Below are positions 1-64,000 of a DNA stretch of 64,000 nt, piece after piece. The DNA comes from Tabrizicola soli (lineage in GTDB: Bacteria > Pseudomonadota > Alphaproteobacteria > Rhodobacterales > Rhodobacteraceae): the NCBI RefSeq assembly GCF_015999335.1, contig NZ_JAEACP010000012.1, positions 1-64,000 of the forward strand, written 5' to 3'. The notes under the pieces are model-generated. The model was given only the letters and a program-made list of their open reading frames with translations, ran no database searches and was not told where the DNA came from. The first letter of the stretch is position 1; the number at the start of each line of letters is the position of its first letter. A program made the position numbers and the translations under genes.

Positions 1-62
1 TTCGGAAAGAATGGCTTCAGGCGCTCCATTTGCGCCTCGGACAGCCAGTAGAGGTTGCTCAT
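1..62 (-). CDS. IS5-family transposase, N-terminal fragment (runs off the window)
   Basis: Only the first 20 or so codons are in the window. The protein starts MSNLYWLSEAQMERLKPFF, which is the usual opening of IS5-type (IS427-like) DDE transposases: a short leader that contacts the transposon end, with the catalytic core further on. The ATG is at 62-60 and an AGGAGACC ribosome site lies just upstream. The rest of the element lies left of the window, so I cannot say whether the transposase is intact. The IS end itself should be in the next roughly 60 bases (63-125), but I did not see a matching inverted repeat because the other end is absent. Confidence 0.8.
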   Translation of the reverse strand, partial: MSNLYWLSEAQMERLKPFFP

Positions 63-439
63 CGGTCAGGTCTCCTTGCGAGGCCTGAATCACGCGAACC
101 GCCCGAAATCAATGGGTCTGGAGCCTAGCCCATTGCCGGACCCGGCCGCAAGGCAGGTCGGCAATGGGCTTCATCAACAAACCTGGGCGGGGCGTGGCGG
201 CCCGATACCGGCAACCTCGACACTCGTCACGGAAGGGCCCGCCACACGCTGGCGGGTCTTTGTGCCCCCACCGGAGGCAGCGGACCCCCACCCTCAACCG
301 ATGCTGGGGACATCGGCCACTCGTGATCGCGCCGGCAACCTGCCGACGCCCGGTTATTCATGGCAAAAGATTGCCAGAGGGTTAACGGAAAAAGCTTTGC
401 CCTGGCAGATATGTGGCGATCGGCAGGTTGGCCGCGGGC
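63..439. other. Intergenic region between IS end and DEAD-box helicase gene
   Basis: I see no gene here. It holds the IS-proximal sequence, a strong imperfect inverted repeat (127-142 with 156-170, arms AGCCCATTGCCG and CGGCAATGGGCT) and a second hairpin at 238-256 (CCCGCCA/TGGCGGG) followed by TCTTT. The latter two look like transcription terminators. A weaker stem near 373-415 (TGCCAG/CTGGCA) could end the helicase transcript on the minus strand. Confidence 0.5.
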
Positions 440-1810
440 TCAGCCCGGCCGCCGGTTGCCCTGACCGCCGCCCGCGCTGCGCCGGGGTGCGAAGCTGCCG
501 CCGCCGGGCTTGCCGCCCTGCGGCCTTTGCGATCCCTGCGGTTTGGCGCCGCCCGCCCGCTTTGCCCCCGGCACCGGCGGCTTTGCCCCCGGCTTCTGCC
601 CGCCCGGCCGCCCCGGCCGCTGGCCCCGGTTCTGCCCCGGCTTCGGCGCCGCCGCGACCACATCCGCCGCCCAGGGCGCGCCGCCGATCACCGGGATCGG
701 CTTCTTCATCACCTTCTCGATCGCCTGCAACTCGCCCATCTCGGCCGGAGAGCAGAAGGCCACCGCAGTCCCCTCGGCCCCGGCCCGCGCGGTACGGCCG
801 ATGCGGTGGACATAGTTCTCGGGCACGTTCGGCAGGTCGTAGTTGTAGACATGCCGGACCGTCGGAATGTCGATCCCCCGCGCCGCCACATCCGTCGCCA
901 CCAGCACGTCCAGCTCGCCGCTGCGGAACTCGGTCAGGGTCCGGTCGCGCTGGTTCTGGCTCTTGTTGCCGTGGATCGACCCCACCTTGAACCCCCAGGC
1001 GGCCAGCAGCTTCGCCAGCTTCTCCGACCCGTGCTTGGTGCGGCCGAAGACCAGGGCCTGTTCGCCCGGATGTTTCTTGAGGTATTCCTCCAGAAGCTTC
1101 GCCTTGTCGCCGTTCGGAATGTAGTGGACGCCCTGCACGATCCGCTCCACCGGCTTGCCGGGCGGGGCGACCTGCACACGGACCGGGTTGCGCAGATAGG
1201 TCTCGGCGATCTCCTCGATGTCCTTGGGCATCGTCGCGGAAAACAGCAGCGTCTGGCGCTTCAGCGGGATGTGCTTGGCGATCTTACGCAGGGAATGGAT
1301 GAAGCCCATGTCCAGCATGTGGTCGGCTTCGTCCAGCACCAGGTAGCCGCATTTCTCCAGGGACACGTCGCCGCGTTCCAGAAGGTCGATCAGCCGGCCC
1401 GGCGTCGCCACCAGCACGTCGGTGCCCTTCGACAGCGCCTGCGCCTGCTTGAAGAGCGAGGCCCCGCCGACCACCATCGTCACCTTGACCGGGGTGCCCT
1501 TGGTGAAGATCTCGAGGTTGTCCTTGATCTGCGTGGTCAGCTCGCGCGTCGGCGCCAGGATCAGCGCGCGCACGTTCTTCGGCCCCGGCGGGTGGCCGAT
1601 GTCCAGCAGCCGGTGCAGGAGCGGCAGGCCGAAGGCGGCGGTCTTGCCGGTGCCGGTCTGCGCCAGGCCCATCAGGTCGGCGCCGCGCATGATATGCGGG
1701 ATCGCCTCGGCCTGGATCGGGGTGGGTTGTTTCAGCGTGGTCTTTTCCAGCGCCTTCAGGATTTTCGGCGACAGGCCGAGGTCGGCAAAGCCGGTCATGG
1801 TCTCATCCAT
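440..1810 (-). CDS. rhlE: DEAD-box ATP-dependent RNA helicase, RhlE type
   Basis: A 456-residue helicase that should unwind structured RNA in the cytoplasm (ribosome assembly, mRNA turnover or cold adaptation in relatives). All SF2 landmarks are visible: Q-motif region near residues 28-37, Walker A AQTGTGKT at 50-57, PTREL near 88-91, ATPGR at 135-139, DEAD at 160-163, SAT at 191-193, ARGIDIP, and HRIGRTARAG in the second RecA domain. After about residue 385 the protein becomes a Gly/Pro/Arg/Lys-rich tail, typical of RhlE proteins and thought to bind RNA non-specifically. ATG codons at 1810 and 1798 (MTGFADLG) are both possible starts; neither has a strong ribosome site. The gene is host chromosome, just outside the prophage. 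RhlE versus another DEAD-box subgroup is inferred from length and tail. Confidence 0.93.
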   Translation of the reverse strand: MDETMTGFADLGLSPKILKALEKTTLKQPTPIQAEAIPHIMRGADLMGLAQTGTGKTAAFGLPLLHRLLDIGHPPGPKNVRALILAPTRELTTQIKDNLEIFTKGTPVKVTMVVGGASLFKQAQALSKGTDVLVATPGRLIDLLERGDVSLEKCGYLVLDEADHMLDMGFIHSLRKIAKHIPLKRQTLLFSATMPKDIEEIAETYLRNPVRVQVAPPGKPVERIVQGVHYIPNGDKAKLLEEYLKKHPGEQALVFGRTKHGSEKLAKLLAAWGFKVGSIHGNKSQNQRDRTLTEFRSGELDVLVATDVAARGIDIPTVRHVYNYDLPNVPENYVHRIGRTARAGAEGTAVAFCSPAEMGELQAIEKVMKKPIPVIGGAPWAADVVAAAPKPGQNRGQRPGRPGGQKPGAKPPVPGAKRAGGAKPQGSQRPQGGKPGGGSFAPRRSAGGGQGNRRPG

Positions 1811-1995
1811 CGATCAGAGGGCCCGCGACCCTCGCCCCGGGCGAATGCCCGTGACCGTGCCGCAAGCGGCGCCCCTGCGTGACGGTGGGAACCATTCGTT
1901 CGGGCCCTTCGGTGCTCACGCGGCACGGGCTTCGGACCTGGGGCAGATGGGGCCACAGCGGACGAAAGTCAAGCCCGACCCGCGATTCGCCCGCA

Positions 1996-2012
1996 GGGTG
2001 CGCTACAGCGCA
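1996..2012. repeat. Partial short palindromic repeat (GGGTGCGCTACAGCGCA)
   Basis: The 17 bases match one arm of the perfect palindrome at 53321-53369. It is therefore a member of the same dispersed repeat family, apparently degraded here. Confidence 0.6.
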
Positions 2013-2037
2013 GCTTTCCGACCGGCGGAAATGAAAA

Positions 2038-2064
2038 GGGGCGGTGTGAACCGCCCCGCTTTCA
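2038..2064 (-). terminator. Intrinsic terminator, probably the original tRNA-Ala terminator
   Basis: A GGGGCGG/CCGCCCC hairpin with a six-base loop is followed on the minus strand by CTTTTCATTT. It lies directly left of the left attachment core. The tRNA-Ala gene at the right end of the prophage is on the minus strand, so before integration this hairpin would have lain immediately after the tRNA 3' end. The insertion has separated them by 44.7 kb. Confidence 0.7.
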
Positions 2065-2072
2065 GTCTCTCT

Positions 2073-2087
2073 TTGGTGGAGCCAGGG
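2073..2087. other. attL: Left prophage attachment core (15 bp)
   Basis: TTGGTGGAGCCAGGG is identical to 46777-46791, which covers the 3' end of tRNA-Ala(GGC) including the CCA. To the right the two copies continue to match imperfectly for another 12 or so bases, as expected when a phage carries a copy of the tRNA 3' end. The integrase gene begins about 180 bp inside this end. Confidence 0.88.
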
Positions 2088-2204
2088 AGAACCGAACCTC
2101 TGGCGGGGGCTTGGCGCAAACCCTGAAAGTGCCTGTTTTTGCTTGATTTTTTCTTCGCTCTTGACGCCGCTTTGGGCGTGTGATGTGCAAAGAGTGTGCA
2201 AAAA

Positions 2205-2235
2205 CTGCGCAAAACCAGTGCCGTGGACCCATCTT
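2205..2235 (+). promoter_or_regulatory. Candidate integrase promoter (CCCATCTT core)
   Basis: GGACCCATCTTC at 2225-2236 matches the core found upstream of erf, ssb and the sigma gene. The upstream box is poorly matched here. The core lies 30 bp before the integrase ATG. On the opposite strand the adjacent GCCCCATATCCCC (2240-2252) also fits the late-class core, facing out of the prophage. Confidence 0.45.
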
Positions 2236-2264
2236 CAAGGGGGATATGGGGCTTGGAGGCGCAC

Positions 2265-3665
2265 ATGGCAATGGTGAAGGCAAGCATGGGAATCGTGAAT
2301 CGGGCGGGGCATTGGCACCTGCGGTATGTCGTCCCCAAGCGCTACCGGGCGGTGGAGCCACGGTCGCAGATCTGGATCTCGTTGAAGACGGACAGCGAGC
2401 GCGAGGCCAAGCGGATGGCTGCGGACATCGCGCGCGACCTTACCGCCCGGCTGGAGGCGCGGCTGCTGTCGGGAGGAAGGGATGCTGGCCAGGTTGAAGA
2501 ACGGTATCGGGCTGTCGTGGCCACCGCGAACGCCATGGGCCTTTCGTATGTCCAGGCTGGGGCGTTGTTGGAGGGGGACCCGGCCGAGCTTGTGCGGCGC
2601 CTGAATCTGGCCGCCGCGCAGGACCCGGAGGCCCGGCGGGCGGAAGTGGCGGACGCGGCCCTGGGCGTCGTCGAGACGCCGCGCCTCATGCTCTCCGGCC
2701 TGGCCGCGAAGGTGATCGAAATCTCCGCCCACGAAAACCGGCACAAAAACCCCCGCCAGATGGACGATTGGGAAAACAACGTGAAGCGGTCTTTGGGCAC
2801 GCTCCAAGCGGCCCTCGGTCGCGACGTTGACGTCTTGTCCATCGGCCCGGCCGAGGCGCGCCTCCATCGGCGGCGGTTGAAGGAGCGCGTGGCGGCGGGC
2901 GAGATCCGGGCGTCGACGGCGGCCAAGGATATGACGTATGCCAGCACCGCCCTCAAACGCTACTACGACTGGCTCGCGCTGCCCGAGCCACCCAACCCTT
3001 ACGCGGGCGTCACGATCAAGGACCGGTTCGAGGAGGAGGCCCGCAAGCTCGAGTTCTCCAACGAGTGGATCCGGGATGTGCTGCTCACGCCGGGCCGGTT
3101 GGACGCTATGAACGGCGAAGCGCGGGACGCCCTCCTGGTGCTGCTGGAAACCGGCTGCCGACAGGGCGAGGTGCTGGACCTGGCGCCCGAGGACATCCAC
3201 CTGGACGAACCCATACCTTATTTCCAGCTGCGCCACGTCGAGGGCGACGATGGGCGGGAGATCAAAAACAAGGCCTCGAAGCGCAAGGTGCCTCTCGTCG
3301 GTGTCGCCCTGGCTGCCATGAAGCGGCACCCAGAAGGATTCCCCAAATACCGTGGCAAAGACGTGTTCAGCGCGACGGTCAACAAATTCCTGAGGGACAA
3401 CGGGCTCATGCAATCGCCGGAGCACACCGTGGGTGGTCTGCGGCACTCGTGGGAGTCGAGGATGAAGGCGGCTGGCTATGACAACGAAGACCGTGGCTTT
3501 ATGATGGGCCACAGCATGAAGGTCATCAGGGGCCGTGAGGTTTACGGCGACGACGAGCTCGAAGCCCGCCTGGCGATCGCGCAGGCGGTGATGTTCCACG
3601 AGCCCGACCCGTTCGCGGCGATAGGGACTCGGGTGGTGCCGAAACCGCGCGCCAAGCGGAAATGA
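2265..3665 (+). CDS. int: Tyrosine-recombinase phage integrase
   Basis: A 466-residue site-specific recombinase that should join phage attP to the tRNA-Ala attB through a covalent phosphotyrosine intermediate. The C-terminal catalytic domain shows TGCRQGEVLDL (first catalytic Arg), a basic KNKASKRKVPL strand (catalytic Lys), GGLRHSWES (second Arg), MMGHSM (His) and REVYGD (nucleophilic Tyr). The usual HxxR histidine position reads Gly. The N-terminal part is a SAM-like core-binding domain. I chose the ATG at 2265 because GGAGG lies six bases upstream; an in-frame ATG at 2196 has no ribosome site and would overlap the promoter core. Its position beside the left attachment core fits the role. 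Confidence 0.95.
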   Translation: MAMVKASMGIVNRAGHWHLRYVVPKRYRAVEPRSQIWISLKTDSEREAKRMAADIARDLTARLEARLLSGGRDAGQVEERYRAVVATANAMGLSYVQAGALLEGDPAELVRRLNLAAAQDPEARRAEVADAALGVVETPRLMLSGLAAKVIEISAHENRHKNPRQMDDWENNVKRSLGTLQAALGRDVDVLSIGPAEARLHRRRLKERVAAGEIRASTAAKDMTYASTALKRYYDWLALPEPPNPYAGVTIKDRFEEEARKLEFSNEWIRDVLLTPGRLDAMNGEARDALLVLLETGCRQGEVLDLAPEDIHLDEPIPYFQLRHVEGDDGREIKNKASKRKVPLVGVALAAMKRHPEGFPKYRGKDVFSATVNKFLRDNGLMQSPEHTVGGLRHSWESRMKAAGYDNEDRGFMMGHSMKVIRGREVYGDDELEARLAIAQAVMFHEPDPFAAIGTRVVPKPRAKRK

Positions 3666-4026
3666 AGAAGGCCCGGAGCGAACCCGGGCCGGCCCTTTCG
3701 GGCTCCGCTTCGCGACCAATTCGCCACCTGGACGGCGGTGGGCCCCAACGCTTGCGGTCTTCTCAATCTCGGCAGACTCTTGGTTATCTACCCTTACGGT
3801 TGGACCCTCGCGGGCGGTTTCCCCTCTTTCAGCCGACCGGGCGGGGAGTTGTGCCGGTTACGAGTCCGGCGCCGTTCTTGTCGATTGGTCACGGCCGGGA
3901 CAACCAGTGTGCGGAGAAGGTGCATTCAGGCCGCCCTTCGCCTATACCCCATATGGCCCGCACACCGGCCACCGGGAGAGTCGCGGCCTTCCGGGCCACG
4001 ACTGGGTCTTCGTCTATATGGGTCCT
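3666..4026. other. Structured non-coding stretch after the integrase gene
   Basis: I see no credible gene on either strand. A terminator-like hairpin (GGCCCGG/CCGGGCC, 3673-3689) follows int. Further on there is a GCCGG/CCGGC stem near 3853-3870 whose loop resembles a tRNA T-arm but has one base too many, and two late-class-like cores reading left, GGACCCATATAG (near 4015-4026) and GGGCCATATGGGG (3948-3960). The stretch could hold a small RNA transcribed leftward or a degenerate tRNA remnant. Neither is demonstrated. Confidence 0.35.
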
Positions 4027-4218
4027 TCACATCAGCCCTGCCATCCGGCGGGCCCTCTCGATCGCGCTTTCTTTGGTCTTGCGCTCCTCGTGGAGGGCCT
4101 CAAGCTTGGTGAAGATGTCTACGAACACTTGCTCATCACGCCCGCGAAGGGTCACCAGACGCGCTGCGTATTGCAGCGCGCTGTTCAGTTCGCAGTCCGG
4201 GATGTGCCGTGCGTTCAT
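4027..4218 (-). CDS. Small prophage protein (63 aa), unknown function
   Basis: A hydrophilic, probably helical protein (MNARHIPDCELNSALQYAA...) with no recognised domain, signal or membrane segment. The gene has an AAGGAG ribosome site and a candidate phage promoter core (CCCCATATCCCC) 20-30 bp upstream, the best evidence that it is expressed. It is the last gene of the leftward late region. Arg/Glu-rich helices suggest a small binding or regulatory protein, but that is a guess. Confidence 0.7.
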   Translation of the reverse strand: MNARHIPDCELNSALQYAARLVTLRGRDEQVFVDIFTKLEALHEERKTKESAIERARRMAGLM

Positions 4219-4236
4219 AGCGGCTCCTTTTCTGCA

Positions 4237-4250
4237 GGGGATATGGGGCC
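4237..4250 (-). promoter_or_regulatory. Candidate phage promoter core (GGCCCCATATCCCC)
   Basis: On the minus strand GGCCCCATATCCCC stands about 20 bp from the ATG of the 63-aa gene. It is the closest match in the prophage to the RpoH -10 consensus CCCCATNT. An upstream box like GTGCGG is not evident. Confidence 0.55.
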
Positions 4251-4274
4251 AACGCGCTCAGCGCGCCGGCTTTT

Positions 4275-4523
4275 TCAGGCACGAACCATTGCGTGGGGCT
4301 GGTTTGCGGGCGGTCTTGCCCAATCCGGCGGCGGCATCTTCGCGTCGAGCCACTTCCGGATCAGGGCCTCGTCGCGCGCGTCGACCTCCCACTGGCGGGT
4401 CTCGAGGTGCCAGATCGGGGTGTAGCAAAGACCCGCGAGGAACTCGTCTTTGAAGCGGAACGGCACGGACACGAGTCTCGTGCGGATCGCTCTTCCAGGC
4501 TGGAGGCGTGGTTTGACGGCCAT
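4275..4523 (-). CDS. Small protein (82 aa) coupled to the late methyltransferase
   Basis: The ATG at 4523 overlaps the TGA of the methyltransferase gene (TGATGG), so translation is probably coupled. The protein (MAVKPRLQPGRAIRTRLVSV...) has a Trp-rich middle (WHLETRQWEV) and a WLDAKMPPPDWARPP segment near the end. I recognise no family. Possible roles include an accessory to the methyltransferase, on the basis of coupling only. Confidence 0.65.
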   Translation of the reverse strand: MAVKPRLQPGRAIRTRLVSVPFRFKDEFLAGLCYTPIWHLETRQWEVDARDEALIRKWLDAKMPPPDWARPPANQPHAMVRA

Positions 4524-5521
4524 CACACCGCCCCCGGCACGAGGTGCGGATGGGCGTAGGCCCAATCCACCCGGTCGCAGGCCATATCCCAGTAGCCCCG
4601 GCACAGGTCGGCGCCGAACACGGCGTGGCCCTCTGCGGCGGCGGCCACCAGCGTCGAGCCCGAGCCCATAAAGGGGTCGACGACGACACCGAGATCCGGC
4701 GTGAACAGACGCACCAATGCCCGCATAAGCCCGAGCGGCTTGACGGTGGGGTGCCAGTTTTGGCCGTTCGTGCTGTTGCTGCGCACCCCTGAGTTCTTCG
4801 GGCGCGGCAGGTTGTAGTTCTTGCCTGGAACACAGCCCAGGTCGCGCTCCGCTGGCTTGGGCTTGGGACATTCCAGCACGTTGGTGCGCCATCCAGGCGA
4901 GCCGGTCGCGCCGGTGCGCACGCCGCCTGTGCCGTGGATCAACCAGTTCTCGCGCAGCGTGAGCCCTCGCTCGAGCGGCTTCTGCGCTACGATCCAGGGC
5001 TCTTGGTTCGTTTTCAGGTTGGAGCGCCACTCGCCGCCCAGGCCCTGCGCGCCGGGGAACGACTGGGTGTAGCGCCACACCAGCATATCACGGACGACGA
5101 AGCCGGCCGCTTCCAGCGCGGCGGCCGTCAAGTGCGCCGTGCGCGGCGCAGCGGCGACGACGCAGAACGCACCCGGCAGCAGGATGCGAAACGCCTCTAC
5201 CCAGACGTCGACGCTTGGCACCGTGCCATCCCAGGACGCAATGTCGATCCCATAGGGCGGGTCGGTGAGGACACAGTCCACCGAGCTGCTTTTCAGCCGC
5301 CGCATCATGGCGACGGCGTCGCTGTTCTCAATGGATCCGAACGGTCGGAACGCGGCGATGGAGGCCGCGAGGGCGGCTTGGCGCGTCTGGATCCTGGACT
5401 TGATCCAGGCCTTGCGGGCCGAGTCGACGATAGCTTTGACCTGCTTCTTGGTCAGGCCGTCGGCGTCGACCTTCACAGCGCGGGCGTTTTTCGTGGCGAT
5501 TTTGGTGGTGATGGCGTTCAT
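4523..5521 (-). CDS. Prophage DNA methyltransferase (N6-adenine or N4-cytosine)
   Basis: A 332-residue SAM-dependent DNA methyltransferase. The catalytic motif TDPPYGID is at residues 86-93 and the SAM-binding DPFMGSGST motif is near the C-terminus. Catalytic motif first and SAM site last is the beta-class order. DPPY is found in both adenine-N6 and cytosine-N4 enzymes, so the base is not settled. No nuclease gene adjoins it, so it is an orphan methylase. It sits just after the lysis genes, separated from them by an intrinsic terminator. The first 60 residues form a Lys/Arg-rich extension that may bind DNA. Likely uses are protecting phage DNA from host restriction or marking phage genomes late in infection. 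Confidence 0.9.
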   Translation of the reverse strand: MNAITTKIATKNARAVKVDADGLTKKQVKAIVDSARKAWIKSRIQTRQAALAASIAAFRPFGSIENSDAVAMMRRLKSSSVDCVLTDPPYGIDIASWDGTVPSVDVWVEAFRILLPGAFCVVAAAPRTAHLTAAALEAAGFVVRDMLVWRYTQSFPGAQGLGGEWRSNLKTNQEPWIVAQKPLERGLTLRENWLIHGTGGVRTGATGSPGWRTNVLECPKPKPAERDLGCVPGKNYNLPRPKNSGVRSNSTNGQNWHPTVKPLGLMRALVRLFTPDLGVVVDPFMGSGSTLVAAAAEGHAVFGADLCRGYWDMACDRVDWAYAHPHLVPGAV

Positions 5522-5610
5522 ACAGGGCTCCAGTGGTCATGCCACCGAGCGCTATTGCCCGTGGCCTCGAGCTTGTGGTGGTGGCCAAAAGACTCTCAAG
5601 AACCGGCGGG

Positions 5611-5650
5611 TCAAAAAAGTGAGGCCGCGCCGGTTTTTTCCGGTCGCGGC
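5611..5650 (-). terminator. Intrinsic terminator after the lysis cassette
   Basis: On the minus strand a GCCGCG-A-CCGG stem with an AAAAAA loop pairs with CCGGCGCGGC and is followed by CTCACTTTTTTG. It lies between the Rz1 stop and the methyltransferase gene. Confidence 0.75.
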
Positions 5651-5677
5651 GCACTTCCTGTTGCACTTTTACATCGG

Positions 5678-6028
5678 TTATTCGGTGGGCAGCCCTTCCA
5701 GACACCGGTTGGCCACGCGGGCGGCTTCCAGGTCGCCCAGGTCGCGCATGCGGGACTCGTAAGCCCGGATGGTGCGTGCGGCCTGCGAGATGATGCGGGC
5801 GGCTTCCTGGTCGGTGATCTCGCGGTCGCCAACCGACGGCCGACGCTCTGCGGCGAAGGCTTCGGGGCCAAGGGCAACGCAGGCTGGGGGCAGCTCGCGC
5901 ACGTTTGCGCGGGGCTCGACCTTGGCACAGCCTGCCAAGGCGCAGCCGCCCACCAGGAGCAGGATGAGGGCGATGGAGGCGCCGCCGTCGCCCCGGCGGT
6001 TGCGGCGGATGGAAGCCAATGGTCTCAT
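5678..6028 (-). CDS. Outer-membrane spanin subunit (Rz1-like lipoprotein)
   Basis: A 116-residue secreted lipoprotein. The N-terminus is basic (RRNRRG), followed by a hydrophobic stretch (SIALILLLVGG) and a lipobox with two candidate cysteines (GGCALAGC, residues 27-34). As an o-spanin it would be lipid-anchored in the outer membrane and span the periplasm with its partner to fuse the two membranes at lysis. The ATG overlaps the stop of the i-spanin gene by 4 bases. The mature part is longer than lambda Rz1 and is not especially proline-rich, so the assignment rests on the lipobox and gene order. Confidence 0.75.
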   Translation of the reverse strand: MRPLASIRRNRRGDGGASIALILLLVGGCALAGCAKVEPRANVRELPPACVALGPEAFAAERRPSVGDREITDQEAARIISQAARTIRAYESRMRDLGDLEAARVANRCLEGLPTE

Positions 6029-6390
6029 GGGAACACCTCGCGAAGAGTCCGCTCGACGAGCGGGGGAACAGGAACGGCGGGGCCGAAATCTTGGATGCGG
6101 TCCTCGAAGGCCGCAGCTTCGGCCGCGTCTTCGGCGGCTCGCTCGACGGCGTTCTTAAGGAGCCGGATCTGGGCGGCCATGTCGTTGGTGCGCCGGTCGA
6201 GGAGGTCGCGCTCGGCTTCCAAGGCGGCGTTGGCCAGGGTCAGCTCGCCTTCCAGGCGGGCCACTTCGGCTGCGGCGCGGGCACCGGCGCGGAGCTCGAT
6301 GACCACCCAGGCGAGAGCCAGGGCGGCGAGTGTGGCAAGGCCGAGGCGGATCCAGGATCCGAGGCCGATTTTTGCGAGGATGTTCATCAT
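6025..6390 (-). CDS. Inner-membrane spanin subunit (Rz-like)
   Basis: A 121-residue protein with one N-terminal membrane segment (about residues 14-32, LGLATLAALALAWVVIEL) and a long charged helix with coiled-coil heptads (ARLEGELTLANAALEAERDL). This is the typical i-spanin architecture: anchored in the inner membrane, periplasmic coiled coil binding the o-spanin. It lies between the 30-aa membrane peptide and the lipoprotein gene, with overlaps at both ends. Two ATGs are adjacent (ATGATG); either gives the same protein within one residue. Confidence 0.82.
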   Translation of the reverse strand: MMNILAKIGLGSWIRLGLATLAALALAWVVIELRAGARAAAEVARLEGELTLANAALEAERDLLDRRTNDMAAQIRLLKNAVERAAEDAAEAAAFEDRIQDFGPAVPVPPLVERTLREVFP

Positions 6391-6479
6391 AGCCCGTGCC
6401 CTCCGTTCAGCAGGACGAGAAGCCAGAGCAGGGCGATGTAGCCAAGCCATGCGCGGTCGGAGCGGAGCTTACTTTTCAT
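6387..6479 (-). CDS. 30-residue single-span membrane peptide in the lysis cassette
   Basis: MKSKLRSDRAWLGYIALLWL then LVLLNGGHGL: a basic N-terminus, one hydrophobic span of about 14-16 residues, and a short tail. Its ATG overlaps the end of the holin gene (GATGAAAAGTAA) and its TGA overlaps the ATG of the i-spanin gene, so it is locked into a translationally coupled chain holin to peptide to Rz to Rz1. Such overlaps argue that it is real despite its size. It may be a second holin, antiholin or pinholin-like regulator of lysis timing; nothing in the sequence decides which. Confidence 0.6.
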   Translation of the reverse strand: MKSKLRSDRAWLGYIALLWLLVLLNGGHGL

Positions 6480-6825
6480 CGTCTGGCCCCCTGGCGGTGT
6501 TCACGAACTGGATGAACTTTTTCCCCGTCAGCCAGGCGTTGATGGCCGCCTCCGCCATTTTGGGGCCCATCGTGATGAGCGCCCGGACGAAGTGCTCGCC
6601 GGTGATGGCCAGGACGGCGGCGACCAGGACGAATCCGTTCGCGCCGACCACTTCGAAGTAGCCCGCGGCGTATTCGGTGCCGAAAAGCGAGGCGAGGATT
6701 CCGGAGACGATGGACGCCAGCTTCTGCTTGTTCGAGAGCGGTTTCTCGGTGAGCAGGAACTTCGCGAGCAAGGCCAAGGACACGGCGATCCAAAACTTCA
6801 CTGTCTGTTCGGTGGTTTGGAACAT
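6469..6825 (-). CDS. Holin, three membrane segments
   Basis: A 118-residue protein directly after the endolysin gene (TAATG-type overlap at 6825). Hydrophobic segments are at about residues 8-25 (VKFWIAVSLALLAKFLL), 38-57 (IVSGILASLFGTEYAAGYF) and 60-75 (GANGFVLVAAVLAITG), followed by a charged tail (ARGPDDEK). Size, membrane topology and position identify it as the holin that would open the inner membrane so endolysin reaches the cell wall. I do not see strong similarity to a named holin family. Confidence 0.8.
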   Translation of the reverse strand: MFQTTEQTVKFWIAVSLALLAKFLLTEKPLSNKQKLASIVSGILASLFGTEYAAGYFEVVGANGFVLVAAVLAITGEHFVRALITMGPKMAEAAINAWLTGKKFIQFVNTARGPDDEK

Positions 6826-7604
6826 TAGAGCCGGGCCCCCTGTATGTGCATGAAATCAAAATTACGCACACGGCCGAGGGAGACGAGGCCCTGGCCTTCC
6901 ACGATGCGCCAGAAGGGCTCATATTCTGGGCGGGCGAACGCGGCCTGGTCGCGGCCCATTTTCAGGCCGTTGCGCTCCGGGTCCAGGTCGATTGCGGCGC
7001 CCCACGAGTGGATGGACCAGGAGCTGCCGCCCCTCATCTTCCGGAAGTTGTAGCACCCGCCGTAGAGGTCGAGGCGCAAGCGGCGGTATTCCGTTTCGCC
7101 GTAGTGCTTGGCCGACTGGTCGACCACGGACTGGAAAGCCGGTGCGATGAGGTCGTGGCACTTGAACGTGTTGACCAGGTCCGAGGTGTTCCAGGCGAGC
7201 TTGAAAGCGAACGGCAGGCGGACCGTGCCGGCCGTGGCGCGGGGGCCGCCGGCGGGACCGTAGAACGCCACCATGTCCTTCTGGCGGGGCCACTGCGTGC
7301 CGCCGACGTTCGGCGTCGGAGCGGTGCGGTCGAGCACCAGGGCCGGGCGCCCTGTGCGGGCGTCGTCCCATGCTTCCCAGGCGTTGTCGGTGTTGTGGCC
7401 CCAGAAGCCGTCGATGTGGCCGGGCTCGTGGCCGGCAGCGGCCAGGATGGCCTGGGCACCACCGAGGACGATCCGCTGGTCGGTCCAGCCGTTCGTCGAG
7501 ACGCGCGCAGCCGAAAGGGCGGCACGGGCGGCCGCCAACGTCTTGGGTCCGATCTTGCCGTCGGCTTGGACGGCGAGGACGGACTGGGCTTTGGAGATGC
7601 TCAT
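6825..7604 (-). CDS. Endolysin, M15-family peptidase (D-Ala-D-Ala/L-Ala-D-Glu type)
   Basis: A 259-residue cell-wall hydrolase. The catalytic half shows SIHSWGAAIDLD (zinc-binding His199 and Asp206) and the final zinc ligand in FMHIQG near the C-terminus, the pattern of M15 peptidases that cut peptidoglycan stem peptides. Residues 1-80 look like a peptidoglycan-binding or lysozyme-accessory region (ADGKIGPKTLAAARAAL, IDGFWGHNTDNAWEAW), with two repeats of the G.(W/K).G..T..A pattern. There is no signal peptide, so export depends on the holin. The gene heads the lysis operon and has its own strong candidate phage promoter 35 bp upstream. Confidence 0.9.
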   Translation of the reverse strand: MSISKAQSVLAVQADGKIGPKTLAAARAALSAARVSTNGWTDQRIVLGGAQAILAAAGHEPGHIDGFWGHNTDNAWEAWDDARTGRPALVLDRTAPTPNVGGTQWPRQKDMVAFYGPAGGPRATAGTVRLPFAFKLAWNTSDLVNTFKCHDLIAPAFQSVVDQSAKHYGETEYRRLRLDLYGGCYNFRKMRGGSSWSIHSWGAAIDLDPERNGLKMGRDQAAFARPEYEPFWRIVEGQGLVSLGRVRNFDFMHIQGARL

Positions 7605-7637
7605 GGGGCGGGATTCCGAGGGGCTTTATGCTCCCTC

Positions 7638-7669
7638 GGGATATCGGTCCAGGCGGCTGTTTCCGCACG
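7638..7669 (-). promoter_or_regulatory. Late-class phage promoter, lysis operon
   Basis: Reading the minus strand: CGTGCGGAAA, then a variable spacer, then CTGGACCGATATCCC. The distance from GTGCGG to GATATC is 17 bases, the same as at 18475, 22170 and 24150. The ATG of the endolysin is 36 bases downstream of the core. Confidence 0.75.
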
Positions 7670-7684
7670 CTTTGCGGGCTGGTT

Positions 7685-8527
7685 TCAGGCGGCCAACCGG
7701 CCGTTCTTACGGTAGTAGTTTGCCAATAGGTCTTCGGCCTTGACCCAGCTGTAGTTGAACTCGCCGTCCATCAGGTTGTCGATGAGCCACACGCCGGATT
7801 CTTCGTAGCGGCGGAGACGGTCCGGGTGCTTCGAACAGCCTGTGTTGAGGATGGTTTGCATTTGCCGGCGTCCGTTCTTCCAGATTCGAACGTCGCGGAG
7901 GTGGGTGTGGCCAAACGCCGAAGACATGCTGTTCCGGGTCTGGACGCTGTTCATAGCCAGGGCGATTTTCGGGTTCAGTCCCTCGAAATAATGCTGCAGG
8001 AGTAGGCCGTTCACATCGACCGGGGAGAGGAACGGATACGGGGTGTAGCCCTCTTTCCGGGCGATCCCATACATGTCCATCTCTGGCAGGTCCATGATGC
8101 TCCGCAGGGCTGGGTATTTCCGGCCGATGCGGTAGGGCATGTCCTCGTGGTTGCCGAAGAGGATGTGGTGCTGGCACGGGTGGATGCGTTCCAGGTGGCG
8201 CGCAGACCTGTGTTTCTCGATCGCCACCTTCCAGGGCCTCCGCAAGACCTGGAGTCCGTTGCGCCAGATCTCGATGTCTTGGCGCAGGTCGTGCCCTTCG
8301 TCGGAACCGTCGCCTCCCATCAGCGCGCCGCCCTTGTGGGTGTTTCCGCTCCGAAACTCGCCAAGGTCGCCCAGGTGGAACACGTGGTCCACGCGCTGTT
8401 CAAAGAAGAAATCGGCCGCAGCTCTCAGCACGTCCATGTCTTCGTATCGTCCCGAAGAGCACAGGTGGGTGTCGCTCAGCAAGCCAGCCCGTATGGGCTT
8501 TTTGCTGGTAATTGTGTGGAGCGACAT
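7685..8527 (-). CDS. Calcineurin-like metallophosphoesterase
   Basis: A 280-residue cytoplasmic enzyme of the two-metal phosphoesterase fold. Metal-site motifs are complete: LLSDTHL (residues 17-22), HLGDLGEF (51-58), FGNHED (about 124), QHYFEG and FGHTH (about 206). The substrate cannot be read from sequence; relatives hydrolyse phosphoproteins, nucleotides or nucleic acid ends. The gene stands alone between the tail-adhesin gene (behind a terminator) and the lysis operon, with its own promoter core, so it looks like an independently expressed accessory gene. The start ATG at 8527 has only a modest ribosome site (ATGAGG). Confidence 0.88.
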   Translation of the reverse strand: MSLHTITSKKPIRAGLLSDTHLCSSGRYEDMDVLRAAADFFFEQRVDHVFHLGDLGEFRSGNTHKGGALMGGDGSDEGHDLRQDIEIWRNGLQVLRRPWKVAIEKHRSARHLERIHPCQHHILFGNHEDMPYRIGRKYPALRSIMDLPEMDMYGIARKEGYTPYPFLSPVDVNGLLLQHYFEGLNPKIALAMNSVQTRNSMSSAFGHTHLRDVRIWKNGRRQMQTILNTGCSKHPDRLRRYEESGVWLIDNLMDGEFNYSWVKAEDLLANYYRKNGRLAA

Positions 8528-8556
8528 TGAGGCCTCATGCTGTCGTTTCCTTGTCT

Positions 8557-8570
8557 GGGATATAGGTCCC
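8557..8570 (-). promoter_or_regulatory. Candidate phage promoter core for the phosphoesterase gene
   Basis: GGGACCTATATCCC on the minus strand, 30 bp from the ATG. It keeps the GGACC and ATATCCC halves of the late-class core. CCTTTTGGGACC just upstream partly matches the TTTTGG box of the other classes. It follows immediately after the terminator hairpin. Confidence 0.55.
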
Positions 8571-8579
8571 AAAAGGAAC

Positions 8580-8602
8580 GGGCCCCAAGTTTGGGGCCCG
8601 CC
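8580..8602 (-). terminator. Intrinsic terminator after the tail adhesin gene
   Basis: A GGGCCCCAA/TTGGGGCCC hairpin directly follows the stop of the 875-aa gene and is followed on the minus strand by GTTCCTTTTG. Confidence 0.75.
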
Positions 8603-8603
8603 T

Positions 8604-11231
8604 TTATCGCAGCTCCACGATTTTGATGATGGGCGCACCCAATGCGCCGGCGACGTTCCAGGGCACCGTCAGCTCGCTTGTCCAGAAGAGGTCCGTCGAG
8701 CCGACCGACCAGCCCAGGATGCGGCCCGAGTCCGTCGGCAGGCTGCGCCGTTGAACGGCAATAGCGGAGACGGGCTGGGTGGATTCCGGCAGCTCTCCGC
8801 TCGTAGCAACCGATCTGAGAACACCAGAGGAGGCCTCTGTAAACAAGATTCCAGAGCGGCGGCGGTCACCGGAACCGTGCCATTCGCCGCCGCCGGCCTC
8901 AGTGAATCCGGACGCGAGCGAGAACAACAGATCGCCGGGGGAGGCCCAGTATCCCGCATCCAAGACCTCGCCGTTGGACCTTACCAGGACGGGGATGGGG
9001 TCAGCGACGATCGAGGAAAAAGGCCCAGAGATGGGGGCGCTCCATGCGCCATCGACCCAAACCCAGGCGTCTGTGCCGTTGGACGCTACGCGCGAGCTCT
9101 CGGGGTCGTGGTCGGCCATGGTGATGTTCGGCGCCGGCACCGGGATGGTCGACCCGAGCTCAGCGGCGTCCGCGACGTGTCGCAGGATTCCGCCGTCCAG
9201 GTAGAGCTCCGCGCCGCCCTGGTCGCCCTCGACCGAGGCGATGGCCAGGACCTGCAGCGCCGGGGTGTTCTGGCCGGACGTTATGCGGACGTCATCGAAA
9301 TACACATCGACGCGGTCACCGCCGCCTTCGAGTTCGACGATCAGGAGGGCGCCGGTGGCGTCCGGGAACGGGAGGCTAAGCTCTTCCCATTGCCCTGTCT
9401 TCGTGGCCGCAACTTCGACCGTCGTTTTGTTGACCCACTCTGGGAGAGGTGAGCCGTTGAGGCTTATGGACGAGGCCAGGGTCACAAAATGGATCGCAAA
9501 GGCGCCGTCGCGCAAGATGATGCCGCCGTTCTGGTTGTCGGCCGTAGTCGTGAAATACCGAAGGCCTCCCGCGGTGGAGGTCGCGATGCTGCCGCCAATG
9601 AACCATGCCAGCACCTTTGACTCTTGGAACCGCAGCTCTTCGTGACTGTCCAGGTCGCCGATGGAAAGAAAAACCGGGCGGTCGTAGATCGACCCGTCCT
9701 GGCGGCGCAGCTCGAAGACGCGCGTTCCGCTGCTGCCGTTCTCGCCGTTGAACACAGAAACCGTGCCAGAAACGACGACCAGATTCAGCTGCTCGCCCTC
9801 TGGGGATCGCGCGAAGTTCGCGCAGGTGTTGCCCACAAACGTCCGCGTTCCGGTCGGCAATGCGACATCGTCCTGGGAAACCACCCGCAGGGTCCCAATC
9901 TGATCTCCGTCGCCGCGATAGCACTGGACGGACACCTGCAGGTCGGTGGACCCGTCCGGGATCTCCACTGCCTGTCGAATCTTGAACGGCCCCGTCACTG
10001 TTTGCCAGTCGCGCGTTATGTAGTGCTTGGAGCCTGGGCGCTGGGGAGGCTGGGTGGTGCGCAGCGGTCGCGGTGGCTGGGCGCCGAGAGACGTCCACCC
10101 CGTCAGGTCGCCCGTTTCAAAGTCGCCGTTGACCACGGCAACTTCCACCTTCGAGGTCGTTGTCTCAGCCAGTTGGACGAGCTGGAACGGGTCGGCGATT
10201 CTGGGGGCGGTGAACACCTGGCCGGCGTCGTCGAGGACAAAGATTCCGGCTTTGGTGGCCACGATGTCGACCAGGCCGCCCGTGCCGGTGATGTTCACAG
10301 GTGCCCACGTGGCGCCGCAGTCCTCCGAGACAGACACGCTGGATCCATGGAGCGCGTAAAGCAAGCCGGAGCCGGCCGGGGGAGGTGTCGATACAAGCGG
10401 AAGGCCGGTTGTTGGGTCGGTGTATTCGTTCTCCGTTTCGGGATTCGGAGTGTTGGGCTTCGGACCCTTGGGATCCCATGGCTTCGGCGTGGGCGGCGTC
10501 GTCCCGTCGCCTGGGACGGGTTCGGTGGCGTCCGGGTCGGGCTCTTGCGGGTCCATGCCTTCCATTCCCGCGGGGCCGCTCAAGAGGACCACTGTGGCCT
10601 TGCCGGTGCGCTCGTTGTAGGAGATGAGGAACAGGTCGCTGGTGCCGGCCAGGCGCGGGCCTTCCGCGAGGAGCTCGTCGAGCCCCTGCGGGACCACGCC
10701 TTTGGCGAGCATCGCATACGTGATCGGGCTGTCTTCCCCGATCAGCAGCGCGAGGTCTTCCTGTTCCCACAGTTCCGCTTTCCAGGCCGCCGTGGTAAAG
10801 GCGTAGTCCGAGCTGAAGCTCAGTGTGGTGTCGGTTGGGTAGTAGACTTCGAGGAAGCACCAGCGCTGGCGGTGCCGGTATTTTCCCAGCTTGGTGTGCT
10901 GCGACGTGGGGACGCCGTCGGGCTTTGTCAGCGAAATCAGGAAGGGGCCGCCTGGGGACCGGACTACAAAATAGCCGAACTCGCCAGGGCGCACAGCGAA
11001 CCCGGGGTCGTCGGCTTCGGTGAACTCCCAGTATTGCGCGGTGGTCATGAGGCTGCGCAGCTCGAATCCTTGGTTGATCGTCTGGCCCCAGTTCTTGTGT
11101 CCACGCTCTGGTGCAACGACGCCGCCGCCGGACAGCACCATGACGCCAGGCTTCTGGTCGTCCGTTGGCGTGATGGTGGGGGCCTTCACTTCGGGAAGGC
11201 CAAGGCCGGCGATTTTGCGTTCAAAACTCAT
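8604..11231 (-). CDS. Large tail-tip/receptor-binding protein (875 aa)
   Basis: The last gene of the tail operon and the largest prophage protein, probably an exposed tail fibre or spike. A proline-rich linker near residues 225-270 (PTPKPWDPKGPKPNTPNPETE) separates an N-terminal part, likely particle-bound, from a C-terminal part rich in beta strands. The latter contains a photosystem/sialidase-like repeat (SVSEDCGATWAPVNITG), a segment like a carbohydrate-binding or F5/8-type module (VVNGDFETGDLTGW), and a second DVYFDDVRIT jelly-roll-like strand pattern. Those motifs suggest polysaccharide recognition. Its start overlaps the previous gene by 4 bases. Domain names are from pattern recognition only. 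Confidence 0.7.
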   Translation of the reverse strand: MSFERKIAGLGLPEVKAPTITPTDDQKPGVMVLSGGGVVAPERGHKNWGQTINQGFELRSLMTTAQYWEFTEADDPGFAVRPGEFGYFVVRSPGGPFLISLTKPDGVPTSQHTKLGKYRHRQRWCFLEVYYPTDTTLSFSSDYAFTTAAWKAELWEQEDLALLIGEDSPITYAMLAKGVVPQGLDELLAEGPRLAGTSDLFLISYNERTGKATVVLLSGPAGMEGMDPQEPDPDATEPVPGDGTTPPTPKPWDPKGPKPNTPNPETENEYTDPTTGLPLVSTPPPAGSGLLYALHGSSVSVSEDCGATWAPVNITGTGGLVDIVATKAGIFVLDDAGQVFTAPRIADPFQLVQLAETTTSKVEVAVVNGDFETGDLTGWTSLGAQPPRPLRTTQPPQRPGSKHYITRDWQTVTGPFKIRQAVEIPDGSTDLQVSVQCYRGDGDQIGTLRVVSQDDVALPTGTRTFVGNTCANFARSPEGEQLNLVVVSGTVSVFNGENGSSGTRVFELRRQDGSIYDRPVFLSIGDLDSHEELRFQESKVLAWFIGGSIATSTAGGLRYFTTTADNQNGGIILRDGAFAIHFVTLASSISLNGSPLPEWVNKTTVEVAATKTGQWEELSLPFPDATGALLIVELEGGGDRVDVYFDDVRITSGQNTPALQVLAIASVEGDQGGAELYLDGGILRHVADAAELGSTIPVPAPNITMADHDPESSRVASNGTDAWVWVDGAWSAPISGPFSSIVADPIPVLVRSNGEVLDAGYWASPGDLLFSLASGFTEAGGGEWHGSGDRRRSGILFTEASSGVLRSVATSGELPESTQPVSAIAVQRRSLPTDSGRILGWSVGSTDLFWTSELTVPWNVAGALGAPIIKIVELR

Positions 11232-12925
11232 GTCTGCACCTGCGTTGGGATTCCGATTGCCCCGTAGATAGGGAAGGAAACGGCCTGCTCAAAACTGGTG
11301 GCCGCGGCGGGGTAGGTGTGGATCTGGATGACGGTCTCGGGCACGTCGAGACTGCCCTCTGTGACCGACCCCTCTGGCACATTCTCCTCAAACCATTCCA
11401 GCTGCGCGCGGCCGTCGTTGTCGACGAACACGTCCATGCGGCCGATGGATTCCGGCGTGCTGCCCTCGGCCGTGCCGATGGTTGGCGCGGCGATGTCGCC
11501 CAGGCCCGCCGCGCAGGCGATGGTGCCAGAGAAAGACGCGCGGCCGTTGGCCCAAGAGAGGCTGTATTCGACCAGGCGGCCGGTGGCGAAACCGCCGGGC
11601 AGCTTGGGCGACTCCAGGGAGATGGTCATGTCGTGCGTCACCAGCCATGGACGGGCCGGCATGGGCGCCTCGAACGAGATCCGCACGCTGCGCGCGGCCA
11701 GCCTGGCGCGGGCTTTCATGCGTTCCAGCGCGTGTTCCACGGCCGCCCGGCCACGGGCGCTCTTGAAGAAACTGACGTATTGGCGGGTGGCGATGTAACT
11801 GGACGGGCCAAGGAGCGACCACTCGGCCGCCGTCCTGGTGCGCCCCGAGATGTGCTCGGTGCGGCAGCGGTAAGCATTGCGGCCATCCACCACCTCGTCG
11901 TCGACCTCATACGTGGTGTTTGGCGACCAGGGCGCGCGACGGTCACGCTCGACCAGATCGCGCAGCTCCATCTCTTCCCACTCTTCGGACTGGCCGATGA
12001 CGCCAGCTTGGGCGCGGGACTGGACGGACATGGTCGCGGTCTCGGTGCGGGCGACTTCCCACCGGTATTCGACCTCAATGTGCGCGTCGATCTCGTAGCG
12101 CATGAGGGTGGTGGCCTGGGTGCCTTCGAACGTCCACTCGGGGTCGAGCTCTTCGTCCGTGACGGCCCACACGACAGCGTAGCCATCCTCTGGCGTTTCG
12201 GCCTTTTCGATGGTGGAACGGACGACTGTGAACCCATCGCTGAGCGTCGAGCCTTCCTTGGGGAACGATTCGATGAGGCCGTCGGGCGTCATGCTCGACA
12301 GGTTCCAAAACTGCCCACCGTCGTCGAACCGCATAGCGGCGAGCTGCTTCCATTTGGCCGTCAGTTTGACGCCGTATTTGGTCGCGACATTGCTTTCCAG
12401 GCTGTAGGAGACCGACCCGTTCAGGGGCTGGATTTCCATGTTCGTGGCGCCGCCCAGGGCGTCGCAGAGGGACGGCACGCCCTGGATGCGGCTGTGGGCC
12501 AGGACCTCGGAGCGGCCGGCCAGGAGCTCGGCCCAGTCGTCGTCGCGTCCGTCCGGGATGAACAGGGGATCCCAGTATGGGGCGACCTTGGCGCCCTCTG
12601 CCAGGACGGCCAGCTGCGCGTCGAGCACGGCAGGGTCGGCAGGGCGGGAGACCGCTTCGAGCGTTAGCTTCTGGTCAACGAGGCCGCGCGGGACTCCGGT
12701 GAGGATGCCGTCGAACAGGAGGCGCCCTTTGGTGGAGATGAGGACCCGGCGGCCGTCCAGGCTGGACAGTGAGGCCTGCGGATTGGTGACCGTGATCCGG
12801 GCCGTTGCCAGCTCGCTTTCGCGGTGGTTGAACGTCACATCGAAGGGGCCCAGGTCGTGGCGCTGGTGGACGGCGGGGTTCCACGCCTCGGTGTCGCCGA
12901 CGATGGCAAGGTAGCGTTGGCTCAT
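11228..12925 (-). CDS. Tail-tip/baseplate protein with carbohydrate-binding-like insert (565 aa)
   Basis: The N-terminal 100 residues (DLGPFDVTFNHRESELATARITV...) look like a small tail-hub or Dit-like beta domain. Near residues 340-385 there is a compact APWSPNTTYEVDDEVV...YRCRTEH...W segment, the signature of CBM5/12-type chitin-binding-like modules often found in tail proteins. The C-terminus holds another beta-rich segment. It overlaps its neighbours by 4 bases on both sides, so it is translated as part of the tail operon. A role in host-surface contact or hub formation is inferred. Confidence 0.65.
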   Translation of the reverse strand: MSQRYLAIVGDTEAWNPAVHQRHDLGPFDVTFNHRESELATARITVTNPQASLSSLDGRRVLISTKGRLLFDGILTGVPRGLVDQKLTLEAVSRPADPAVLDAQLAVLAEGAKVAPYWDPLFIPDGRDDDWAELLAGRSEVLAHSRIQGVPSLCDALGGATNMEIQPLNGSVSYSLESNVATKYGVKLTAKWKQLAAMRFDDGGQFWNLSSMTPDGLIESFPKEGSTLSDGFTVVRSTIEKAETPEDGYAVVWAVTDEELDPEWTFEGTQATTLMRYEIDAHIEVEYRWEVARTETATMSVQSRAQAGVIGQSEEWEEMELRDLVERDRRAPWSPNTTYEVDDEVVDGRNAYRCRTEHISGRTRTAAEWSLLGPSSYIATRQYVSFFKSARGRAAVEHALERMKARARLAARSVRISFEAPMPARPWLVTHDMTISLESPKLPGGFATGRLVEYSLSWANGRASFSGTIACAAGLGDIAAPTIGTAEGSTPESIGRMDVFVDNDGRAQLEWFEENVPEGSVTEGSLDVPETVIQIHTYPAAATSFEQAVSFPIYGAIGIPTQVQT

Positions 12926-13152
12926 GGGGCGGGTTCCTCAGTGGGCGGGTCCAGGTCGAGGGCGTAGAAATCGCCCGTCTCCGAAATAAATAGGGAACCA
13001 GGGCCCGCCTGGACAAACGGATCCAGGACCCAATTTCCGGCGATGCCGAGGACCTCGCTGGGAAACTCCGGCCCGGAGCCGGCCGGCGCCTCGATGACGG
13101 TTTCGACGATGCCGTCGACGCCAACAAGCGCCAGTCTCACGTTGTCGCTCAT
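12922..13152 (-). CDS. Small tail-operon protein (76 aa)
   Basis: MSDNVRLALVGVDGIVETVIEA..., ending in an acidic proline-rich tail (DLDPPTEEPAP). It overlaps both neighbouring tail genes by 4 bases. Short proteins of this look beside fibre genes may be fibre chaperones or small tail-tip components; no family is recognised. Confidence 0.65.
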   Translation of the reverse strand: MSDNVRLALVGVDGIVETVIEAPAGSGPEFPSEVLGIAGNWVLDPFVQAGPGSLFISETGDFYALDLDPPTEEPAP

Positions 13153-15089
13153 GCTGCGAGTCTCCGCTTCACGATGAAGATTGCCCGGCCGCTGCCTCCA
13201 GCTCCGCCGAGGCGTGGTCCGGCCGTGCCAGCGCCGTTTGCACCCGCGCCGCCGCCGCCAGTGTTAGCTGTTCCGGCGGTGCCGCTTGCGGTGCCGCCTG
13301 CATCCGGATTCGTGCTCGCACCGCCGTTCCTGCCAGTTCCTCTCAGGGTGCCCGCCCCGGCCGGGAAGCCGGCCGCACCGCCGCCGCAAAACTGCAGAGT
13401 CGTCCACAGAGTGATGCGCAGACCACCGCCGCCGTTCTGCCGAGAGCTGGAACTCCCAGCAAAGCCACCGCCGGTATACCCACCGCCGCCGCCACCAAAC
13501 TGGTTTCCGGCTGTCCCGCTGGCAGCCCCCGCTGCCCCGCTCGAACCATATGCAAAATCCGTAGCGAGGCCGGCCGCGCCCGCCGCAGTCGCAGAACCGC
13601 CACCGCCACCGCCACAACCGCCCGCTCCGCCAGCCTGGCTGGTGGTGCCTCCGCGGCCGCCACCCTCGGCGACTCTTGAAAGTTCGGAGCCGGGCATTCC
13701 GAAGAATGTGTCAGATCCTTTTGTGCCGGCCGCGCCGCCAGATCCGACGGTTACTGGGTATGTCCCGGCAGGCAGATAGACGCGGCCACGGACGAATGCC
13801 CCAGCGCCGCCGCCGCCGCCAGATGCGGTGGAGGTGACCGTTCCACCGCCACCGCCGCCGCCAGCAAGGATGTATTCCAGCCAGCCTGCCTGAAGAACGG
13901 TCAGCGTGCCGGATGCAGTGAAATCTTCTGCGTCATAGACCGTCGACACGCCGCCGTCGGTGTCCGTCCAAGTCTGCGTCGTCCCACCGAGGATGACGGC
14001 TTCGGGCAGGTTGTCGGGGCTCAGGGCGAACATCGCCACCGCCACGTCGGTCGACTGCCCCGTTGGCAGCGTCGCGGAGAACGTGGCGGCGAACGCGCCG
14101 TATGCCGTGGGCGTGCCGGATACCACACCGTCGGTCAGCGTCAGGCCGGCCGGCAGGGAGCCGAGCACCAAGGCGAACGTCGGAGCGGCGGTCGTGTTCG
14201 CGACGTCCACTAGAGTCGCCAGGTCCAGGCTGTATGCCTCCCCGACCGTGTAGTTTTGAAGGGCCAGCCCGTTGGACGAGATGGTCGGCAGGGCGGCGTA
14301 AAACGGAATCGTCTGGACGGCGAGCGCCGTGCCAGATCCAGCCCCAACGGTGGCGACGAACAGGCCCGGCGCGGTCGGCGTGCCGGTGATGTAGCCATTG
14401 CTCGCCAGGGTCAAGCCGGGAGGCAGGGTGCCAACGCCGGGCGCATAAACAACGGCCATGCCCGTGTTTGTGCTGACGAGTGGGTTCAGGTTGAGCTCGA
14501 AGGGCACGCCGACGGTGAAGGTGCGCAGGCCCGTCGGGGCGAACGAGATCGTGTCGCCGTCGCTCTCGCCCACGACTTCGCCTGCTTGCTCGATGAGCTC
14601 GATGGACCACGACGCGTCGGCGCGGCCCTGCGAGCCCCCGGGGCCGCTGCGTGCCACCACACGGCAGTCCATGATGGGGCGGAATCGGATGGCCACAGCG
14701 CCTGGGATGACGACGGTGCGCGAGCCCGAGGCCGTGGAGCCTACCGGGTTGTCGTCGGCGTCCACGCCGTAGACCGTGCCCGGCACGGGGTCGTATTTCA
14801 GCGTCGCGGCCGGGCCTGGAACGGCGAACTCGAAGGGCGCTTGTAGGGTGACCACATCGCCCTGCCAGAGGTCGGAAATCGGGGCCGGAGTCTGGTCGGT
14901 GCAGGAGATCGAGACGGCGTGGAGCCGGAACGCCGTATCGCCGGTCCACACGGCGTTGGCGTTCCAGTCCAACTCCACCGCGCCGTCGCTCTGGATCTGA
15001 CGCACGTCGAACTGGAGATAGCGGCGCGCGCCCTTTGGGAACACGATCTCGGTCGCGCCTTTGTAGAGTTTCCAGGGGAATTTGCTCAT
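13149..15089 (-). CDS. Tail adhesin with Ig-like repeats and glycine-rich tip (646 aa)
   Basis: Three zones are visible. Residues 1-190 form a beta-rich N-terminal part that probably docks on the tail tip. Residues about 190-370 contain two related putative Ig-like (He_PIG) repeats, each with the pattern LPPGLTL...G.ITGTPTA.G or LPAGLTL..GVVSGTPTAYG. Residues about 415-640 are dominated by runs of Gly with Ala/Ser/Thr (AGGGGGGGT, GGCGGGGGG, FGGGGGGYTGGGF), ending in IFIVKRRLAA. Glycine-rich tips of this kind in T-even gp38-type adhesins fold as stacked polyglycine-II helices that bind outer-membrane receptors. The gene directly follows the tape measure, an unusual position for an adhesin. Confidence 0.75.
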   Translation of the reverse strand: MSKFPWKLYKGATEIVFPKGARRYLQFDVRQIQSDGAVELDWNANAVWTGDTAFRLHAVSISCTDQTPAPISDLWQGDVVTLQAPFEFAVPGPAATLKYDPVPGTVYGVDADDNPVGSTASGSRTVVIPGAVAIRFRPIMDCRVVARSGPGGSQGRADASWSIELIEQAGEVVGESDGDTISFAPTGLRTFTVGVPFELNLNPLVSTNTGMAVVYAPGVGTLPPGLTLASNGYITGTPTAPGLFVATVGAGSGTALAVQTIPFYAALPTISSNGLALQNYTVGEAYSLDLATLVDVANTTAAPTFALVLGSLPAGLTLTDGVVSGTPTAYGAFAATFSATLPTGQSTDVAVAMFALSPDNLPEAVILGGTTQTWTDTDGGVSTVYDAEDFTASGTLTVLQAGWLEYILAGGGGGGGTVTSTASGGGGGAGAFVRGRVYLPAGTYPVTVGSGGAAGTKGSDTFFGMPGSELSRVAEGGGRGGTTSQAGGAGGCGGGGGGSATAAGAAGLATDFAYGSSGAAGAASGTAGNQFGGGGGGYTGGGFAGSSSSRQNGGGGLRITLWTTLQFCGGGAAGFPAGAGTLRGTGRNGGASTNPDAGGTASGTAGTANTGGGGAGANGAGTAGPRLGGAGGSGRAIFIVKRRLAA

Positions 15090-16861
15090 CTCATGGCCCT
15101 CGATTGGTTGGTCGGCCGCGTCAGGGACTTGGCGTTCTGGTCTTCTTGGAGAGCCTTCGCGACATCGTTCGGCGCCACCATCTCGTAGGTCTTCTGGTCG
15201 ATCTTCAGGTTGATTGGGGTGCCCGGAGCTGGGGGTTGGGCTTTTTCAGCCGCCGTTTGCATGAGGCCCGCTTGCTGGGCGTCGACGGACTCCGGCATGC
15301 TGGGCTCGTCCGAGCCACCGAGCCACCAGGGCAGCCAGGACCGGATCTCGTCCCACCAAGAATAGATGGCGACGCCCACGGCCACAAAAGCGGCGATTAT
15401 CAGGGCTGGGATTGCGCCGATGGCTCCGACGATGGCGAGGATTGGCAGGGCGATGGTCGAGAGGAGGTAGAGCCCCGCGCCGATGGCGAGGATGGTGCCG
15501 TTGGTGTTGGCCAGAAGGTCCACCACGGTGGTAAGGGCCGGCACGATGATGTCGGTGAACACCGTTCCCAGGCCCACAAGGGTGTCGACGAGGGTCAGCA
15601 CCCAGGTGTTCACGACGTCGCCCTGGCGGCCCTCGAAGATGGCCATGAAGTCGTTGAAGACGGACAAGACCTTGTCGGCGATGGTCTTGCCGAGCTCGAC
15701 GAGCTTGTCCCGGTTTTCGTCGATAAGGGTGCCCAGGCGGATGAAGATCTCGGTGAACGGGGCAAACAGGGGCGCGGTGAGGTCGGCACGCAGGCCGGTC
15801 ATGCGCTGGCTCAGGTCGTCGAAGCGGTCGTTGAAAGCCTCGGCTTCCAGGGCGGTGGCCTCAGTGACGACGAGGCCGAACTTCTGGGCGGTCTCCACGG
15901 CCTGGTCCAGGCCCTCGACCCCGATCTCGATGAACGAGGCCATCTGCGGCCCCATCTTGTTGCCGAAGATCTCCGCGGCGGCCGTCGCGCGGGCGCCGGC
16001 GTCTTCGATCTGCATGAGCTTGCCGATCACGTCGCGCAACACGTCGTCGAACTTGCGGACCTCTCCGCTGGCGGTCTTGGTCGCGATGCCCATGCGCTTG
16101 AGCACGGCGCCGTCCATGGACTGGGCGTCAGCGATCTCTTCCGCGTCCATGCCGGTCGTGTCGATGGGTTTGCCTGGGTCGTTGGCCTTCTCCATCTGGA
16201 CGCGCAGCTTCTGGAAGGCTTTCCCAAGGGTGGCCAGGTCCACGGCCGACTGTTCGGCGGCGAAGGCGTAGGCGGAGAGGGTTTCCAGGTTGGTGTTGGT
16301 CGAGCGGGCCATCTTGATCAGCTCGTCCTGGCGCTCGGCTTCTGCCTGGACGGCCACGAAGGTCGCGGTGCCGGCTGCAAGACCTGCTGCGCCTGCTGCG
16401 ACGACGCCTGTGGCGCCGGCCTTCAAGCCGGCCCTGGCGAAGCCCTGGACCTTGCCCATGCTGTGCTTGACGTTGTCGGCGATGCGCTCCCAGGTCGTGC
16501 GGGTGTCGCGGCCGATGCTGTTGTTGATCTGCTGGATGCGCGACTCCATCGCGGCCTGGGCGCGGGTGATCTCGTCGGCCGAAGCTGTTCCAGCGTTTTG
16601 GAGGTCGCGGAAGGCGGTCTCGAGCGTGGCGATCTGGGCGTCGGCCACCGCCTCGGACTTGACGCCGAGCTGGCGCAGGGCCTTTTCGGCAGCGGAAAGA
16701 CCGGCCGCACCCGCGCCGCCCACGTTCCCAAGGCCGCCCGCCGCATTGCTTGCCGCGCTCGAGAGGCCGTTGACGGCGCCGGTCAGGCCCGTGATCTGGC
16801 CAACGGCGGCCGCAACATCGGCCATGAACGCGATCACAAGGGGGCGGGAGCCGGCGGCCAT
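15086..16861 (-). CDS. Tail tape measure protein (591 aa)
   Basis: The protein sets tail length and is packed inside the tail tube. It has long helical stretches (residues 60-120 and 200-380), a hydrophobic Ala/Gly-rich span near 148-175 and a strong hydrophobic block near 455-500 (ILAIGAGLYLLSTIALPILAIVGAIGAIPALIIAAFVAVGV, quoted here in pieces: ILAIGAGLYLL and PILAIVGAIG). It follows the frameshifted chaperone directly, the invariant siphovirus order. At roughly 1.5 angstrom per residue the length suggests a rather short tail of about 90 nm; that figure is a rule of thumb, not a measurement. Confidence 0.92.
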   Translation of the reverse strand: MAAGSRPLVIAFMADVAAAVGQITGLTGAVNGLSSAASNAAGGLGNVGGAGAAGLSAAEKALRQLGVKSEAVADAQIATLETAFRDLQNAGTASADEITRAQAAMESRIQQINNSIGRDTRTTWERIADNVKHSMGKVQGFARAGLKAGATGVVAAGAAGLAAGTATFVAVQAEAERQDELIKMARSTNTNLETLSAYAFAAEQSAVDLATLGKAFQKLRVQMEKANDPGKPIDTTGMDAEEIADAQSMDGAVLKRMGIATKTASGEVRKFDDVLRDVIGKLMQIEDAGARATAAAEIFGNKMGPQMASFIEIGVEGLDQAVETAQKFGLVVTEATALEAEAFNDRFDDLSQRMTGLRADLTAPLFAPFTEIFIRLGTLIDENRDKLVELGKTIADKVLSVFNDFMAIFEGRQGDVVNTWVLTLVDTLVGLGTVFTDIIVPALTTVVDLLANTNGTILAIGAGLYLLSTIALPILAIVGAIGAIPALIIAAFVAVGVAIYSWWDEIRSWLPWWLGGSDEPSMPESVDAQQAGLMQTAAEKAQPPAPGTPINLKIDQKTYEMVAPNDVAKALQEDQNAKSLTRPTNQSRAMR

Positions 16862-16864
16862 GGG

Positions 16865-17580
16865 TCAGTCCTCTTCGTCTTCGTCGTCGTCGGTGAAATC
16901 CAGCGTCTCGCCATCGGCTGGCGTGGCGGACTGCTCAAAGCCTGCGGCCGAGGTCAGCGACTGGACAAACTTGCGGTAGTCGTCCTTCCCCGCGTTCGCC
17001 GCCGTGCGCTGGACGTTGGCGTCCATCAGGATCTCGCCCGCCCGGTCGGCTTCCGTGAGGAGGTAGCGGGCGACGATGGCGCGCGGCGAGAGTTTCCAGA
17101 CGCCGGGGCCGTATTCCCGCTCGAGTTTGAGGATGAGGCGGGCCCAGTTTGTTCCTGCTCTGCGAGCTTGGCCAGGCCGAGTGTGGTTGTCAGGACGCTC
17201 ACCACCCCGGCCTTGATCTTTTCCTTTTCGGACTCCGGGATGGATGCCTGGACCATGGTGATGAGGATTCGGATCTGCTCGCCCGCGTTCATTGCCGGCT
17301 TGAAGGCGCGGATTTGTTCCATCGGTGCGTCGAGTGCGATGGAAACCGCCCACTCGATGGTTTCCGCGTCCAGGCTCATGATGGCCTCGACCAGGGCCTT
17401 TGCCTTAGAGTCGGCGTCCGCAAACCAGACATTCAGGATGGCCGGCTTGCGTGCCACCAGAGTCATGAGGTTGGCTGCGTCGAGGGGGTAGATGTCGATC
17501 TGCTTGCCCCGGAAATCGACGGTCGCCACGGGGATGAACGAGGGCGCAATGTCGGCGGGGGTGAGGTCGGAAAACCGCAT
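16865..17580 (-). CDS. Tail assembly chaperone, frameshifted long form (gpGT-like)
   Basis: The upstream reading frame (17580-17026) stays open past the point where the second frame becomes protein-like, and the second frame (to 16865) has no good start codon or ribosome site of its own. Moving back one base joins them, as in lambda gpG/gpGT. Around 17165-17130 the two frames read LAKLAEQEQTGPAS (first) and ARRAGTNWARLILKLEREYG (second); the second then continues with normal amino-acid composition and ends in an acidic DFTDDDEDEED tail. I could not pin the slippery site; GAAAAGG near 17220 is the best A-rich candidate. Confidence 0.65.
17026..17580 (-). CDS. Tail assembly chaperone, short form (gpG-like)
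   Basis: A 184-residue product starting MRFSDLTPADIAP with GGTGTCC before the ATG and a candidate phage promoter about 40-60 bp upstream. The first 130 residues look like a helical tail chaperone (VATVDFRGKQIDIYPLDAA, then paired helices). The last 40 residues are Ser/Pro/Arg low-complexity and are probably the dispensable end that is read through when no frameshift occurs. In the family the short form coats the tape measure while the long form recruits tail-tube subunits. Confidence 0.8.
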   Translation of the reverse strand: MRFSDLTPADIAPSFIPVATVDFRGKQIDIYPLDAANLMTLVARKPAILNVWFADADSKAKALVEAIMSLDAETIEWAVSIALDAPMEQIRAFKPAMNAGEQIRILITMVQASIPESEKEKIKAGVVSVLTTTLGLAKLAEQEQTGPASSSNSSGNTAPASGNSRRAPSSPATSSRKPTGRARS

Positions 17581-17615
17581 GTTGGGGTGTCCTTTTTTCT
17601 TTGGTCTGATCCCAG

Positions 17616-17643
17616 TTAGGGAAAGATCGCGCTGGACCAAAAC
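17616..17643 (-). promoter_or_regulatory. Candidate phage promoter (TTTTGG-N15-CCCTAA) for tail chaperone/tape measure genes
   Basis: Minus strand GTTTTGG, 15 bases, CCCTAACTG. The block GCGATC.TTCCCTAACTG recurs almost exactly at 27657-27684. It lies right after the terminator that follows the tail-tube gene. Confidence 0.65.
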
Positions 17644-17655
17644 ACGGCGCAGGGA

Positions 17656-17683
17656 AAAGATGGGGCCCGAAGGCCCCACCGAT
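17656..17683 (-). terminator. Intrinsic terminator after the major tail gene
   Basis: Minus strand GGTGGGGCC-TTCG-GGCCCCATC followed by TTTT. It lies 3 bases beyond the stop of the tail-tube gene. Confidence 0.8.
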
Positions 17684-17685
17684 TT

Positions 17686-18441
17686 TTAGGTGTTTGGGAT
17701 CTCTTCGATGACCGAGAAACGACGGCCGATGGGCTGCGTCGCGTCCTCGATCACGTCGAACTTGAGCGGGACATCCACCTTGGCGCCCTCGTCCTCGTGC
17801 CACATGATCTCGCCGTTCGGCCAGATCACAACCTTGCCGCTCCACTTGACGCGGGTCGGGCCACGCTTCTGGCGCTGGACGAGGATGAGGCGGCCGCGCG
17901 TGCCCTGAGGCGCGGAAAGGGCGCCGATGACCGACAGGTTGTCGCTCGCGGTGATGGCAGCGTTGCCGTGCGAAATGTCCCACTCGGCCTGGTCCACAAG
18001 GAAGGTGAACAGGCCAGCGGCTGCGTCGAGGTCGTAATCAACGCCGAGAACCAGCGGGTCCGTGCCGTCCGTCGCGGTCAGCGAGGTGACGGCCAGGCCC
18101 AGGTCGATGGTGTAGCCTGCCTTGGCGTTGGTGCCCGAACGGATGACGCCTGTGCGGGCGGTCTGGACGAGTTGCCCCTGGACGGCGAGCTTCGCCATGG
18201 CCAGTTGGCGGGCGCCGGTTTCCCGCAGCACGCAGGTCCCGGACTCGTTGACCTCGGTCGTGTCCACATCGGATTTGACGCGGTTGCCGGAGATCGAGCT
18301 GTAGATGTTGTCGACGGTCGGTTCGCTGTTCGTCGAAAACGACTTCATGTGCCCGAGAGACACATAGACGTCGGACCCCTCCGCCTGGAACAGCGCCTCG
18401 CCGGCCATGTTCCGCACGTATTTGATGTTTGCCTGGCTCAT
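17686..18441 (-). CDS. Major tail (tube) protein
   Basis: A 251-residue, beta-strand-rich protein between the tail terminator-like gene and the tail chaperone, the standard position of the siphovirus tail-tube subunit. The segment VDNIYSSISGNRVKSDVDTTEV resembles the conserved loop-strand region of tube proteins. It is flanked by its own candidate promoter and an intrinsic terminator, so it can be made in larger amounts than its neighbours, as expected for the most abundant tail protein. Confidence 0.82.
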   Translation of the reverse strand: MSQANIKYVRNMAGEALFQAEGSDVYVSLGHMKSFSTNSEPTVDNIYSSISGNRVKSDVDTTEVNESGTCVLRETGARQLAMAKLAVQGQLVQTARTGVIRSGTNAKAGYTIDLGLAVTSLTATDGTDPLVLGVDYDLDAAAGLFTFLVDQAEWDISHGNAAITASDNLSVIGALSAPQGTRGRLILVQRQKRGPTRVKWSGKVVIWPNGEIMWHEDEGAKVDVPLKFDVIEDATQPIGRRFSVIEEIPNT

Positions 18442-18474
18442 GTGTTCACTCCGGAATCCCAGCATCTGCTGCGT

Positions 18475-18506
18475 GGGATATCGGTCCAGGCCGGTCTTTC
18501 CGCACG
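18475..18506 (-). promoter_or_regulatory. Late-class phage promoter for the major tail gene
   Basis: Minus strand GTGCGGAAAG, spacer, CCTGGACCGATATCCC, with 17 bases between GTGCGG and GATATC. It starts about 35 bp before the ATG at 18441. Confidence 0.75.
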
Positions 18507-18522
18507 TCTGCGGCCGGGATTT

Positions 18523-18936
18523 TTAGTCCAGCTCGACGGTGAACTCGAACTGCACGGCGAAACCCGCAATGCCAGGCTTGTCGTCCACGTCGAGGCCGCT
18601 CTTGGCGAAGGAATACATGGTGCCGTCGGCAGTGTATTCCCACCAATCGGTCGCCCGGATCTCGGTGCGCAGGACGCGCCAGGCCTGGTTGATGATGCCC
18701 CGGATCAGGTCTGGGTCGTCGTCTTCCAGGTGGACTTCCAGGATGGGCGACACGCGCACGTATTCGGCCCAATCGGAACGGGACTCGCTCTGGCTCTCCT
18801 CTGTGCCGGTCCAAACAGTGACACGCGGGAGCGATCCTTCTTCGAGCACGTAGGGCGTGTCGACGAAGACGGGCATGCCAAGGATGGCGGCTACGCCTGC
18901 GATTTTTTCGACGAGTGTTTGGACCGGATCGGGCAT
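18523..18936 (-). CDS. Tail terminator-like protein (lambda gpU type)
   Basis: A 137-residue protein immediately before the tail-tube gene. It opens with a helix (PVQTLVEKIAGVAAIL) and continues with strands ending in VQFEFTVELD, the layout of gpU/tail-completion proteins that cap the tail tube and join it to the head. The assignment is by position, length and secondary-structure pattern. Confidence 0.65.
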   Translation of the reverse strand: MPDPVQTLVEKIAGVAAILGMPVFVDTPYVLEEGSLPRVTVWTGTEESQSESRSDWAEYVRVSPILEVHLEDDDPDLIRGIINQAWRVLRTEIRATDWWEYTADGTMYSFAKSGLDVDDKPGIAGFAVQFEFTVELD

Positions 18937-18938
18937 GG

Positions 18939-19448
18939 TCAGTGCCTCCCTGCGAGGTTGTCTTCGATCATTTGGAGATAGGTCGCGATGTGCTGGTTCG
19001 CGATTGTGGAGATGCGCCGAGGGAGATCGACCGGCTTGATGGTCACCTCCTTCTTCAGCACGGCGATTGGGTCGGTGTCGTCTGCCACCAGGAGGATGTT
19101 CCCCTTACGGGACTTGATGGTGTAAGCCGGGGCATCGTTCTTCGTGCTCTCGTCGAAGTCGATACGCAGCCAGCCGCCGGCGCGGGCGTTGATGGTCAGG
19201 CCATACTCACGTGTGCGGGCGTTCTTGCCGCGGTCGATGATGACCATGGTGCCGTTTTTGCGAACCTTGAAGTTGATCGCCTTGCGGCGCGCCGGACGAG
19301 CGCGGCCCAGGGCTGTCCTGGACGCCTTGACGATCATGGGGCCGATCTTCTTGCCCGCCTTCACGCGGGCGGTCAGGAGCTCCTTCTCGAACTCCCTTGT
19401 GTATCGGATGGGGTCCCACCCCTGAACGCCGCCGTTGCCGCCTGCCAT
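18939..19448 (-). CDS. Minor tail/head-tail joining protein (lambda gpZ or HK97 gp10 type)
   Basis: A 169-residue basic protein (YTREFEKELLTARVKAGKKIG, then a strand-rich middle TREYGLTINARAGGWL). Proteins of this shape and position link the tail terminator to the head in siphoviruses. The ATG at 19448 lies in TGACCATG just after the previous stop; a GTG two codons earlier is also possible. Confidence 0.65.
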   Translation of the reverse strand: MAGGNGGVQGWDPIRYTREFEKELLTARVKAGKKIGPMIVKASRTALGRARPARRKAINFKVRKNGTMVIIDRGKNARTREYGLTINARAGGWLRIDFDESTKNDAPAYTIKSRKGNILLVADDTDPIAVLKKEVTIKPVDLPRRISTIANQHIATYLQMIEDNLAGRH

Positions 19449-19450
19449 GG

Positions 19451-20023
19451 TCACACCAGGAGTTTGAGGAAGCCCACGCCGTCAGCCATGACGCGGGCGA
19501 TGGGGCGCAGGCGCCCGTCGAAGGTGATCTTGTCGCCGCCCTTGATGTTGGGCAGGTCCGACACGCGCACGGCAATGAGGACGCGGGCGACCACTTTCCT
19601 GGTGCCATCCTTGCCCAGCTCTTCGACCTCTGCCGTGCGGTTGGCGTGGCAGGGGTAGACCGTGCCCTGGTATTCGAGGGTGTCTTCGAGCGGCACCTGG
19701 TCCGTGGCGTCGAAGACCAGGGCGGCCGCGCCTTCGAGGCGCTGCAGCGCCAGGTCCGAGAGGCCCGGAATGTTCGATGGGATGACGGTGTTGATGCGGT
19801 AGATCGTGGCGCCAGCGGTCAGCTTGCCGCCGCGCTTGTAGCGTGGGTCTGCGATGACGACGGCCGAGCTGGAAGAGCCGATCAGGTCGTCGCGGCCGGT
19901 CGTGCGGAAGGCGCGGTCAGATTCGGCAAAGGCCGCGCGCGTGGAGAACGTGCCAAGGCTGTCGCTGTATTCGACGGCGATGTGGTTCATGGCATCAAAG
20001 AAATCGGCGGCGGGGTTGAACAT
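19451..20023 (-). CDS. Head completion / head-tail joining protein (190 aa)
   Basis: Found directly after the major capsid gene and before the gpZ-like gene, where head stoppers and FII-like joiners lie. The protein has a strand-rich centre (TLEYQGTVYPCHANRTAEVEEL) and ends DGRLRPIARVMADGVGFLKLLV. AAAGGG precedes the ATG at 20023. An intrinsic hairpin separates it from the capsid gene, which could lower its expression relative to capsid. Confidence 0.6.
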   Translation of the reverse strand: MFNPAADFFDAMNHIAVEYSDSLGTFSTRAAFAESDRAFRTTGRDDLIGSSSSAVVIADPRYKRGGKLTAGATIYRINTVIPSNIPGLSDLALQRLEGAAALVFDATDQVPLEDTLEYQGTVYPCHANRTAEVEELGKDGTRKVVARVLIAVRVSDLPNIKGGDKITFDGRLRPIARVMADGVGFLKLLV

Positions 20024-20041
20024 CGTGGGCCCTTTACGAAG

Positions 20042-20070
20042 AAGGCCCCGCCGTTTGCGGGCGGGGCCTT
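20042..20070 (-). terminator. Hairpin terminator/attenuator after the capsid gene
   Basis: AAGGCCCCGCC and GGCGGGGCCTT arms with a six-base loop, about 20 bases past the capsid stop. The T-run is short, so it is probably partial. Confidence 0.65.
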
Positions 20071-20091
20071 GTTTGGTCGGGTCAGGCCGGA

Positions 20092-21096
20092 TTAGGGCGT
20101 GACGACGGTCGGGACGTGGCGTCCGCCGATCAAGCACTCGGGGCGGGTGACGTAGTGGATGGGCAGCGAAGCCAATTCCACGGCGTAGCCCTTGCCGAAG
20201 GGGGCGATCTCTGGGGTCGCGTAGAGCGGCAGGCCCAGGGTGTTCGCGGCTTCCGGCGCGTCCAGCGGGGTGAAGTCCGTGCGGAACAGGTCGGGGACAC
20301 CGGCCGGCACCAGGCGGAACTCGTCGTCGCCGATGGCGCCGAAATACTGGACGTGGACCAGGTCGAACAGCTCGAAGTTGGCGCGCTGGCCACCGACGCC
20401 CTGGCGGTTCACGGCGCCGTCCTGGAAGCGGTCGTAGAGCGCGGCCACGGCGTCGTTGTTGCGGAAGGCGCGCCATGCGTTCTTGCCGTAAAGCACGACG
20501 TAGGCCTGGGCGGAGTCGGCGTCGATGCCGAGGCCGGAGCGCGAGTAGTCGAGCATGTCCGCGAACATGTTCTGCAGTTCGGCGCGGGTGGCGGTGGCGA
20601 GGTCGACTTCGACTTCATCGGGCTCGTCCACACCGGCGAGGGCGTAGAAGTCGGTCAGAACGGTCACGCCGTCCGCTGCGACCTGCTTGCCCTTGAGGGT
20701 GTTGAATCGGAAGTTCTCGTGGGTGTGTTCGATCCACCGACGCACGGTCGCAGTGTTGCGGCCGAGGACCTCGTCGAAGGTCTCTGGCAGCGATTCCGAC
20801 CCGAAGGCGCGGACGTCTTGGAAGTCAGCGGCGGCGATGTTCACCACGCGGCCGAGCTTGACCGACTGGATGACATACTGGCCACGGTTGGGGCCCAGGC
20901 CGGTCGCGTTCGGAGCGGCGACGCCGCGGGCCGAAGGGTCGATCAGCGTCAGGCCGGTCGAGCTGGCTTCGACGATGGCTTGGGTGGAACGGATGCGGCC
21001 AACGCGGAAGAAGCGCGACAGCGTGGTTTCCACGAAGGGGACCTTGTTGACCGAAGCGGTCAGGGTCTGCAGCGTGATTTCGTCTTTGTTGAACAT
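20092..21096 (-). CDS. Major capsid protein (lambda gpE family)
   Basis: A 334-residue shell subunit. The sequence follows the lambda E/P22-like pattern: N-terminal MFNKDEITLQTLTASVNKVPFVETTLSRFF (quoted in part: FNKDEITLQTLTASVNKVP), a conserved NIAAADFQDVRAFGSE segment, and C-terminal GYAVELASLPIHYVTRPE. It lies downstream of portal and protease genes with no separate decoration gene between, unlike lambda (gpD). The ribosome site is GAGGAG-like before the ATG at 21096. Confidence 0.92.
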   Translation of the reverse strand: MFNKDEITLQTLTASVNKVPFVETTLSRFFRVGRIRSTQAIVEASSTGLTLIDPSARGVAAPNATGLGPNRGQYVIQSVKLGRVVNIAAADFQDVRAFGSESLPETFDEVLGRNTATVRRWIEHTHENFRFNTLKGKQVAADGVTVLTDFYALAGVDEPDEVEVDLATATRAELQNMFADMLDYSRSGLGIDADSAQAYVVLYGKNAWRAFRNNDAVAALYDRFQDGAVNRQGVGGQRANFELFDLVHVQYFGAIGDDEFRLVPAGVPDLFRTDFTPLDAPEAANTLGLPLYATPEIAPFGKGYAVELASLPIHYVTRPECLIGGRHVPTVVTP

Positions 21097-21108
21097 CGTT
21101 CAAACTCC

Positions 21109-22146
21109 TCAGAACTTGCCGAAGTTGCGGTTCATTTCCGCCACGCGGGCCTGCCAGGGGGCGGGCTCGGTCATGGCGGGTTTGTCCTGCGCCGCTTCGG
21201 CTTTACGGGCAGTGGACACTGCAGGCTGTTCGCCGGCAGATTTCATGGCAGCCACACGCGGGTCGGCGTCAGCTTGCATCTTGGCTTTGGCGGCCTCGTC
21301 GAGAAGCATCTGGGCTTCGAGGGCGGCGGCGTCGGTGGGTTTCTCTTCGGCCTTAGCCTTCGCGGCGGCTTCAGCCGCCGCAGTGGCGGCAGCTTCGGCT
21401 TGCGCGGTGGCCTCAGCTTGCGCAGCGGCTTCCGCCTCTGCGGCGGCCGCAGTCTCGGCAGCGGCAGCTGCTTCTTCCTGGGCTTTCGCCTCGGCATCGG
21501 CGTCGGTTTCCACCGCGGCGGGCTCTTCGGCAGGCAGCGGCTCGCGCTTGTCTTCGAGGATGCCATCCACCCAGCCGAACTCGAGGGCTTCGGCGGCGGT
21601 GAAGATGTTGCCTGCGTCGGTCAGCACGGCGTCCACATCCTCGCGGGTGCGGCCCTTTGCGGACACTTTCGCGGTGTAGCGGTCGAGGGCCTGGACGCGG
21701 ATGCCGTCAAGGTATTGCAGGGCAGTGCGGAACTCTGCGGCGGTGCCGTAGACGCCCATCTGCGGGTTGTGAATCATGAACGTGCCGTCCTTGGCCATCA
21801 GCACTTTGTCTGCGGCCGAGGAAATCAGGGTCGCCATGCTGTGGCACGAGCCCCAGATCTCGACGCGCACGGGCTTGTCCAGTTGGGAGATGGCGGTCAT
21901 GAGCGAGACGCCGGCCTCGACGAGGCCGCCGGGGGAGTCGATGCGGATGACGTGCTGCGTCACGGCGGCGTCCTGGTCGGCGGAGTTGAGACGGGCAATC
22001 AGGAGGGCCGGGTCGACTTCGTAGTCGCCGATGATGCCGCGCATCTCGACGACGTGCTCGCCGTCAGCGAGCATGGCAGCGCGGAACCAGGTTTTGCCTG
22101 GGGCAGCTGCGCTCAGCTGGAGGGGCTTTTGGTTCTGGACGGTCAT
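21109..22146 (-). CDS. Prohead protease fused to scaffold (ClpP-type plus Ala/Glu-rich tail)
   Basis: A 345-residue bifunctional head-assembly protein. Residues 25-200 form a ClpP/S14-type serine protease: nucleophile in GSCHSMA (Ser103), catalytic His in FMIHNP (His126), and RIDSPGG. Residues about 215-310 are an Ala/Glu/Lys-rich coiled coil, the internal scaffold that is digested during maturation, as lambda C/Nu3 are made from one locus. The end (WQARVAEMNRNFGKF) is a typical capsid-binding helix. The ATG at 22146 follows GAGGATCGACGC; an internal start for a free scaffold is possible but not identified. Confidence 0.88.
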   Translation of the reverse strand: MTVQNQKPLQLSAAAPGKTWFRAAMLADGEHVVEMRGIIGDYEVDPALLIARLNSADQDAAVTQHVIRIDSPGGLVEAGVSLMTAISQLDKPVRVEIWGSCHSMATLISSAADKVLMAKDGTFMIHNPQMGVYGTAAEFRTALQYLDGIRVQALDRYTAKVSAKGRTREDVDAVLTDAGNIFTAAEALEFGWVDGILEDKREPLPAEEPAAVETDADAEAKAQEEAAAAAETAAAAEAEAAAQAEATAQAEAAATAAAEAAAKAKAEEKPTDAAALEAQMLLDEAAKAKMQADADPRVAAMKSAGEQPAVSTARKAEAAQDKPAMTEPAPWQARVAEMNRNFGKF

Positions 22147-22169
22147 GCGTCGATCCTCATTCTCTGTCG

Positions 22170-22201
22170 GGGATATCGGTCCAGGCATTCTTTTCCGCAC
22201 G
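22170..22201 (-). promoter_or_regulatory. Late-class phage promoter for protease/capsid genes
   Basis: Minus strand CGTGCGGAAAA, spacer, CCTGGACCGATATCCCC, spacing 17 between GTGCGG and GATATC. It is 25-55 bp upstream of the ATG at 22146. Confidence 0.75.
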
Positions 22202-22219
22202 CCTGGAACACGAAAAAGA

Positions 22220-23863
22220 TCACGGCCCCGGCGCGGGTGCGGCGGCTGGCGCCAGGGCGCGGTAGGCGGCGATGCGGTCAGCGTCCCACCCAAGGTGCGT
22301 GGTCAGGTCGGCGTCGATCCAGTGAGCGGGCGGCGGTGCCAGGCCAGCCTGGATGTCGGCGACGAGATCCGAGAAGCGCTCCTTGCGGACACGTTCCGGG
22401 TTGTCGCCCTGCCTGCGGATGATGTCCGACTTGGAGCAGTAGGTGGCGCCGTCTTCCTGGATCCAGGAGCCCACTTCCTGCGCGCGGTGCAGGTTCGGGA
22501 ACGGCTGCCCGGTCCAGTCCACGTCGAGCCAGTCTTCCAGGCTGGTGCCGGCGGGCGGCGTCCACTTGTTGGTCGACACGGCGAGGTTGACGAATGTGTT
22601 CCAGATCGGGACGAGGAACATGGCCGCAAAGTCGGCCCTCCACATCTCGACCTGGCGTTCGAACTGGTGGCTGATCCCCTTGTAGATCCGGTCTTGGATT
22701 CCGGCGAAGTCGAGCATGAGGAACTCGACCGGGATGTTCAGCGAAGCCGACAGCTGCAGCGCAATCTGGCGCAGGAACGGCGAGAAGGAGTTGCCGGTCT
22801 CGGGCGGGGCCAGCTGCGACATGCTCGCGCCAGGCGACAGGGTCACCACGCTGCCGTCGTCCGGGATGTCAATCGTCGGGGGCTTGGGCGCCTCCACGAT
22901 CTCGCCGTCGCTGTTCACATACTGGCCGATGGTCGGGTCGAAGAAGACGTCCGCGAGCATCTCCTTTTCCTGCTCGGTCAGGTCCGGGATGTTCACGATG
23001 TATGCGATCTTCGAGGACAGCACTTTGCGCAGGAGCTCCGCCGCGAGAAACTTCTTCACGTCGTGGATCTCGATGAGCGAACGCACCAGCGCGGACTCGC
23101 CGCGCAGCGCGCCGGGTTCGAGCTGGCGCATGACGTGGAGGATGAGCGCGGACGAGACCTTGACCACCTCCTTGGAGGTGGACGCGATGAGGTCCGAGCG
23201 GTCGCCGGGGTGGTCCTTGTAGATGTAGTAGTGGGTGACCTCACCGCGGTTGTCGATCACCTGGCCGGCGCGCACGGTCTGCGAGGAGATGAAGGGCAGA
23301 GAAGTTGGCACCATCTCGCTGGGCAGGATCTGGACTTGGAACCCGACGGGCAGCGGCACGCCGCGCACGGCGTCGCGGAAGCGCAGGTAGCCGAAGCACT
23401 CGCCCACGTTGAAATACTCACGCCAGGCCTGCTCTTGGACGAACCGGAAATCGCCGAGGTTGTCGGCGCCGGCGCGCTTGCACCATTTGCGCCACAACTT
23501 CATGAGGGCTTCGTCATGGCACACGGGCGTCATGCCGCGGCCGATGACCATGGTGGCCGTCACGTCGGCCGGGCGCGCGGCCAGGCCGTTCAAGCGAACG
23601 GCGGCGCGGACCATCCGGGTGATGGTGGCATGGTTGCGGGTCAGGGCCGACACGATGGCTTCGCCCGTGCCACGGGGGATGTCTTTGCGGTCGGCGACGA
23701 TGGCGCCGAAATCGTAGTCCATCCGGGCCTCTTGGATGAGGGCCTGGGCGTTATGGACCGCCGGGATCTTCATGACGTTCTGGCGCACGGCGGAAGCGGA
23801 CAGCTTCGACGCGGGCGAGGACGCCTGGGCGCGGGCGGTGGGGCGGTTCTTGCGGCGTGCCAT
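22220..23863 (-). CDS. Portal protein (lambda family, gpB-like)
   Basis: A 547-residue dodecameric portal through which DNA enters and leaves the head. Recognisable features are the early DFGAIVADRKDIPRGTG region, RLNGLAARPADV, the WCKRAGADNLGDF and GECFGYLRFRD segments, and the late helical LDFAGIQDRIYKGISHQFERQ stretch typical of lambda-type portals. The stop is 20 bp from the promoter of the protease gene. It is preceded by the gpW-like gene with 1-base separation. Confidence 0.93.
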   Translation of the reverse strand: MARRKNRPTARAQASSPASKLSASAVRQNVMKIPAVHNAQALIQEARMDYDFGAIVADRKDIPRGTGEAIVSALTRNHATITRMVRAAVRLNGLAARPADVTATMVIGRGMTPVCHDEALMKLWRKWCKRAGADNLGDFRFVQEQAWREYFNVGECFGYLRFRDAVRGVPLPVGFQVQILPSEMVPTSLPFISSQTVRAGQVIDNRGEVTHYYIYKDHPGDRSDLIASTSKEVVKVSSALILHVMRQLEPGALRGESALVRSLIEIHDVKKFLAAELLRKVLSSKIAYIVNIPDLTEQEKEMLADVFFDPTIGQYVNSDGEIVEAPKPPTIDIPDDGSVVTLSPGASMSQLAPPETGNSFSPFLRQIALQLSASLNIPVEFLMLDFAGIQDRIYKGISHQFERQVEMWRADFAAMFLVPIWNTFVNLAVSTNKWTPPAGTSLEDWLDVDWTGQPFPNLHRAQEVGSWIQEDGATYCSKSDIIRRQGDNPERVRKERFSDLVADIQAGLAPPPAHWIDADLTTHLGWDADRIAAYRALAPAAAPAPGP

Positions 23864-23864
23864 G

Positions 23865-24125
23865 TCAGGCCTCCGTTGCGAGGGGGCGGGTGACGTAGGG
23901 GCCCTTCATGTCGACCGGCTTGAAGCCAAGCTCGGACGCCATGCGGTGACGGATCTCGATGGTGATCTCTTCGGCCACCTTCCACATCTGCTCCGGGCTG
24001 GAGTAGGTGAACGACTGTCCGTTGTAGGAATAGGACGCGGCACCACGGGCGCGCTGTTCCAGGATGCGCTTGCGCATCGCCCGGAGGTCGGCGAGCGTGA
24101 AGCTTTCGGTGTCATACATACCCAT
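23865..24125 (-). CDS. gpW-like head-tail joining protein
   Basis: An 86-residue protein between terminase and portal, exactly where lambda W lies. It has the gpW pattern: helix LADLRAMRKRILEQRA, a beta hairpin SYSYNGQSFTYSS, and helix EQMWKVAEEITIEI. gpW stabilises filled heads and forms part of the connector. It has a late-class promoter 25 bp upstream, so this gene starts the portal transcript. Confidence 0.8.
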   Translation of the reverse strand: MGMYDTESFTLADLRAMRKRILEQRARGAASYSYNGQSFTYSSPEQMWKVAEEITIEIRHRMASELGFKPVDMKGPYVTRPLATEA

Positions 24126-24149
24126 GCGTGGGATCCCCTTATCTTGCCG

Positions 24150-24181
24150 GGGATATCGGTCCAGCGCGCGGTTTCCGCACG
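24150..24181 (-). promoter_or_regulatory. Late-class phage promoter for gpW-like/portal genes
   Basis: Minus strand CGTGCGGAAAC, spacer, CTGGACCGATATCCCC, spacing 17. The GCGTGCGG/CCGCGCGC arms around AAA could also form a hairpin. Confidence 0.75.
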
Positions 24182-24192
24182 CCGGGCCGGTC

Positions 24193-26274
24193 TCAAAAAC
24201 GGCCGACGCGGATCAGGCCTGGGCGGGGTGGTCCGTTGTGGCGCGGCACGTTGGTGTTCTTGGGCACCTTGATGCGGGTGGCCTCTTGCGGTGCAGGCGG
24301 TGCTGGCTCTTCGACCAGCGCGTCCTCGACGATGACTTCCGCGTCCTCGATGTGCCGCACCGCGGCTGCCTGGAACTTGTTCTCGCGCGCGAACAGGCGG
24401 CGCCAGCGTTGGCCACCCGCCATCTGGGCCAGGCCGTAAGTCGTGGCGTAGGCGTAGCCGAAGCAGTCGCCCGGCTCGTTGCCGTTGCGGCCGAGGCCCT
24501 TGGGCGCTTTCCAGATGGTCTGTCCTGGACGGCCTGGAACCGGGTATTGCTTTTCCAAGAGGAGGCGCTTGAAATACCGCTCGGCCTCCGTCCTGTCCGA
24601 AAAGTCGACCGAACCTTCGATGGGGTTGGCGTTGAACTCGAGGATGCCGTCGGCCAGGATAGGCGCGAGCTCGTCCTTCACCAAGTCGACGTCGATGGTG
24701 TAGAGACCGGCGACGTTCTTGGCCCCGGTCGTTGGCCAGATGCTCTTGCCGCGCGCGCCGTTTCCCTTGGACTCGCCACGCACCGCAAACCACTTTGCGC
24801 GGCCTGGCTTCTTGCGCATGCGAGCCAGCCATTCGACAACCCGGTTGGACGAGCCACCGTTGTGGTCGATGGCCAGGGCGTCGGCGCGCCGAGGGCGCCC
24901 CTCGCTGTCAGTGAACGTCCGGGACGCCAGCGTCTCCAGCGCGTCCCAAGCGCGCGGGTCGTTCTGTGGGAACTCGTCCAAGATCCAATGCCCGACGAGG
25001 AAGGGGCGGCGGCCGGGGCCGAACGCCCAAAGCGACGCCTCCAGATATGACTGGGATTCATCCAGGCCGCCACGCTGGCGGTCCACACCCCACACCAAGC
25101 CAACCGCCCACGCAGGCACCTCTCCACCGCAGTCGGCGATGCAGCCCATGAGCGCGTCCACCTCCGCCGCCGCTTGGCCAATGGCGTTAGAGAAGGGGAG
25201 GCCGAGGACCTCGTTCTTGAAGGACTGGATTTGTGTCGGGCCCGAGGCGCAGGCTTCCAGCCATTCGCGCACGATGTGCTTCCAGGTAGACTTCGGAGCG
25301 CGCGAGAACCAGGCCCACAGGTGGTAGCCCCGGCGGATCTTTTCCTCCGGGCGGTGCGGCACCCAGCGGCCAGCTTTGTCCATGGCCACCTTGTGGTGTT
25401 CTTCAATCCGGCAGCGCTCTTCGAGGTCCGGGTTGTGGCACTCATACCAGACCTCTTCCGGGTTCTCTTTGTTCCAGCGCATACCGCCGATGGACTCGGC
25501 GTCGCCCCAGTGTGGCACAAAGTCATAGCCGCAGTGCGGGCAGCACACGTGGCGGTGCCGTTGGTCCGATCCCAGGAACAGACGGTGCATCCGCCCGCCC
25601 TCTTCGACCGGAAACTTGGGTGTGGAGATGGCCGAGATCTGGCCGTCCCAGAACTGCGCCAGGCGGCGCCGTCCCATATCCCACTTGTCGCCGCCGCCCT
25701 TGACGGGCGCGTAGCCGTCGCGGTCGAACTCGTCGAGGTAGATCTTCTTGAGCGTATGGTCAGAGAAGTTGTCTTCGGCCTCGGCGCCCAGGCAGATGTA
25801 GGTCGCGCCGTTCTTGAAGTGGCGCTCAAGCAGCGTCTCGGTCTTCTTGCCCTTGGGCGTGAGGAACGCGATCTCCCGCATCTCCTTGATGCGCATCATC
25901 CGGATGTCAAAGCGCTTGCGCATGTAGCCTTCGGCCATCGCCTGGTTGGGACGATACATCGCTACCGGCTGCGGGTCGTAGTGCAGCCAGTACTGCTGGG
26001 CATGGTTGAGGCATTCCGAGATGCCCATCCTGGCGGACTTCATCACCACCAACTCGGGAACGGTGCTGTCGCAAAGGTCGTTCAGGATGTCCACCTGGAA
26101 GTCATAGGTCTCCCAGTTCATCACCTTGCCGCCTTCGACCAGCTTGCCGTATCGGTTGGCATACTCGGTGCCCGTCATCGCAGGCTTCGCTTTGAAGATC
26201 CGCCGCGTTGTGTTCTTGAAGGCGACACAGGCACGTGCACGCATTTGCTTTTGTGGCAGGACTGCGACGGTCAT
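24193..26274 (-). CDS. Terminase large subunit (GpA family)
   Basis: A 693-residue DNA-packaging ATPase and nuclease. The N-terminal ATPase carries the Walker A-like MKSARMGISE and a Walker B/ catalytic stretch KKIYLDEFDRDGYAP. A zinc-like CCPHCGYDFVPHW cluster, common in GpA proteins, lies near residues 240-252. The nuclease part includes GLVWGVDRQRGGLDE (first acidic residue) and ADALAIDHNGG. It cuts concatemeric DNA and powers its entry into the prohead. The gene overlaps the small subunit by 4 bases. Confidence 0.95.
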   Translation of the reverse strand: MTVAVLPQKQMRARACVAFKNTTRRIFKAKPAMTGTEYANRYGKLVEGGKVMNWETYDFQVDILNDLCDSTVPELVVMKSARMGISECLNHAQQYWLHYDPQPVAMYRPNQAMAEGYMRKRFDIRMMRIKEMREIAFLTPKGKKTETLLERHFKNGATYICLGAEAEDNFSDHTLKKIYLDEFDRDGYAPVKGGGDKWDMGRRRLAQFWDGQISAISTPKFPVEEGGRMHRLFLGSDQRHRHVCCPHCGYDFVPHWGDAESIGGMRWNKENPEEVWYECHNPDLEERCRIEEHHKVAMDKAGRWVPHRPEEKIRRGYHLWAWFSRAPKSTWKHIVREWLEACASGPTQIQSFKNEVLGLPFSNAIGQAAAEVDALMGCIADCGGEVPAWAVGLVWGVDRQRGGLDESQSYLEASLWAFGPGRRPFLVGHWILDEFPQNDPRAWDALETLASRTFTDSEGRPRRADALAIDHNGGSSNRVVEWLARMRKKPGRAKWFAVRGESKGNGARGKSIWPTTGAKNVAGLYTIDVDLVKDELAPILADGILEFNANPIEGSVDFSDRTEAERYFKRLLLEKQYPVPGRPGQTIWKAPKGLGRNGNEPGDCFGYAYATTYGLAQMAGGQRWRRLFARENKFQAAAVRHIEDAEVIVEDALVEEPAPPAPQEATRIKVPKNTNVPRHNGPPRPGLIRVGRF

Positions 26275-26861
26275 TCTGAGTCGACCTCTTCTTCGACCAA
26301 GAGGTCGGGCGGTATAGATGAGATCTTCAGCGCCGTTGGATTGGGGCCATCCTGCGTGAAAGCAGAGAAGGCTTTCTGGTGTGCCGCACGGACGAGGAGC
26401 GCGACCTCTCCATGTGTGCGGGCTACGTTCGCCAGCTGCGCGATAAGCTCCGGCTCTGTCGCTTCAATGCCGGCGCGGACTTCGGCCTCTTCTTCGGCGA
26501 GCAGCGCAACAGCATCGGACACCAGAACGATCTCTCCAAGCAGCATAGCGTTCTTGATCTCGACCTGGTCAGCGCGTCCTTTCGTCCATCGCGCCCGCTC
26601 CTTCTTCCACACGGCGTCGGAGTCCACCTCTCCCTCGTCGCCGTCTTTCACGAAGCCGAGGTATGCCCGGATCGTTTCAAAGGCGTTGTATTTTCCACGG
26701 GATTCCCGAACCGCAACGCCTTCATCCACCAGCTGCTGCAGACGGCGATCGCTCACACCGAGGAATGCGCACATCTGCGCCGTTCCCCAGAGTAGCTTGG
26801 GAAGGGCAGAGGCTGGCGCGTCCGCAGGTGTGGTCTGGTTTTCTTTGGGCGGGCGGGCCAT
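26271..26861 (-). CDS. Terminase small subunit (Nu1-like)
   Basis: A 196-residue DNA-recognition subunit. A winged helix-turn-helix is visible at residues 25-60 (TAQMCAFLGVSDRRLQQLVDEGV, here CAFLGVSDRRLQQLV), as in lambda Nu1, followed by a long helical region for oligomerisation and binding the large subunit. It should bind the cos or pac site. GAGG precedes the ATG. Directly upstream is a bidirectional hairpin. Confidence 0.85.
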   Translation of the reverse strand: MARPPKENQTTPADAPASALPKLLWGTAQMCAFLGVSDRRLQQLVDEGVAVRESRGKYNAFETIRAYLGFVKDGDEGEVDSDAVWKKERARWTKGRADQVEIKNAMLLGEIVLVSDAVALLAEEEAEVRAGIEATEPELIAQLANVARTHGEVALLVRAAHQKAFSAFTQDGPNPTALKISSIPPDLLVEEEVDSE

Positions 26862-26880
26862 GGGTTTTGCCTCAGGGAAA

Positions 26881-26905
26881 AGCCGGCTTGCGAACCGAAG
26901 CCGGG
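26881..26905. terminator. Bidirectional hairpin terminator before terminase genes
   Basis: CCGGCTT-GCGAACCG-AAGCCGG. On the minus strand it is followed by CTTTTCCC; on the plus strand by TTAGATTTTTTTG. Confidence 0.6.
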
Positions 26906-27145
26906 TTAGATTTTTTTGATATCCGGAGACGAACCGACCCTGTCCCCCCCTGCTACAGCACGGTGGGGTGATCCAGGGTCCCCCCTCGAGTCACCGAGGC
27001 ACTCATCGAGGATCGCGTCCGCAATAAAATCATCAATCATGGCACGCAGATGCTTGTCATATTGCGCGCCGTATTGTGCGGCGGTGCGAGCGGCAACCTG
27101 CCGCGCCTCGGTTATGGTGAGGGCCAGGTCAGTTGGCAGGCACAT
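26906..27145 (-). CDS. Small pre-terminase protein (79 aa)
   Basis: MCLPTDLALTITEARQVAAR..., a helical protein with an acidic DDFIADAILDECLGD segment. GAGGGGGG lies before the ATG at 27145. Its last codons run into the terminator hairpin. No family is recognised; position suggests an HNH-less packaging accessory or simply a leader gene. Confidence 0.55.
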   Translation of the reverse strand: MCLPTDLALTITEARQVAARTAAQYGAQYDKHLRAMIDDFIADAILDECLGDSRGDPGSPHRAVAGGDRVGSSPDIKKI

Positions 27146-27302
27146 CGGACACCCCCCTCTTTCCAGGCATCGTCTCGTCGCATGGGTCGGACGCGAGCGA
27201 TGGGACACCGGGGGGTGGGTATGCCACCACCTCCCCCAGGTTGCCCATGTCGATGGGCTCTTCCTTGGCTGTATGCGCGACGAGGTGGCGGAAGAGATTC
27301 AT
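27129..27302 (-). CDS. Small protein (57 aa), tentative
   Basis: MNLFRHLVAHTAKEEPIDMG..., 57 residues, overlapping the next gene by 17 bases. It has no clear ribosome site, and amino-acid composition is ordinary. It fits the chain of short leftward genes but could be non-coding. Confidence 0.4.
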   Translation of the reverse strand: MNLFRHLVAHTAKEEPIDMGNLGEVVAYPPPGVPSLASDPCDETMPGKRGVSDVPAN

Positions 27303-27342
27303 TGGGCTACCGGGGGTGGGGTGTTGTGAGGGTGGGGGTATG

Positions 27343-27621
27343 TCAGGGATTGGCCAGGCGGTCGGCCATGCGACGCACCTTCTCGAGGTAGGCACGGCGA
27401 GCACGTGCGCGCTCGTCGGCATTGAGCGATGGGCTGGCCATTACCTGATCGTATGCTTTGCGCAGAGTGAGTAGCTGCATGGCGATGGTCTGTGCCGTGT
27501 CGAGAGACCCAGCGCCTGGCTTGCGCCCTTCATACCAAGGCTTCACGACGTGGTCGCAGAAGCGGATCACGGCGTATGCTGTGGCGACGATTGCTGTGTT
27601 CCAGAGGATGTCTTCAAGCAT
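27343..27621 (-). CDS. Small membrane-associated protein (92 aa)
   Basis: MLEDILWNTAIVATAYAVIR... gives one N-terminal hydrophobic segment (residues 6-22), then a charged helical region (ERARARRAYLEKVRRMADRL). AAGGGAGA precedes the ATG and a clear phage promoter core lies 35 bp upstream. Its topology resembles small phage membrane proteins such as superinfection-exclusion or holin-like factors; no family is recognised. Confidence 0.7.
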   Translation of the reverse strand: MLEDILWNTAIVATAYAVIRFCDHVVKPWYEGRKPGAGSLDTAQTIAMQLLTLRKAYDQVMASPSLNADERARARRAYLEKVRRMADRLANP

Positions 27622-27656
27622 GATGGGGTCTCCCTTTGTTCTTGCCTTCCCTGCAG

Positions 27657-27684
27657 TTAGGGAAGGATCGCGGTGTTCCAAAAC
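27657..27684 (-). promoter_or_regulatory. Candidate phage promoter (TTTTGG-N15-CCCTAA)
   Basis: Minus strand TGTTTTGG, 15 bases including CACCGCGATC, CCCTAACTG. It matches 17616-17643 in 25 of 30 or so positions. It drives the 92-aa gene. Confidence 0.65.
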
Positions 27685-27688
27685 AGAT

Positions 27689-27868
27689 TCACCAGGCGCC
27701 CCACTGAGCGGCCCGACGTGCGCACCAGTCAGCCTCACGCTGGCGCTTGGCGGCCTTGGCTTCTTGCGCGTCCTGGTAAGCGGTGATGGCTTTGGCCAGG
27801 CCCAGGCTGATGATGATGCCCACACCGATGGTCAGTGCGGTGAGGGCGAGGATGGCGATGGGTGTCAT
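27689..27868 (-). CDS. Single-span membrane protein (59 aa)
   Basis: MTPIAILALTALTIGVGIII then SLGLAKAITAY: an N-terminal hydrophobic span of about 25 residues and a charged, Ala/Lys/Arg/Gln-rich tail (AKRQREADWCARRAAQW). AAGGACTGCC precedes the ATG at 27868. As the first leftward gene from the control region it is well placed for immediate-early or lysogenic expression, perhaps in superinfection exclusion. Function is unknown. Confidence 0.65.
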   Translation of the reverse strand: MTPIAILALTALTIGVGIIISLGLAKAITAYQDAQEAKAAKRQREADWCARRAAQWGAW

Positions 27869-28030
27869 GATGGCAGTCCTTGTGGCTGGTGTTGCTGTGT
27901 TGCTTTCCAGGTAGAAAGGATTTGGGGCCATCCCAAATGGATCGCCCACAAAATCGTTCGGCGTTGTTCTTTGCTTCGATGACGCCACAACATCTTGGGC
28001 TGGCCCTTATGGCGCCCGATTGCCTGCTTC

Positions 28031-28398
28031 ACTTTTCACAGAAATCACAGAGCCGGATCTGACAGATCGGCCAAAAACGGCCTCAAAAAGCCTTTTGCTT
28101 CCAGAGGCTTATCAACTTTTCACAGGAATAGCACTTACGTGGGCGCGCACTGTGGAAGGCAATCATCATCGAGATTTGAAAGAAGGGGGGATGGGGCATC
28201 TTCTTCTTTTCTAACCTTTCGCCCGCGCAAGTGCTGTTTGTGTGAAAAGCGCGTAAGATGTTGAAAAGTAATAAGGTTTTGCCAAGGCTTACAGTGCCCA
28301 TAATCGGCCGATTAGAAAAATATCACAGCCATTTTGTTGTTGCTTTACAATGGGTTATGCACTTTTCACATAAATCACAGGCGCTTTTTGTGAAAGGT
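28031..28398. repeat. Cluster of ACTTTTCACA..AATCACAG sites (operators or iterons)
   Basis: Direct copies are at 28031-28050, 28115-28134 and 28361-28380, an inverted copy at 28231-28250, and partial copies at 28258-28269 and 28385-28398. The consensus is ACTTTTCACANNAATCRCAG. Three copies are preceded by a TTATGC- or TTATC-like block (GGTTATGCACTTTTCAC, GGCTTATCAACTTTTCAC, CTTACGCGCTTTTCAC on the minus strand). Confidence 0.8.
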
Positions 28399-28401
28399 GC
28401 G

Positions 28402-28432
28402 TTTGCAGAGCAGCCCGATCGGGACCCATTTG
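28402..28432 (+). promoter_or_regulatory. Candidate rightward promoter (core GGACCCATTTG)
   Basis: The core CCCATTTG at 28425-28432 is preceded at the usual 13-base distance by TTTGCAGAGC, a weak match to TTTTGGGATC. It lies 46 bp before the DUF3987 gene, between the last CTTTTCACA repeat and the start codon. Confidence 0.5.
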
Positions 28433-28478
28433 GCTCCAAGCCGACGGAGATCGGCGGAACCAACCAAGAGCTGCCAAC

Positions 28479-30188
28479 ATGGAATCCATCGAGCAAACCC
28501 AAATCGAAGCCGCAGCAGCTGCCGCTGTTGCTGACTTCCTCGCCTCTCCCGAGGTTTCGGGGGAAGGCCCAAAGCCTGCTATTGAAGCGCCGCCGGTTCG
28601 CATTGCACCAGAGCCATTGGACTTCTTTGGCGACACGTCCCTCACCGGGCGACAGGACATGACGCCGGACATGCTGCCCAAGGTCCTGTGGGATTACGCA
28701 TCCGACGCGGCGGCCCGCCCAGGACTGAACGTCGCCGCCATCGCCGCCGGATGCATCGTTGCCGCCGCGACCGCCATCCGCGCCGGATGGGTCTTGCAGC
28801 CCAAGATCCACGACACCGACTGGATCGAGAAGCCCATCCTTTGGTTCGGCCTCACCGGGCAGTCTGGTGCCAAGAAGACTTCCGCCATCAACGCGGCCGT
28901 GGCGCCGCTCACCGCCCTCGAAAAGCGCGCCGAGCTCCAAGCCGAGGAGCTTTGGAAGACATACCGGCGAGAGAAGGCCTTCTACAACGAGGAGATGAAG
29001 GTGTGGCGTGCGGACTACAAGGCCGCCCGCAAGGAAGGCGAAACGCACCAAGAGGCCATGGAGAGCTGCCCCAAGCCCGAAGAGCCCGAGAAGCCTGTAG
29101 TGCCGCGCATCGTGGCCGACGACACGACCATCGAAAGCCTGATGAAGCTCTGCGCCGACAATCCCGACGGCATCGTCCAGGTGCGCGACGAGTTGTCGGA
29201 GTGGCTGGCGTCGTTCGACCTTTACAGCGGCGGCACAGGCAACCGCGACCGCGGCAAATACCTGACCGCCTACAACGGCAGTTCAGCGACCAAGGACCGT
29301 GCCAGCGACGAAGAGGGGCCGATGCGCGTGAAGTCGTTTGCCGTGTCCATCATGGGCGGCATCCAAGACAAGGTCCTGGGCGAGCGCTTCAAGAACGACA
29401 GCCGCGATGGCTTCTTGGCGCGCTTCCTCCTGTGCCGTGCCGAGCGCCTGGAAGGCCGCGACGTGACGCCTGACTTCAAGGCAGCCCAAGCCTATTTCGA
29501 GACCATCTTCCGCCTCCACAGCATGACGTTGCCCGAAACCGTCGGTGGGGACGTTCGGGGCCGCATCCTGATGTCGCCGGGCGCGGCTGCGCTGCGCGAG
29601 GAGATCGAGGCCATCTCCCACCACCTGTCCAACCATCCGCTGGTTGTGCCTGGTCTGTCCGACCACCTGAACAAATGGCCGGGGATGTTTTCCCGCCTGT
29701 GCCTGGTCTTTCACATGCTCGAAGCGGCGGCGGCCGGCGTAGAGCCCGACCAGCACGTGTCCGAGGAAACCGCCCGTCGCGCCTTCCGCCTCTTGACGGA
29801 GTTCTTCCTCCCCGAGGCCGCTCGCGTCTACAACGAGGTCATGCAGGGCGATACCCAGACCCAGCACGCCCGCTGGATCGCCGGCCACATCCTCGCCCAG
29901 GGCTTGGAGCGCGTGTCGGTCTTCGAGATCCGTCGTGCCTTCTCTGCGCTGAGTGACGACGTGCGCGCCATCGAGACCGCCACCCAGGTCCTGGAGCTTG
30001 GCGCCTGGATCACCCCTGACGGCAAGCGCGCGGCGCGTCACGACTTCGCGAAAATGAAGTTCCGCGTGAACCCGCGCGTCCACGAGATGTTCGCCGAGCG
30101 TGCCGACCGCGAGCGTATCGAACGCGAGGCCGCCAAGGAGCGGATCGCCAAGGGCGCCGAGGCGGTGCGCAAGCTGCGCAAGAAGTGA
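28479..30188 (+). CDS. DUF3987-type replication protein (AAA/helicase-like)
   Basis: A 569-residue protein of the YfjI/DUF3987 group found in phage and plasmid replication modules, related to RepA-like and primase-associated helicases. A Walker A variant GLTGQSGAKKTS is at residues 124-135 (two Lys). A Walker B-like stretch GIVQVRDELSEWLASFD is near residues 235-250, and SFAVSIMGGIQD follows. The C-terminus is basic and helical (ERIEREAAKERIAKGAEAVRK). It is the first gene of the rightward transcript and probably initiates phage DNA replication near the adjacent repeats. Confidence 0.85.
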   Translation: MESIEQTQIEAAAAAAVADFLASPEVSGEGPKPAIEAPPVRIAPEPLDFFGDTSLTGRQDMTPDMLPKVLWDYASDAAARPGLNVAAIAAGCIVAAATAIRAGWVLQPKIHDTDWIEKPILWFGLTGQSGAKKTSAINAAVAPLTALEKRAELQAEELWKTYRREKAFYNEEMKVWRADYKAARKEGETHQEAMESCPKPEEPEKPVVPRIVADDTTIESLMKLCADNPDGIVQVRDELSEWLASFDLYSGGTGNRDRGKYLTAYNGSSATKDRASDEEGPMRVKSFAVSIMGGIQDKVLGERFKNDSRDGFLARFLLCRAERLEGRDVTPDFKAAQAYFETIFRLHSMTLPETVGGDVRGRILMSPGAAALREEIEAISHHLSNHPLVVPGLSDHLNKWPGMFSRLCLVFHMLEAAAAGVEPDQHVSEETARRAFRLLTEFFLPEAARVYNEVMQGDTQTQHARWIAGHILAQGLERVSVFEIRRAFSALSDDVRAIETATQVLELGAWITPDGKRAARHDFAKMKFRVNPRVHEMFAERADRERIEREAAKERIAKGAEAVRKLRKK

Positions 30189-30240
30189 TCCCGACTGGGG
30201 GCCGGGTTATGCCTCCGCAGCTCACCGCCACGGCGGCACC

Positions 30241-30270
30241 TGGCCCCTCTTCGGAGGGGCCTTTTCTGTT
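30241..30270 (+). terminator. Intrinsic terminator after the DUF3987 gene
   Basis: GGCCCCTC-TTCG-GAGGGGCC followed by TTTTCTGTTTTT. The T-run merges into the upstream box of the sigma-gene promoter. Confidence 0.85.
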
Positions 30271-30300
30271 TTTGGGATCCCCCTGATTTTTACCCATCTG
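30269..30300 (+). promoter_or_regulatory. Early-class phage promoter of the sigma gene
   Basis: TTTTTGGGATC (30269-30279), exactly 13 bases, then CCCATCTG (30293-30300). The same spacing and both boxes recur at 36337-36368 and 43304-43334. The ATG of the sigma gene is 21 bases downstream, so the sigma factor may activate its own gene. Confidence 0.75.
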
Positions 30301-30321
30301 CCCTCCAACAGGGAGGCGCCG

Positions 30322-31089
30322 ATGCGCAGCACAGACTACACCAAAGAGGACCGCAACGCGCTGGCCGTGCGCGCCCAGCAGGGCGACGTGCGAGCGCGGC
30401 GCGCGCTGGTGGACGCGATGCAGGGGTTGGTCGTCATGTTCGCGCTGAAAGGCCGCGGATGGAGCGGCGGTCTCGTCGACTTGGAAGACATGAAGACGGA
30501 AGCGTGGATCGCCGTTTTCGAGGCGATCGACAAGTTCGACCCGAGTCAGCCAGACGCCAACTTCTCGGGTTTGTGCTCTTGGCTGATGCAGGAAAGGGTC
30601 GGCATGGCGGCCCGCGAAGCGGGTGTCGTTCGTCTTGGGCGTGGCAATCGCACAAAAGTAGCCAGCCTCAAGCTGCGCGGGCTCATGTCGGACCATGAGG
30701 CCAAAGGCCTGTCAGTGGAACAGGCACTCCATGAGGCGGCGAAGACTCTGCAGATCTCGGAGACCGAGGCGGCGCACATCATGCGCAACGCAAGAACCGT
30801 GGCCGTGGGTGTGGAGGAGGGAGAACACGAGCCCGTCGACGAGGGGCCAGACGTCGTGGAGGTCATCAACGAAGACGACACCAAGCGTGTGCTTGGGGAG
30901 ATGCTGGACATCCTGAACGAGCGCGCGCGGGGCATCGTCGTGGACCGTGCCAACGGTGTTTCACTCGAGGAAATCGGGGAGAGGGTTGGCCTGTCCAGGG
31001 AGCGCGTGCGCCGGATCTGGGGCGACGCCATAACGGACCTGCAGACAGAAGCAAAGCGCCGTGGAATCGTGTTTGCGGATCTCTTCTGA
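30322..31089 (+). CDS. Phage RNA polymerase sigma factor, sigma-70 family of RpoH type
   Basis: A 255-residue sigma factor that would redirect host RNA polymerase to phage promoters. Region 2 spans about residues 16-95 (DAMQGLVVMFALKGRG...DLEDMKTEAWIAVFEAIDKF, quoted here only in part: AWIAVFEAIDKFDP). Residues 102-121 (VVRLGRGNRTKVASLKLRGL) resemble the RpoH-specific box of heat-shock sigmas. Region 4 is at 186-245 with the helix-turn-helix SLEEIGERVGLSRERVRRIW at 214-233. Region 1.1 is absent. The ATG at 30322 follows GGGAGG. It is the only transcription factor with clear promoter-recognition domains in the prophage, and promoter-like elements of RpoH flavour precede most operons. Host-chromosomal alternatives are excluded by its position. 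Confidence 0.9.
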   Translation: MRSTDYTKEDRNALAVRAQQGDVRARRALVDAMQGLVVMFALKGRGWSGGLVDLEDMKTEAWIAVFEAIDKFDPSQPDANFSGLCSWLMQERVGMAAREAGVVRLGRGNRTKVASLKLRGLMSDHEAKGLSVEQALHEAAKTLQISETEAAHIMRNARTVAVGVEEGEHEPVDEGPDVVEVINEDDTKRVLGEMLDILNERARGIVVDRANGVSLEEIGERVGLSRERVRRIWGDAITDLQTEAKRRGIVFADLF

Positions 31090-31116
31090 ACGCATTTTCT
31101 TTGTTTATTTTTCCGT

Positions 31117-31157
31117 GGCTTATGCGATTTTTTGCTTTTCGGCTCCATATTATTTGC
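31117..31157 (+). promoter_or_regulatory. A/T-rich conserved upstream element, copy 1
   Basis: GGCTTATGCGATTTTTTGC followed by TTTTCGGCTCCATATTATTTG. The element recurs upstream of the genes at 32871 and 38289. GGCTCCATATT contains a CCATAT core like RpoH -10 boxes. The downstream GCGGGACGCAT is also shared with copy 2. Confidence 0.6.
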
Positions 31158-31232
31158 GAGGTGGCGCGGCGGGACGCATCTGTCTTGTAAGGGAGGCGAT
31201 GGTCGCCCCCGCGCAACCGAAGGAACCCCGCC

Positions 31233-31757
31233 ATGAACACCACCGACACCATCACCGCAGCCCTGGAAGCCCGCCGCGCCGATCTCGAGGCTTCTTATGA
31301 CCGCACCGTGCGCTCCACCTTTGATCGCCTGGCCGAACGTTTTGGGAAGACGTTTGATCGCGTCTACAACACCCACCAGGCGCCCACGTTCAAGAACCTG
31401 GTCGAGCCCAACCTGGCCGCGCGCAAGACCGACCGTGTTGGCGAAATCCGCGAACTGGACGACGCCCGCATCGCACGCAACGCGTCCGCCTACGCCACCT
31501 TCGTGATCCAGGCATGGGGCGAGAAGATCGCGCAGAAGATGGGTGAGGTCGAATCTGCCGTCGTTTCGTCGCTGGACACCTGGTCGTTCAAAATCGTTGG
31601 CCAGGTGAACGGCCACACAGTTCGCATCGAGCAGCGCATGATCGTCAATTTCTCGACCAAGGGCACCCCGTTCAACCAGTTTCCAGCTCGCGTCTACGTG
31701 GACGGAAAAGCAACCACCGCCGCTGCCTGGAAGGCGCTTAGCCAGGTTGCAGCCTGA
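31233..31757 (+). CDS. Unknown prophage protein (174 aa)
   Basis: MNTTDTITAALEARRADLEA... is helical and charged in its first half (DRTVRSTFDRLAERFGKTFDR) and strand-rich in its second (FKIVGQVNGHTVRIEQRMIVNF). No enzyme motif or membrane segment is visible. GAAGGAACCCCGCC precedes the ATG. It lies alone downstream of the first A/T-rich element. Confidence 0.75.
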   Translation: MNTTDTITAALEARRADLEASYDRTVRSTFDRLAERFGKTFDRVYNTHQAPTFKNLVEPNLAARKTDRVGEIRELDDARIARNASAYATFVIQAWGEKIAQKMGEVESAVVSSLDTWSFKIVGQVNGHTVRIEQRMIVNFSTKGTPFNQFPARVYVDGKATTAAAWKALSQVAA

Positions 31758-31806
31758 CAACACGCGGGGGCTGGCGCCCCCGCACCCCCACAGGAGGACG
31801 AAACCC

Positions 31807-32022
31807 ATGACACAAGAACAGCAGATCGCCGGACAGTCCGTCTCTCTGGTCGCTGCCGCGCTTTTTGCCGGCCGGTCGGATGTGGATGTGTGGGCGGCGC
31901 TTGACGCCGAGAACCTGGCCCTCGAAGCCGCGCTGGATGAGGGGCGGCTTCGGGATGCCAGCAGGCACCTGACCCGCGTCGAGGCCCTGACGGGCGAAGT
32001 GAAGCGGAGGGCATCCGCATGA
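31807..32022 (+). CDS. Small acidic protein (71 aa)
   Basis: MTQEQQIAGQSVSLVAAALF..., all-helical, with a segment DVDVWAALDAENLALEAALD. AGGAGGACG precedes the ATG and the stop overlaps the next ATG (ATGATG). No family is recognised. Confidence 0.65.
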   Translation: MTQEQQIAGQSVSLVAAALFAGRSDVDVWAALDAENLALEAALDEGRLRDASRHLTRVEALTGEVKRRASA

Positions 32023-32690
32023 TGCCCAACGTGCAGGTCCTGCGTCGTGCGCCTGGGCTGATGCCGCGCCCGACCCGCGCTTACGTGATGGCCGAGCATG
32101 GCCCGTGCGAGCGCGCGCTGTTGCTGCGCCAACGCATTGGGATGGCGCTGGCCATCCTCGCGGCCGCCGAGACGCAGCCGGGCCTCGACCCGCGCGCCGC
32201 TGCGCACTGTGCCAGGCTTCGCGCCCAGATTGCGCACCTGCCGACGGCCTGGGAGGGCGCGTTCGGTCGATCGTGGGAGGACGGGCGCCAGCTGCATTGG
32301 CTGGAGACCGCACAGAAGCGCGGCCCAGCCGCGCTGGCGTTGCTTGCCCAGGCCTACCCGTGCGGCAGCCACCGCCGGCCCCTGGACGAATACCCGCCAT
32401 GGCAAGCCGCCCGCGCGACGTGCCTGGCCATCCGGGCCGATGCCGAGCGCGAGGCGCGCCTGGAGATGGACCGCCGCCGCCAGGTCCTGCGCGAGCACAT
32501 AGCCAGCGCCCGCATGGAGGAAGCCATCCGCGCCGCCCGCACCGCGCGCCGGTGGGAAGAGGCGCAACGCCGCCAAGCCCAGGCCGAGCGCCGCCGGCAG
32601 GAACAGGAGCTCCGCGCGTTCCGCACGGGCACGCAGCGCCGGGTGCGGTTCCCGAACGAGCGGCGCAAGCAGCGGGTCCGCAGTCGCTGA
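32019..32690 (+). CDS. Arg-rich coiled-coil protein (223 aa)
   Basis: Residues 1-130 are Ala/Leu/Arg-rich helices with several Cys and Trp. Residues 135-200 form a continuous charged helix (EAIRAARTARRWEEAQRRQA) likely to be a coiled coil. The tail is strongly basic (RRVRFPNERRKQRVRSR), suggesting nucleic-acid binding. Function is unknown. A GTCCCGC/GCGGGGC hairpin ends the transcript just after the stop. Confidence 0.65.
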   Translation: MMPNVQVLRRAPGLMPRPTRAYVMAEHGPCERALLLRQRIGMALAILAAAETQPGLDPRAAAHCARLRAQIAHLPTAWEGAFGRSWEDGRQLHWLETAQKRGPAALALLAQAYPCGSHRRPLDEYPPWQAARATCLAIRADAEREARLEMDRRRQVLREHIASARMEEAIRAARTARRWEEAQRRQAQAERRRQEQELRAFRTGTQRRVRFPNERRKQRVRSR

Positions 32691-32694
32691 AATG

Positions 32695-32712
32695 GTCCCG
32701 CTTTGGCGGGGC
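32695..32712 (+). terminator. Hairpin terminator after the 223-aa gene
   Basis: GTCCCGC-TTTG-GCGGGGC, then an A/T-rich stretch with several T-runs (CTTTCTTTGTTTTATTTT). Confidence 0.6.
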
Positions 32713-32741
32713 CTATCAACTTTCTTTGTTTTATTTTCAAT

Positions 32742-32782
32742 GACTTATGCGATTTTTTAGGTTTTGGCTCCATATTCTTTGC
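32742..32782 (+). promoter_or_regulatory. A/T-rich conserved upstream element, copy 2
   Basis: GACTTATGCGATTTTTTAGG followed by TTTTGGCTCCATATTCTTTG. It is nearly identical to copy 1 and shares the downstream GCGGGACGCAT. Confidence 0.6.
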
Positions 32783-32870
32783 AGACCCGTGAGGCGGGAC
32801 GCATATGGAATGTATGGGAAGCAATCAAGCGGCCCAACGCCCGAAACAGGGCACAACAGGAGAGAAGACC

Positions 32871-33323
32871 ATGCGCCCACACCACGTTGAACTTGTCGAC
32901 ACGCTGATCGCCTACGTCGGGGCACGGATGCCAAACGACCCGTATGCGGTTTCCATGCTCGAGCTCGCGAGCACGCTGGACCAAGACGATTTTGCTGGAA
33001 GCGTCGCGGTCGGCGCGCTTTTGACGCGCGTCCTCAAGGGCGTCGTGTCGGAGATGTCTTTTCGCGCAGTCCCCTTCGATCGCAAGAAGACGCTGGAGGC
33101 AATCGACGCGCGTAATGCGAAGGACCCCATCCACATCACCACGATCTACAACATCGTGACGCCTTACAAGATGGGCGATGTCTGGAAAGATGCTTTCGAC
33201 GGCAAGACGCACGAAGAGATGATGCAGGCGATCCTCGAGCTCCATCTCGCAGGCTACCCTGTTTTTGCGATGGGGCAAACAGAAGGCGATCTGCGGCGCG
33301 TGCGGGAGATGAGCGCGGAATGA
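32871..33323 (+). CDS. Unknown prophage protein (150 aa)
   Basis: MRPHHVELVDTLIAYVGARM..., mainly helical with no enzyme motif seen. AGGAGAGAAGACC precedes the ATG. Downstream of copy 2 of the A/T-rich element, it is likely an early gene. Its stop overlaps the start of the 59-aa gene. Confidence 0.7.
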   Translation: MRPHHVELVDTLIAYVGARMPNDPYAVSMLELASTLDQDDFAGSVAVGALLTRVLKGVVSEMSFRAVPFDRKKTLEAIDARNAKDPIHITTIYNIVTPYKMGDVWKDAFDGKTHEEMMQAILELHLAGYPVFAMGQTEGDLRRVREMSAE

Positions 33324-33499
33324 AACCCACCGCCCACGACCTCCTACGCAGCGCGGCTCGGTTCGGAGCCGCGCCGACGCAGGACGTCCGGCTGGCGCAC
33401 CTGTGCGACCCGAGTCCGGATGTGCGCCGGTTGGCCTGGTTGGAGCTGTTGAAGAGGTGTCCTGGTTATCGCAGGCTGGAAGAGGCCAGGGCGCGCTAA
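33320..33499 (+). CDS. Small basic protein (59 aa)
   Basis: MKPTAHDLLRSAARFGAAPT... and a C-terminal half DVRRLAWLELLKRCPGYRRL. The ATG overlaps the previous stop (ATGA). It ends 4 bases inside the convergent VRR-NUC gene. Basic helices suggest DNA binding, unproven. Confidence 0.55.
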   Translation: MKPTAHDLLRSAARFGAAPTQDVRLAHLCDPSPDVRRLAWLELLKRCPGYRRLEEARAR

Positions 33500-33972
33500 G
33501 CCGCGCCCTTCTTCATGGCAGCCCGCGCAGCCGCAACGCGAGCGGCCAGGGCGGCACGCTCTTGTGGTGTCGGGGCGACTGCGTTCCACACGGCCTCGAC
33601 CGCCTCTTCTGCCGACCGCGGCATGACGTAGACACCGCCCGCTCGTTCGATGTTGCGCTGGAAGACCTTCTGCGCAGCCCTCTGCCTGCCGGTCGCAGTC
33701 TTCATCTCGACGCCGATCCAGCGCCCCTCGAGCGAGCCCTGGACGTCGTTCCCGCCCTCGATGCCGTAAGACACGACCGGGAGGGTGGCGATGGTGCGCA
33801 GCACGGCCGCGAGGCCGCCCCGCGCATAGGCCGCTTTGAGGCGCTTGGGCAGCGCACGGATGGACGAGTAGGGCACACCGGATCCCACGTCGCACGTCCA
33901 GAACAGCCCGAGGGGTGCAAACGCCGCGGACAGCAGCAGCTCCGCCTTCTTCTGGTCGGTTCTCTCGCTCAT
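33496..33972 (-). CDS. VRR-NUC domain nuclease
   Basis: A 158-residue PD-(D/E)XK-type nuclease. The VRR-NUC pattern is clear: GNDVQGSLEGRWIGVEMKTA (Asp in NDVQG, Glu and Lys in GVEMK), then QRAAQKVFQRNIERAGGVYV. Stand-alone phage VRR-NUC proteins act on branched DNA and are usually paired with an SF2 helicase, as here, where the genes overlap by 4 bases. The pair runs against the surrounding plus-strand genes and has its own late-class promoter. Confidence 0.85.
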   Translation of the reverse strand: MSERTDQKKAELLLSAAFAPLGLFWTCDVGSGVPYSSIRALPKRLKAAYARGGLAAVLRTIATLPVVSYGIEGGNDVQGSLEGRWIGVEMKTATGRQRAAQKVFQRNIERAGGVYVMPRSAEEAVEAVWNAVAPTPQERAALAARVAAARAAMKKGAA

Positions 33973-35564
33973 GCCGCCTCCTGTTCCTCTGGTGGTGCCA
34001 TGGCGACGCGCAGGGCCTCCCGCAGCTCTTCCAGCTTGGCGTGCTCTTTGAACCCGGACTCGGCCAGGTCGACTCCGATGGCGATCGCCTCTTCCAGGCG
34101 GCCGTCCTTGACCGCTTTCATGGCCCGGCCCTGCAGCTGGTGAAACGCCGCGAACTTGGCGTTCTTCGCGCCGGCCGAGCGCAGCGCCCGAACCTTGCCT
34201 TCATAGAACCGCTCGCGCTTGATGGCCTTCTGGGCCTGTGCGTGTGCCGCCTCTTCCTCTTGGCGTTGGACCAGGCGCATCTCCGCGGCGACCGCGGCCG
34301 GTATGCGCGGGTCCGGCCCGTGCTCTGTGCCGCAGTAGGGGCACACCGTCGCCGGGGTCTGGTAGACTTGGAGGCACGCGTCGCACCGCCGGCTGGAGAT
34401 GTCCTCGCCGTCCTCGGTGTGGGTGTGCTTCTTCCTGGTGGGCTCTTCGCCTTCCAGGCACCAGGTTCTGGCCTTCAGCGGGTGGCCGTGCCGGTGCCAG
34501 TTGCCCGCGCAGTCCACGACCGTGGCGCGGGGCTTGGGGCCGGCCGCGATGGCCGCCAGGCGCCCCGGCATGGTGTCCAGGTCGAATCCGTCCGCGTAGA
34601 CCGTCCGCAGGACCCGGCCAACCTGTTGGAGGTAGAGGGACAGGCTTTGGGTTGGCCTCATGAGCAGGCAGGCATCGATGGATGGCAGATCGAAGCCTTC
34701 CGATATGACGTCGACGCAGCACAGGACTCTGGTTTCGCCTCGTGCCAGGCGCGCCAGTTTTCCGCTCCGGACCTCTCCCTGGTCCTCGCCCAGCAGGACT
34801 TCGGCCGGGATGCCCGCTGCGTTGAACGCCGCAGCGGCCATCTCCGCGTGTTTCTTGGAGCAGCAGAAGGCCACGGCCGTCCCGCCTGGACGGACGTAGC
34901 GCTGGAACGACAGGACCGCGTTGCCGAACACCCGCGACCGTTCCAGGGCGGCCTCCATGGCCTCCTGGTCGAAATCCCCGCCGCGCGAACTGACGCCGCG
35001 CATGTCGGGCACGAACGGCGCCCAAACGTCCACGTCTGTGAGGTAGCCCTGCTCGACGAACCAGGCGGGCGGCGGGCCGTCGATGTGTGCGTCGAAGATG
35101 CCCTGGAAGCCCTTGCCGTCCAGGCGCCACAGGGTCGCCGTGAATCCGATGCGGTAAGCGTCGGGCCAGCCGTTCAAGAATGCCATGTATCCGTCGGCCG
35201 GGGAATGGTGGCACTCGTCGATAAGGACCACGTCGGGCACGGGCAGCTTGTCCCAGCGCTTCGCCAGTGTGGGGGCCATCGCCACCTGGATCGTCTTCCA
35301 CGGTTCGAACGGCGCCCAAGGTGCGACGATTCCAGGATCGCCGCCGGCCGCCCTGATGCGCTTCGCCTGGTCGCGGGCGATCTCTTCACGCGGGACCGTC
35401 ACCACGACTCTCTTGCCTGCCTGCGCCAGCTGGACCGCCGTCTCTGCTTCGAGGGTGCCCTTGCCCGTGCCCGTCGGCAGCGTGATGACCGGTGCGCGGG
35501 CGTCGCCCTTGATGGCTGCGAAGGCCCGGCGCTTGGCCGTGGTCTGGTAATCTCTGGCGGCCAA
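33969..35564 (-). CDS. SF2 DEAD/DEAH-type helicase with zinc motif
   Basis: A 531-residue ATP-dependent helicase. Motifs: Walker A LPTGTGKG (29-36), DECHH (about 115-119), GFTATLWRLDG, VISEGFDLP and LQQVGRVLRT (motif VI). A C-x2-C...C-x2-C cluster (CDACLQ...CPYCG) near residues 415-440 may bind zinc and the C-terminus is a long helical region. It probably processes recombination or replication forks with the VRR-NUC partner. The only plausible start is TTG at 35564, with GGGGGA seven bases upstream; the first internal ATG would delete the Walker A motif. Confidence 0.87.
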   Translation of the reverse strand: MAARDYQTTAKRRAFAAIKGDARAPVITLPTGTGKGTLEAETAVQLAQAGKRVVVTVPREEIARDQAKRIRAAGGDPGIVAPWAPFEPWKTIQVAMAPTLAKRWDKLPVPDVVLIDECHHSPADGYMAFLNGWPDAYRIGFTATLWRLDGKGFQGIFDAHIDGPPPAWFVEQGYLTDVDVWAPFVPDMRGVSSRGGDFDQEAMEAALERSRVFGNAVLSFQRYVRPGGTAVAFCCSKKHAEMAAAAFNAAGIPAEVLLGEDQGEVRSGKLARLARGETRVLCCVDVISEGFDLPSIDACLLMRPTQSLSLYLQQVGRVLRTVYADGFDLDTMPGRLAAIAAGPKPRATVVDCAGNWHRHGHPLKARTWCLEGEEPTRKKHTHTEDGEDISSRRCDACLQVYQTPATVCPYCGTEHGPDPRIPAAVAAEMRLVQRQEEEAAHAQAQKAIKRERFYEGKVRALRSAGAKNAKFAAFHQLQGRAMKAVKDGRLEEAIAIGVDLAESGFKEHAKLEELREALRVAMAPPEEQEAA

Positions 35565-35589
35565 AAGAAATCCCCCGCGGGTTGCGCGG

Positions 35590-35606
35590 GGGATATCGGT
35601 CCAGGC
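35590..35606 (-). promoter_or_regulatory. Late-class phage promoter core for helicase/nuclease genes
   Basis: Minus strand GCCTGGACCGATATCCCC, 27 bp before the TTG start. The distal box reads AAGCGAGAC instead of GTGCGGAAA, so only the proximal half is fully conserved. Confidence 0.6.
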
Positions 35607-35624
35607 GGGGCGTCTCGCTTGCCG

Positions 35625-36179
35625 TCAGAACAGCGGCGTGCCGGCGTCCTCGAAGAACTCGGTGGCGGTGGGTGCTGCTTTGGGCTTTCGACCGGCGGGC
35701 AACCGCCCCCGGTGTGCTTCAGCCGCAGTGGCCGCCCAACCCTTGGAGTAGCGCCGACGGCCGGCGATCAAGTCCTTGACACGCTGGACCGACAGGCCCG
35801 TGGCCGCGACGAGCTCCCGGCGCGTGCCCTGGGCCTTGGCGCCCGAGGTGTGGTGGAACGTGTGAATCTGGACGTCGGCGTTGCCGTGCTCTTGGAACAC
35901 GGACAGCTGCACGACCCGCGCGAGCAGGCCGGGGTCCGCCTCGACCAGGGCCGCGCTGCCTTTCAGTGTGAGCATGCTGTGGACATCGCGGGCGTGCCGA
36001 CGTGCGCCACCGGCGCCCAGCATGGCCGCCACGGTGTCGAGGTAGAGGTGCTGTCCCTTGCACCAATCGGCGGCGCTGAACCAGCCGCTGAGCAGCTTCC
36101 AGGGCGTGTCGCGGGTGTAGCTCGGGCTGCCGTTTGCGACGAAATCGAGCAGTTGGTCGGTGGGTGTTGGGGTGTTCAT
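35625..36179 (-). CDS. Possible DNA-binding protein (184 aa)
   Basis: A 184-residue protein with a candidate helix-turn-helix near residues 135-155 (RELVAATGLSVQRVKDLIAG) followed by a basic stretch (RRRYSKGW). The N-terminal two thirds look like a helical sensing or oligomerisation part (DTVAAMLGAGGARRHARD). It is transcribed divergently from erf, with candidate promoters of both orientations between. It is one of two regulator candidates in the prophage, but no named repressor family is evident. Confidence 0.6.
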   Translation of the reverse strand: MNTPTPTDQLLDFVANGSPSYTRDTPWKLLSGWFSAADWCKGQHLYLDTVAAMLGAGGARRHARDVHSMLTLKGSAALVEADPGLLARVVQLSVFQEHGNADVQIHTFHHTSGAKAQGTRRELVAATGLSVQRVKDLIAGRRRYSKGWAATAAEAHRGRLPAGRKPKAAPTATEFFEDAGTPLF

Positions 36180-36205
36180 GGGGTGTCTCCTTTTGGTTGG
36201 CGATC

Positions 36206-36238
36206 GGGAAATAGGGACACGGACCCACGATCCAAAAC
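36206..36238 (-). promoter_or_regulatory. Candidate phage promoter (TTTTGGATC...CCCTATTTC)
   Basis: Minus strand TTTTGGATCGTGGG, then TCCGTGTCCCTATTTCC. The right half is identical to the plus-strand element at 44719-44750 (CCGTGTCCCTATTTCC). It drives the 184-aa gene. Confidence 0.6.
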
Positions 36239-36336
36239 AAAATCGATGCGAACGACCAGGCGCAATACCGCCAAAAAGGTGCACCCCATAAGCCTCTGAT
36301 ATGGATCACGAAAAATATGGGCACCGACGCGCTTTC

Positions 36337-36368
36337 TTTTTGGGAAGCGCCTCGGATGGACCCATCTG
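36337..36368 (+). promoter_or_regulatory. Early-class phage promoter of the erf/exonuclease genes
   Basis: TTTTTGGGAAG (36337-36347), exactly 13 bases, CCCATCTG (36361-36368). Same layout as at the sigma and ssb genes. Confidence 0.75.
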
Positions 36369-36404
36369 AACCTCACGAGCAGCGCCAGCAGAAGGAAGAA
36401 CCCC

Positions 36405-37319
36405 ATGGCCAAGATTGAAACCATCGATGCAGAAACTGGCGAGGTCATCGACGCCACCCCGGTCGCACAGTCGGCGCCCATCGCCGTCCAGGCAACCACC
36501 GCCATCGCCACGACCGACCCCATGATGGCGATGATCGAGCGCGTGGTGCTTGACCCCAACGCGGACATCTCCAAGCTCGAGCGGTTGCTCGACATGAAGG
36601 AGCGCCTGGAAGACCGCGCCCGCGACGACGCGGCGGCCGGCGCCAAGCGCGCCTTCTTCGCCGCCCTGGCATCCGCCCAGGCCGAGATCCCCGTGGTCCT
36701 GCGCACCCGCAAGAACAGCTTCGCGGGCTACACTTACGCCGACCTGGCCGACATCGAGACCCAGGCCATGCCCATCATCCGCAAGCATGGCTTCGCCGTC
36801 GTGGCGCGGTCCGAGGCGGGCGGTGAGGCTGGCATGCAGCGCGTGCGCATGCAGGTGTCCCACGTCGCCGGGCACGTCGAAGACTTCGCCGACGACTTCC
36901 CGATCGACGCCGGCGGCAAGGACGGCAAGAGCAACAAGACCGGCGTGCAGGCCAAGGGCAGCACGACCAGCTACGGCCGTCGCTACATGCTCTGCGGCTT
37001 CTTCGGCATCGCCACGGCGGACGACGACGGCCAGGGCGGCCGCCGCGACCCGCGCGCGCGTGGTGTCCAGGCGCCGGCCGCAGCCCCGCAGCCCACGACG
37101 CTGTCCGGCCACCAGGTTAACACCCTCCGCAAGCTCATCGCCGAGTCTGCGTCGGAAGAGGCCAAGGTTCTGGCCTTCGCCAAGGCCGACTCCGTCGAGG
37201 AAATCGCGCCGGCCGACTACCCGCGTGTCGAGGGGCTGCTGAAGCGGAAGATCGCGGAAGCCAAGGCCAAGAAGGCCGAGGAAGCCGCCAAGCCCGCCGC
37301 TGAACCGGCCAAGGCCTGA
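36405..37319 (+). CDS. erf: ERF-family single-strand annealing recombinase
   Basis: A 304-residue ERF protein that anneals complementary single strands in phage recombination. The conserved ERF core is at residues about 65-210: RAFFAALASAQAEIPVVLR, then FAGYTYADLADIETQAMPII, HGFAVVARSE, and the STTSYGRRYMLCGFFGIATADDDG signature (here YGRRYMLCGFFGIA). The C-terminus is Ala/Lys-rich. It is followed by a lambda-type exonuclease gene, the classic pair that makes and then anneals 3' overhangs. Confidence 0.93.
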   Translation: MAKIETIDAETGEVIDATPVAQSAPIAVQATTAIATTDPMMAMIERVVLDPNADISKLERLLDMKERLEDRARDDAAAGAKRAFFAALASAQAEIPVVLRTRKNSFAGYTYADLADIETQAMPIIRKHGFAVVARSEAGGEAGMQRVRMQVSHVAGHVEDFADDFPIDAGGKDGKSNKTGVQAKGSTTSYGRRYMLCGFFGIATADDDGQGGRRDPRARGVQAPAAAPQPTTLSGHQVNTLRKLIAESASEEAKVLAFAKADSVEEIAPADYPRVEGLLKRKIAEAKAKKAEEAAKPAAEPAKA

Positions 37320-37373
37320 ACCCGAGGCGGGCCCACGCGGCCCGCCACCAAACCCCAACAGGAGAACACGGCC

Positions 37374-38123
37374 ATGGACGGCTCTTTCAACACAGACGGG
37401 CTCGAACTGCCCGCACCCGACCTCATCCTCCCCAACGGCGCCCAAGCCTGGCGCGCGGTCGAGCAGGGCAGCTGGGAGTGGCTCATGCTGCGCGCCGGCC
37501 TGCCCACCGCCTCGGAGCTCGCCTCGCTCCTGGTGAAGGGCAAGGACCCCAAGAAGGCCAACGGTCTTGGCGCGGGCGCCATCACATACGCCCACACCGT
37601 CGCCGCCGAGCTCATCCTGGGCGGGCCAGTCAGCAACTTCCAGGGCAATGAACACACCGAGCGCGGGCACGCTTTGGAGGGCGAGCTGGCCGACAACTAC
37701 GCGCTCTTGCGTGGCGTCGACCTCGACACGCTGGGCTTCATCCGCCTCGGCCGCTTCGGGTATTCCCCGGACCGCCTGGTGGGCGCCAACGGCCTGTTGG
37801 AGGTCAAGGCCCCGCAGCCGCACAAGGTCATCGGCATGCTGCGCGACGCTGACTTCCCGAGCGACTACCGCGCACAGTGCCTGGGCGGCCTGTATGCCAC
37901 CGACCGCGAATGGATCGACCTGGTGGCCGGCGCGCGGGACCTGCCCGAGTGCATCCGCCGCCTGGACCATGAGCGCGTGCGGGCCGAGGTGGAGGCCCTG
38001 CGCGACGCCCTGGACCGGTTCGTGGCTTACGTCGACGACACCGTGGCGTTCATCCGTGGGATCGCAGGCGACGGCCCGGACGCCGCCGCCCTGGCCCAGG
38101 CTCTGCCCGTCGCGGCCGAGTGA
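37374..38123 (+). CDS. YqaJ/lambda-type viral exonuclease
   Basis: A 249-residue nuclease of the PD-(D/E)XK family. Active-site residues are seen in GHALEGELADNYALL (Glu), GYSPDRLVGANGLLEVKAPQ (Asp in SPDRL, Glu and Lys in LEVKAP) and YRAQCLGGLYAT (Gln). It should digest the 5' strand of double-stranded ends, giving ERF its substrate. The gene begins 54 bases after erf in the same transcript and ends at a strong hairpin. Confidence 0.9.
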   Translation: MDGSFNTDGLELPAPDLILPNGAQAWRAVEQGSWEWLMLRAGLPTASELASLLVKGKDPKKANGLGAGAITYAHTVAAELILGGPVSNFQGNEHTERGHALEGELADNYALLRGVDLDTLGFIRLGRFGYSPDRLVGANGLLEVKAPQPHKVIGMLRDADFPSDYRAQCLGGLYATDREWIDLVAGARDLPECIRRLDHERVRAEVEALRDALDRFVAYVDDTVAFIRGIAGDGPDAAALAQALPVAAE

Positions 38124-38125
38124 AA

Positions 38126-38160
38126 GACCGGCCCCGCTTCGGCGGGGTCGCTTCACTTTG
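38126..38160 (+). terminator. Intrinsic terminator after the exonuclease gene
   Basis: CCCCGC-TTCG-GCGGGG core with flanking pairs (GACCGG.../...GGTC), then GCTTCACTTTGTTTT. Confidence 0.75.
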
Positions 38161-38177
38161 TTTTATTGTTTTTCAAA

Positions 38178-38217
38178 AGCTTATAAGATTTTCTCCGTTT
38201 CGGCTCCGTATTTTTTG
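38178..38217 (+). promoter_or_regulatory. A/T-rich conserved upstream element, copy 3
   Basis: AGCTTATAAGATTTTCTCCG followed by TTTCGGCTCCGTATTTTTTG. It is the most diverged copy. It precedes the chain of overlapping small genes from 38289. Confidence 0.55.
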
Positions 38218-38288
38218 GAGTGGTCCCACGTGGTCCCTAATTGATTTGCACGGGAGCGATGGACGCCCCGCCAACCAGGAGAGAGACC

Positions 38289-38555
38289 ATGGCCACCGCA
38301 ACTTTCGAGGACGACATCACCTACGCCACATGCCCGGTTTTTGACCGGGAGCACGTCGCGGCTTTCAACGACGCCACACTCCCGCTCGAGTATGAAATCT
38401 GGGAGGGATGCCAGGGCGACGAACAGTTCGACTGGGAAGTTGGTATCAACCTGCGCCTCATCCGGGCCGAGATTGTCCGCCGCGCCCAAGCCGAGCCCGC
38501 GAACGGCGCGCTCCGCGCCTTCGCCGAAGCCAAAGGCATTGAGGTGGCAGCATGA
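38289..38555 (+). CDS. Small acidic protein (88 aa), first of an overlapping chain
   Basis: MATATFEDDITYATCPVFDR..., negatively charged in its middle (EYEIWEGCQGDEQFDWE). AGGAGAGAGACC precedes the ATG. It ends KGIEVAA with GAGGTGGCAGC acting as ribosome site for the next gene, whose ATG overlaps the stop. Highly acidic early phage proteins are sometimes DNA mimics, but this is only an idea. Confidence 0.65.
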   Translation: MATATFEDDITYATCPVFDREHVAAFNDATLPLEYEIWEGCQGDEQFDWEVGINLRLIRAEIVRRAQAEPANGALRAFAEAKGIEVAA

Positions 38556-38863
38556 GCAAGGCACCCATCTTCACACCTTTACAGGCCCAGGCGTTTCTCG
38601 ACGACCTCGCTGCCGTCTTCGCCAAGCATGGCGCTTATGTGGACTACGACGGGAAGCTCTCTGCGATGGAGGACGAGTTCAAGTATGTCGCGATCGACAG
38701 CGAAATGGACATCACCTTCAGCGAGTATGACGCGCGCACAGACGACACAGAGTGGTTTAGCGACGATCCGCCCTTTGCCGTCTCCCGTATAGCGCAAACG
38801 GCCCACGCCCGCCTCGCGGATGCCGCACGTCTCGCATCAGTCCACGCAGAGGTGGCAGCATGA
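38552..38863 (+). CDS. Small acidic protein (103 aa)
   Basis: MSKAPIFTPLQAQAFLDDLA... with an acidic middle (DSEMDITFSEYDARTDDTEW). No family is recognised. It is coupled to both neighbours by 4-base overlaps and again ends in EVAA encoded by GAGGTGGCAGCA. Confidence 0.65.
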   Translation: MSKAPIFTPLQAQAFLDDLAAVFAKHGAYVDYDGKLSAMEDEFKYVAIDSEMDITFSEYDARTDDTEWFSDDPPFAVSRIAQTAHARLADAARLASVHAEVAA

Positions 38864-39120
38864 ACACCGCACCCGAAACAGAGGGCGTCGTCCTGGTCCA
38901 GCCCGAGACCGTCGCTGCGACGATGGAGATCCTGGAAGAGGCCTTGGCGGCCACCGAGGCCGATCTGTGGCGGGACGACGAGCGGGGTGGGGAGGGCCAT
39001 TACCACACAGCACACCTCGCGTATTTCCGAACCTATCGGGACCTTTGCTGCGCGGTTGAAACCGGTGATGCAGGAGCGGCGCAGCGGATCGTCGCGCAGT
39101 TTGAAGAGGTGGAAGCATGA
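38860..39120 (+). CDS. Small protein (86 aa)
   Basis: MNTAPETEGVVLVQPETVAA..., mainly helical, with a His/Tyr-rich middle (GEGHYHTAHLAYFRTYRDL). It ends QFEEVEA, the SD-encoding end GAGGTGGAAGC. Function unknown. Confidence 0.65.
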   Translation: MNTAPETEGVVLVQPETVAATMEILEEALAATEADLWRDDERGGEGHYHTAHLAYFRTYRDLCCAVETGDAGAAQRIVAQFEEVEA

Positions 39121-39473
39121 GCGCGCACGCAAAACTCGCCTTTGTCGCGGAAGCTACCCGCATCGCAGCGGACATGTCCTCTGGAGCACGGCTTTGCTTT
39201 AGCGAACCGGAGTTCGACCACAACGACAGCACGGCCTGGTTCCCGATGCCGGAAACAGGCGGCTGGGGCCTTTCAATCCGGGGATACCAAAACGGCAAGG
39301 ACAAGGGCTGGAGTGTTTGCATTGGCTATCACGACATAACCGGTGAGATGGTCAACAGGTTCTCAGTCCTGGTCGCCGGTTTTGGGGTGGAAGATGTGGC
39401 TCCGAAGCTTATTGAACAGATGCGGAGCCATGTCCTGGCCAGCCTCAAGCGCCTCGAGGGGGATCTGATATGA
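39117..39473 (+). CDS. Small protein (118 aa)
   Basis: MSAHAKLAFVAEATRIAADM..., with an alpha/beta pattern (LSIRGYQNGKDKGWSVCIGY). No motif is recognised. Overlaps both neighbours by 4 bases. Confidence 0.65.
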   Translation: MSAHAKLAFVAEATRIAADMSSGARLCFSEPEFDHNDSTAWFPMPETGGWGLSIRGYQNGKDKGWSVCIGYHDITGEMVNRFSVLVAGFGVEDVAPKLIEQMRSHVLASLKRLEGDLI

Positions 39474-39673
39474 CCGCTCACATCTGCAGCCACCTCGGCA
39501 CCCGCGCGCTCGCCCACATCTCCCAGCGCGACTGGCCCGAAGGCCTGGTCCAGACCGGCCACGAGGACAACGAGACCTGGCTCTACCAGGACGGCCGCCC
39601 AGTGCGCCATCTGGGCACAGCGGAGGCCTGGAACCTACTGAACCCGGAAAGGACCTTATGCCCCACCTCCTGA
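39470..39673 (+). CDS. Small protein (67 aa)
   Basis: MTAHICSHLGTRALAHISQR..., with a WPEGLVQTGHEDNETWLYQDG segment. Overlaps the previous gene by 4 bases and the next by 16. Function unknown. Confidence 0.6.
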   Translation: MTAHICSHLGTRALAHISQRDWPEGLVQTGHEDNETWLYQDGRPVRHLGTAEAWNLLNPERTLCPTS

Positions 39674-39807
39674 TCGTCCTCGACGCCGCTGACCAAGACG
39701 CCCGCCTCGCCGCGGGCGTTTTGCTTTCCCCTGGGCCCACGCTTCTCGAAGCTGCGAAGCGCGCGACCAGCGTCCGAAGCGTAGACATGAACGAACGGCC
39801 AACATAG
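39658..39807 (+). CDS. Small protein (49 aa)
   Basis: MPHLLIVLDAADQDARLAAG..., overlapping the previous gene. GGAAAGGACC precedes the ATG. Its stop is 29 bases before the methyltransferase ATG. Short but with a good ribosome site. Confidence 0.5.
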   Translation: MPHLLIVLDAADQDARLAAGVLLSPGPTLLEAAKRATSVRSVDMNERPT

Positions 39808-39835
39808 AGTGACCCACCAAAGGAATCCCGTCCCG

Positions 39836-40723
39836 ATGATGAAAGATACCCCATCCCTTTTTGGGCATGAGCATGTCCGCACCGCGGAAGAAGAGCTGGC
39901 GGCCCACCCGCGCAACCGCACCGAGATTGTGGTCGGCGATGCTCGCAGGATCCTGGCTGATTTTCCGGAGGGGCACTTCCAGACAGTCGTGACGTCGCCG
40001 CCCTATTGGGGCCTGCGCGACTACGGCGTGGAGGGCCAGATCGGCGCCGAGATCGATGTTCGGGATTACATCAAGGATCTGGTCGACCTCTTCCGTGAGG
40101 TCCGCCGCACGCTGCGCGAGGACGGCACCCTTTGGCTGAACATAGGAGACAGCTACACCAGCGGGGGCCGGACCTGGCGCGACACCGACGCGAAGAACAA
40201 GGGCCGCGCCATGTCGTATCGTGCCCCGACGCCCGAGGGGTTGAAGCCGAAGGACCTGATCGGCGTGCCGTGGCGCCTGGCCTTCGCGCTTCAAGACGAT
40301 GGCTGGTATTTGCGCACGGACATCATCTGGAACAAGCCGAACTGCCAGCCAGAGTCCGTGAAGGACCGGCCGACACGCTCCCATGAATACGTGTTCCTGT
40401 TCTCCAAGTCCGAGAAGTATTTCTTCGACCACCTGGCCATCAAAGAGCCGGCCGTTGGCCCGCAGCCCGGCAAGAACCGCCGCACCGTCTGGAACATCAA
40501 CACCGAGCCTTATCCAGGCAGCCACTTCGCCGTGTATCCGCGCGCGCTGGTCCGCCTGTGCGTCCAGGGCGGCAGTCGGCCGGGCGATAGGGTCCTGGAC
40601 CCGTTTCTGGGAAGCGGAACCACCGGGGTGGTCTGCAACGAGCTTGGGCGGGACTGCGTGGGTGTCGAGCTGTCGCCCGAGTATGCCGAACTGGCGCGCG
40701 CCCGCCTGTTGCGCGGTCGTTAG
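39836..40723 (+). CDS. Type II-like DNA methyltransferase (cytosine-N4/adenine-N6, beta class)
   Basis: A 295-residue SAM-dependent methyltransferase. The catalytic motif TSPPYWGL is at residues 53-60 and the SAM-binding DPFLGSGTTG near 257-266. SPPY is most common in N4-cytosine enzymes. A target-recognition region lies between (GRTWRDTDAKNKG...). The gene converges on the endonuclease gene with a 4-base overlap (TTAG), so the two form a restriction-modification unit. I chose ATG at 39836 with AAAGGA upstream; GTG at 39809 is an alternative. Confidence 0.88.
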   Translation: MMKDTPSLFGHEHVRTAEEELAAHPRNRTEIVVGDARRILADFPEGHFQTVVTSPPYWGLRDYGVEGQIGAEIDVRDYIKDLVDLFREVRRTLREDGTLWLNIGDSYTSGGRTWRDTDAKNKGRAMSYRAPTPEGLKPKDLIGVPWRLAFALQDDGWYLRTDIIWNKPNCQPESVKDRPTRSHEYVFLFSKSEKYFFDHLAIKEPAVGPQPGKNRRTVWNINTEPYPGSHFAVYPRALVRLCVQGGSRPGDRVLDPFLGSGTTGVVCNELGRDCVGVELSPEYAELARARLLRGR

Positions 40724-41430
40724 AAGATCCAGGTGGCGTGGAGCCGGCAGAGGTTCCGGTCCAGGTGCTTGATTTGGAGCTTCCTCTCCGATCCACCGTC
40801 GAAGTAGAGCGCATACAGCAGCTGCGGCCCGTTCTCGACGTAGCCATAGCCTGGTTTGGGCGTCTGCCTGGAACCCTCCTGGATGATCAATCGGGCGTTG
40901 GCTGCCATAAGGAAGAGGTCCTTGGGTATCTCCAACAGCTCGTATTCCATACGGCCAGGCAACTGGCCAACGTGGCGGAAGGTGAAGATCCGTTCATAGG
41001 AACGGAGGTGGTGAAGGAACTTGTCGCGAAGGTCCGGCAGGAGCCATGGCCCCTTACCCAGCTCCATGTATTTGGAGATGTGGACGCTGGTGCGGCTGAT
41101 GTTCGCTGCGGCCTCTGTCTTCAGCGAGCATGGCACGCCACGTATCTCGATGTCGGCGCCTGGATTGGTCCGAGACTTGGTCAGCTTCGCGGGGATCTGG
41201 CACTGCAACAGCGACTGTTCCAAGGCGAACTCGAAGCGGTCTTTCGACAGCGCCTGGCGCGAAAACGCGTGGTGGATGAGGAGGATGTTGCCCAGGGATT
41301 CCAGCACGTCGGCGTTGATAATGTCGGACGTCGGATCCGCCCAAAAGGTGCGCGGCGCCTGGAACTTTGCCACTACCGAGTTGACCCAGTGAAGCTGCGC
41401 GGGCGTAAGGCCCGGAATGATTACCGTCAT
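40720..41430 (-). CDS. Probable type II restriction endonuclease
   Basis: A 236-residue protein with a PD-(D/E)XK-like site: Asp93 in NPGADIEI and Lys104 in CSLKTEA, with Ser at the usual Glu position, as in several restriction enzymes. It is placed tail-to-tail with a DNA methyltransferase gene. LPDLRDKFLHHLRSYERIF and the strand-rich C-terminus are compatible with a restriction enzyme; I cannot name the recognition site. The ATG at 41430 is preceded by GGGGAC, which lies inside a hairpin (41434-41451) that could limit translation. Confidence 0.75.
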   Translation of the reverse strand: MTVIIPGLTPAQLHWVNSVVAKFQAPRTFWADPTSDIINADVLESLGNILLIHHAFSRQALSKDRFEFALEQSLLQCQIPAKLTKSRTNPGADIEIRGVPCSLKTEAAANISRTSVHISKYMELGKGPWLLPDLRDKFLHHLRSYERIFTFRHVGQLPGRMEYELLEIPKDLFLMAANARLIIQEGSRQTPKPGYGYVENGPQLLYALYFDGGSERKLQIKHLDRNLCRLHATWIF

Positions 41431-41433
41431 GGA

Positions 41434-41451
41434 GTCCCCTTTTTGGGGGAC
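41434..41451 (-). promoter_or_regulatory. Hairpin covering the endonuclease ribosome site
   Basis: Minus strand GTCCCC-CAAAAA-GGGGAC, followed by TCC and the ATG. The Shine-Dalgarno-like GGGGAC is the 3' arm of a six-pair stem. Confidence 0.65.
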
Positions 41452-41552
41452 ACTATCCGCCCGGTGCGCTTCGTGTCTATGCACCAGCCGACCCTACGGA
41501 AAATTTGCGTTCCGTCGCAGTTCGGAGTATACCAAACAACAGAAAGGCGGGT

Positions 41553-41575
41553 CGGATATCCGGCCCGCCTTCCTG
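41553..41575. terminator. Symmetric hairpin in the endonuclease upstream region
   Basis: AGGCGGG/CCCGCCT with GATATC at the tip. A second hairpin GCGCCTGT/ACAGGCGC lies at 41611-41631. Both stand between the 176-aa gene stop and the endonuclease promoter region and probably end the upstream transcript. Confidence 0.55.
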
Positions 41576-41681
41576 TCCTGGTAGGACTACCCCCTGTGGG
41601 GCTGCCGGCGGCGCCTGTCGCGAACAGGCGCAACCGGGAAGGGTCATGGTGGCGGTTTCATGGGGATCCCCTCCTCTGCTG

Positions 41682-42197
41682 CTACCTGAACACATCAGCG
41701 ACGGGCGCGTCACCGCCAAGCGTCTCGCCCGTCGTTGATCTCGTATCCCCAAGCAGGTCGCTCAGGTCTGTGTCGTCGTCGGCACCGTCGGCATTGCCGC
41801 TATCATCGATTGTAGCGGGAACGGACCACAGGCCATCCTCAAAAACAAGCCGGCCCTCTTTTTTGGTGCGCGAGAGTGTTGACGTCAGTGTTGTTTGCGC
41901 AAGGTCAGAGCGCCACGTGACGTGAAGAAAGGACAAGAGGTCGGCCGAGTTCATCGGTCCGCGCGTGCGCAGTCCGTAGATCGCCGCCTCGGCGACTGTC
42001 TGCTCTTTGGATTCCTTTGGGGCCGACGCCACCACATCTTGGGTCGCGGGGCCAAAACCAGCCCCACCCTCGGAGAGCCGTTCCAGGACGCGCTCCGCCA
42101 CTTCCAGTTCCGCAAGCTCCGCCTGTGCCGCTGCGATTGTCGCGCGGAGGTCGGCCATGCGGCTTTTGATGCGTGTCTGGTATCCTGATCTGCTCAT
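41682..42197 (-). CDS. Winged-helix-like protein upstream of the restriction gene (171 aa)
   Basis: MSRSGYQTRIKSRMADLRAT... starts with a coiled coil (residues 10-45, AAQAELAELEVAERVLERL). Residues 70-125 resemble a winged helix: AEAAIYGLRTRGPMNSADLL, then LAQTTLTSTLSRTKKEGRLVFEDGLWSV (quoted in part). The C-terminus is acidic. Such domains are common in regulators and in restriction-system accessory proteins. It could regulate the downstream endonuclease gene or be part of the specificity apparatus. Neither is proven. Confidence 0.6.
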   Translation of the reverse strand: MSRSGYQTRIKSRMADLRATIAAAQAELAELEVAERVLERLSEGGAGFGPATQDVVASAPKESKEQTVAEAAIYGLRTRGPMNSADLLSFLHVTWRSDLAQTTLTSTLSRTKKEGRLVFEDGLWSVPATIDDSGNADGADDDTDLSDLLGDTRSTTGETLGGDAPVADVFR

Positions 42198-42446
42198 AGC
42201 GCCGTTCCTCAAGTTCTACCCCCTTATAAACGGTTATCCGGCGTGGCGCAACGGGTCGTCAACGCCGTGGATAAACAAGGGGATTGCCGTTGCAAAGTTC
42301 GCCGATAGCGAATTACGCAACGGACGCACGCAACGAATTATTTAGCCGCAAGACGGCCATCAAAACGATGCAATTTCAAGGTGTTGTAGGCTCTCGGCAC
42401 CCGCCACCTTCCGTCTTTCCCGTGTTGAGAAAGTCGGAGGTTGCGC
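42198..42446. promoter_or_regulatory. Divergent intergenic region between the 171-aa gene and ardC
   Basis: About 250 A/T-richer bases with several CGCAACG words (near 42248, 42316, 42328) and one inverted CCGTTGC. These could be operator half-sites. No class A or B promoter core is visible. Confidence 0.45.
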
Positions 42447-43304
42447 ATGAGTGCCTATCAACAGATCACCGAAAAAATCGCCGAGGCGATTCGCCAGGGC
42501 GTGGACGGGTCGGGCTATCGGATGCCTTGGCACAACACCGGCGGGCGCCCTGTCAACATCGCTTCGCAGCGGGCGTATCGGGGAATCAACACCTTGTCGT
42601 TGTGGGCAAGCGCCCAGGAACGGGGCTATGTTTCGAGCCTGTGGGGCACGCTGAAACAGTGGAACACGGCCGGCGCGAAGGTCCGGAAGGGCGAGCGTGC
42701 GAGCCTCATCGTGTTCTGGAAAGACCTTCCACGCAACGAGGCGCCGGCTGAGGGTGAAGAGGACGCCAATAAACGTTTCGTGTTGAAAACGTCCTACGCG
42801 TTCAACGCGGATCAGGTTGACGGCTGGGAGGCCAGGGCGGCCGAGCCGAACCGCGAGCCCTGCGCGGCCGAGCGCCTCGTGGCGGCCGCCGGCGTCGATC
42901 TTCGTATCGGCGGTGGGCGCGCGTTTTACCACACGAAACAGGACTTTGTCGCGATGCCGCCCTTGTCCAGCTTCTTTCTGGCCGACGCCTACCAGAGCGT
43001 GCTCCTGCACGAGGCAGCCCACTGGACTGGCCACACATCCAGGCTGGACCGGCAGTTCGGGCAGCGCTTCGGGGACAAAGCGTATGCGTTCGAGGAGCTG
43101 GTCGCCGAGTTGTCGGCGGCGTTCCTGTGCGCGGATCTGGGCGTCAGCAACGAGCCGCGAGCGGATCACGCCGAATACGTGGCGTCCTGGTTGAAGGTCC
43201 TGCAATCCGACCCGCGCGCCGTGTTTACTGCCGCAGCGAAAGCCACCAAAGCAGCTGATTTCCTTCTGTCTTTTCAAGGGGAAGAGGAAAAAAGCGCGGC
43301 GTGA
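42447..43304 (+). CDS. ardC: ArdC-like antirestriction protein
   Basis: A 285-residue protein with the two ArdC domains. The N-terminal single-strand-DNA-binding domain includes WHNTGGRPVNIASQRAYRGIN and KVRKGERAS. The C-terminal zincin-like metallopeptidase domain has HEAAH at 188-192 (LLHEAAHWTGH), with the third ligand region in AFEELVAELSAAF. ArdC proteins protect incoming DNA from restriction. ATG at 42447 has GGAGG six bases upstream; the TTG two codons earlier is not needed. It stands between a restriction system and ssb. Confidence 0.9.
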   Translation: MSAYQQITEKIAEAIRQGVDGSGYRMPWHNTGGRPVNIASQRAYRGINTLSLWASAQERGYVSSLWGTLKQWNTAGAKVRKGERASLIVFWKDLPRNEAPAEGEEDANKRFVLKTSYAFNADQVDGWEARAAEPNREPCAAERLVAAAGVDLRIGGGRAFYHTKQDFVAMPPLSSFFLADAYQSVLLHEAAHWTGHTSRLDRQFGQRFGDKAYAFEELVAELSAAFLCADLGVSNEPRADHAEYVASWLKVLQSDPRAVFTAAAKATKAADFLLSFQGEEEKSAA

Positions 43305-43334
43305 TTTGGGATCGCGCGCGCTTTGTCCCATCTG
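43304..43334 (+). promoter_or_regulatory. Early-class phage promoter of ssb
   Basis: ATTTGGGATC (43304-43313), exactly 13 bases, CCCATCTG (43327-43334). The ATG of ssb is 31 bases downstream. The promoter overlaps the stop of ardC. Confidence 0.72.
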
Positions 43335-43364
43335 CTTATCAAGCAACAAACAAAGGATGACACC

Positions 43365-43793
43365 ATGACCGCCATCATCTCCGCACAGGGTCGCATCGCC
43401 AAGGTTGGCGAGATCCGCGCCGCCGGCAACTCCGAGGTCCTCGAAGCCCGCGTGGCCGTCGACAACGGGTGGGGCGACCGCCGCAAGACCGACTTCCTGA
43501 GCCTGAAAATCTGGGGCCCGATGGCCCGCACCATGGAGACCCGGCTCAAGGTCGGCGGCCAGGTGTTCTTCTCGGGCGAGTTCTCGACCAACGAATGGGG
43601 CAACGAGGGCGCCAAGAAGTTGGACCTGCAGGTCCGTGTCAACATCCTGGAACTCATCGGCCCCCGCGACGCAGCGGGTTCGGACGACCGCCGCGCCGCT
43701 GGGGCCGGGTCCACATCTCCCCTTGGCCGTCAGGCCTCCGGCGGGGCAGCGGCGGTCACCGACACATACGGCGACGACGAGATCCCGTTCTGA
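43365..43793 (+). CDS. ssb: Phage single-stranded DNA-binding protein
   Basis: A 142-residue SSB. The OB fold is visible (RIAKVGEIRAAGNSEVLEAR, LSLKIWGPMARTMETRLKVG, GQVFFSGEFSTNEW), followed by a Gly/Ala/Ser linker and the acidic partner-binding tip YGDDEIPF. It coats single strands in replication and recombination with the DUF3987 protein and ERF. AAAGGATGACACC precedes the ATG. Confidence 0.93.
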   Translation: MTAIISAQGRIAKVGEIRAAGNSEVLEARVAVDNGWGDRRKTDFLSLKIWGPMARTMETRLKVGGQVFFSGEFSTNEWGNEGAKKLDLQVRVNILELIGPRDAAGSDDRRAAGAGSTSPLGRQASGGAAAVTDTYGDDEIPF

Positions 43794-44264
43794 TTTCCGG
43801 GGGCGATCCTGGGGCAGGTGGCGTCACCCGTCCTCCCGCAAGGGTCCTATCAAGCCTCTGTCCGTGCCCCCAGCCCGCATCGGGTTGCATATGGCGGAAA
43901 CAGAGGAACGACGCGCAGGGACGGCGAGACAGTCCACCGGGGCGGCGCGCCAACGCAGCTCCAACCGGCCGGGCGGTATATCCCGGAAGATTTGGTGGCA
44001 GTCAGATAAGAGGCCAAACGCGCAGGCGCCACTACGGCGCCGTATAGTGGCCCGCCATCGAAAGGGGCAGCTCGACGGGGCTGCCCCGCCAATCCCCGGC
44101 TGGAGAGGGGCACGTTTTCCCAGCTTGGTGGTCCCGACCATGGTCAACAGGGGCGGGGCGGTCTTCGGGCCGCCCTTTGCTTTGCGGCGCAGCTACGCAG
44201 CACTATCGCCGATAGTGGCGTGCACCTGCGACGTTAATTTCAACACACATAGAGGAGCCCCAGC
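43794..44264. other. Non-coding stretch after ssb, several hairpins
   Basis: I see no gene with a ribosome site. A frame from ATG 43889 runs into a terminator. Structures present: GCCACTA...TAGTGGC around CGGCGCCG (44028-44051), GGGGCAGC/GCTGCCCC (44066-44090), a terminator GGGCGGTC-TTCG-GGCCGCCC followed by TTTGCTTT (44150-44180), and a perfect CACTATC-GCC-GATAGTG (44201-44217). Similar CACTA/TAGTG arms in two hairpins suggest a protein site or a regulatory RNA. Confidence 0.5.
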
Positions 44265-44483
44265 ATGTTCTGGCTTGGCCGTTTGAACGCTATTCTCGCC
44301 ATCGTCGCATTCGTCGGCCTGGTCATCGTCTGGTCAATCCAAGGCCCCGCGGGCGCCGCTGGCTGGCTCATCATCATGCTCCTGGTGCGGGTCGCCATCC
44401 GCATCCTGGACGTCGTGTGGACCGCCGCCACCGGCAACCCCCTATTCTACCACACGAAGCTCCTGGACCGGCGCGATGAGTGA
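44265..44483 (+). CDS. Two-span membrane protein (72 aa)
   Basis: MFWLGRLNAILAIVAFVGLV then a second hydrophobic stretch AAGWLIIMLLVRVAIRILDVV, with a charged end (LLDRRDE). AGAGGAGCC precedes the ATG. Small two-span proteins in early phage regions can be superinfection-exclusion or holin-like; function unknown. Confidence 0.7.
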   Translation: MFWLGRLNAILAIVAFVGLVIVWSIQGPAGAAGWLIIMLLVRVAIRILDVVWTAATGNPLFYHTKLLDRRDE

Positions 44484-44652
44484 AACCTGGCGCCCCATTG
44501 GGGTGTTCGTCATGCCGCTGGTGGACATGCGGTTCGTCATAAAGGGGCGCGCGAACGCCAACGAGCCGCCGCTCACCCGCATGGAACCAGCGGCGTTCCT
44601 GGCCCTGGTCGAGGAGTCCGGCCCCGACGACGACCCACCGGCCGCTGCCTGA
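44476..44652 (+). CDS. Small protein (58 aa)
   Basis: MSETWRPIGVFVMPLVDMRF..., overlapping the membrane-protein gene by 8 bases. The C-terminus is acidic and proline-rich (SGPDDDPPAAA). GGCGCG lies before the ATG and translation is probably coupled. No family recognised. Confidence 0.5.
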   Translation: MSETWRPIGVFVMPLVDMRFVIKGRANANEPPLTRMEPAAFLALVEESGPDDDPPAAA

Positions 44653-44690
44653 TATTCTGCAATATAAGCCCATACAAAACAGGCACTTAA

Positions 44691-44725
44691 CGGCACCGCG
44701 CAATGCGGTGCCGGTTTCTTTTTTG
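44691..44725 (+). terminator. Intrinsic terminator merged with the next promoter
   Basis: CGGCACCGC-GCAAT-GCGGTGCCG followed by TTTCTTTTTT. The T-run is part of the next promoter's TTTTTTGG box. Confidence 0.88.
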
Positions 44726-44750
44726 GATCGGTTTCCGTGTCCCTATTTCC
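44719..44750 (+). promoter_or_regulatory. Candidate phage promoter (TTTTTTGGATC...CCCTATTTC)
   Basis: TTTTTTGGATC at 44719-44729, then GGTTTCCGTGTCCCTATTTCC. It matches the minus-strand element at 36206-36238. The next ATG is 36 bases downstream. Confidence 0.62.
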
Positions 44751-44785
44751 TGATCGCAACCAACAAACCCAGAGGGAACAGGGAC

Positions 44786-44977
44786 ATGCGCAAGATTTAC
44801 TTCGCCAGCTACTACGTCAGCGACGATGCCGGGGACGACCGGACCCAAAATGTCGCAATGACGCGGGATGAGGTCGAGGCCGTTCTTCGGAAGCGCGCCA
44901 AGAAAGCCGAGAAGAAGGCAAGGAAAGCCCAGCAGGAGCTGGATGCCTTCCTTGCTCTGGAAGGCGGTGCAGCATGA
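44786..44977 (+). CDS. Small Lys-rich coiled-coil protein (63 aa)
   Basis: MRKIYFASYYVSDDAGDDRT..., then a charged helix (VLRKRAKKAEKKARKAQQEL). It ends LEGGAA. GAGGGAACAGGGAC precedes the ATG. First of six overlapping genes to 46670. Confidence 0.65.
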   Translation: MRKIYFASYYVSDDAGDDRTQNVAMTRDEVEAVLRKRAKKAEKKARKAQQELDAFLALEGGAA

Positions 44978-45267
44978 ACCGCGCCGTCAAACGGGCCCAG
45001 GTCGCCCAGAAACGCAAGGCCGCCAAAACCCACGACGCCCTTGCCCGCCGCATCGGCGCCGGGCTGGATACCCTGCGCGCGCTGGCGTCGCTCGAAAGCG
45101 GCATCCCGGCGCAGTTCATCGGCGTCGCCGTGGAGGGCGAGGTAGTGAAGATCTGGGACACGCGGGTGGCGGTGGTGTCCATCGCGCCGAAGACGCCTTC
45201 GCCGGTGTTCCTGGACGAGGTGGACGCCGAGGGCTTTGAGCCGGCTGTGGAAGGCGGTGCGGCATGA
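44974..45267 (+). CDS. Small protein (97 aa)
   Basis: MNRAVKRAQVAQKRKAAKTH..., a basic N-terminus and a beta-rich second half (IGVAVEGEVVKIWDTRVAVV). It ends VEGGAA. Overlaps both neighbours by 4 bases. Confidence 0.65.
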   Translation: MNRAVKRAQVAQKRKAAKTHDALARRIGAGLDTLRALASLESGIPAQFIGVAVEGEVVKIWDTRVAVVSIAPKTPSPVFLDEVDAEGFEPAVEGGAA

Positions 45268-45419
45268 GCGCAGTCCCATTCCTCTACTTCGTCATGGTCC
45301 ACTTCTCGCTGGAGACGATTTTCAGCAGCAGGAAGAGCCCCGAGCAGGCCGCCCTCTGTGGCCTTGTGGTGGTCTTGGCCGCTGCGATTGCCTTGCTGGC
45401 GGAAGGCGGTGCGGCATGA
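45264..45419 (+). CDS. Small membrane protein (51 aa)
   Basis: MSAVPFLYFVMVHFSLETIF, a short loop, then CGLVVVLAAAIALLAEGGAA. Two hydrophobic segments and again the EGGAA end. Overlaps both neighbours by 4 bases. Too short for most gene callers. Confidence 0.6.
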   Translation: MSAVPFLYFVMVHFSLETIFSSRKSPEQAALCGLVVVLAAAIALLAEGGAA

Positions 45420-46030
45420 TGTCCGACCTCACGGATTTCTTCTTCTCAACCGCCGAGCCGGCGCCGTCGCGCCAAGTCCGCCGCGCCCAGGAACGGGCGG
45501 CCGCGAAGGTGACCGCGCGGGAAGGGCGCGCGGCCGCGAGGAAGGCGGCCGCGGGCTTCGACACGGACGCCTTCAGGTTTGACGTCACCAGAATATTCGA
45601 AAGCCTGGAAAGGGAGACACCCGAGCAGCGCAGATCGGCGGCACTTGAGCGTGCGGAGCAGGCCCGCCGTGCAGACGCCGAACGTGAGGAGGTGTGGCGC
45701 AAGCGCGTCCTGCGGCAGGGCCCGGTCCCCATCGAGGCCGTCGCGTTCGACGGCCGGGACGACGAATACCTCGTGGCCCCGTCCCGCCCAGGCAACAAGC
45801 CCGGCACCATCCGGATTCGGATCTTCGGCCTCTCCGGGAATGTCTGGACCGGTGAAAGACGCGAGGACCACGGCCGTCACGAGGTCCCAATGACGCCGCA
45901 GGGACCGGTCGAGCCCGGCACGGCCGAGGATCTGTGGTTCAAGCTGTCCGCCCACAAGCGCATGGCGATGTTCGCCGCCGTCGCGCGCCGGCAGATACCG
46001 CCGAAGCACCGAGAGGCGGTTGCATCATGA
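45416..46030 (+). CDS. Unknown prophage protein (204 aa)
   Basis: Residues 1-95 are charged and helical (RQVRRAQERAAAKVTAREGR). Residues 95-200 contain strands (VAFDGRDDEYLVAPSRPGN) and end with a possible zinc-free HRMAMFAAVARRQIPP-like helix. No family is recognised. It overlaps both neighbours. Confidence 0.65.
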   Translation: MMSDLTDFFFSTAEPAPSRQVRRAQERAAAKVTAREGRAAARKAAAGFDTDAFRFDVTRIFESLERETPEQRRSAALERAEQARRADAEREEVWRKRVLRQGPVPIEAVAFDGRDDEYLVAPSRPGNKPGTIRIRIFGLSGNVWTGERREDHGRHEVPMTPQGPVEPGTAEDLWFKLSAHKRMAMFAAVARRQIPPKHREAVAS

Positions 46031-46368
46031 CCGACCCCTTCACCTTCTCGCTCGACCGCCTTCGCATCAGAGCCATCCCGCGCGAGGACAACACCGAACA
46101 CATCCAGTGGGCGTATCTGCTCCCCGCTGGCGGCGAGCTGGTCCGCGACCTGTTCCGCTTCATGCCTGACCCGAGGGGCGGGATCCTTGGGGGTGGCGGC
46201 GGTGGTGTGGGCGGCGCCTTCTACGATCACAGCAGCCGCTACCCGTTCGGCCTGCCCGAAGAGGCCCGGCCTCTTTGGGTGGAGTTCAGGGCGCACGTGG
46301 CACAGCTGACTGCCCACCAGCGGCTGGCATGGATGGCGGCGGCGCAGGCCGAACAGGTGGCGCCATGA
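46027..46368 (+). CDS. Unknown prophage protein (113 aa)
   Basis: MTDPFTFSLDRLRIRAIPRE..., with a glycine run (GGILGGGGGGVGGAF) in the middle and a helical end. Overlaps both neighbours by 4 bases. Function unknown. Confidence 0.65.
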   Translation: MTDPFTFSLDRLRIRAIPREDNTEHIQWAYLLPAGGELVRDLFRFMPDPRGGILGGGGGGVGGAFYDHSSRYPFGLPEEARPLWVEFRAHVAQLTAHQRLAWMAAAQAEQVAP

Positions 46369-46670
46369 CTGACCACCGCGCCTTCTTCTTCGCCGTCAGG
46401 CGTGGCTGCGAGCCCGTCCTGGTTCCAAACAAGAGCGCGCACGCACTCCTCCATTGGGCCGCAAAGGGGCATGAGGTCTTTGAGGTTCGTTGGAGCGATG
46501 AGTGGGACCACATCCTTATGGCCCCGGACGAGCAATACCGACTATACGATCTTCTTGGGGATAATGTTTTTGCGGACTCATGGGCTGTGATGAGTGCGGC
46601 CCAGGCAATACGCGACAGGGTGGCCGCTCTAATCCGAGCAAAAACCGAGCAAACACCCAACCTGGTGTGA
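46365..46670 (+). CDS. Unknown prophage protein (101 aa), last gene before attR
   Basis: MTDHRAFFFAVRRGCEPVLV..., alpha/beta composition, no motif recognised. It ends just before the bidirectional terminator at the right end of the prophage. Genes here are often lysogenic-conversion genes, but this one continues an early operon. Confidence 0.65.
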   Translation: MTDHRAFFFAVRRGCEPVLVPNKSAHALLHWAAKGHEVFEVRWSDEWDHILMAPDEQYRLYDLLGDNVFADSWAVMSAAQAIRDRVAALIRAKTEQTPNLV

Positions 46671-46696
46671 GCCGATTCTGAGCAAAAGATGTAGCA

Positions 46697-46725
46697 AAAC
46701 GCCGCCCTTTTGGGGCGGCGTTTTT
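46697..46725. terminator. Bidirectional terminator at the right prophage end
   Basis: AAAACGCCGCCC-CTTT-TGGGGCGGCG followed by TTTTTG on the plus strand and by TTTTGC on the minus strand. It ends the phage operon and also stands right after the tRNA-Ala 3' end, replacing the terminator left at 2038-2064. Confidence 0.88.
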
Positions 46726-46777
46726 GTCTATCGTCTTGTTTTAGATCGTCTTTTCACCCTTTGCGGGGCGAGTTAGT

Positions 46778-46853
<76 letters not shown>

Positions 46854-46921
46854 ACCGGAGAGAACTCGCGCCGTCGCCGTCGCGATGCCGGGTGTTTAGG
46901 GTAGGTCGCCGGGGGGCGCAA

Positions 46922-46942
46922 GCGGAAAATTCCGCCTTTTTT
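46922..46942 (+). terminator. Hairpin with T-run between tRNA-Ala and the TIGR02300 gene
   Basis: GCGGAA-AA-TTCCGC followed by CTTTTTT on the plus strand. It lies after the minus-strand TIGR02300 gene stop. Confidence 0.55.
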
Positions 46943-46956
46943 CACCCGGCGTTCCC

Positions 46957-47292
46957 TTACACTTCCTCTTCGTCGCCCGGCACGTCGGCCAGGTCGTCCA
47001 GCGACACATTGTCGTCGGCATCGTCTTCCAGAAGATCATCGTCCAGCTCGCTGTCGTCGGCGGCCGCACCTTCCAGGAGCGCGTCTTCATTCTCCAGATC
47101 CTCGACCAGGACGTCATCATCCTTGTCGGGAACGGCGCGCGAGATGACCGAGGCGGCCATCTTGCGGCGGACGGATTCGATGTCCACGACCTCGCCCGTG
47201 TAGGGGCTTACGATCGGGGTCCGGTTCAGGTCGTAGAAGCGCTTGCCGGTGGTCGGGCAGATGCGCTTCGTGCCCCATTCTTCCTTGGGCAT
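46957..47292 (-). CDS. TIGR02300 (FYDLN acid domain) protein
   Basis: A 111-residue alphaproteobacterial protein. The N-terminus has WGTKRICPTTGKRFYDLNRT with one Cys and the diagnostic FYDLN, then PIVSPYTG. The C-terminal half is extremely acidic (DDDLLEDDADD). Function in the family is unknown. The ATG at 47292 follows AAAGGGACGACC. Confidence 0.9.
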   Translation of the reverse strand: MPKEEWGTKRICPTTGKRFYDLNRTPIVSPYTGEVVDIESVRRKMAASVISRAVPDKDDDVLVEDLENEDALLEGAAADDSELDDDLLEDDADDNVSLDDLADVPGDEEEV

Positions 47293-47414
47293 GGTCGTCC
47301 CTTTGAGTGGTGGGTGGCGGAATGACGCCGCTTGCCACAGGTGCGGGCGACTGTCAAAGCCTTTTGCTTCGCCCGGCAAGTGGCTATTCTCGCGCCAGCA
47401 TTCAAGGGGTTTCC

Positions 47415-48107
47415 ATGCCGGTCCTGCCGGGTTCTCCGCCGGTCGAGGTGCATCTGAAGCGGTCCGCGCGGGCGCGGCGATTCTCGCTGCGCGTCTCGCG
47501 GCTGGACGGCAAGGTCACGCTCTCGATTCCGACCCGCGCGCGGGAGGCCGAGGCGATGGCCTTCCTGCGCGGGCAGGAGGGCTGGCTGCGGCAGACCCTC
47601 TCGGCGATCCCCGAGACGGCGGCGCGCACCGTCGGCCTTGGGGCGACGCTCCCGGTCGAGGGATTGCCGCTCCTGTTGGCGCCGGGCTCGGGTCGCGGGC
47701 TGCGGGTCGAGAACGGGCAGCTCTTGGTCCCGGGCGATCCCGCTTTGGCGGGGGCAAGGGTGGCCGCCTGGCTGAAGGTGCTGGCCCGCGACCGCCTCGC
47801 CTCCGCCTCGGCCCGCTATGCGGCCCGGGTCGGGCGCAGCTATTCCTCGCTGGCACTGCGGGACACCCGCTCGCGCTGGGGCTCCTGCTCGCCGGACGGG
47901 CGGCTGATGTATTCCTGGCGGCTGATCCTCGCCCCGCCCGCGGTGCTGGACTATGTCGCCGCGCATGAGGTCGCGCATCTGGTCGAGCTGAACCATTCGC
48001 CCGCCTACTGGCGGGTCGTGACCGGGATCTGCCCCGACTGGCGGCAGCATCGCGGCTGGCTGCATGAGCATGGCTCGACCCTGCACCGCTTTCGCTTTCA
48101 GGATTGA
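47415..48107 (+). CDS. YgjP/SprT-like metal-dependent hydrolase (DUF45)
   Basis: A 230-residue zinc-protease-like protein. The metal-binding helix VAAHEVAHLVELNHSPAYW gives HExxH plus the downstream His. SRWGSCSPDGRLMYSW upstream is the conserved WGSCS strand of this family. Substrates are unknown. Host gene. Confidence 0.9.
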   Translation: MPVLPGSPPVEVHLKRSARARRFSLRVSRLDGKVTLSIPTRAREAEAMAFLRGQEGWLRQTLSAIPETAARTVGLGATLPVEGLPLLLAPGSGRGLRVENGQLLVPGDPALAGARVAAWLKVLARDRLASASARYAARVGRSYSSLALRDTRSRWGSCSPDGRLMYSWRLILAPPAVLDYVAAHEVAHLVELNHSPAYWRVVTGICPDWRQHRGWLHEHGSTLHRFRFQD

Positions 48108-48139
48108 CCCCTGCGGCGGGGGGGTGTTCCCTCGGGCCC

Positions 48140-48787
48140 ATGCTGACCCCGCGCCCCACCGATCCCAACGCCGCCGCGCATGAGAAACTGTATCGGTCGC
48201 TGCGCCAGCAGGTCATGCATGGCGAGCTGGACCCCGGCCAGCCGCTGACGCTGCGGGGCCTGGGGCGGGCCTATGGCGTCTCGATGACCCCCGCGCGCGA
48301 GGCCGTTCGGCGGCTGGTGGCGGAGGGGGCGCTGACCCTGTCCTCCTCGGGCCGGATCTCGACGCCCGAGCTTACGCCCGAGCGGATCGAGGAACTGGCC
48401 GCGATCCGGGCGCTGCTGGAGCCGGAAATGGCCGCCCGAGCCCTCCCCCGCGCCCATTTCGCGCTGATCGAGCGGTTGACGGCGATCAACCTGATGAACG
48501 GCGAGGCGGCGGTGAAGGGGGATGCGGTGGCCTATGTGCGCACCAACCTCGAGTTCCACCGGACCCTCTACCTGCGCGCCCAGACCCCGGCGATGCTGGC
48601 GATGTGCGAGACGGTCTGGCTGCAGCTGGGGCCGACGATGCGGGCGCTCTATTCCCGGGTCAAGCGGAGGGAGCCGCCGCAACACCACCGGATGATCCTG
48701 GCGGCCCTGAAGGCGGGGGACGAGCCGGGCCTGCGGCTGGCAGTCAGGACCGACGTGACCCAGGGGCTGCGGCATCTGGCGGGGTGA
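48140..48787 (+). CDS. GntR-family transcription regulator (FadR subgroup)
   Basis: A 215-residue regulator. The N-terminal winged helix covers about residues 10-75 (YRSLRQQVMHGELDPGQPLT, GLGRAYGVSMTPAREAVRRL). The C-terminal FCD domain has His residues typical of metal/ligand binding (EFHRTLYLRA, HHRMILAAL). It starts at ATG 48140 with a weak ribosome site, 33 bases after the metallopeptidase gene. Its target is unknown. Confidence 0.9.
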   Translation: MLTPRPTDPNAAAHEKLYRSLRQQVMHGELDPGQPLTLRGLGRAYGVSMTPAREAVRRLVAEGALTLSSSGRISTPELTPERIEELAAIRALLEPEMAARALPRAHFALIERLTAINLMNGEAAVKGDAVAYVRTNLEFHRTLYLRAQTPAMLAMCETVWLQLGPTMRALYSRVKRREPPQHHRMILAALKAGDEPGLRLAVRTDVTQGLRHLAG

Positions 48788-49002
48788 GTGTCCACGCGTG
48801 CACAGTCTTGCGACCGCAAGGATATCAAATGGTTGGCCGTGGGCGTTAACGAAGCATTAGGAACTCTGGCCAGGCACCGCGGGTCCGCTTTTCGCCTGCC
48901 CCCTGGGGATTGGGCCCGACGGCCGGCCAGTATCAGCGTACTTGCGGGCGCGGTCGGGATCGGCGAATCTGGCGCGGACGTTCCGCCAATTCGAGTTTGG
49001 GC

Positions 49003-49824
49003 ATGACAACATCGACCGGGATCAAGGCATCGCTGAAGCGCATAGTCGCGCGAAGCAGGAAGATCGAGGTTGCGCCCGGATTCCGAGGCGCCAGCGGCCT
49101 GCGCTATGTGACTTTCTTCGAGCGGCTGCATGCCCGGGCGGCCTTCGACTGGTACATGGAGATCGGCTGCCGTTCCGGCCAGATCTTCCGGCACGCCCAG
49201 GGACGGACGATCGCGGTGGACCCCTTCTTCCAGGTCGAGCGCAACGTGATCGGCACGAAGCCCGCCATGTTCGCCTTCCAGCAGACCAGCGACGACTTCT
49301 TCGCGTCGGGTTTTCTGGAGCGGAATGCGATCCGGCTTTCGGCCAGCTTCCTGGACGGGATGCACCTGTTCGAATTCCTGCTGCGGGACTTCATGAATAC
49401 CGAGGACCGCTCGCATGAGGACGGCGTGATCCTGATGCATGATTGCAGTCCCTATGACCTTGCGATGACCAGCCGCGACTATTCGGACCGGAGCGGATTG
49501 CCCTGGACGGGGGATGTCTGGAAACTGCTTCCCATCCTGCAAGAGCATCGGCCGGACCTTGCCGTCGAGGTGCTGGATTGCTCGCCCACCGGGCTCGTCC
49601 TGGTCAGGGGCTTGTCGCCTGGCAATCGGGTGCTGCGGGATCGCTATGACTCGATCGTCCGGGCCTATGCGGATCTTACGCTGGAGGCTTTCGGGATCGA
49701 ACGGTTCTTCGCGTCTTTCGCCCATGTCGATGCCGCCGCCGAAGCGGATGCAGGGTTTCCCAGGTTCCGGCCGGTGATGATCGAGCCGACCCATGTCGCA
49801 AGGCCCGAGCGGTCCAGCCCCTGA
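49003..49824 (+). CDS. SAM-dependent methyltransferase-like protein (273 aa)
   Basis: Residues 45-65 (DWYMEIGCRSGQIFRHAQGR) form a motif-I-like loop, and HEDGVILMHDCSPYD near 145 resembles the DxHD region of Methyltransf_24 enzymes that modify small molecules or cell-surface glycans. The ATG at 49003 follows TTTGGGC. Preceded by about 215 bases without a gene. Confidence 0.7.
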   Translation: MTTSTGIKASLKRIVARSRKIEVAPGFRGASGLRYVTFFERLHARAAFDWYMEIGCRSGQIFRHAQGRTIAVDPFFQVERNVIGTKPAMFAFQQTSDDFFASGFLERNAIRLSASFLDGMHLFEFLLRDFMNTEDRSHEDGVILMHDCSPYDLAMTSRDYSDRSGLPWTGDVWKLLPILQEHRPDLAVEVLDCSPTGLVLVRGLSPGNRVLRDRYDSIVRAYADLTLEAFGIERFFASFAHVDAAAEADAGFPRFRPVMIEPTHVARPERSSP

Positions 49825-49958
49825 ACTGCCCGGAGTCCAGGGCCGACCGGCTTTACCGGCTTCTGTGCGTGATCTCACAGAAGCCATGTCGATTTACGCA
49901 TTGGCGCGGTGGCCGCACTGCCCCATCTTCAGCGCAAGCCATTCATCAGGAGAGACCC

Positions 49959-50870
49959 ATGTCCATCCGTCCCGTCATCGAGACCCGCCGCGCCCAACCT
50001 CACATCGAAGGCGCGGGCGTCCACCTCCACCGTGCCTTCGGGTTCCAGGACCCGACGGAAGCCGACCCGTTCCTCTTGTTCGACGATTTCCGGGGCGATC
50101 AGCCGCGCGACTACTCGGCCGGCTTCCCCTGGCACCCGCACCGGGGGATCGAAACGATCACCTATGTGCTGGCGGGGACCGTGGAGCACGGCGATTCCCT
50201 GGGCAACAAGGGCATCCTCGGGCCGGGGTCGTTGCAGCTGATGACGGCGGGGCGGGGGATCCTGCACCAGGAGATGCCGAAGGGCGATGCGCAGGGCCGG
50301 ATGCACGGCTTCCAGCTCTGGGGCAACCTGCCCAAGGCGCTGAAGATGACCGCGCCGCGCTATCAGGACATGCCGGCAGAGGCGCTGCCCGAGCGGCATG
50401 AGGACGACGGCACCAGCATTCGCGTGGTGATCGGCGACTGGCGCGGGGTGAAAAGCCCGGTGGACGGGATCGCCGCGGATCCGCAGTATCTGGACGTCTT
50501 CGTGCCCGCGGGCAAGCGCAAGAGTTTCAAGATCGACACCCGCCGCCGGGCCTTCGCCTATGTCTTCGAGGGATCGGCCAGCTTCCGCGATGCGGCGCGG
50601 CCCGAAGGGGTGCTGCTGGAGAAGGAAGTGCAGGGCCGCGAGGTCAACATCCGCGACCTTTCCGGCAACCGCACGCTGGTCCGCTTCGGGGCGGGGGACG
50701 AGGTGGGGGTGACGGCGGGGCCGGAGGGGGTGCGGTTCCTGCTGGTCTCGGGCGCGCCGATCGAGGAGCCGGTGGCCTGGGCCGGGCCGATCGTGATGAA
50801 CACCGAGGCCGAGTTGCGCCAGGCCTTCACCGAATTGCGCAACGGGACCTTCATCCGTCCGGCGCATTGA
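49959..50870 (+). CDS. Pirin-family protein
   Basis: A 303-residue bicupin. The metal-binding signature HPHRGIETITYVLAG.VEH is at residues about 58-77, and GILHQEMP supplies a further His. Bacterial pirins are quercetinase-like or regulate metabolic enzymes such as pyruvate dehydrogenase; the role here is unknown. AGGAGAGACCC precedes the ATG. Confidence 0.92.
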   Translation: MSIRPVIETRRAQPHIEGAGVHLHRAFGFQDPTEADPFLLFDDFRGDQPRDYSAGFPWHPHRGIETITYVLAGTVEHGDSLGNKGILGPGSLQLMTAGRGILHQEMPKGDAQGRMHGFQLWGNLPKALKMTAPRYQDMPAEALPERHEDDGTSIRVVIGDWRGVKSPVDGIAADPQYLDVFVPAGKRKSFKIDTRRRAFAYVFEGSASFRDAARPEGVLLEKEVQGREVNIRDLSGNRTLVRFGAGDEVGVTAGPEGVRFLLVSGAPIEEPVAWAGPIVMNTEAELRQAFTELRNGTFIRPAH

Positions 50871-50956
50871 CGTAAAGGGCTCGTCGTTCGACTTCGTCTC
50901 CTCCTCGCCGGCTGAACCGCTGCGAGGAGTGACGAAGTCATCGACGAGCGGTCCGG

Positions 50957-52345
50957 TCAGGCGTGGATCGCGCCGTCGCCGCAGGCCAGCGCCGCCTCGC
51001 GCACCGCTTCGCTGTAGGTCGGATGGGCGTGGCAGGTGAGGGCGAGATCCTGGGCCGATGCGCCGAATTCCATCGCGACGCAGACCTCGTGGATCAGGTC
51101 GCCCGCGGCCGGACCGATGATATGGCAGCCGAGGATGCGGTCGGTCTCCTTGTCGGCGATGAGCTTGACGAAGCCCTCGGCCTGGAACACGGCCTTGGCG
51201 CGGGCGTTGCCCATGAAGGGGAATTTTCCGACCTTGTAGGCGCGGCCTTCCTCCTTCAGCTGCTCCTCGGTCTTGCCGACCGAGGCAACCTCGGGCGTGG
51301 TGTAGATCACGCCGGGGATCACGCCGTAGTTCACATGGCCATGCTTGCCGGACAGGATCTCGGCCACGGCCATGCCTTCATCCTCGGCCTTGTGGGCGAG
51401 CATCGGGCCGGCGATGGCGTCGCCGATGGCGTAGAGCCCGGGGATGTTGGTGGCGAAATGGGCGTCGGTCTTGACCGTGCCGCGCGGGCCCATCTCCACC
51501 CCCAGGGCTTCGAGGCCGAGGCCCTGGGTGTAGGGTTTGCGGCCTGTGGCGACGAGGACGATGTCGGCGTCGAGGGTGGCCTCGGAGTCGTTCTTCTTCA
51601 GCTTGTAGCTGACGGTCGCGCCGGTCTTGGTCTTCTTGACCGACTGGACGGCGGCGCCGAGGACGAACTTCAGCCCCTGCTTCGTCAGGATGCGCTGGAA
51701 GGTCTTGGCGACCTCGGCGTCCATGCCGGGGGTGATGGCGTCGAGGTATTCGACCACGGTGACTTGCGTCCCGAGGCGGGCGTAGACCGAGCCCATCTCC
51801 AGTCCGATCACGCCCGCGCCGATGACCACCATCGACTTCGGCGGTTTCGCCAGGGTGAGGGCGCCGGTGGAGGTGACGACGGTCTGCTCGTCGATTTCGA
51901 CGCCGGGCCGGGAGGAGGCCTCGGAGCCGGTGGCGATGACGATGTTCTTCGCGGAATGGGTCTCCTCGCCGACCTTGACCTGGCCGGGGACGGGGATTGT
52001 GGCCCAGCCCTTCAGCCAGGTGACCTTGTTCTTCTTGAACAGGAACTCGATCCCCTTGGTGTTGCCTTGGACGACATCGGCCTTGTAGGCCTGCATCTTC
52101 GCCCAGTCGACGGTGGGGTTGGCGCCCATGAGGCCCATCTTCTCGAAGTTCTCATGCGTCTCGTGCAGCAGGTGCGTGGCGTGCAGGAGCGCCTTCGACG
52201 GGATGCAGCCGACGTTCAGGCAGGTGCCGCCCAGGGTCTCGCGCCCCTCGACGACGGCGACCTTCTGGCCGAGTTGCGCGGCGCGGATGGCGGCGACATA
52301 GCCGCCGGGGCCGGCGCCGATGATGATGGTGTCGAATTCTGCCAT
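50957..52345 (-). CDS. lpd: Dihydrolipoyl dehydrogenase (E3)
   Basis: A 462-residue FAD flavoprotein that reoxidises lipoamide of 2-oxoglutarate dehydrogenase. [10 protein letters not shown] near residues 10-19 binds [16 protein letters not shown] holds the redox disulfide, [17 protein letters not shown] binds NAD, and HAHPTYSEA near the end has the active His. Its place downstream of sucAB suggests it is the OGDH E3. The three intervening genes probably share the transcript. Confidence 0.96.
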
Positions 52346-52426
52346 GGTCGGGTCCTTGGTTGACCGGCGGGCCGGGGGTTTCACACCCCCGGACCCCCGT
52401 GGGATATTTGTGAACAGAAGAAGGTG

Positions 52427-52822
52427 TCAGATGAGAGCTGCCACCAGCATGATGAGGGTTGCGAGGAAGCCTACCGCCCAGATCGCCGAGCGCCAAGGGC
52501 GCCAGCCGAAGGCATAGGCGGGGACGTAGAGCAGGCGCGCGGCGAGGTAGGTCCAGGCGGCATGGCGGGTGACCTCGGTCGACTGGTTGCCAAGCGTCAC
52601 GACGACCACTGCGAGGGTGAAGAGGATCAGGGCCTCGAAATGGTTGTTCAGCGCGCGCTGCAGGCGGGCGGTGATGAGGGAGAGCTGGCGCGAGGGCGGG
52701 CGGTCGCGGGCGCTGGAGGTATAGCCCACCCCGAGTTCGCGGTTCGCGGGGATCGCGAACAGGGCGTATTGCAGGGCCTGCAAGAGACCGGCGAGGGCCA
52801 GGGCGGTCAGTTCGGGGGTCAT
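52427..52822 (-). CDS. MAPEG-family membrane protein
   Basis: A 131-residue protein with four hydrophobic segments (LALAGLLQALQYALF, ILFTLAVVVVTLG, AARLLYVPAYAFGW, AIWAVGFLATLIMLVAAL) and the MAPEG pattern RALNNHFEALILF. Relatives include glutathione- or eicosanoid-metabolising enzymes. Coupled to the preceding gene by a 4-base overlap. Confidence 0.85.
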   Translation of the reverse strand: MTPELTALALAGLLQALQYALFAIPANRELGVGYTSSARDRPPSRQLSLITARLQRALNNHFEALILFTLAVVVVTLGNQSTEVTRHAAWTYLAARLLYVPAYAFGWRPWRSAIWAVGFLATLIMLVAALI

Positions 52823-53307
52823 GGTCCGGCCTCGGGCATGGCTTCGGGCAGGGCGCGGGCGAGTTCGGTGAAGTCGCGGCGGTGCCAGCGCCGGGACCAT
52901 CCGTCCTGGGCGGCGCAGTATTCCTGCACTTCGGCGAAGGGGGTGTCGGGGGCCGGCATCAGCGCCTCGGGCCGGGCGGCGGTGCGGAAGGCCTGGATCG
53001 CCTGGGCCGGCACGTTCCGTTCGGCGAGAAGCGCGAGCGCGGCACCGACATCGTCTTGCCAGAAGGCGAGGGCGGTCTCGTGGTCGGCCGCATCCAGCGC
53101 GGTGCAGGTGAGGAAGACCCGCTGCTCGGAGAGCGCGGTGGTCAGGAGGATATCGGCGGTGGGGGAGCCGGTGGGAATGATCTGGGCGGCGGCGGGGGTG
53201 GCGAGGAGTGTCACGGCCGCGAGGAGGGCCAGCGGGCGGCCCCCCGCTCCCGCCCCACGAGGGGGAGGGGAGGCGCTTGTCGCGGCGGTGGCGGCGGGGC
53301 GGTGCAT
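52819..53307 (-). CDS. Secreted protein with signal peptide (162 aa)
   Basis: The ATG at 53307 gives a signal peptide ending LLAAVTLLATPAAAQ. The mature part has two Cys (LTCTALD, QEYCAAQ) that may pair. Unknown function, conserved-looking composition. An upstream in-frame ATG at 53340 overlaps the palindromic repeat and is unlikely. Confidence 0.7.
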   Translation of the reverse strand: MHRPAATAATSASPPPRGAGAGGRPLALLAAVTLLATPAAAQIIPTGSPTADILLTTALSEQRVFLTCTALDAADHETALAFWQDDVGAALALLAERNVPAQAIQAFRTAARPEALMPAPDTPFAEVQEYCAAQDGWSRRWHRRDFTELARALPEAMPEAGP

Positions 53308-53320
53308 CCGATGGCTTTCG

Positions 53321-53369
53321 TAGGGTGCGCTACAGCGCACCGTGGGATGGTGCGCTGTAGCGCACCCTA
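53321..53369. repeat. Perfect 21-bp inverted repeat (REP-like element)
   Basis: Arms begin TAGGGTGCGCTACAGCGCAC and end in the reverse complement, with a seven-base loop (GTGGGAT). The same arm occurs partly at 1996-2012 and related GTAGGG...CCCTAC or GTCGGG...CCCGAC palindromes lie at 58223, 59145, 63825 and 63905. The hairpin could act as a terminator or mRNA-end stabiliser. Confidence 0.85.
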
Positions 53370-53385
53370 AGACTCAAGCGCCTGC

Positions 53386-53898
53386 TCAAGTTTCTGAAAA
53401 TGCAACATCAAGCGCAATGAAGCGTTTCAAGAGATTCTGATAAGTCGTTTCATTTGCGCTCATACACCAAATTGAGACCGCATTTCCTACGTCCTCCATG
53501 AATGGAGCGCGAGCCTGAGAAAACTTATTGTATATTTGGATTATGAATGCGATATCATCGCTTTCCGGGAAATCAAAGTGACGAAAGATTGCCGCAAGCG
53601 CAGACTTCTCAAAATCTGATCCCAAACATGCCGAAAGGTGGTTACTTGCTATCATCAAGAAAAGGCCCTTCGTCGGGAGTTGGACTTCCCTGCCGGATTG
53701 CACTTCCAATGATGAAGAAAGCTTGCTAGCCGAGATGGCAACTAGCATCTCCTTGTCTTTCGATTCCGAAGCGTTGATCCCAAGTGTCGCCAATGATCGA
53801 AAGAGGCGCAGAACACCATCGGCATCCAGGGCTCGGCGACCTGAAGGTGCTTTGTTGGTCTGTTCTTCTGGCTTCGCGGAGCGACTGAAAGGCCACAT
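53386..53898 (-). CDS. Low-GC orphan gene in the TCA-cycle locus (170 aa)
   Basis: MWPFSRSAKPEEQTNKAPSG..., a soluble helical protein (ALAAIFRHFDFPESDDIAFI). No family is recognised. The gene uses far more A/T-rich codons than its neighbours (many ATT, AAA, TCA, ATA). GGGAG precedes the ATG. It sits between sucB and the secreted-protein gene, so it may be a recent acquisition. Confidence 0.75.
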   Translation of the reverse strand: MWPFSRSAKPEEQTNKAPSGRRALDADGVLRLFRSLATLGINASESKDKEMLVAISASKLSSSLEVQSGREVQLPTKGLFLMIASNHLSACLGSDFEKSALAAIFRHFDFPESDDIAFIIQIYNKFSQARAPFMEDVGNAVSIWCMSANETTYQNLLKRFIALDVAFSET

Positions 53899-53943
53899 GG
53901 AAGTTACTCCCTATAGACGATACTTTCGGGCTTTTCCGACAAC

Positions 53944-55188
53944 TTACAAATCCATCAGCAGGCGCCTCGGGTCCTCCAGCGCCTCCTTCACCCGCACCAG
54001 GAAGGTCACCGCCCCCTTGCCGTCCACGATCCGGTGGTCATACGACAGCGCCAGATACATCATCGGCCGGATGACGATCTGGCCGTTCACCACCACGGGG
54101 CGGTCCTGGATCTTGTGCATGCCGAGGATGCCGGACTGCGGCGGGTTCAGGATCGGCGAGGACATCAGCGAGCCGTAGACGCCGCCGTTCGAGATGGTGA
54201 AGCTGCCGCCCTGGAGCTCGGCCATGCTGAGCTTGCCGTCGCGGGCGCGCAGGCCAAGCTCGCCGATCTTCTTCTCGATCTGGGCAAAGCCCATCTGGTC
54301 GGCGTCGCGGACCACCGGGACGACGAGGCCGGAGGGCGTGCCCACGGCCACGCCCATGTGGACGTAGTTCTTGTAGACGATGTCGCCGCCGTCGATCTCG
54401 GCGTTGACCTCGGGGACTTCCTTCAGCGCATGGGTGCAGGCCTTCACGAAGAAGGACATGAAGCCGAGCTTGACCCCATGCTTCTTCTCGAACGCGTCCT
54501 TGTATTCGTTGCGGAGCGACATGATGCCGGACATGTCGACCTCGTTGTAGGTCGTCAGCATCGCGGCGGTGTTCTGCGCGTCCTTCAGGCGGCGCGCGAT
54601 CGTGGCGCGCAGCCGGGTCATCTTGACGCGTTCCTCGCGCGCCGCATCCTCGGCCGGGACCGGCGCGCGGGGAACGGCGGCGGGGGCGGGCGCGGCGGTC
54701 GGCGCGGCGGCGGCGGGGGCGGGGGTCGCCACGGCCTTGGCGACGTCTTCCTTCATCACGCGGCCGTCGCGGCCGGTGCCCTTGACCTCATCGGCGGAAA
54801 GCCCGGCCTCGGCCATGGCCTTCTTGGCGGAGGGGGCGTTCTCGACGTCGGCGCGGGGGGTGACTTCCTCGGTCCCGGCGCCAGGCGAGCCGACGGCGGC
54901 GGCGGCCTCGATCTTCGGATCCTGGGTCTTGGGCTTCTGGGCCGGGGCGGTGGCGCCCTCGGTCACGATGGCGAGGCGGGCGTTGGCGGCGACGGTCGTG
55001 CCCTCGGGGGCCAGGATCTCGGCCAGCACGCCCGATACGGGGGAGGGCACCTCGACCGAGACCTTGTCGGTCTCGAGTTCGCACAGCATCTCGTCCTGTT
55101 TCACGGCGTCGCCGGGTTTCTTGAACCAGGTCGAAACGGTGGCCTCGGACACGGATTCGCCAAGGGCGGGCACCATAACGTCAGTCAT
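53944..55188 (-). CDS. sucB: 2-oxoglutarate dehydrogenase E2 (dihydrolipoyl succinyltransferase)
   Basis: A 414-residue core subunit. The lipoyl domain carries [12 protein letters not shown] (lipoyl-Lys in TDK). Linkers are Ala/Pro-rich, the E3-binding domain is near residues 110-150 ([21 protein letters not shown]) and the catalytic domain ends with [14 protein letters not shown] (active His and Asp). It transfers succinyl groups to CoA. Confidence 0.97.
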
Positions 55189-55212
55189 TGTCAGTCTCCG
55201 GTCTTTCCAAGG

Positions 55213-58179
55213 TCAGTTCAGGCCGAGGGCCTGGGCGACGAGGGTTTGCTGTTCGTGCTTGTGGCGGGAGGCCAGGCCCGTGGCGGGCGAGGCCGAGGCC
55301 TTGCGGCCGGCGTAGGACATGCGGGTGGTCTTGCCGCGCACCCGGGTCAGGATCGTCTCCATGTCGGGCTCGACGAACAGCCAGGCGCCCTGGTTCTTCG
55401 GTTCCTCCTGGCACCAGACGAATTCCGCCTTCGGGAAGCGGGCAAGCTCCTGGCCGAGCGAGATCGTGGGCAGCGGGTAGAGCTGTTCCACTCGCAGGAG
55501 GTAGACATCGTCCAGCCCCTGCGCGTCGCGTTCGGCGAGGAGATCGTAATAGACCTTGCCCGAGCAGAGGACGACGCGCCTGATCTGGTCGTCGGGTTTG
55601 AGCACCTGCGTCGAGTTGCCCTTCTGCGCATCGTCCCAGAGGACGCGGTGGAAGGTCGAGCCGTCGGTGAAATCCTCGGCCCGGGAGATGCACATCGGAT
55701 GGCGCAAGAGCGACTTCGGCGTCATCAGGATCAGCGGCTTGCGGTAGGTCCGGTGCAGCTGGCGGCGCAGGATGTGGAAGTAGTTCGCCGGGGTCGAGCA
55801 GTTGGCGACGATCCAGTTGTCCTCGGCCGAGAGTTGCAGGAAGCGTTCCAGGCGCGCGGAGGAATGTTCCGGACCCTGACCCTCGAAGCCGTGCGGCAGC
55901 AGGACGACGAGGCCGGACATCCGCAGCCATTTCGATTCGCCCGAGTTCACGAACTGGTCGAACATGATCTGCGCGCCGTTGGCGAAGTCGCCGAACTGCG
56001 CCTCCCACAGGGTGAGCGCGTTCGGCTCGGCCAGGCTGTAGCCGTATTCGAAGCCGAGGACGGCGTATTCGGAAAGCATCGAGTCGATGACCTCATACCG
56101 CGCCTGGCCGGCGCGGATATGGTTCAGCGGGTAATAGCGTTCCTCGGTGGTCTGGTCGACCCAGCCGGAATGGCGCTGGCTGAAGGTGCCGCGGGTGCAG
56201 TCCTGGCCGGAGAGGCGGACGGCGAAGCCTTCGGTCTGCAGCGAGCCGAAGGCCAGCGCCTCGGCCGTGGCCCAGTCGAAGCCCTGGCCCTTGGCGAACA
56301 TCTCCTTCTTCGCCTCGAGCTGGCGGGCGACGGTCTTGTGCATGTCGAAGCCGTCGGGGACGCGGGTCAGGGCGGCGCCGACCTCGGCCAGCGTCTCGGC
56401 CTTGATCCAGGTCTCGCCGCGCTGGTAGTTGTTCAGGTCCTTGGTGGCGAGGTTCTTCCAGCGCCCGTCCAGCCAGTCGGCCTTGTTCGGCAGGAAGGCC
56501 TTGCCGGCCTCGAATTCCTCGTTCAGCCGGGCCTGGAAGGCGGCCTTCATCTGCTCGATCTCGCCCTCGGGGATCAGCCCGTCGGCGACAAGACGGTCGG
56601 TGTAGAGCTGCAGCGTGGTCTTCTGCTTGCGGATGCGGTTGTACATCGCCGGGTTGGTGAACATCGGCTCGTCGCCTTCGTTGTGACCGAAGCGGCGGTA
56701 GCAGAAGATGTCGATCACCACGTCCTTGTGGAACTGCTGGCGGAACTCGGTCGCCACGCGGGCGGCATGGACCACGGCCTCGGGGTCGTCGCCGTTGACG
56801 TGGAAGATCGGCGCCTCAACCATGAGCGCGATGTCGGTCGGGTAGGGCGAGGTGCGGCTGAAGGACGGAGCGGTGGTGAAGCCGATCTGGTTGTTGACGA
56901 TGATGTGGATGCAGCCGCCGGTGCGGTGGCCCTTGATGCCGGAAAGCTGGAGGCATTCGGCCACGACGCCCTGGCCGGCGAAGGCCGCGTCGCCGTGCAG
57001 AAGGATCGGCAGCACCGCCACGCGTTCCGCGACGTCGTTCATCTGGTCCTGCTTGGCGCGGACCTTGCCGAGGACGACCGGGTTCACCGCCTCGAGGTGC
57101 GAGGGGTTCGCGGTGAGCGAGAGGTGGACCTTGTTGCCGTCGAACTCGCGGTCCGATGAGGCGCCGAGATGGTATTTCACGTCGCCGGAGCCATCCACGT
57201 CCTCGGGCTTGTAGCTGCCGCCCTGGAATTCGTGGAAGATCGCCCGGTAGGGCTTTTGCATCACGTTGGCGAGGATGTTCAGCCGGCCGCGGTGCGGCAT
57301 GCCGATGATGATGTCCTTGACCCCCAGCGCGCCGCCGCGCTTGACGATTTGCTCCATCGCCGGGATCAGCGCCTCGCCGCCGTCGAGGCCGAAGCGCTTG
57401 GTGCCCATGTACTTGACATGGAGGAACTTCTCGTAGCCCTCGGCCTCGACCAGCTTGTTCAGGATCGCCTTGCGGCCCTCGCGGGTGAAGGCGATCTCCT
57501 TGCCGTAGCCCTCGATCCGCTCCTTCAGCCAGGCGGATTGCTCGGGGTCGGAGATGTGCATGTATTGCAGCGCGAAGGTGCCGCAATAGGTGCGCTTCAG
57601 GATGTCGAGGATCTCGCGCATCGAGGCATGAGTCAGGCCCAGCACGTTGTCGATGAAGATCGGCCGGTCCATGTCGGCTTCGGTGAAGCCGTAGGAGGCG
57701 GGGTCGAGCTCGGGGTGGGGGGGCTTGGCGGCGATGCCCAGCGGGTCGAGGTCGGCGGCGAGGTGGCCGCGGATCCGGTAGGCGCGGATGATCATCAGCG
57801 CGCGGATGGAATCGAGCACGGCGCGCTGGATCTGGTCTTCGCTGATCTGCACGCCCTGTTCGGCGGCCTTGGCGGCGATCTTCGCGCCCGCGGCCCTGGC
57901 CTCTTTCGCCGGAGGAGCCGGCCATTCCCCCGTCAGCGCGGCGGTGAGGTCGTCGGCCGGGACCGGCGGCCAGTCGGCGCGCGCCCAGGACGGACCATGC
58001 GCGGCGCGCTTGGTGTCCACCTCGTTGTCGCCGAGCGCCCGGAAGAACTCGGCCCACCCAGGATCGACGCTGCCGGGGTCCTGTGCATGGCGGGCGGCCA
58101 GCTGGTCGACGTAATCGGCATTGGCCCCGTCGAGGAAGGACGAGGCGGCGAAGGCGGCGGTGGGGGATTGGTCGGTCAT
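55213..58179 (-). CDS. sucA: 2-oxoglutarate dehydrogenase E1
   Basis: A 988-residue thiamine-diphosphate decarboxylase, near the family's usual length. Features include the N-terminal SSFLDGANADYVDQLA (E2-binding segment), GMPHRGRLNIL, GDAAFAGQGVVAE, and ANPSHLEAVNPVV. It commits 2-oxoglutarate to oxidation. 24 bases separate it from sucB. Confidence 0.97.
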   Translation of the reverse strand: MTDQSPTAAFAASSFLDGANADYVDQLAARHAQDPGSVDPGWAEFFRALGDNEVDTKRAAHGPSWARADWPPVPADDLTAALTGEWPAPPAKEARAAGAKIAAKAAEQGVQISEDQIQRAVLDSIRALMIIRAYRIRGHLAADLDPLGIAAKPPHPELDPASYGFTEADMDRPIFIDNVLGLTHASMREILDILKRTYCGTFALQYMHISDPEQSAWLKERIEGYGKEIAFTREGRKAILNKLVEAEGYEKFLHVKYMGTKRFGLDGGEALIPAMEQIVKRGGALGVKDIIIGMPHRGRLNILANVMQKPYRAIFHEFQGGSYKPEDVDGSGDVKYHLGASSDREFDGNKVHLSLTANPSHLEAVNPVVLGKVRAKQDQMNDVAERVAVLPILLHGDAAFAGQGVVAECLQLSGIKGHRTGGCIHIIVNNQIGFTTAPSFSRTSPYPTDIALMVEAPIFHVNGDDPEAVVHAARVATEFRQQFHKDVVIDIFCYRRFGHNEGDEPMFTNPAMYNRIRKQKTTLQLYTDRLVADGLIPEGEIEQMKAAFQARLNEEFEAGKAFLPNKADWLDGRWKNLATKDLNNYQRGETWIKAETLAEVGAALTRVPDGFDMHKTVARQLEAKKEMFAKGQGFDWATAEALAFGSLQTEGFAVRLSGQDCTRGTFSQRHSGWVDQTTEERYYPLNHIRAGQARYEVIDSMLSEYAVLGFEYGYSLAEPNALTLWEAQFGDFANGAQIMFDQFVNSGESKWLRMSGLVVLLPHGFEGQGPEHSSARLERFLQLSAEDNWIVANCSTPANYFHILRRQLHRTYRKPLILMTPKSLLRHPMCISRAEDFTDGSTFHRVLWDDAQKGNSTQVLKPDDQIRRVVLCSGKVYYDLLAERDAQGLDDVYLLRVEQLYPLPTISLGQELARFPKAEFVWCQEEPKNQGAWLFVEPDMETILTRVRGKTTRMSYAGRKASASPATGLASRHKHEQQTLVAQALGLN

Positions 58180-58222
58180 CTCGCGTTTCCTTGTGGGGCG
58201 GGGTTGTCTCCGCCAAGAAAGA

Positions 58223-58240
58223 GTCGGGCTGAAGCCCGAC
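58223..58240. repeat. Short palindrome GTCGGGCT-GA-AGCCCGAC
   Basis: Lies between sucD and sucA, followed by CTACG, the same ending as the related elements at 59145 and 63825. Confidence 0.7.
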
Positions 58241-59125
58241 CTACGCCTTGATCGCTTTCAGCACGGCCTCGCCCAGGCCAGCGGGGCTGTCGGCGACCAC
58301 GATCCCGGCGCGTTTCATCGCCTCGATCTTCGAGCCCGCGTCGCCCTTGCCGCCTGCCACGATGGCGCCGGCATGGCCCATGCGGCGGCCCGGGGGGGCG
58401 GTGCGGCCGGCGATGAAGCCGGCGGTGGGCTTCCAGCGGCCTTTCTTCTTCTCGTCGGCGAGGAACTGGGCGGCATCTTCCTCGGCGCTGCCCCCGATCT
58501 CGCCGATCATGATGATGGAATGGGTGTCGGGGTCGGCAAGGAACATTTCCAACACGTCGATGTGTTCGGTGCCCTTGATCGGGTCGCCGCCGATGCCGAC
58601 GGCGGTGGTCTGGCCGAGGCCCACGTCGGTCGTCTGCTTCACCGCCTCATAGGTCAGCGTGCCGGAGCGGGAGACGACGCCGACCGAACCTTTCGAGAAG
58701 ATCGAGCCCGGCATGATGCCGATCTTGCATTCGCCCGGGGTCAGCACGCCGGGGCAGTTCGGGCCGATCAGCCGCGACTTCGAGTTGATGAGCGCGCGCT
58801 TGACCTTCATCATGTCGAGGACCGGGATGCCCTCGGTGATGCAGACGATCAGCGGGATCTCGGCGTCGATGGCTTCCAGGATCGAGTCGGCGGCGAAGGG
58901 CGGCGGGACATAGATCGCGGTGGCGTCCGCGCCGGTCCTGGCGACGGCCTCATGGACCGAGTCGAAGACGGGGAGGCCGAGGTGCTCGGTCCCGCCCTTG
59001 CCGGGGGTCACGCCGCCGACCATTTGCGTGCCGTAGGCGATGGCCTGTTCGGAGTGGAAGGTGCCCTGCGAGCCGGTGAAGCCCTGGCAGATGACGCGGG
59101 TGGATTTGTTGACGAGGACGGACAT
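58241..59125 (-). CDS. sucD: Succinyl-CoA synthetase alpha subunit
   Basis: A 294-residue subunit. [16 protein letters not shown] binds CoA near the N-terminus and [14 protein letters not shown] contains the phosphorylated active His. It makes ATP or GTP while converting succinyl-CoA to succinate, together with SucC. Confidence 0.97.
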
Positions 59126-59144
59126 GCGGGTTCCTTTGTCTTTC

Positions 59145-59202
59145 GTAGGGTGGGCAATCTGCCCACCATGCCGGGCGGTGGTGGGCAGATTGCCCACCCT
59201 AC
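59145..59202. repeat. Perfect inverted repeat GTAGGGTGGGCAATCTGCCC...
   Basis: Arms of 24 bases (GTAGGGTGGGCAATCTGCCC plus ACCA) around a short centre, between sucC and sucD. Related to the repeat at 53321. Confidence 0.85.
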
Positions 59203-59205
59203 GTG

Positions 59206-60399
59206 TTATCCTTTGACGGCCTTCACGATCTTCTCGGCGCCGTCCTTCAGGTCATCGGCGGCGATGACGTTCAGCCCCGACTTGCGGATGATGTCCTTGC
59301 CTAGTTCGACGTTGGTGCCCTCCAGCCGGACGACCAGCGGGACCTTGAGGCCGACTTCCTTGACGGCCGCGATCACGCCCTCGGCGATGATGTCGCAGCG
59401 CATGATGCCGCCGAAGATGTTGACGAGGATGCCTTTGACGTTCGGGTCCGAGGTGATGATCTTGAAGGCCTCGGTCACCTTCTCCTTCGTCGCCCCGCCG
59501 CCCACGTCAAGGAAGTTGGCGGGCTCGGCGCCGTAGAGCTTGATGATGTCCATCGTGGCCATCGCGAGGCCCGCGCCGTTGACCATGCAGCCGATCTCGC
59601 CATCAAGGGCGATGTAGTTCAGGTCGAACTTCGACGCCGCCAGTTCCTTCGGGTCCTCCTCGGTCTCGTCGCGCAGCGCGGCGATGTCGGGGTGGCGGTA
59701 GATCGCGTTGCCGTCGAAGCCCATCTTGGCGTCGAGGAGGCGCAGCGTGCCGTCCTTCAAGACGCAGAACGGGTTGATCTCCAGCATGTCCATGTCCTTG
59801 TCGAGGAACAGCTGGTAGAGCTTCTTGACGATCTGAACGCAGGACTTGACCTGCTGGCCGGTCAGCCCCAGCGCGAAGGCCACGCGGCGGCCGTGGAAGT
59901 CCTGCAACCCGGTCGCGGGATCGACGGTGATGGTCAGGATCTTCTCGGGCGTCTCGTGCGCCACGTCCTCGATCGACATGCCGCCCTCGGTCGAGGCGAC
60001 GATGGAGACGCGGCTGGTCTGGCGGTCGATCAGCAGGGCGAGGTAGAACTCGCGCTCGATGTCCGAGCCGTCCTCGATGTAGATGCGGTTGACCTGCTTG
60101 CCCGCCGCGCCGGTCTGCAGGGTGACGAGGGTGCGGCCCAGCATCTGGCGGGCGAATTCGGCGGCCTCGCCGACCGAGCGCGCCAGGCGGACGCCGCCCT
60201 TCTCGCCGGCCTCGGGTTCCTTGAAATGGCCCTTGCCGCGGCCGCCGGCGTGGATCTGCGCCTTGACCACCCAGAGCGGCCCGTCAAGCTCGCCGGCGGC
60301 GGTCTTGGCCTCCTCGGCCCGCAGGACGACGCGGCCGTCGGAAACCGGGATGCCGTAGCTGCGCAGCAGCGCCTTGGCCTGATATTCGTGGATGTTCAT
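59206..60399 (-). CDS. sucC: Succinyl-CoA synthetase beta subunit
   Basis: A 397-residue ATP-grasp subunit. [20 protein letters not shown] opens it; [28 protein letters not shown] and [13 protein letters not shown] follow. It binds nucleotide and CoA with SucD. First gene of the locus, behind the 21-bp-spaced palindromes. Confidence 0.97.
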
Positions 60400-60508
60400 G
60401 GCGCAGCACCTGTCCGTTGGAGAAGCTTGCCGCCTCATCGCATGGTTCGCGGCACTTTCCTACGGAGATCACGGGGTTTTGGCTGCGAAAGGCCGGAAAA
60501 ATAAGGCT

Positions 60509-60560
60509 TGTGATCACAGTTTCGCGGCGTGTGATCACAAGAAGGAAACGTGTGATCACA
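60509..60560. promoter_or_regulatory. Three TGTGATCACA palindromes at 21-bp spacing
   Basis: Perfect 10-bp palindromes start at 60509, 60530 and 60551, so centres are exactly two helical turns apart. They lie 110-160 bp upstream of sucC, between divergently useful ends. They are most likely operators of a dimeric regulator. Confidence 0.75.
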
Positions 60561-60662
60561 CGATGGCCGCCCTCTGCCGGTTTCGAATCGCCGGGTCGGG
60601 GGCGGGACAAATTTCTTCGAGGAAATCTGCATGATCCTTCAAAGGATCTCGGCTTCCGCCCG

Positions 60663-61847
60663 TCAGTTCAGGAAGATGGCGAACAGGACGCCGTCGCCCG
60701 AGACCAGCGTCTCGAAGTCGCGCCAGGACTGGGTGGAAAGCCGGGTGCCGGTCTCGGCATAGGGCAGGAGGCCCTCGCCCTGGATCCAGCTGACCAGGTC
60801 TACGGCGGGCGGGTTCTCGAAGGCCTTCTTCAGGTTGATCCCGGCCGCGCCGCCATAGCGCCAGTGCGGGATCAGAAGCTCGCCGTTCAGGGCCTTTTCG
60901 GCGTCGGCCAGCACGGCCTGCCAGCGCCCGGAGGTCTCGGGCGGGACGAAGAGGCCGAGGCCCGAGACCTGGGTCGCGTTCGGCACCCATTCGTTGCGGT
61001 TGTCGGTTTCCAGCGCGACCAGCGACCAGAAGCGGCGGTTCTCGGCGATCATGGCCAGAAGGTGGGCGTGGGCATCGGCGGCCAGCGCCTTGTCGGGGGT
61101 CTGCGACAGGGCGTGCAGGACCATGGCGATGCGGTCGACCTGACGGCCGAACATCATGTCGAAGGCATTGGGCGGCGGCACGTCGCCCCAGAGCGCACGC
61201 ATCGCGACCGAGCTCTCCATTACCCGGCGGATCGCGGGTTCAGGGTCGTAGGCCAGCGCGGCCGAGGCGAAGCCGGACAGGAGATTCGTATAGGCCGACA
61301 ACCAGGCGGCATCGGCAGTGTCGAAGGTGATCACCGGATCGTCGACCGGAGCGCCCGTGGCCCGCCCGCCGCCCAGGATGAGCCCGGCGACCGAGCCCAG
61401 ATCCTCGCCCGCACTGCGTGCCCCGTCGCCGTCGATGTCGAACCAGAGGTCGGCAAGGCGGATGTCCAGCGCGAAGGGCCGGTCGCCAAGCTGGGCCAGC
61501 GCGGTGCGGGCATCCTCCATGTCGGCGTCCAGCCCCTTCAGCAGCGTGGTGAAATCGGCCGGCTCGAAGGGCCGCGCGGCGGGGTTCTCGGGGATCGGCA
61601 GCCGCAGGATCGGCAGTTCCGACCAGTCGGATTGCATCCCGGTCTGCCAGCGCAACTGCAGCGCGGCCTCGATCCCGCCGAGAAAGCGCAGGCCGGCAAG
61701 GGCGAAGAGCTCTTCGTTCGTGGGGGCGGGCAGGGCGGCCAGCCGGGCCTCGGTCGGGGCGAGGCCGCTGCGGGCGATCTCCTCGGACAGGGTTTCGGCA
61801 CTGGCGGGGGCGGCGAGCAGGGCAAGGGTGAGCGTGAGAGCGCGCAT
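60663..61847 (-). CDS. Periplasmic protein, unknown (394 aa)
   Basis: A signal peptide (MRALTLTLALLAAPASAETL) is followed by a helical protein with an EF-hand-like DIDGDGARSAGED loop (about residues 143-155). That loop fits calcium binding. No enzyme motif is recognised. It ends in SGDGVLFAIFLN. Confidence 0.75.
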   Translation of the reverse strand: MRALTLTLALLAAPASAETLSEEIARSGLAPTEARLAALPAPTNEELFALAGLRFLGGIEAALQLRWQTGMQSDWSELPILRLPIPENPAARPFEPADFTTLLKGLDADMEDARTALAQLGDRPFALDIRLADLWFDIDGDGARSAGEDLGSVAGLILGGGRATGAPVDDPVITFDTADAAWLSAYTNLLSGFASAALAYDPEPAIRRVMESSVAMRALWGDVPPPNAFDMMFGRQVDRIAMVLHALSQTPDKALAADAHAHLLAMIAENRRFWSLVALETDNRNEWVPNATQVSGLGLFVPPETSGRWQAVLADAEKALNGELLIPHWRYGGAAGINLKKAFENPPAVDLVSWIQGEGLLPYAETGTRLSTQSWRDFETLVSGDGVLFAIFLN

Positions 61848-61945
61848 CGGGGAACTCCGGCTTGGTCGGGGCGAGTCTGGCGGAGCGGGCGGGGCGGGGC
61901 AAGTCGGGAATGGCATTGCCGCGCGGGGCTTGCTAGCTGTGGACC

Positions 61946-62821
61946 ATGCGTCATGTGATCTCGCTCTCGACGATTCCGCCACGCTTCCACCAGCTTGGCC
62001 CGGCCCTGGCCTCGCTGCTGCGGCAGACCTCGCGCCCCGAGGCGGTTGAGCTGTATATCCCCCGGTCCTACCGGCGCTTTCCGGACTGGGTCGGCGGCTT
62101 GCCGGAGGTGCCGGAGGGGGTGCGGATCGTGCGGGTGGAGGAGGACCTCGGCCCCGCGACCAAGGTCCTGCCCGCCGCCCGGGCCTGGCGAGGGCAGGGG
62201 GTGGAGCTGCTGTATGCGGATGACGACCACCACTACGCGCCAGGCTGGGCGGCGCGATTTCTGGCGGTCCGGCGTCAGCATCCCGAAGCGGCGGTCTGTG
62301 CCGCGGCCACGACCCTCGAGCGCATGGGCCGGCCATGGTCCGCGCCGCGCTCCGAGCCGGTGGCCGTCATCGCGCCGGGGTTTCCCGAGCAGTTCGGCTT
62401 TCACCTGCGCCGTCTGGGCAGGGTCATCGGCGGGCGGCTGCTGCTGTCGCGGACGGCGCAGCCAAGATTGCTGGCGCAGTTCCGCAAGCTGGACCGTTCC
62501 GGCCATGCCGATATCGCCGAGGGCTATGCGGGCGTCGCGCTGCGCCCCGAGTTCCTGGACGATGCCGCCTTCGATATCCCGCCGGTGGTCTGGTCGGTGG
62601 ATGATGTCTGGCTTTCGGGACACCTTGCCCGGCGGGGCATCCCGATCTGGGCCGACCGCCGCCTGAACCTTGCCCGGGCGGTCCTGCCCCTGTCGCGGGT
62701 TGCGCCGCTCTATTCGGCGGTCATCGAGGGCGCCGACCGCATGGCTGCGAACCGGGCCTGCATCGACCACATGCGCCGGGCCTATGGGATCTGGGGCGGG
62801 GTGGCGGACCAGAGCACCTGA
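61946..62821 (+). CDS. Glycosyltransferase-like protein (291 aa)
   Basis: MRHVISLSTIPPRFHQLGPA... resembles GT-A type glycosyltransferase-like proteins: YADDDHHYAPGW near residues 90-101 is a DxD-type nucleotide-sugar/metal motif and VVWSVDDVWLSGHLA is a second acidic site. Donor and acceptor are unknown. The 3' end overlaps the next convergent gene by 40 bases. Confidence 0.78.
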   Translation: MRHVISLSTIPPRFHQLGPALASLLRQTSRPEAVELYIPRSYRRFPDWVGGLPEVPEGVRIVRVEEDLGPATKVLPAARAWRGQGVELLYADDDHHYAPGWAARFLAVRRQHPEAAVCAAATTLERMGRPWSAPRSEPVAVIAPGFPEQFGFHLRRLGRVIGGRLLLSRTAQPRLLAQFRKLDRSGHADIAEGYAGVALRPEFLDDAAFDIPPVVWSVDDVWLSGHLARRGIPIWADRRLNLARAVLPLSRVAPLYSAVIEGADRMAANRACIDHMRRAYGIWGGVADQST

Positions 62822-63447
62822 CCGCGCGGCAGGAGCATCGGCTTCAGCCGGGGAACGAAGCCGGCGGCGCGGATGGCGGCCTCGGTCGCGGCTTTGCCCA
62901 CATGGTAGGGCGGGCGGTCGGGATGGGTCACGACACCGTCGGGCTGGCGGGCGGGGCCGGGTGTTTCGGAGTGAAAGACGGTGAAGATGGCCGCCCGGAG
63001 GTTGGAGAAGCGGCGCAGGTTTCCGAGGGCCGTCGCCAGCGCCGGGGCGGGCAGATGGGTGAAGACGCCGAAGGCGATGGCCAGCGTGATCGTGTCGGGG
63101 ACGCCGGGAAAGGCGAAGGCGGCGTCCTCGATCAGGCGGTCCTCGGGCAGGCGCGCGGGGTCGGGAAGTTCGTGGAGCCGCCCGTGCCGCATCAGGGCCA
63201 GCGAGGCGTCGGTGCCCCAGTAGTGGCCGGGTTTCAGGAAGGGGACGGCCTTGTGGCCGAGGCGGAGGGCGCCGCAGCCGATGTCGAGAAGGTGGTCCTC
63301 GGGCGTCATCCCCTCGGCCAGGAGGGCGGCCATCTGGACACGTCCGGTCTCGTCCCAGCGGCCGCCGACGATGTCGCGGTGCCGGCCCCTGGCGATAGCC
63401 TCGTCATAGAAGCCGGGGGCGAGGTAGGGCGAGACGAGCCTGGTCAG
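62782..63447 (-). CDS. Class I SAM-dependent methyltransferase
   Basis: A roughly 221-residue methyltransferase with LLDIGCGALRLGHKAVPFL as motif I and AFGVFTHLPAPAL later. No ATG exists between the previous gene's stop and the core. I take CTG at 63447, which overlaps the upstream TGA (CTGA); the ATG at M-A-A-L-L-A-E is the alternative, giving a shorter N-terminus. Substrate unknown. Confidence 0.75.
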   Translation of the reverse strand: MTRLVSPYLAPGFYDEAIARGRHRDIVGGRWDETGRVQMAALLAEGMTPEDHLLDIGCGALRLGHKAVPFLKPGHYWGTDASLALMRHGRLHELPDPARLPEDRLIEDAAFAFPGVPDTITLAIAFGVFTHLPAPALATALGNLRRFSNLRAAIFTVFHSETPGPARQPDGVVTHPDRPPYHVGKAATEAAIRAAGFVPRLKPMLLPRGQVLWSATPPQIP

Positions 63448-63608
63448 CTCTTGTCGTCCTTCTTCGCCGCCGCCTTCATCCGGGCGAGGAGGTCTTCCTT
63501 GGTCTCGCGCGGCGGGGTCGTGGCCTTGGGCGCGCCCTTCCGGGCGTGGTCGGGTCCGCGGGGGGTGCGGCGGGCCCCCTTGGGGTTGCCGGATTTCGAG
63601 TAGTCCAT
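63444..63608 (-). CDS. Small Lys/Arg-rich protein (54 aa)
   Basis: MDYSKSGNPKGARRTPRGPD..., ending ARMKAAAKKDDKS. GGAGG precedes the ATG at 63608. Composition suggests nucleic-acid or ribosome association. It is coupled to the methyltransferase gene. Confidence 0.75.
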   Translation of the reverse strand: MDYSKSGNPKGARRTPRGPDHARKGAPKATTPPRETKEDLLARMKAAAKKDDKS

Positions 63609-63983
63609 CGGGGCCCTCCGGAAAAGAATGTGGCCCTTGGGGATGCCGGATTTGCGGGCGGGGGGCAAGGGGGTGTCGTGGCGCCACGCGTGGACAGGGA
63701 GTGGAGCGCAGGGAAATCAATGGGTTGGGTTTGGACGTTAGGGATGCGTTAAGGGTTGAGTCTGGCGCGTGCCCCGCATCCCCGGCCCATCCCGCAGAGG
63801 GGGGGCGGCGGGTTGGGGTGGGGAGTCGGGGCAGGCCCCGACCTACGCGGGCGGCGCGCTTGTCAGGGGGAAACGGTCGAGGGCAACTGCCGGTGGTCGG
63901 GAAAGTCGGGGCACTTCCCGACCTGCGAATGAAAAGGGCGGCACCCGGGGGATGCCGCCCTTGGAAGTGATGTTGGTGCCGCC
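63609..63983. other. Intergenic region with palindromic repeats
   Basis: No gene seen. Two repeat-family palindromes are at 63825-63842 (GTCGGGGC-AG-GCCCCGAC followed by CTACG) and 63905-63922 (GTCGGG...CCCGAC). Confidence 0.6.
63932..63962 (-). terminator. Intrinsic terminator of the gene beyond the window
   Basis: Minus strand GGGCGGCA-TCCCCCGGG-TGCCGCCC followed by TTTTC. Confidence 0.8.
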
Positions 63984-64000
63984 TTACGCCAGCGTCGGGT
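63984..64000 (-). CDS. 3' end of a gene running in from the right
   Basis: The minus strand reads ...CCG ACG CTG GCG TAA, followed 22 bases later by an intrinsic terminator. Only the last five codons or so are in the window, so the product cannot be named. Confidence 0.4.

Follow-up and report, generated by a model that had tools for sequence, protein, structure and literature searches.

Genomic Context of the Prophage Sigma Factor

The window, i.e., the whole 64-kb stretch of DNA analysed here, contains a 44.7-kb prophage (2073..46802) at a tRNA-Ala gene (46778-46853), which is its integration site. The host is probably an alphaproteobacterium close to Rhodobacteraceae. A 26-nt att core is found at either end (2073-2098 and 46777-46802, with 24 of 26 positions matching) and an integrase is encoded at 2196-3665; these att repeats at the tRNA gene, together with the integrase, mark the prophage as that of a temperate phage. 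The minus strand carries the structural and lysis genes, encoding endolysin, tape measure, major tail protein and major head protein as well as head protease, portal and terminase, and the plus strand carries genes for a DUF3987 protein (28479), a phage sigma factor (30322), Erf (36405), an exonuclease (37374) and SSB (43365). The prophage proteins scanned, which made up part of the gene set and of which about half had no family, included no recognisable regulator of the CI/Cro/Q type. The sigma gene, reported in a preliminary description of this DNA as an open reading frame of 255 aa, was confirmed on the plus strand at 30322..31089. Between the DUF3987 gene and the promoter-like element of the sigma gene lies a terminator-like hairpin on the plus strand (30242..30261), terminator-like hits over the region being not above those in shuffled sequence (16 against a mean of 13.5, sd 4.0).

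Elsewhere in the prophage, a DNA methyltransferase gene adjoins one for a SmaI-type restriction endonuclease (39809-41484; Pfam SmaI, E 3.3e-69), and an ArdC-type anti-restriction protein is encoded at 42441-43304. Upstream of the DUF3987 gene (28015-28400), words like CTTTTCACA are repeated in both orientations in an iteron-like arrangement, as judged by eye, and perhaps form a replication origin; words similar to CTTTTCACA were also seen by eye before DUF3987 in P056, one of the related phages described below. A 105-nt element with T-rich stretches and words like GGCTCCATATT occurs in three copies (31096-31200, 32721-32825 and 38157-38261), of which the second and third are 76% and 61% like the first; each copy sits a short way upstream of a plus-strand gene or at that gene's start, and by eye the element partly resembles the region upstream of DUF3987 in P055 and P056.

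A Phage Sigma Clade Distinct from RpoH

The window sigma exceeds the cut-off of the NCBIfam sigma-70 superfamily model TIGR02937 (61.8 bits against 42.9), and its best PHROG match is phrog_351 (E 1.1e-20, residues 3-251 of 255), a broad family of phage RNA polymerase sigma factors that comes without promoter information. The region 4 helix-turn-helix described previously is borne out by Pfam Sigma70_r4 (37.5 bits, cut-off 24.1), and region 2 was found by Pfam Sigma70_r2 at 18.3 bits, under the cut-off of 24. An AlphaFold2 model built from four input sequences (mean pLDDT 75.9, pTM 0.41) aligns over its whole length with solved full-length sigma factors, SigmaS first (best E 1.8e-8, about 270 columns); the TM-scores are low (best 0.37 and 0.35) and the rmsd is near 17, and the model therefore does not fix the arrangement of the sigma domains. 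Against the NCBIfam RpoS model the protein scores 64.5 bits, the cut-off being 378.7.

The protein had been taken for a heat-shock sigma of the RpoH type, with the peptide VVRLGRGNRTK as its RpoH-like box. It shares its size and, as far as the sub-threshold region 2 match goes, the sigma2-4 layout with the RpoH (sigma-32) factors of alphaproteobacteria, and the peptide is present; however, the RpoH box Q[KR]xLFFNLR is absent, TKVASLKLR standing at the place that aligns with QKxLFFNLR of the two host RpoH paralogues. Identity to each of these paralogues is only 24%, the score against the NCBIfam RpoH model TIGR02392 is 44.4 bits, far under the cut-off of 323.1, and in the tree the protein falls in a separate phage clade rather than with host RpoH. 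On the strength of the missing box, the score and the clade, we rejected its identity as RpoH.

This clade (support 99/97) consists of seven phage-type sigmas: that of the window (W), those of the virus-collection records P055, P056 and P108, and those of the genomes G088, G391 and G253. They are 22-42% identical to one another and 18-28% to the two host RpoH, all seven miss the RpoH box, and they have in common an end like RGL.L.DL (RGIVFADL in W). The tree also held nine selected RpoH rows, which grouped at 80/80; support is weak for 11 of its 14 inner branches, and the W row is a long branch. A short, divergent sigma-like open reading frame at G007:C37 (41493-42101), in a prophage that also has elements of both classes described below, was left out of the tree.

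Searches with the window sigma itself gave no match among phages by tblastn, and no relative among the 38 stretches of genome contigs that matched a pattern; L009, its sole match in viral contigs, does not look like a sigma factor when read. The relatives were found through DUF3987, TerL and searches of family genomes, and DUF3987 profile scans of viral and genome contigs added none. In the sigma search 387 of 394 family genomes matched, with no gap in the E-values below 9e-43 that would separate phage sigmas from RpoH. The relatives taken from this search come from its top matches, and further phage sigmas may lie among the rest. Matches in G283, G014, G263 and G007:C1 showed the RpoH box when read and were not used, and those in G059 and G102 were left out of the phage set.

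Two Families of Promoter-Like Elements in the Prophage

The element described before the sigma gene, TTTTTGGGATC-N13-CCCATCTG, was found as reported at 30269-30300, and the proposal that it is common to other genes of the prophage is supported. It belongs to a family that we call class E, like TTTTGGA-N15-CCTAnnTC, with eight members in the prophage, each 21-39 nt upstream of an ATG preceded by a Shine-Dalgarno sequence (SD); for prophage positions picked at random, the share with an SD-preceded start 15-50 nt downstream is about 12%. The genes concerned are those for sigma, Erf and SSB, one gene of the tail module and four small or unnamed genes. On the plus strand, the exact form TTTGGGA-N15-CCCATCTG precedes sigma (30271..30300, 21 nt from the ATG), Erf (36405; element 36339..36368) and SSB (43365; element 43305..43334), and TTTTTGG-N15-CCTATTTC (44720..44749) precedes a gene for 63 aa at 44786. 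On the minus strand, TTTTGGA-N15-CCTATTTC (36208..36237) stands before 36179-35625 (184 aa), TTTGGGA-N15-TCTACCTG (27908..27937) before 27868-27689 (59 aa), TTTTGGA-N15-CCTAACTG (27654..27683) before 27621-27343 (92 aa), and TTTTGGT-N15-CCTAACTG (17613..17642) before 17580-17026, the gene after that for the major tail protein; an E element at G007:C37:32020 precedes what is, judged by place, the apparent counterpart of this last gene. When the spacer between TTTGGGA and CCCATCTG was allowed to vary from 12 to 18 nt, the window gave only the three matches at 30271, 36339 and 43305, all with a spacer of 15 (expected in shuffles, 0.00), and the broader pattern TTTBNG-N16-HCYANNTS gave 10 matches against 0.54 expected. 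The two further matches of the latter (6960 and 8054, plus strand) have no SD-preceded start nearby and are taken as chance. A degenerate E-like sequence outside the broader pattern, TTTGCGA-N15-CGCATCTG (31153..31182, plus strand), precedes the gene at 31233.

A second family, class L, was absent from the preliminary description. Its form TGCGGAA-N15-GATATCCC has four exact matches in the window, all on the minus strand and all 23-33 nt upstream of an ATG: before a connector-like gene at 24125-23865 (24150..24179; the connector match is weak, E 0.0088), the head maturation protease gene at 22146-21109 (22170..22199), the major tail protein gene at 18441-17686 (18475..18504) and the endolysin gene at 7604-6825 (7638..7667). 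A variant with three mismatches, all in the -35 part, AGCGAGA-N15-GATATCCC (35590..35619, minus strand), precedes a helicase gene at 35564-33969. Structural or lysis genes are thus preceded by five elements, four of class L and one of class E, and CCCATCTG occurs in none; the earlier view of the CCCAT elements as the late-gene switch is not supported. Class and module cross over twice, in the E element inside the late module (17613) and in the L variant ahead of the helicase gene (35590).

Elements and Spacer Length in Related Phages

Co-conservation of the sigma gene and its element in related phages, as predicted earlier, was found: an E-type element precedes the sigma gene in W and in all six relatives that could be judged (P055, P056, P108, G088, G253 and G391), a count for which the pattern was drawn up on the same sequences and widened after the G391 element had been seen. 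G087, where the sigma match starts at about residue 53, was left out of it. Under the narrower pattern six of the seven sigma-gene elements are exact, and that of G391, with two mismatches, fits the widened pattern only; since the pattern was made and widened on the sequences counted, we lowered our confidence in the main explanation slightly. An E element also lies upstream of DUF3987 in P055 and P056. By eye, the E element upstream of sigma in P055, P108 and G088 has a downstream half, like CCTAYCTCC, that is complementary to the Shine-Dalgarno sequence following it and could form a hairpin over the ribosome site if transcription started further upstream.

The spacer of 15 nt stood out when patterns were scanned over a range of spacers in six phages (W, P055, P056, P108, G391 and G007:C37). 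Class E gave 38 matches at 15 nt, 15 at 14 and 6 at 16, whereas the 22 other spacers (5-13 and 17-29) averaged about 5. By phage, in the order above, the matches at 15 nt number 10, 8, 7, 4, 4 and 5, and G391 taken alone has no peak there (5 at 14 nt, 4 at 15). By the rule applied to the random prophage positions above, a start follows 21 of the 38 (8, 3, 4, 2, 1 and 3 by phage), compared with 15 of 112 pooled over the 22 other spacers. Class L gave 11 matches at 15 nt and otherwise 2, 4 and 1 at three of 24 other spacers, and a looser L pattern gave 17 at spacer 15, 14 of them before a start. The words were cut such that the spacer is 15 in each class; the sharpness of the peaks is independent of this cut, and the number common to the classes depends on it in part.

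Late elements vary between the phages. P055, P108 and G007:C37 have structural genes akin to those of W, and their counterparts of L read CCCGAAA, AACGAAC and ACCGGAA, with GATATCTC and GATATTCC; in P108 the -35 part is present at only three of six GACCGATATT sites. P056 and G391, with structural genes related to each other, have a late element of the form GCG[AG]-N15-C[CA]CATCT[CT], which gave 14 matches at 15 nt, six of them before a start, and at most 2 at any other spacer; its downstream part resembles the CCCATnT of the RpoH consensus. The sigma of G391 is nearer that of P055 (38%) than that of P056 (27%), and its late elements resemble those of P056, with which it has the structural module in common, so late elements go with that module and not with the sigma.

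The three exact copies in the window are inverted repeats (TGGG..CCCA), and at 31153 paired changes keep the dyad (TGCG..CGCA), so the E elements might be operators of a dimeric regulator rather than promoter contacts. By eye, however, the dyad is absent from the sigma-gene elements of all six relatives, even if some E elements retain a weaker GGA..TCC, and the outer parts are asymmetric, with TTT at one end and CTG or TC at the other; we regard operators as an improbable explanation.

Specificity of the Elements

In the whole host genome the strict E pattern TTTKGGA-N15-YCYANCTG has five exact matches, all in the prophage; allowing one mismatch adds three, of which one is in the prophage, the reversed control pattern giving three. 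The L pattern has four exact matches, again all in the prophage (control 0), with four matches elsewhere in the genome at one or two mismatches, and TTTTGG-N16-CCTANNTC has a single match, in the prophage (control 0). Class E is at background in bacterial DNA of the window's genome and of related ones (225,258 bases), with 3 matches at spacer 15 and 1-10 at others; the P056-type late pattern has 4 at spacer 15 there, other spacers giving 0-5.

No L or P056-type late match at spacer 15 was found in five control phages (203,637 bases) that lack a match to the sigma profile at E 1. Class E had eight matches at that spacer, while each of the remaining spacers from 10 to 20 had 0-4; all eight lie inside annotated genes and none is intergenic, and three of the eight precede a start, compared with 1 of 55 at other spacers. 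These phages bear on the suggestion that the sigma acts on host genes or is a passenger, the E and L elements being read by other phage proteins. About half of the prophage proteins scanned, themselves part of the gene set, had no family, and such an activator may exist; against it stand the E element ahead of the sigma gene in seven phages and the lack of an L family and of intergenic E elements in the sigma-less controls, and we give this suggestion little credence.

In viral contigs, a scan for the exact element returned 40 stretches, none matching the sigma at E 1e-4 and four matching portal, helicase or exonuclease weakly; two of the stretches, L084 and L087, come from one contig, are alike in their flanks too and were set aside as a repeat. 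Pattern scans gave 8 stretches for L and 81 for E, and of the 88 of 89 loci examined (all but L245) one holds a phage-type sigma, on a record scoring the same as P056; the remaining loci are taken as chance. Pattern-free counts of gapped words showed the late elements, even though in several regions G+C-rich words dominated them.

Which Factor Reads the Elements

The comparisons support a phage sigma gene that is accompanied by a putative phage-specific promoter family. Such a family is likely because the element precedes the sigma gene across sigmas that are only 22-42% identical. We infer that the E and L elements are promoters, and likewise their order in time. On balance we favour, with confidence a little beyond even, the explanation that a family of temperate phages encodes its own sigma70-type factor, which would direct the host polymerase to phage-specific promoter families. 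That the phage sigma reads at least one of the two classes appears probable; for class E by itself the case is about evenly poised, and so it is for class L, of which the phage sigma is a natural candidate reader.

An alternative is a two-step cascade, in which a host sigma of the RpoH kind reads E, placing the early genes including the phage sigma under stress control, and the phage sigma reads only L. The host has two RpoH paralogues, as identified by the RpoH box, most late genes are preceded by a distinct element, and all eight window E elements contain TTG. Published RpoH promoters are given as CTTGAA-N15-16-CCTATAT and CTTGCC-N15-16-CCTATCT (PMC4843759, citing Barnett 2012), and E resembles these in spacer and downstream element (CCTATnT, N15-16), although its -35 is not CTTG. 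Across the seven phages, however, the sigma-gene element reads TTTC.G, without TTG, in six, and changes in TTG are reported to lower RpoHI activity by at least 80% (PMC3441632). Exact strict E forms are moreover confined to the prophage in the host genome, and E is at background in the bacterial DNA. E elements are more alike between phages than the phage sigmas are, as would also be expected of a conserved reader in the host. Taken together, we consider this cascade unlikely.

Returning to a phage sigma as the reader of E, we propose that the factor, which has no RpoH box, would bind the host core RNA polymerase and start transcription from phage-specific promoters of fixed geometry, with a 7-nt upstream element, 15 nt and an 8-nt downstream element. 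The sigma gene would stand behind its own class E promoter just downstream of the terminator-like hairpin, such that a little sigma could yield more sigma together with more products of the E genes (Erf, SSB and small genes). Autoregulation through the E element is plausible, its chances being roughly equal either way. The form TTTGGGA/CCCATCTG, common to the sigma, Erf and SSB genes of W, was not seen before the sigma genes of other phages, as expected if one diverged phage factor reads all three, and this common form is the best argument for autoregulation. Late class L promoters with the same geometry may be read by the same sigma, or one further factor may be needed. That a single sigma reads both a self-amplifying E set, its own gene included, and late L promoters that differ in the -35 but keep the 15-nt spacing is a tentative possibility that we hold to be rather unlikely; two different -35 forms are not easily read by one sigma.

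The phage sigma factors known best are those of virulent phages, such as the late sigmas T4 gp55 and SPO1 gp28 and gp33/34. These redirect the host polymerase to phage promoters, as is proposed for the window sigma; the present case differs in its temperate, tRNA-integrating phage with two promoter-like families and one spacer length. Phage-borne sigma genes are likewise found in Bacillota, where they are discussed in relation to dormancy and sporulation (PMC9429907); for the window sigma the likely target is the phage's own promoters. The literature covered, mostly outside subscription journals and at the level of titles and the beginnings of abstracts, included no paper on temperate phages in this group of hosts whose sigma factor has promoters of its own, which is weak evidence of novelty.

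If one sigma reads both E and L, a single sigma would replace, in this family, the CI/Cro early and Q late circuits of ordinary temperate phages. A fast-diverging sigma clade is present in a tRNA-integrating prophage and its relatives, the promoter-like families can be assigned to individual genes, and in every phage nature has paired one sigma with a set of elements. Such pairs make both the specificity of sigma factors (region 4.2 against the -35, region 2.4 against the -10) and the circuit of prophage induction directly testable.
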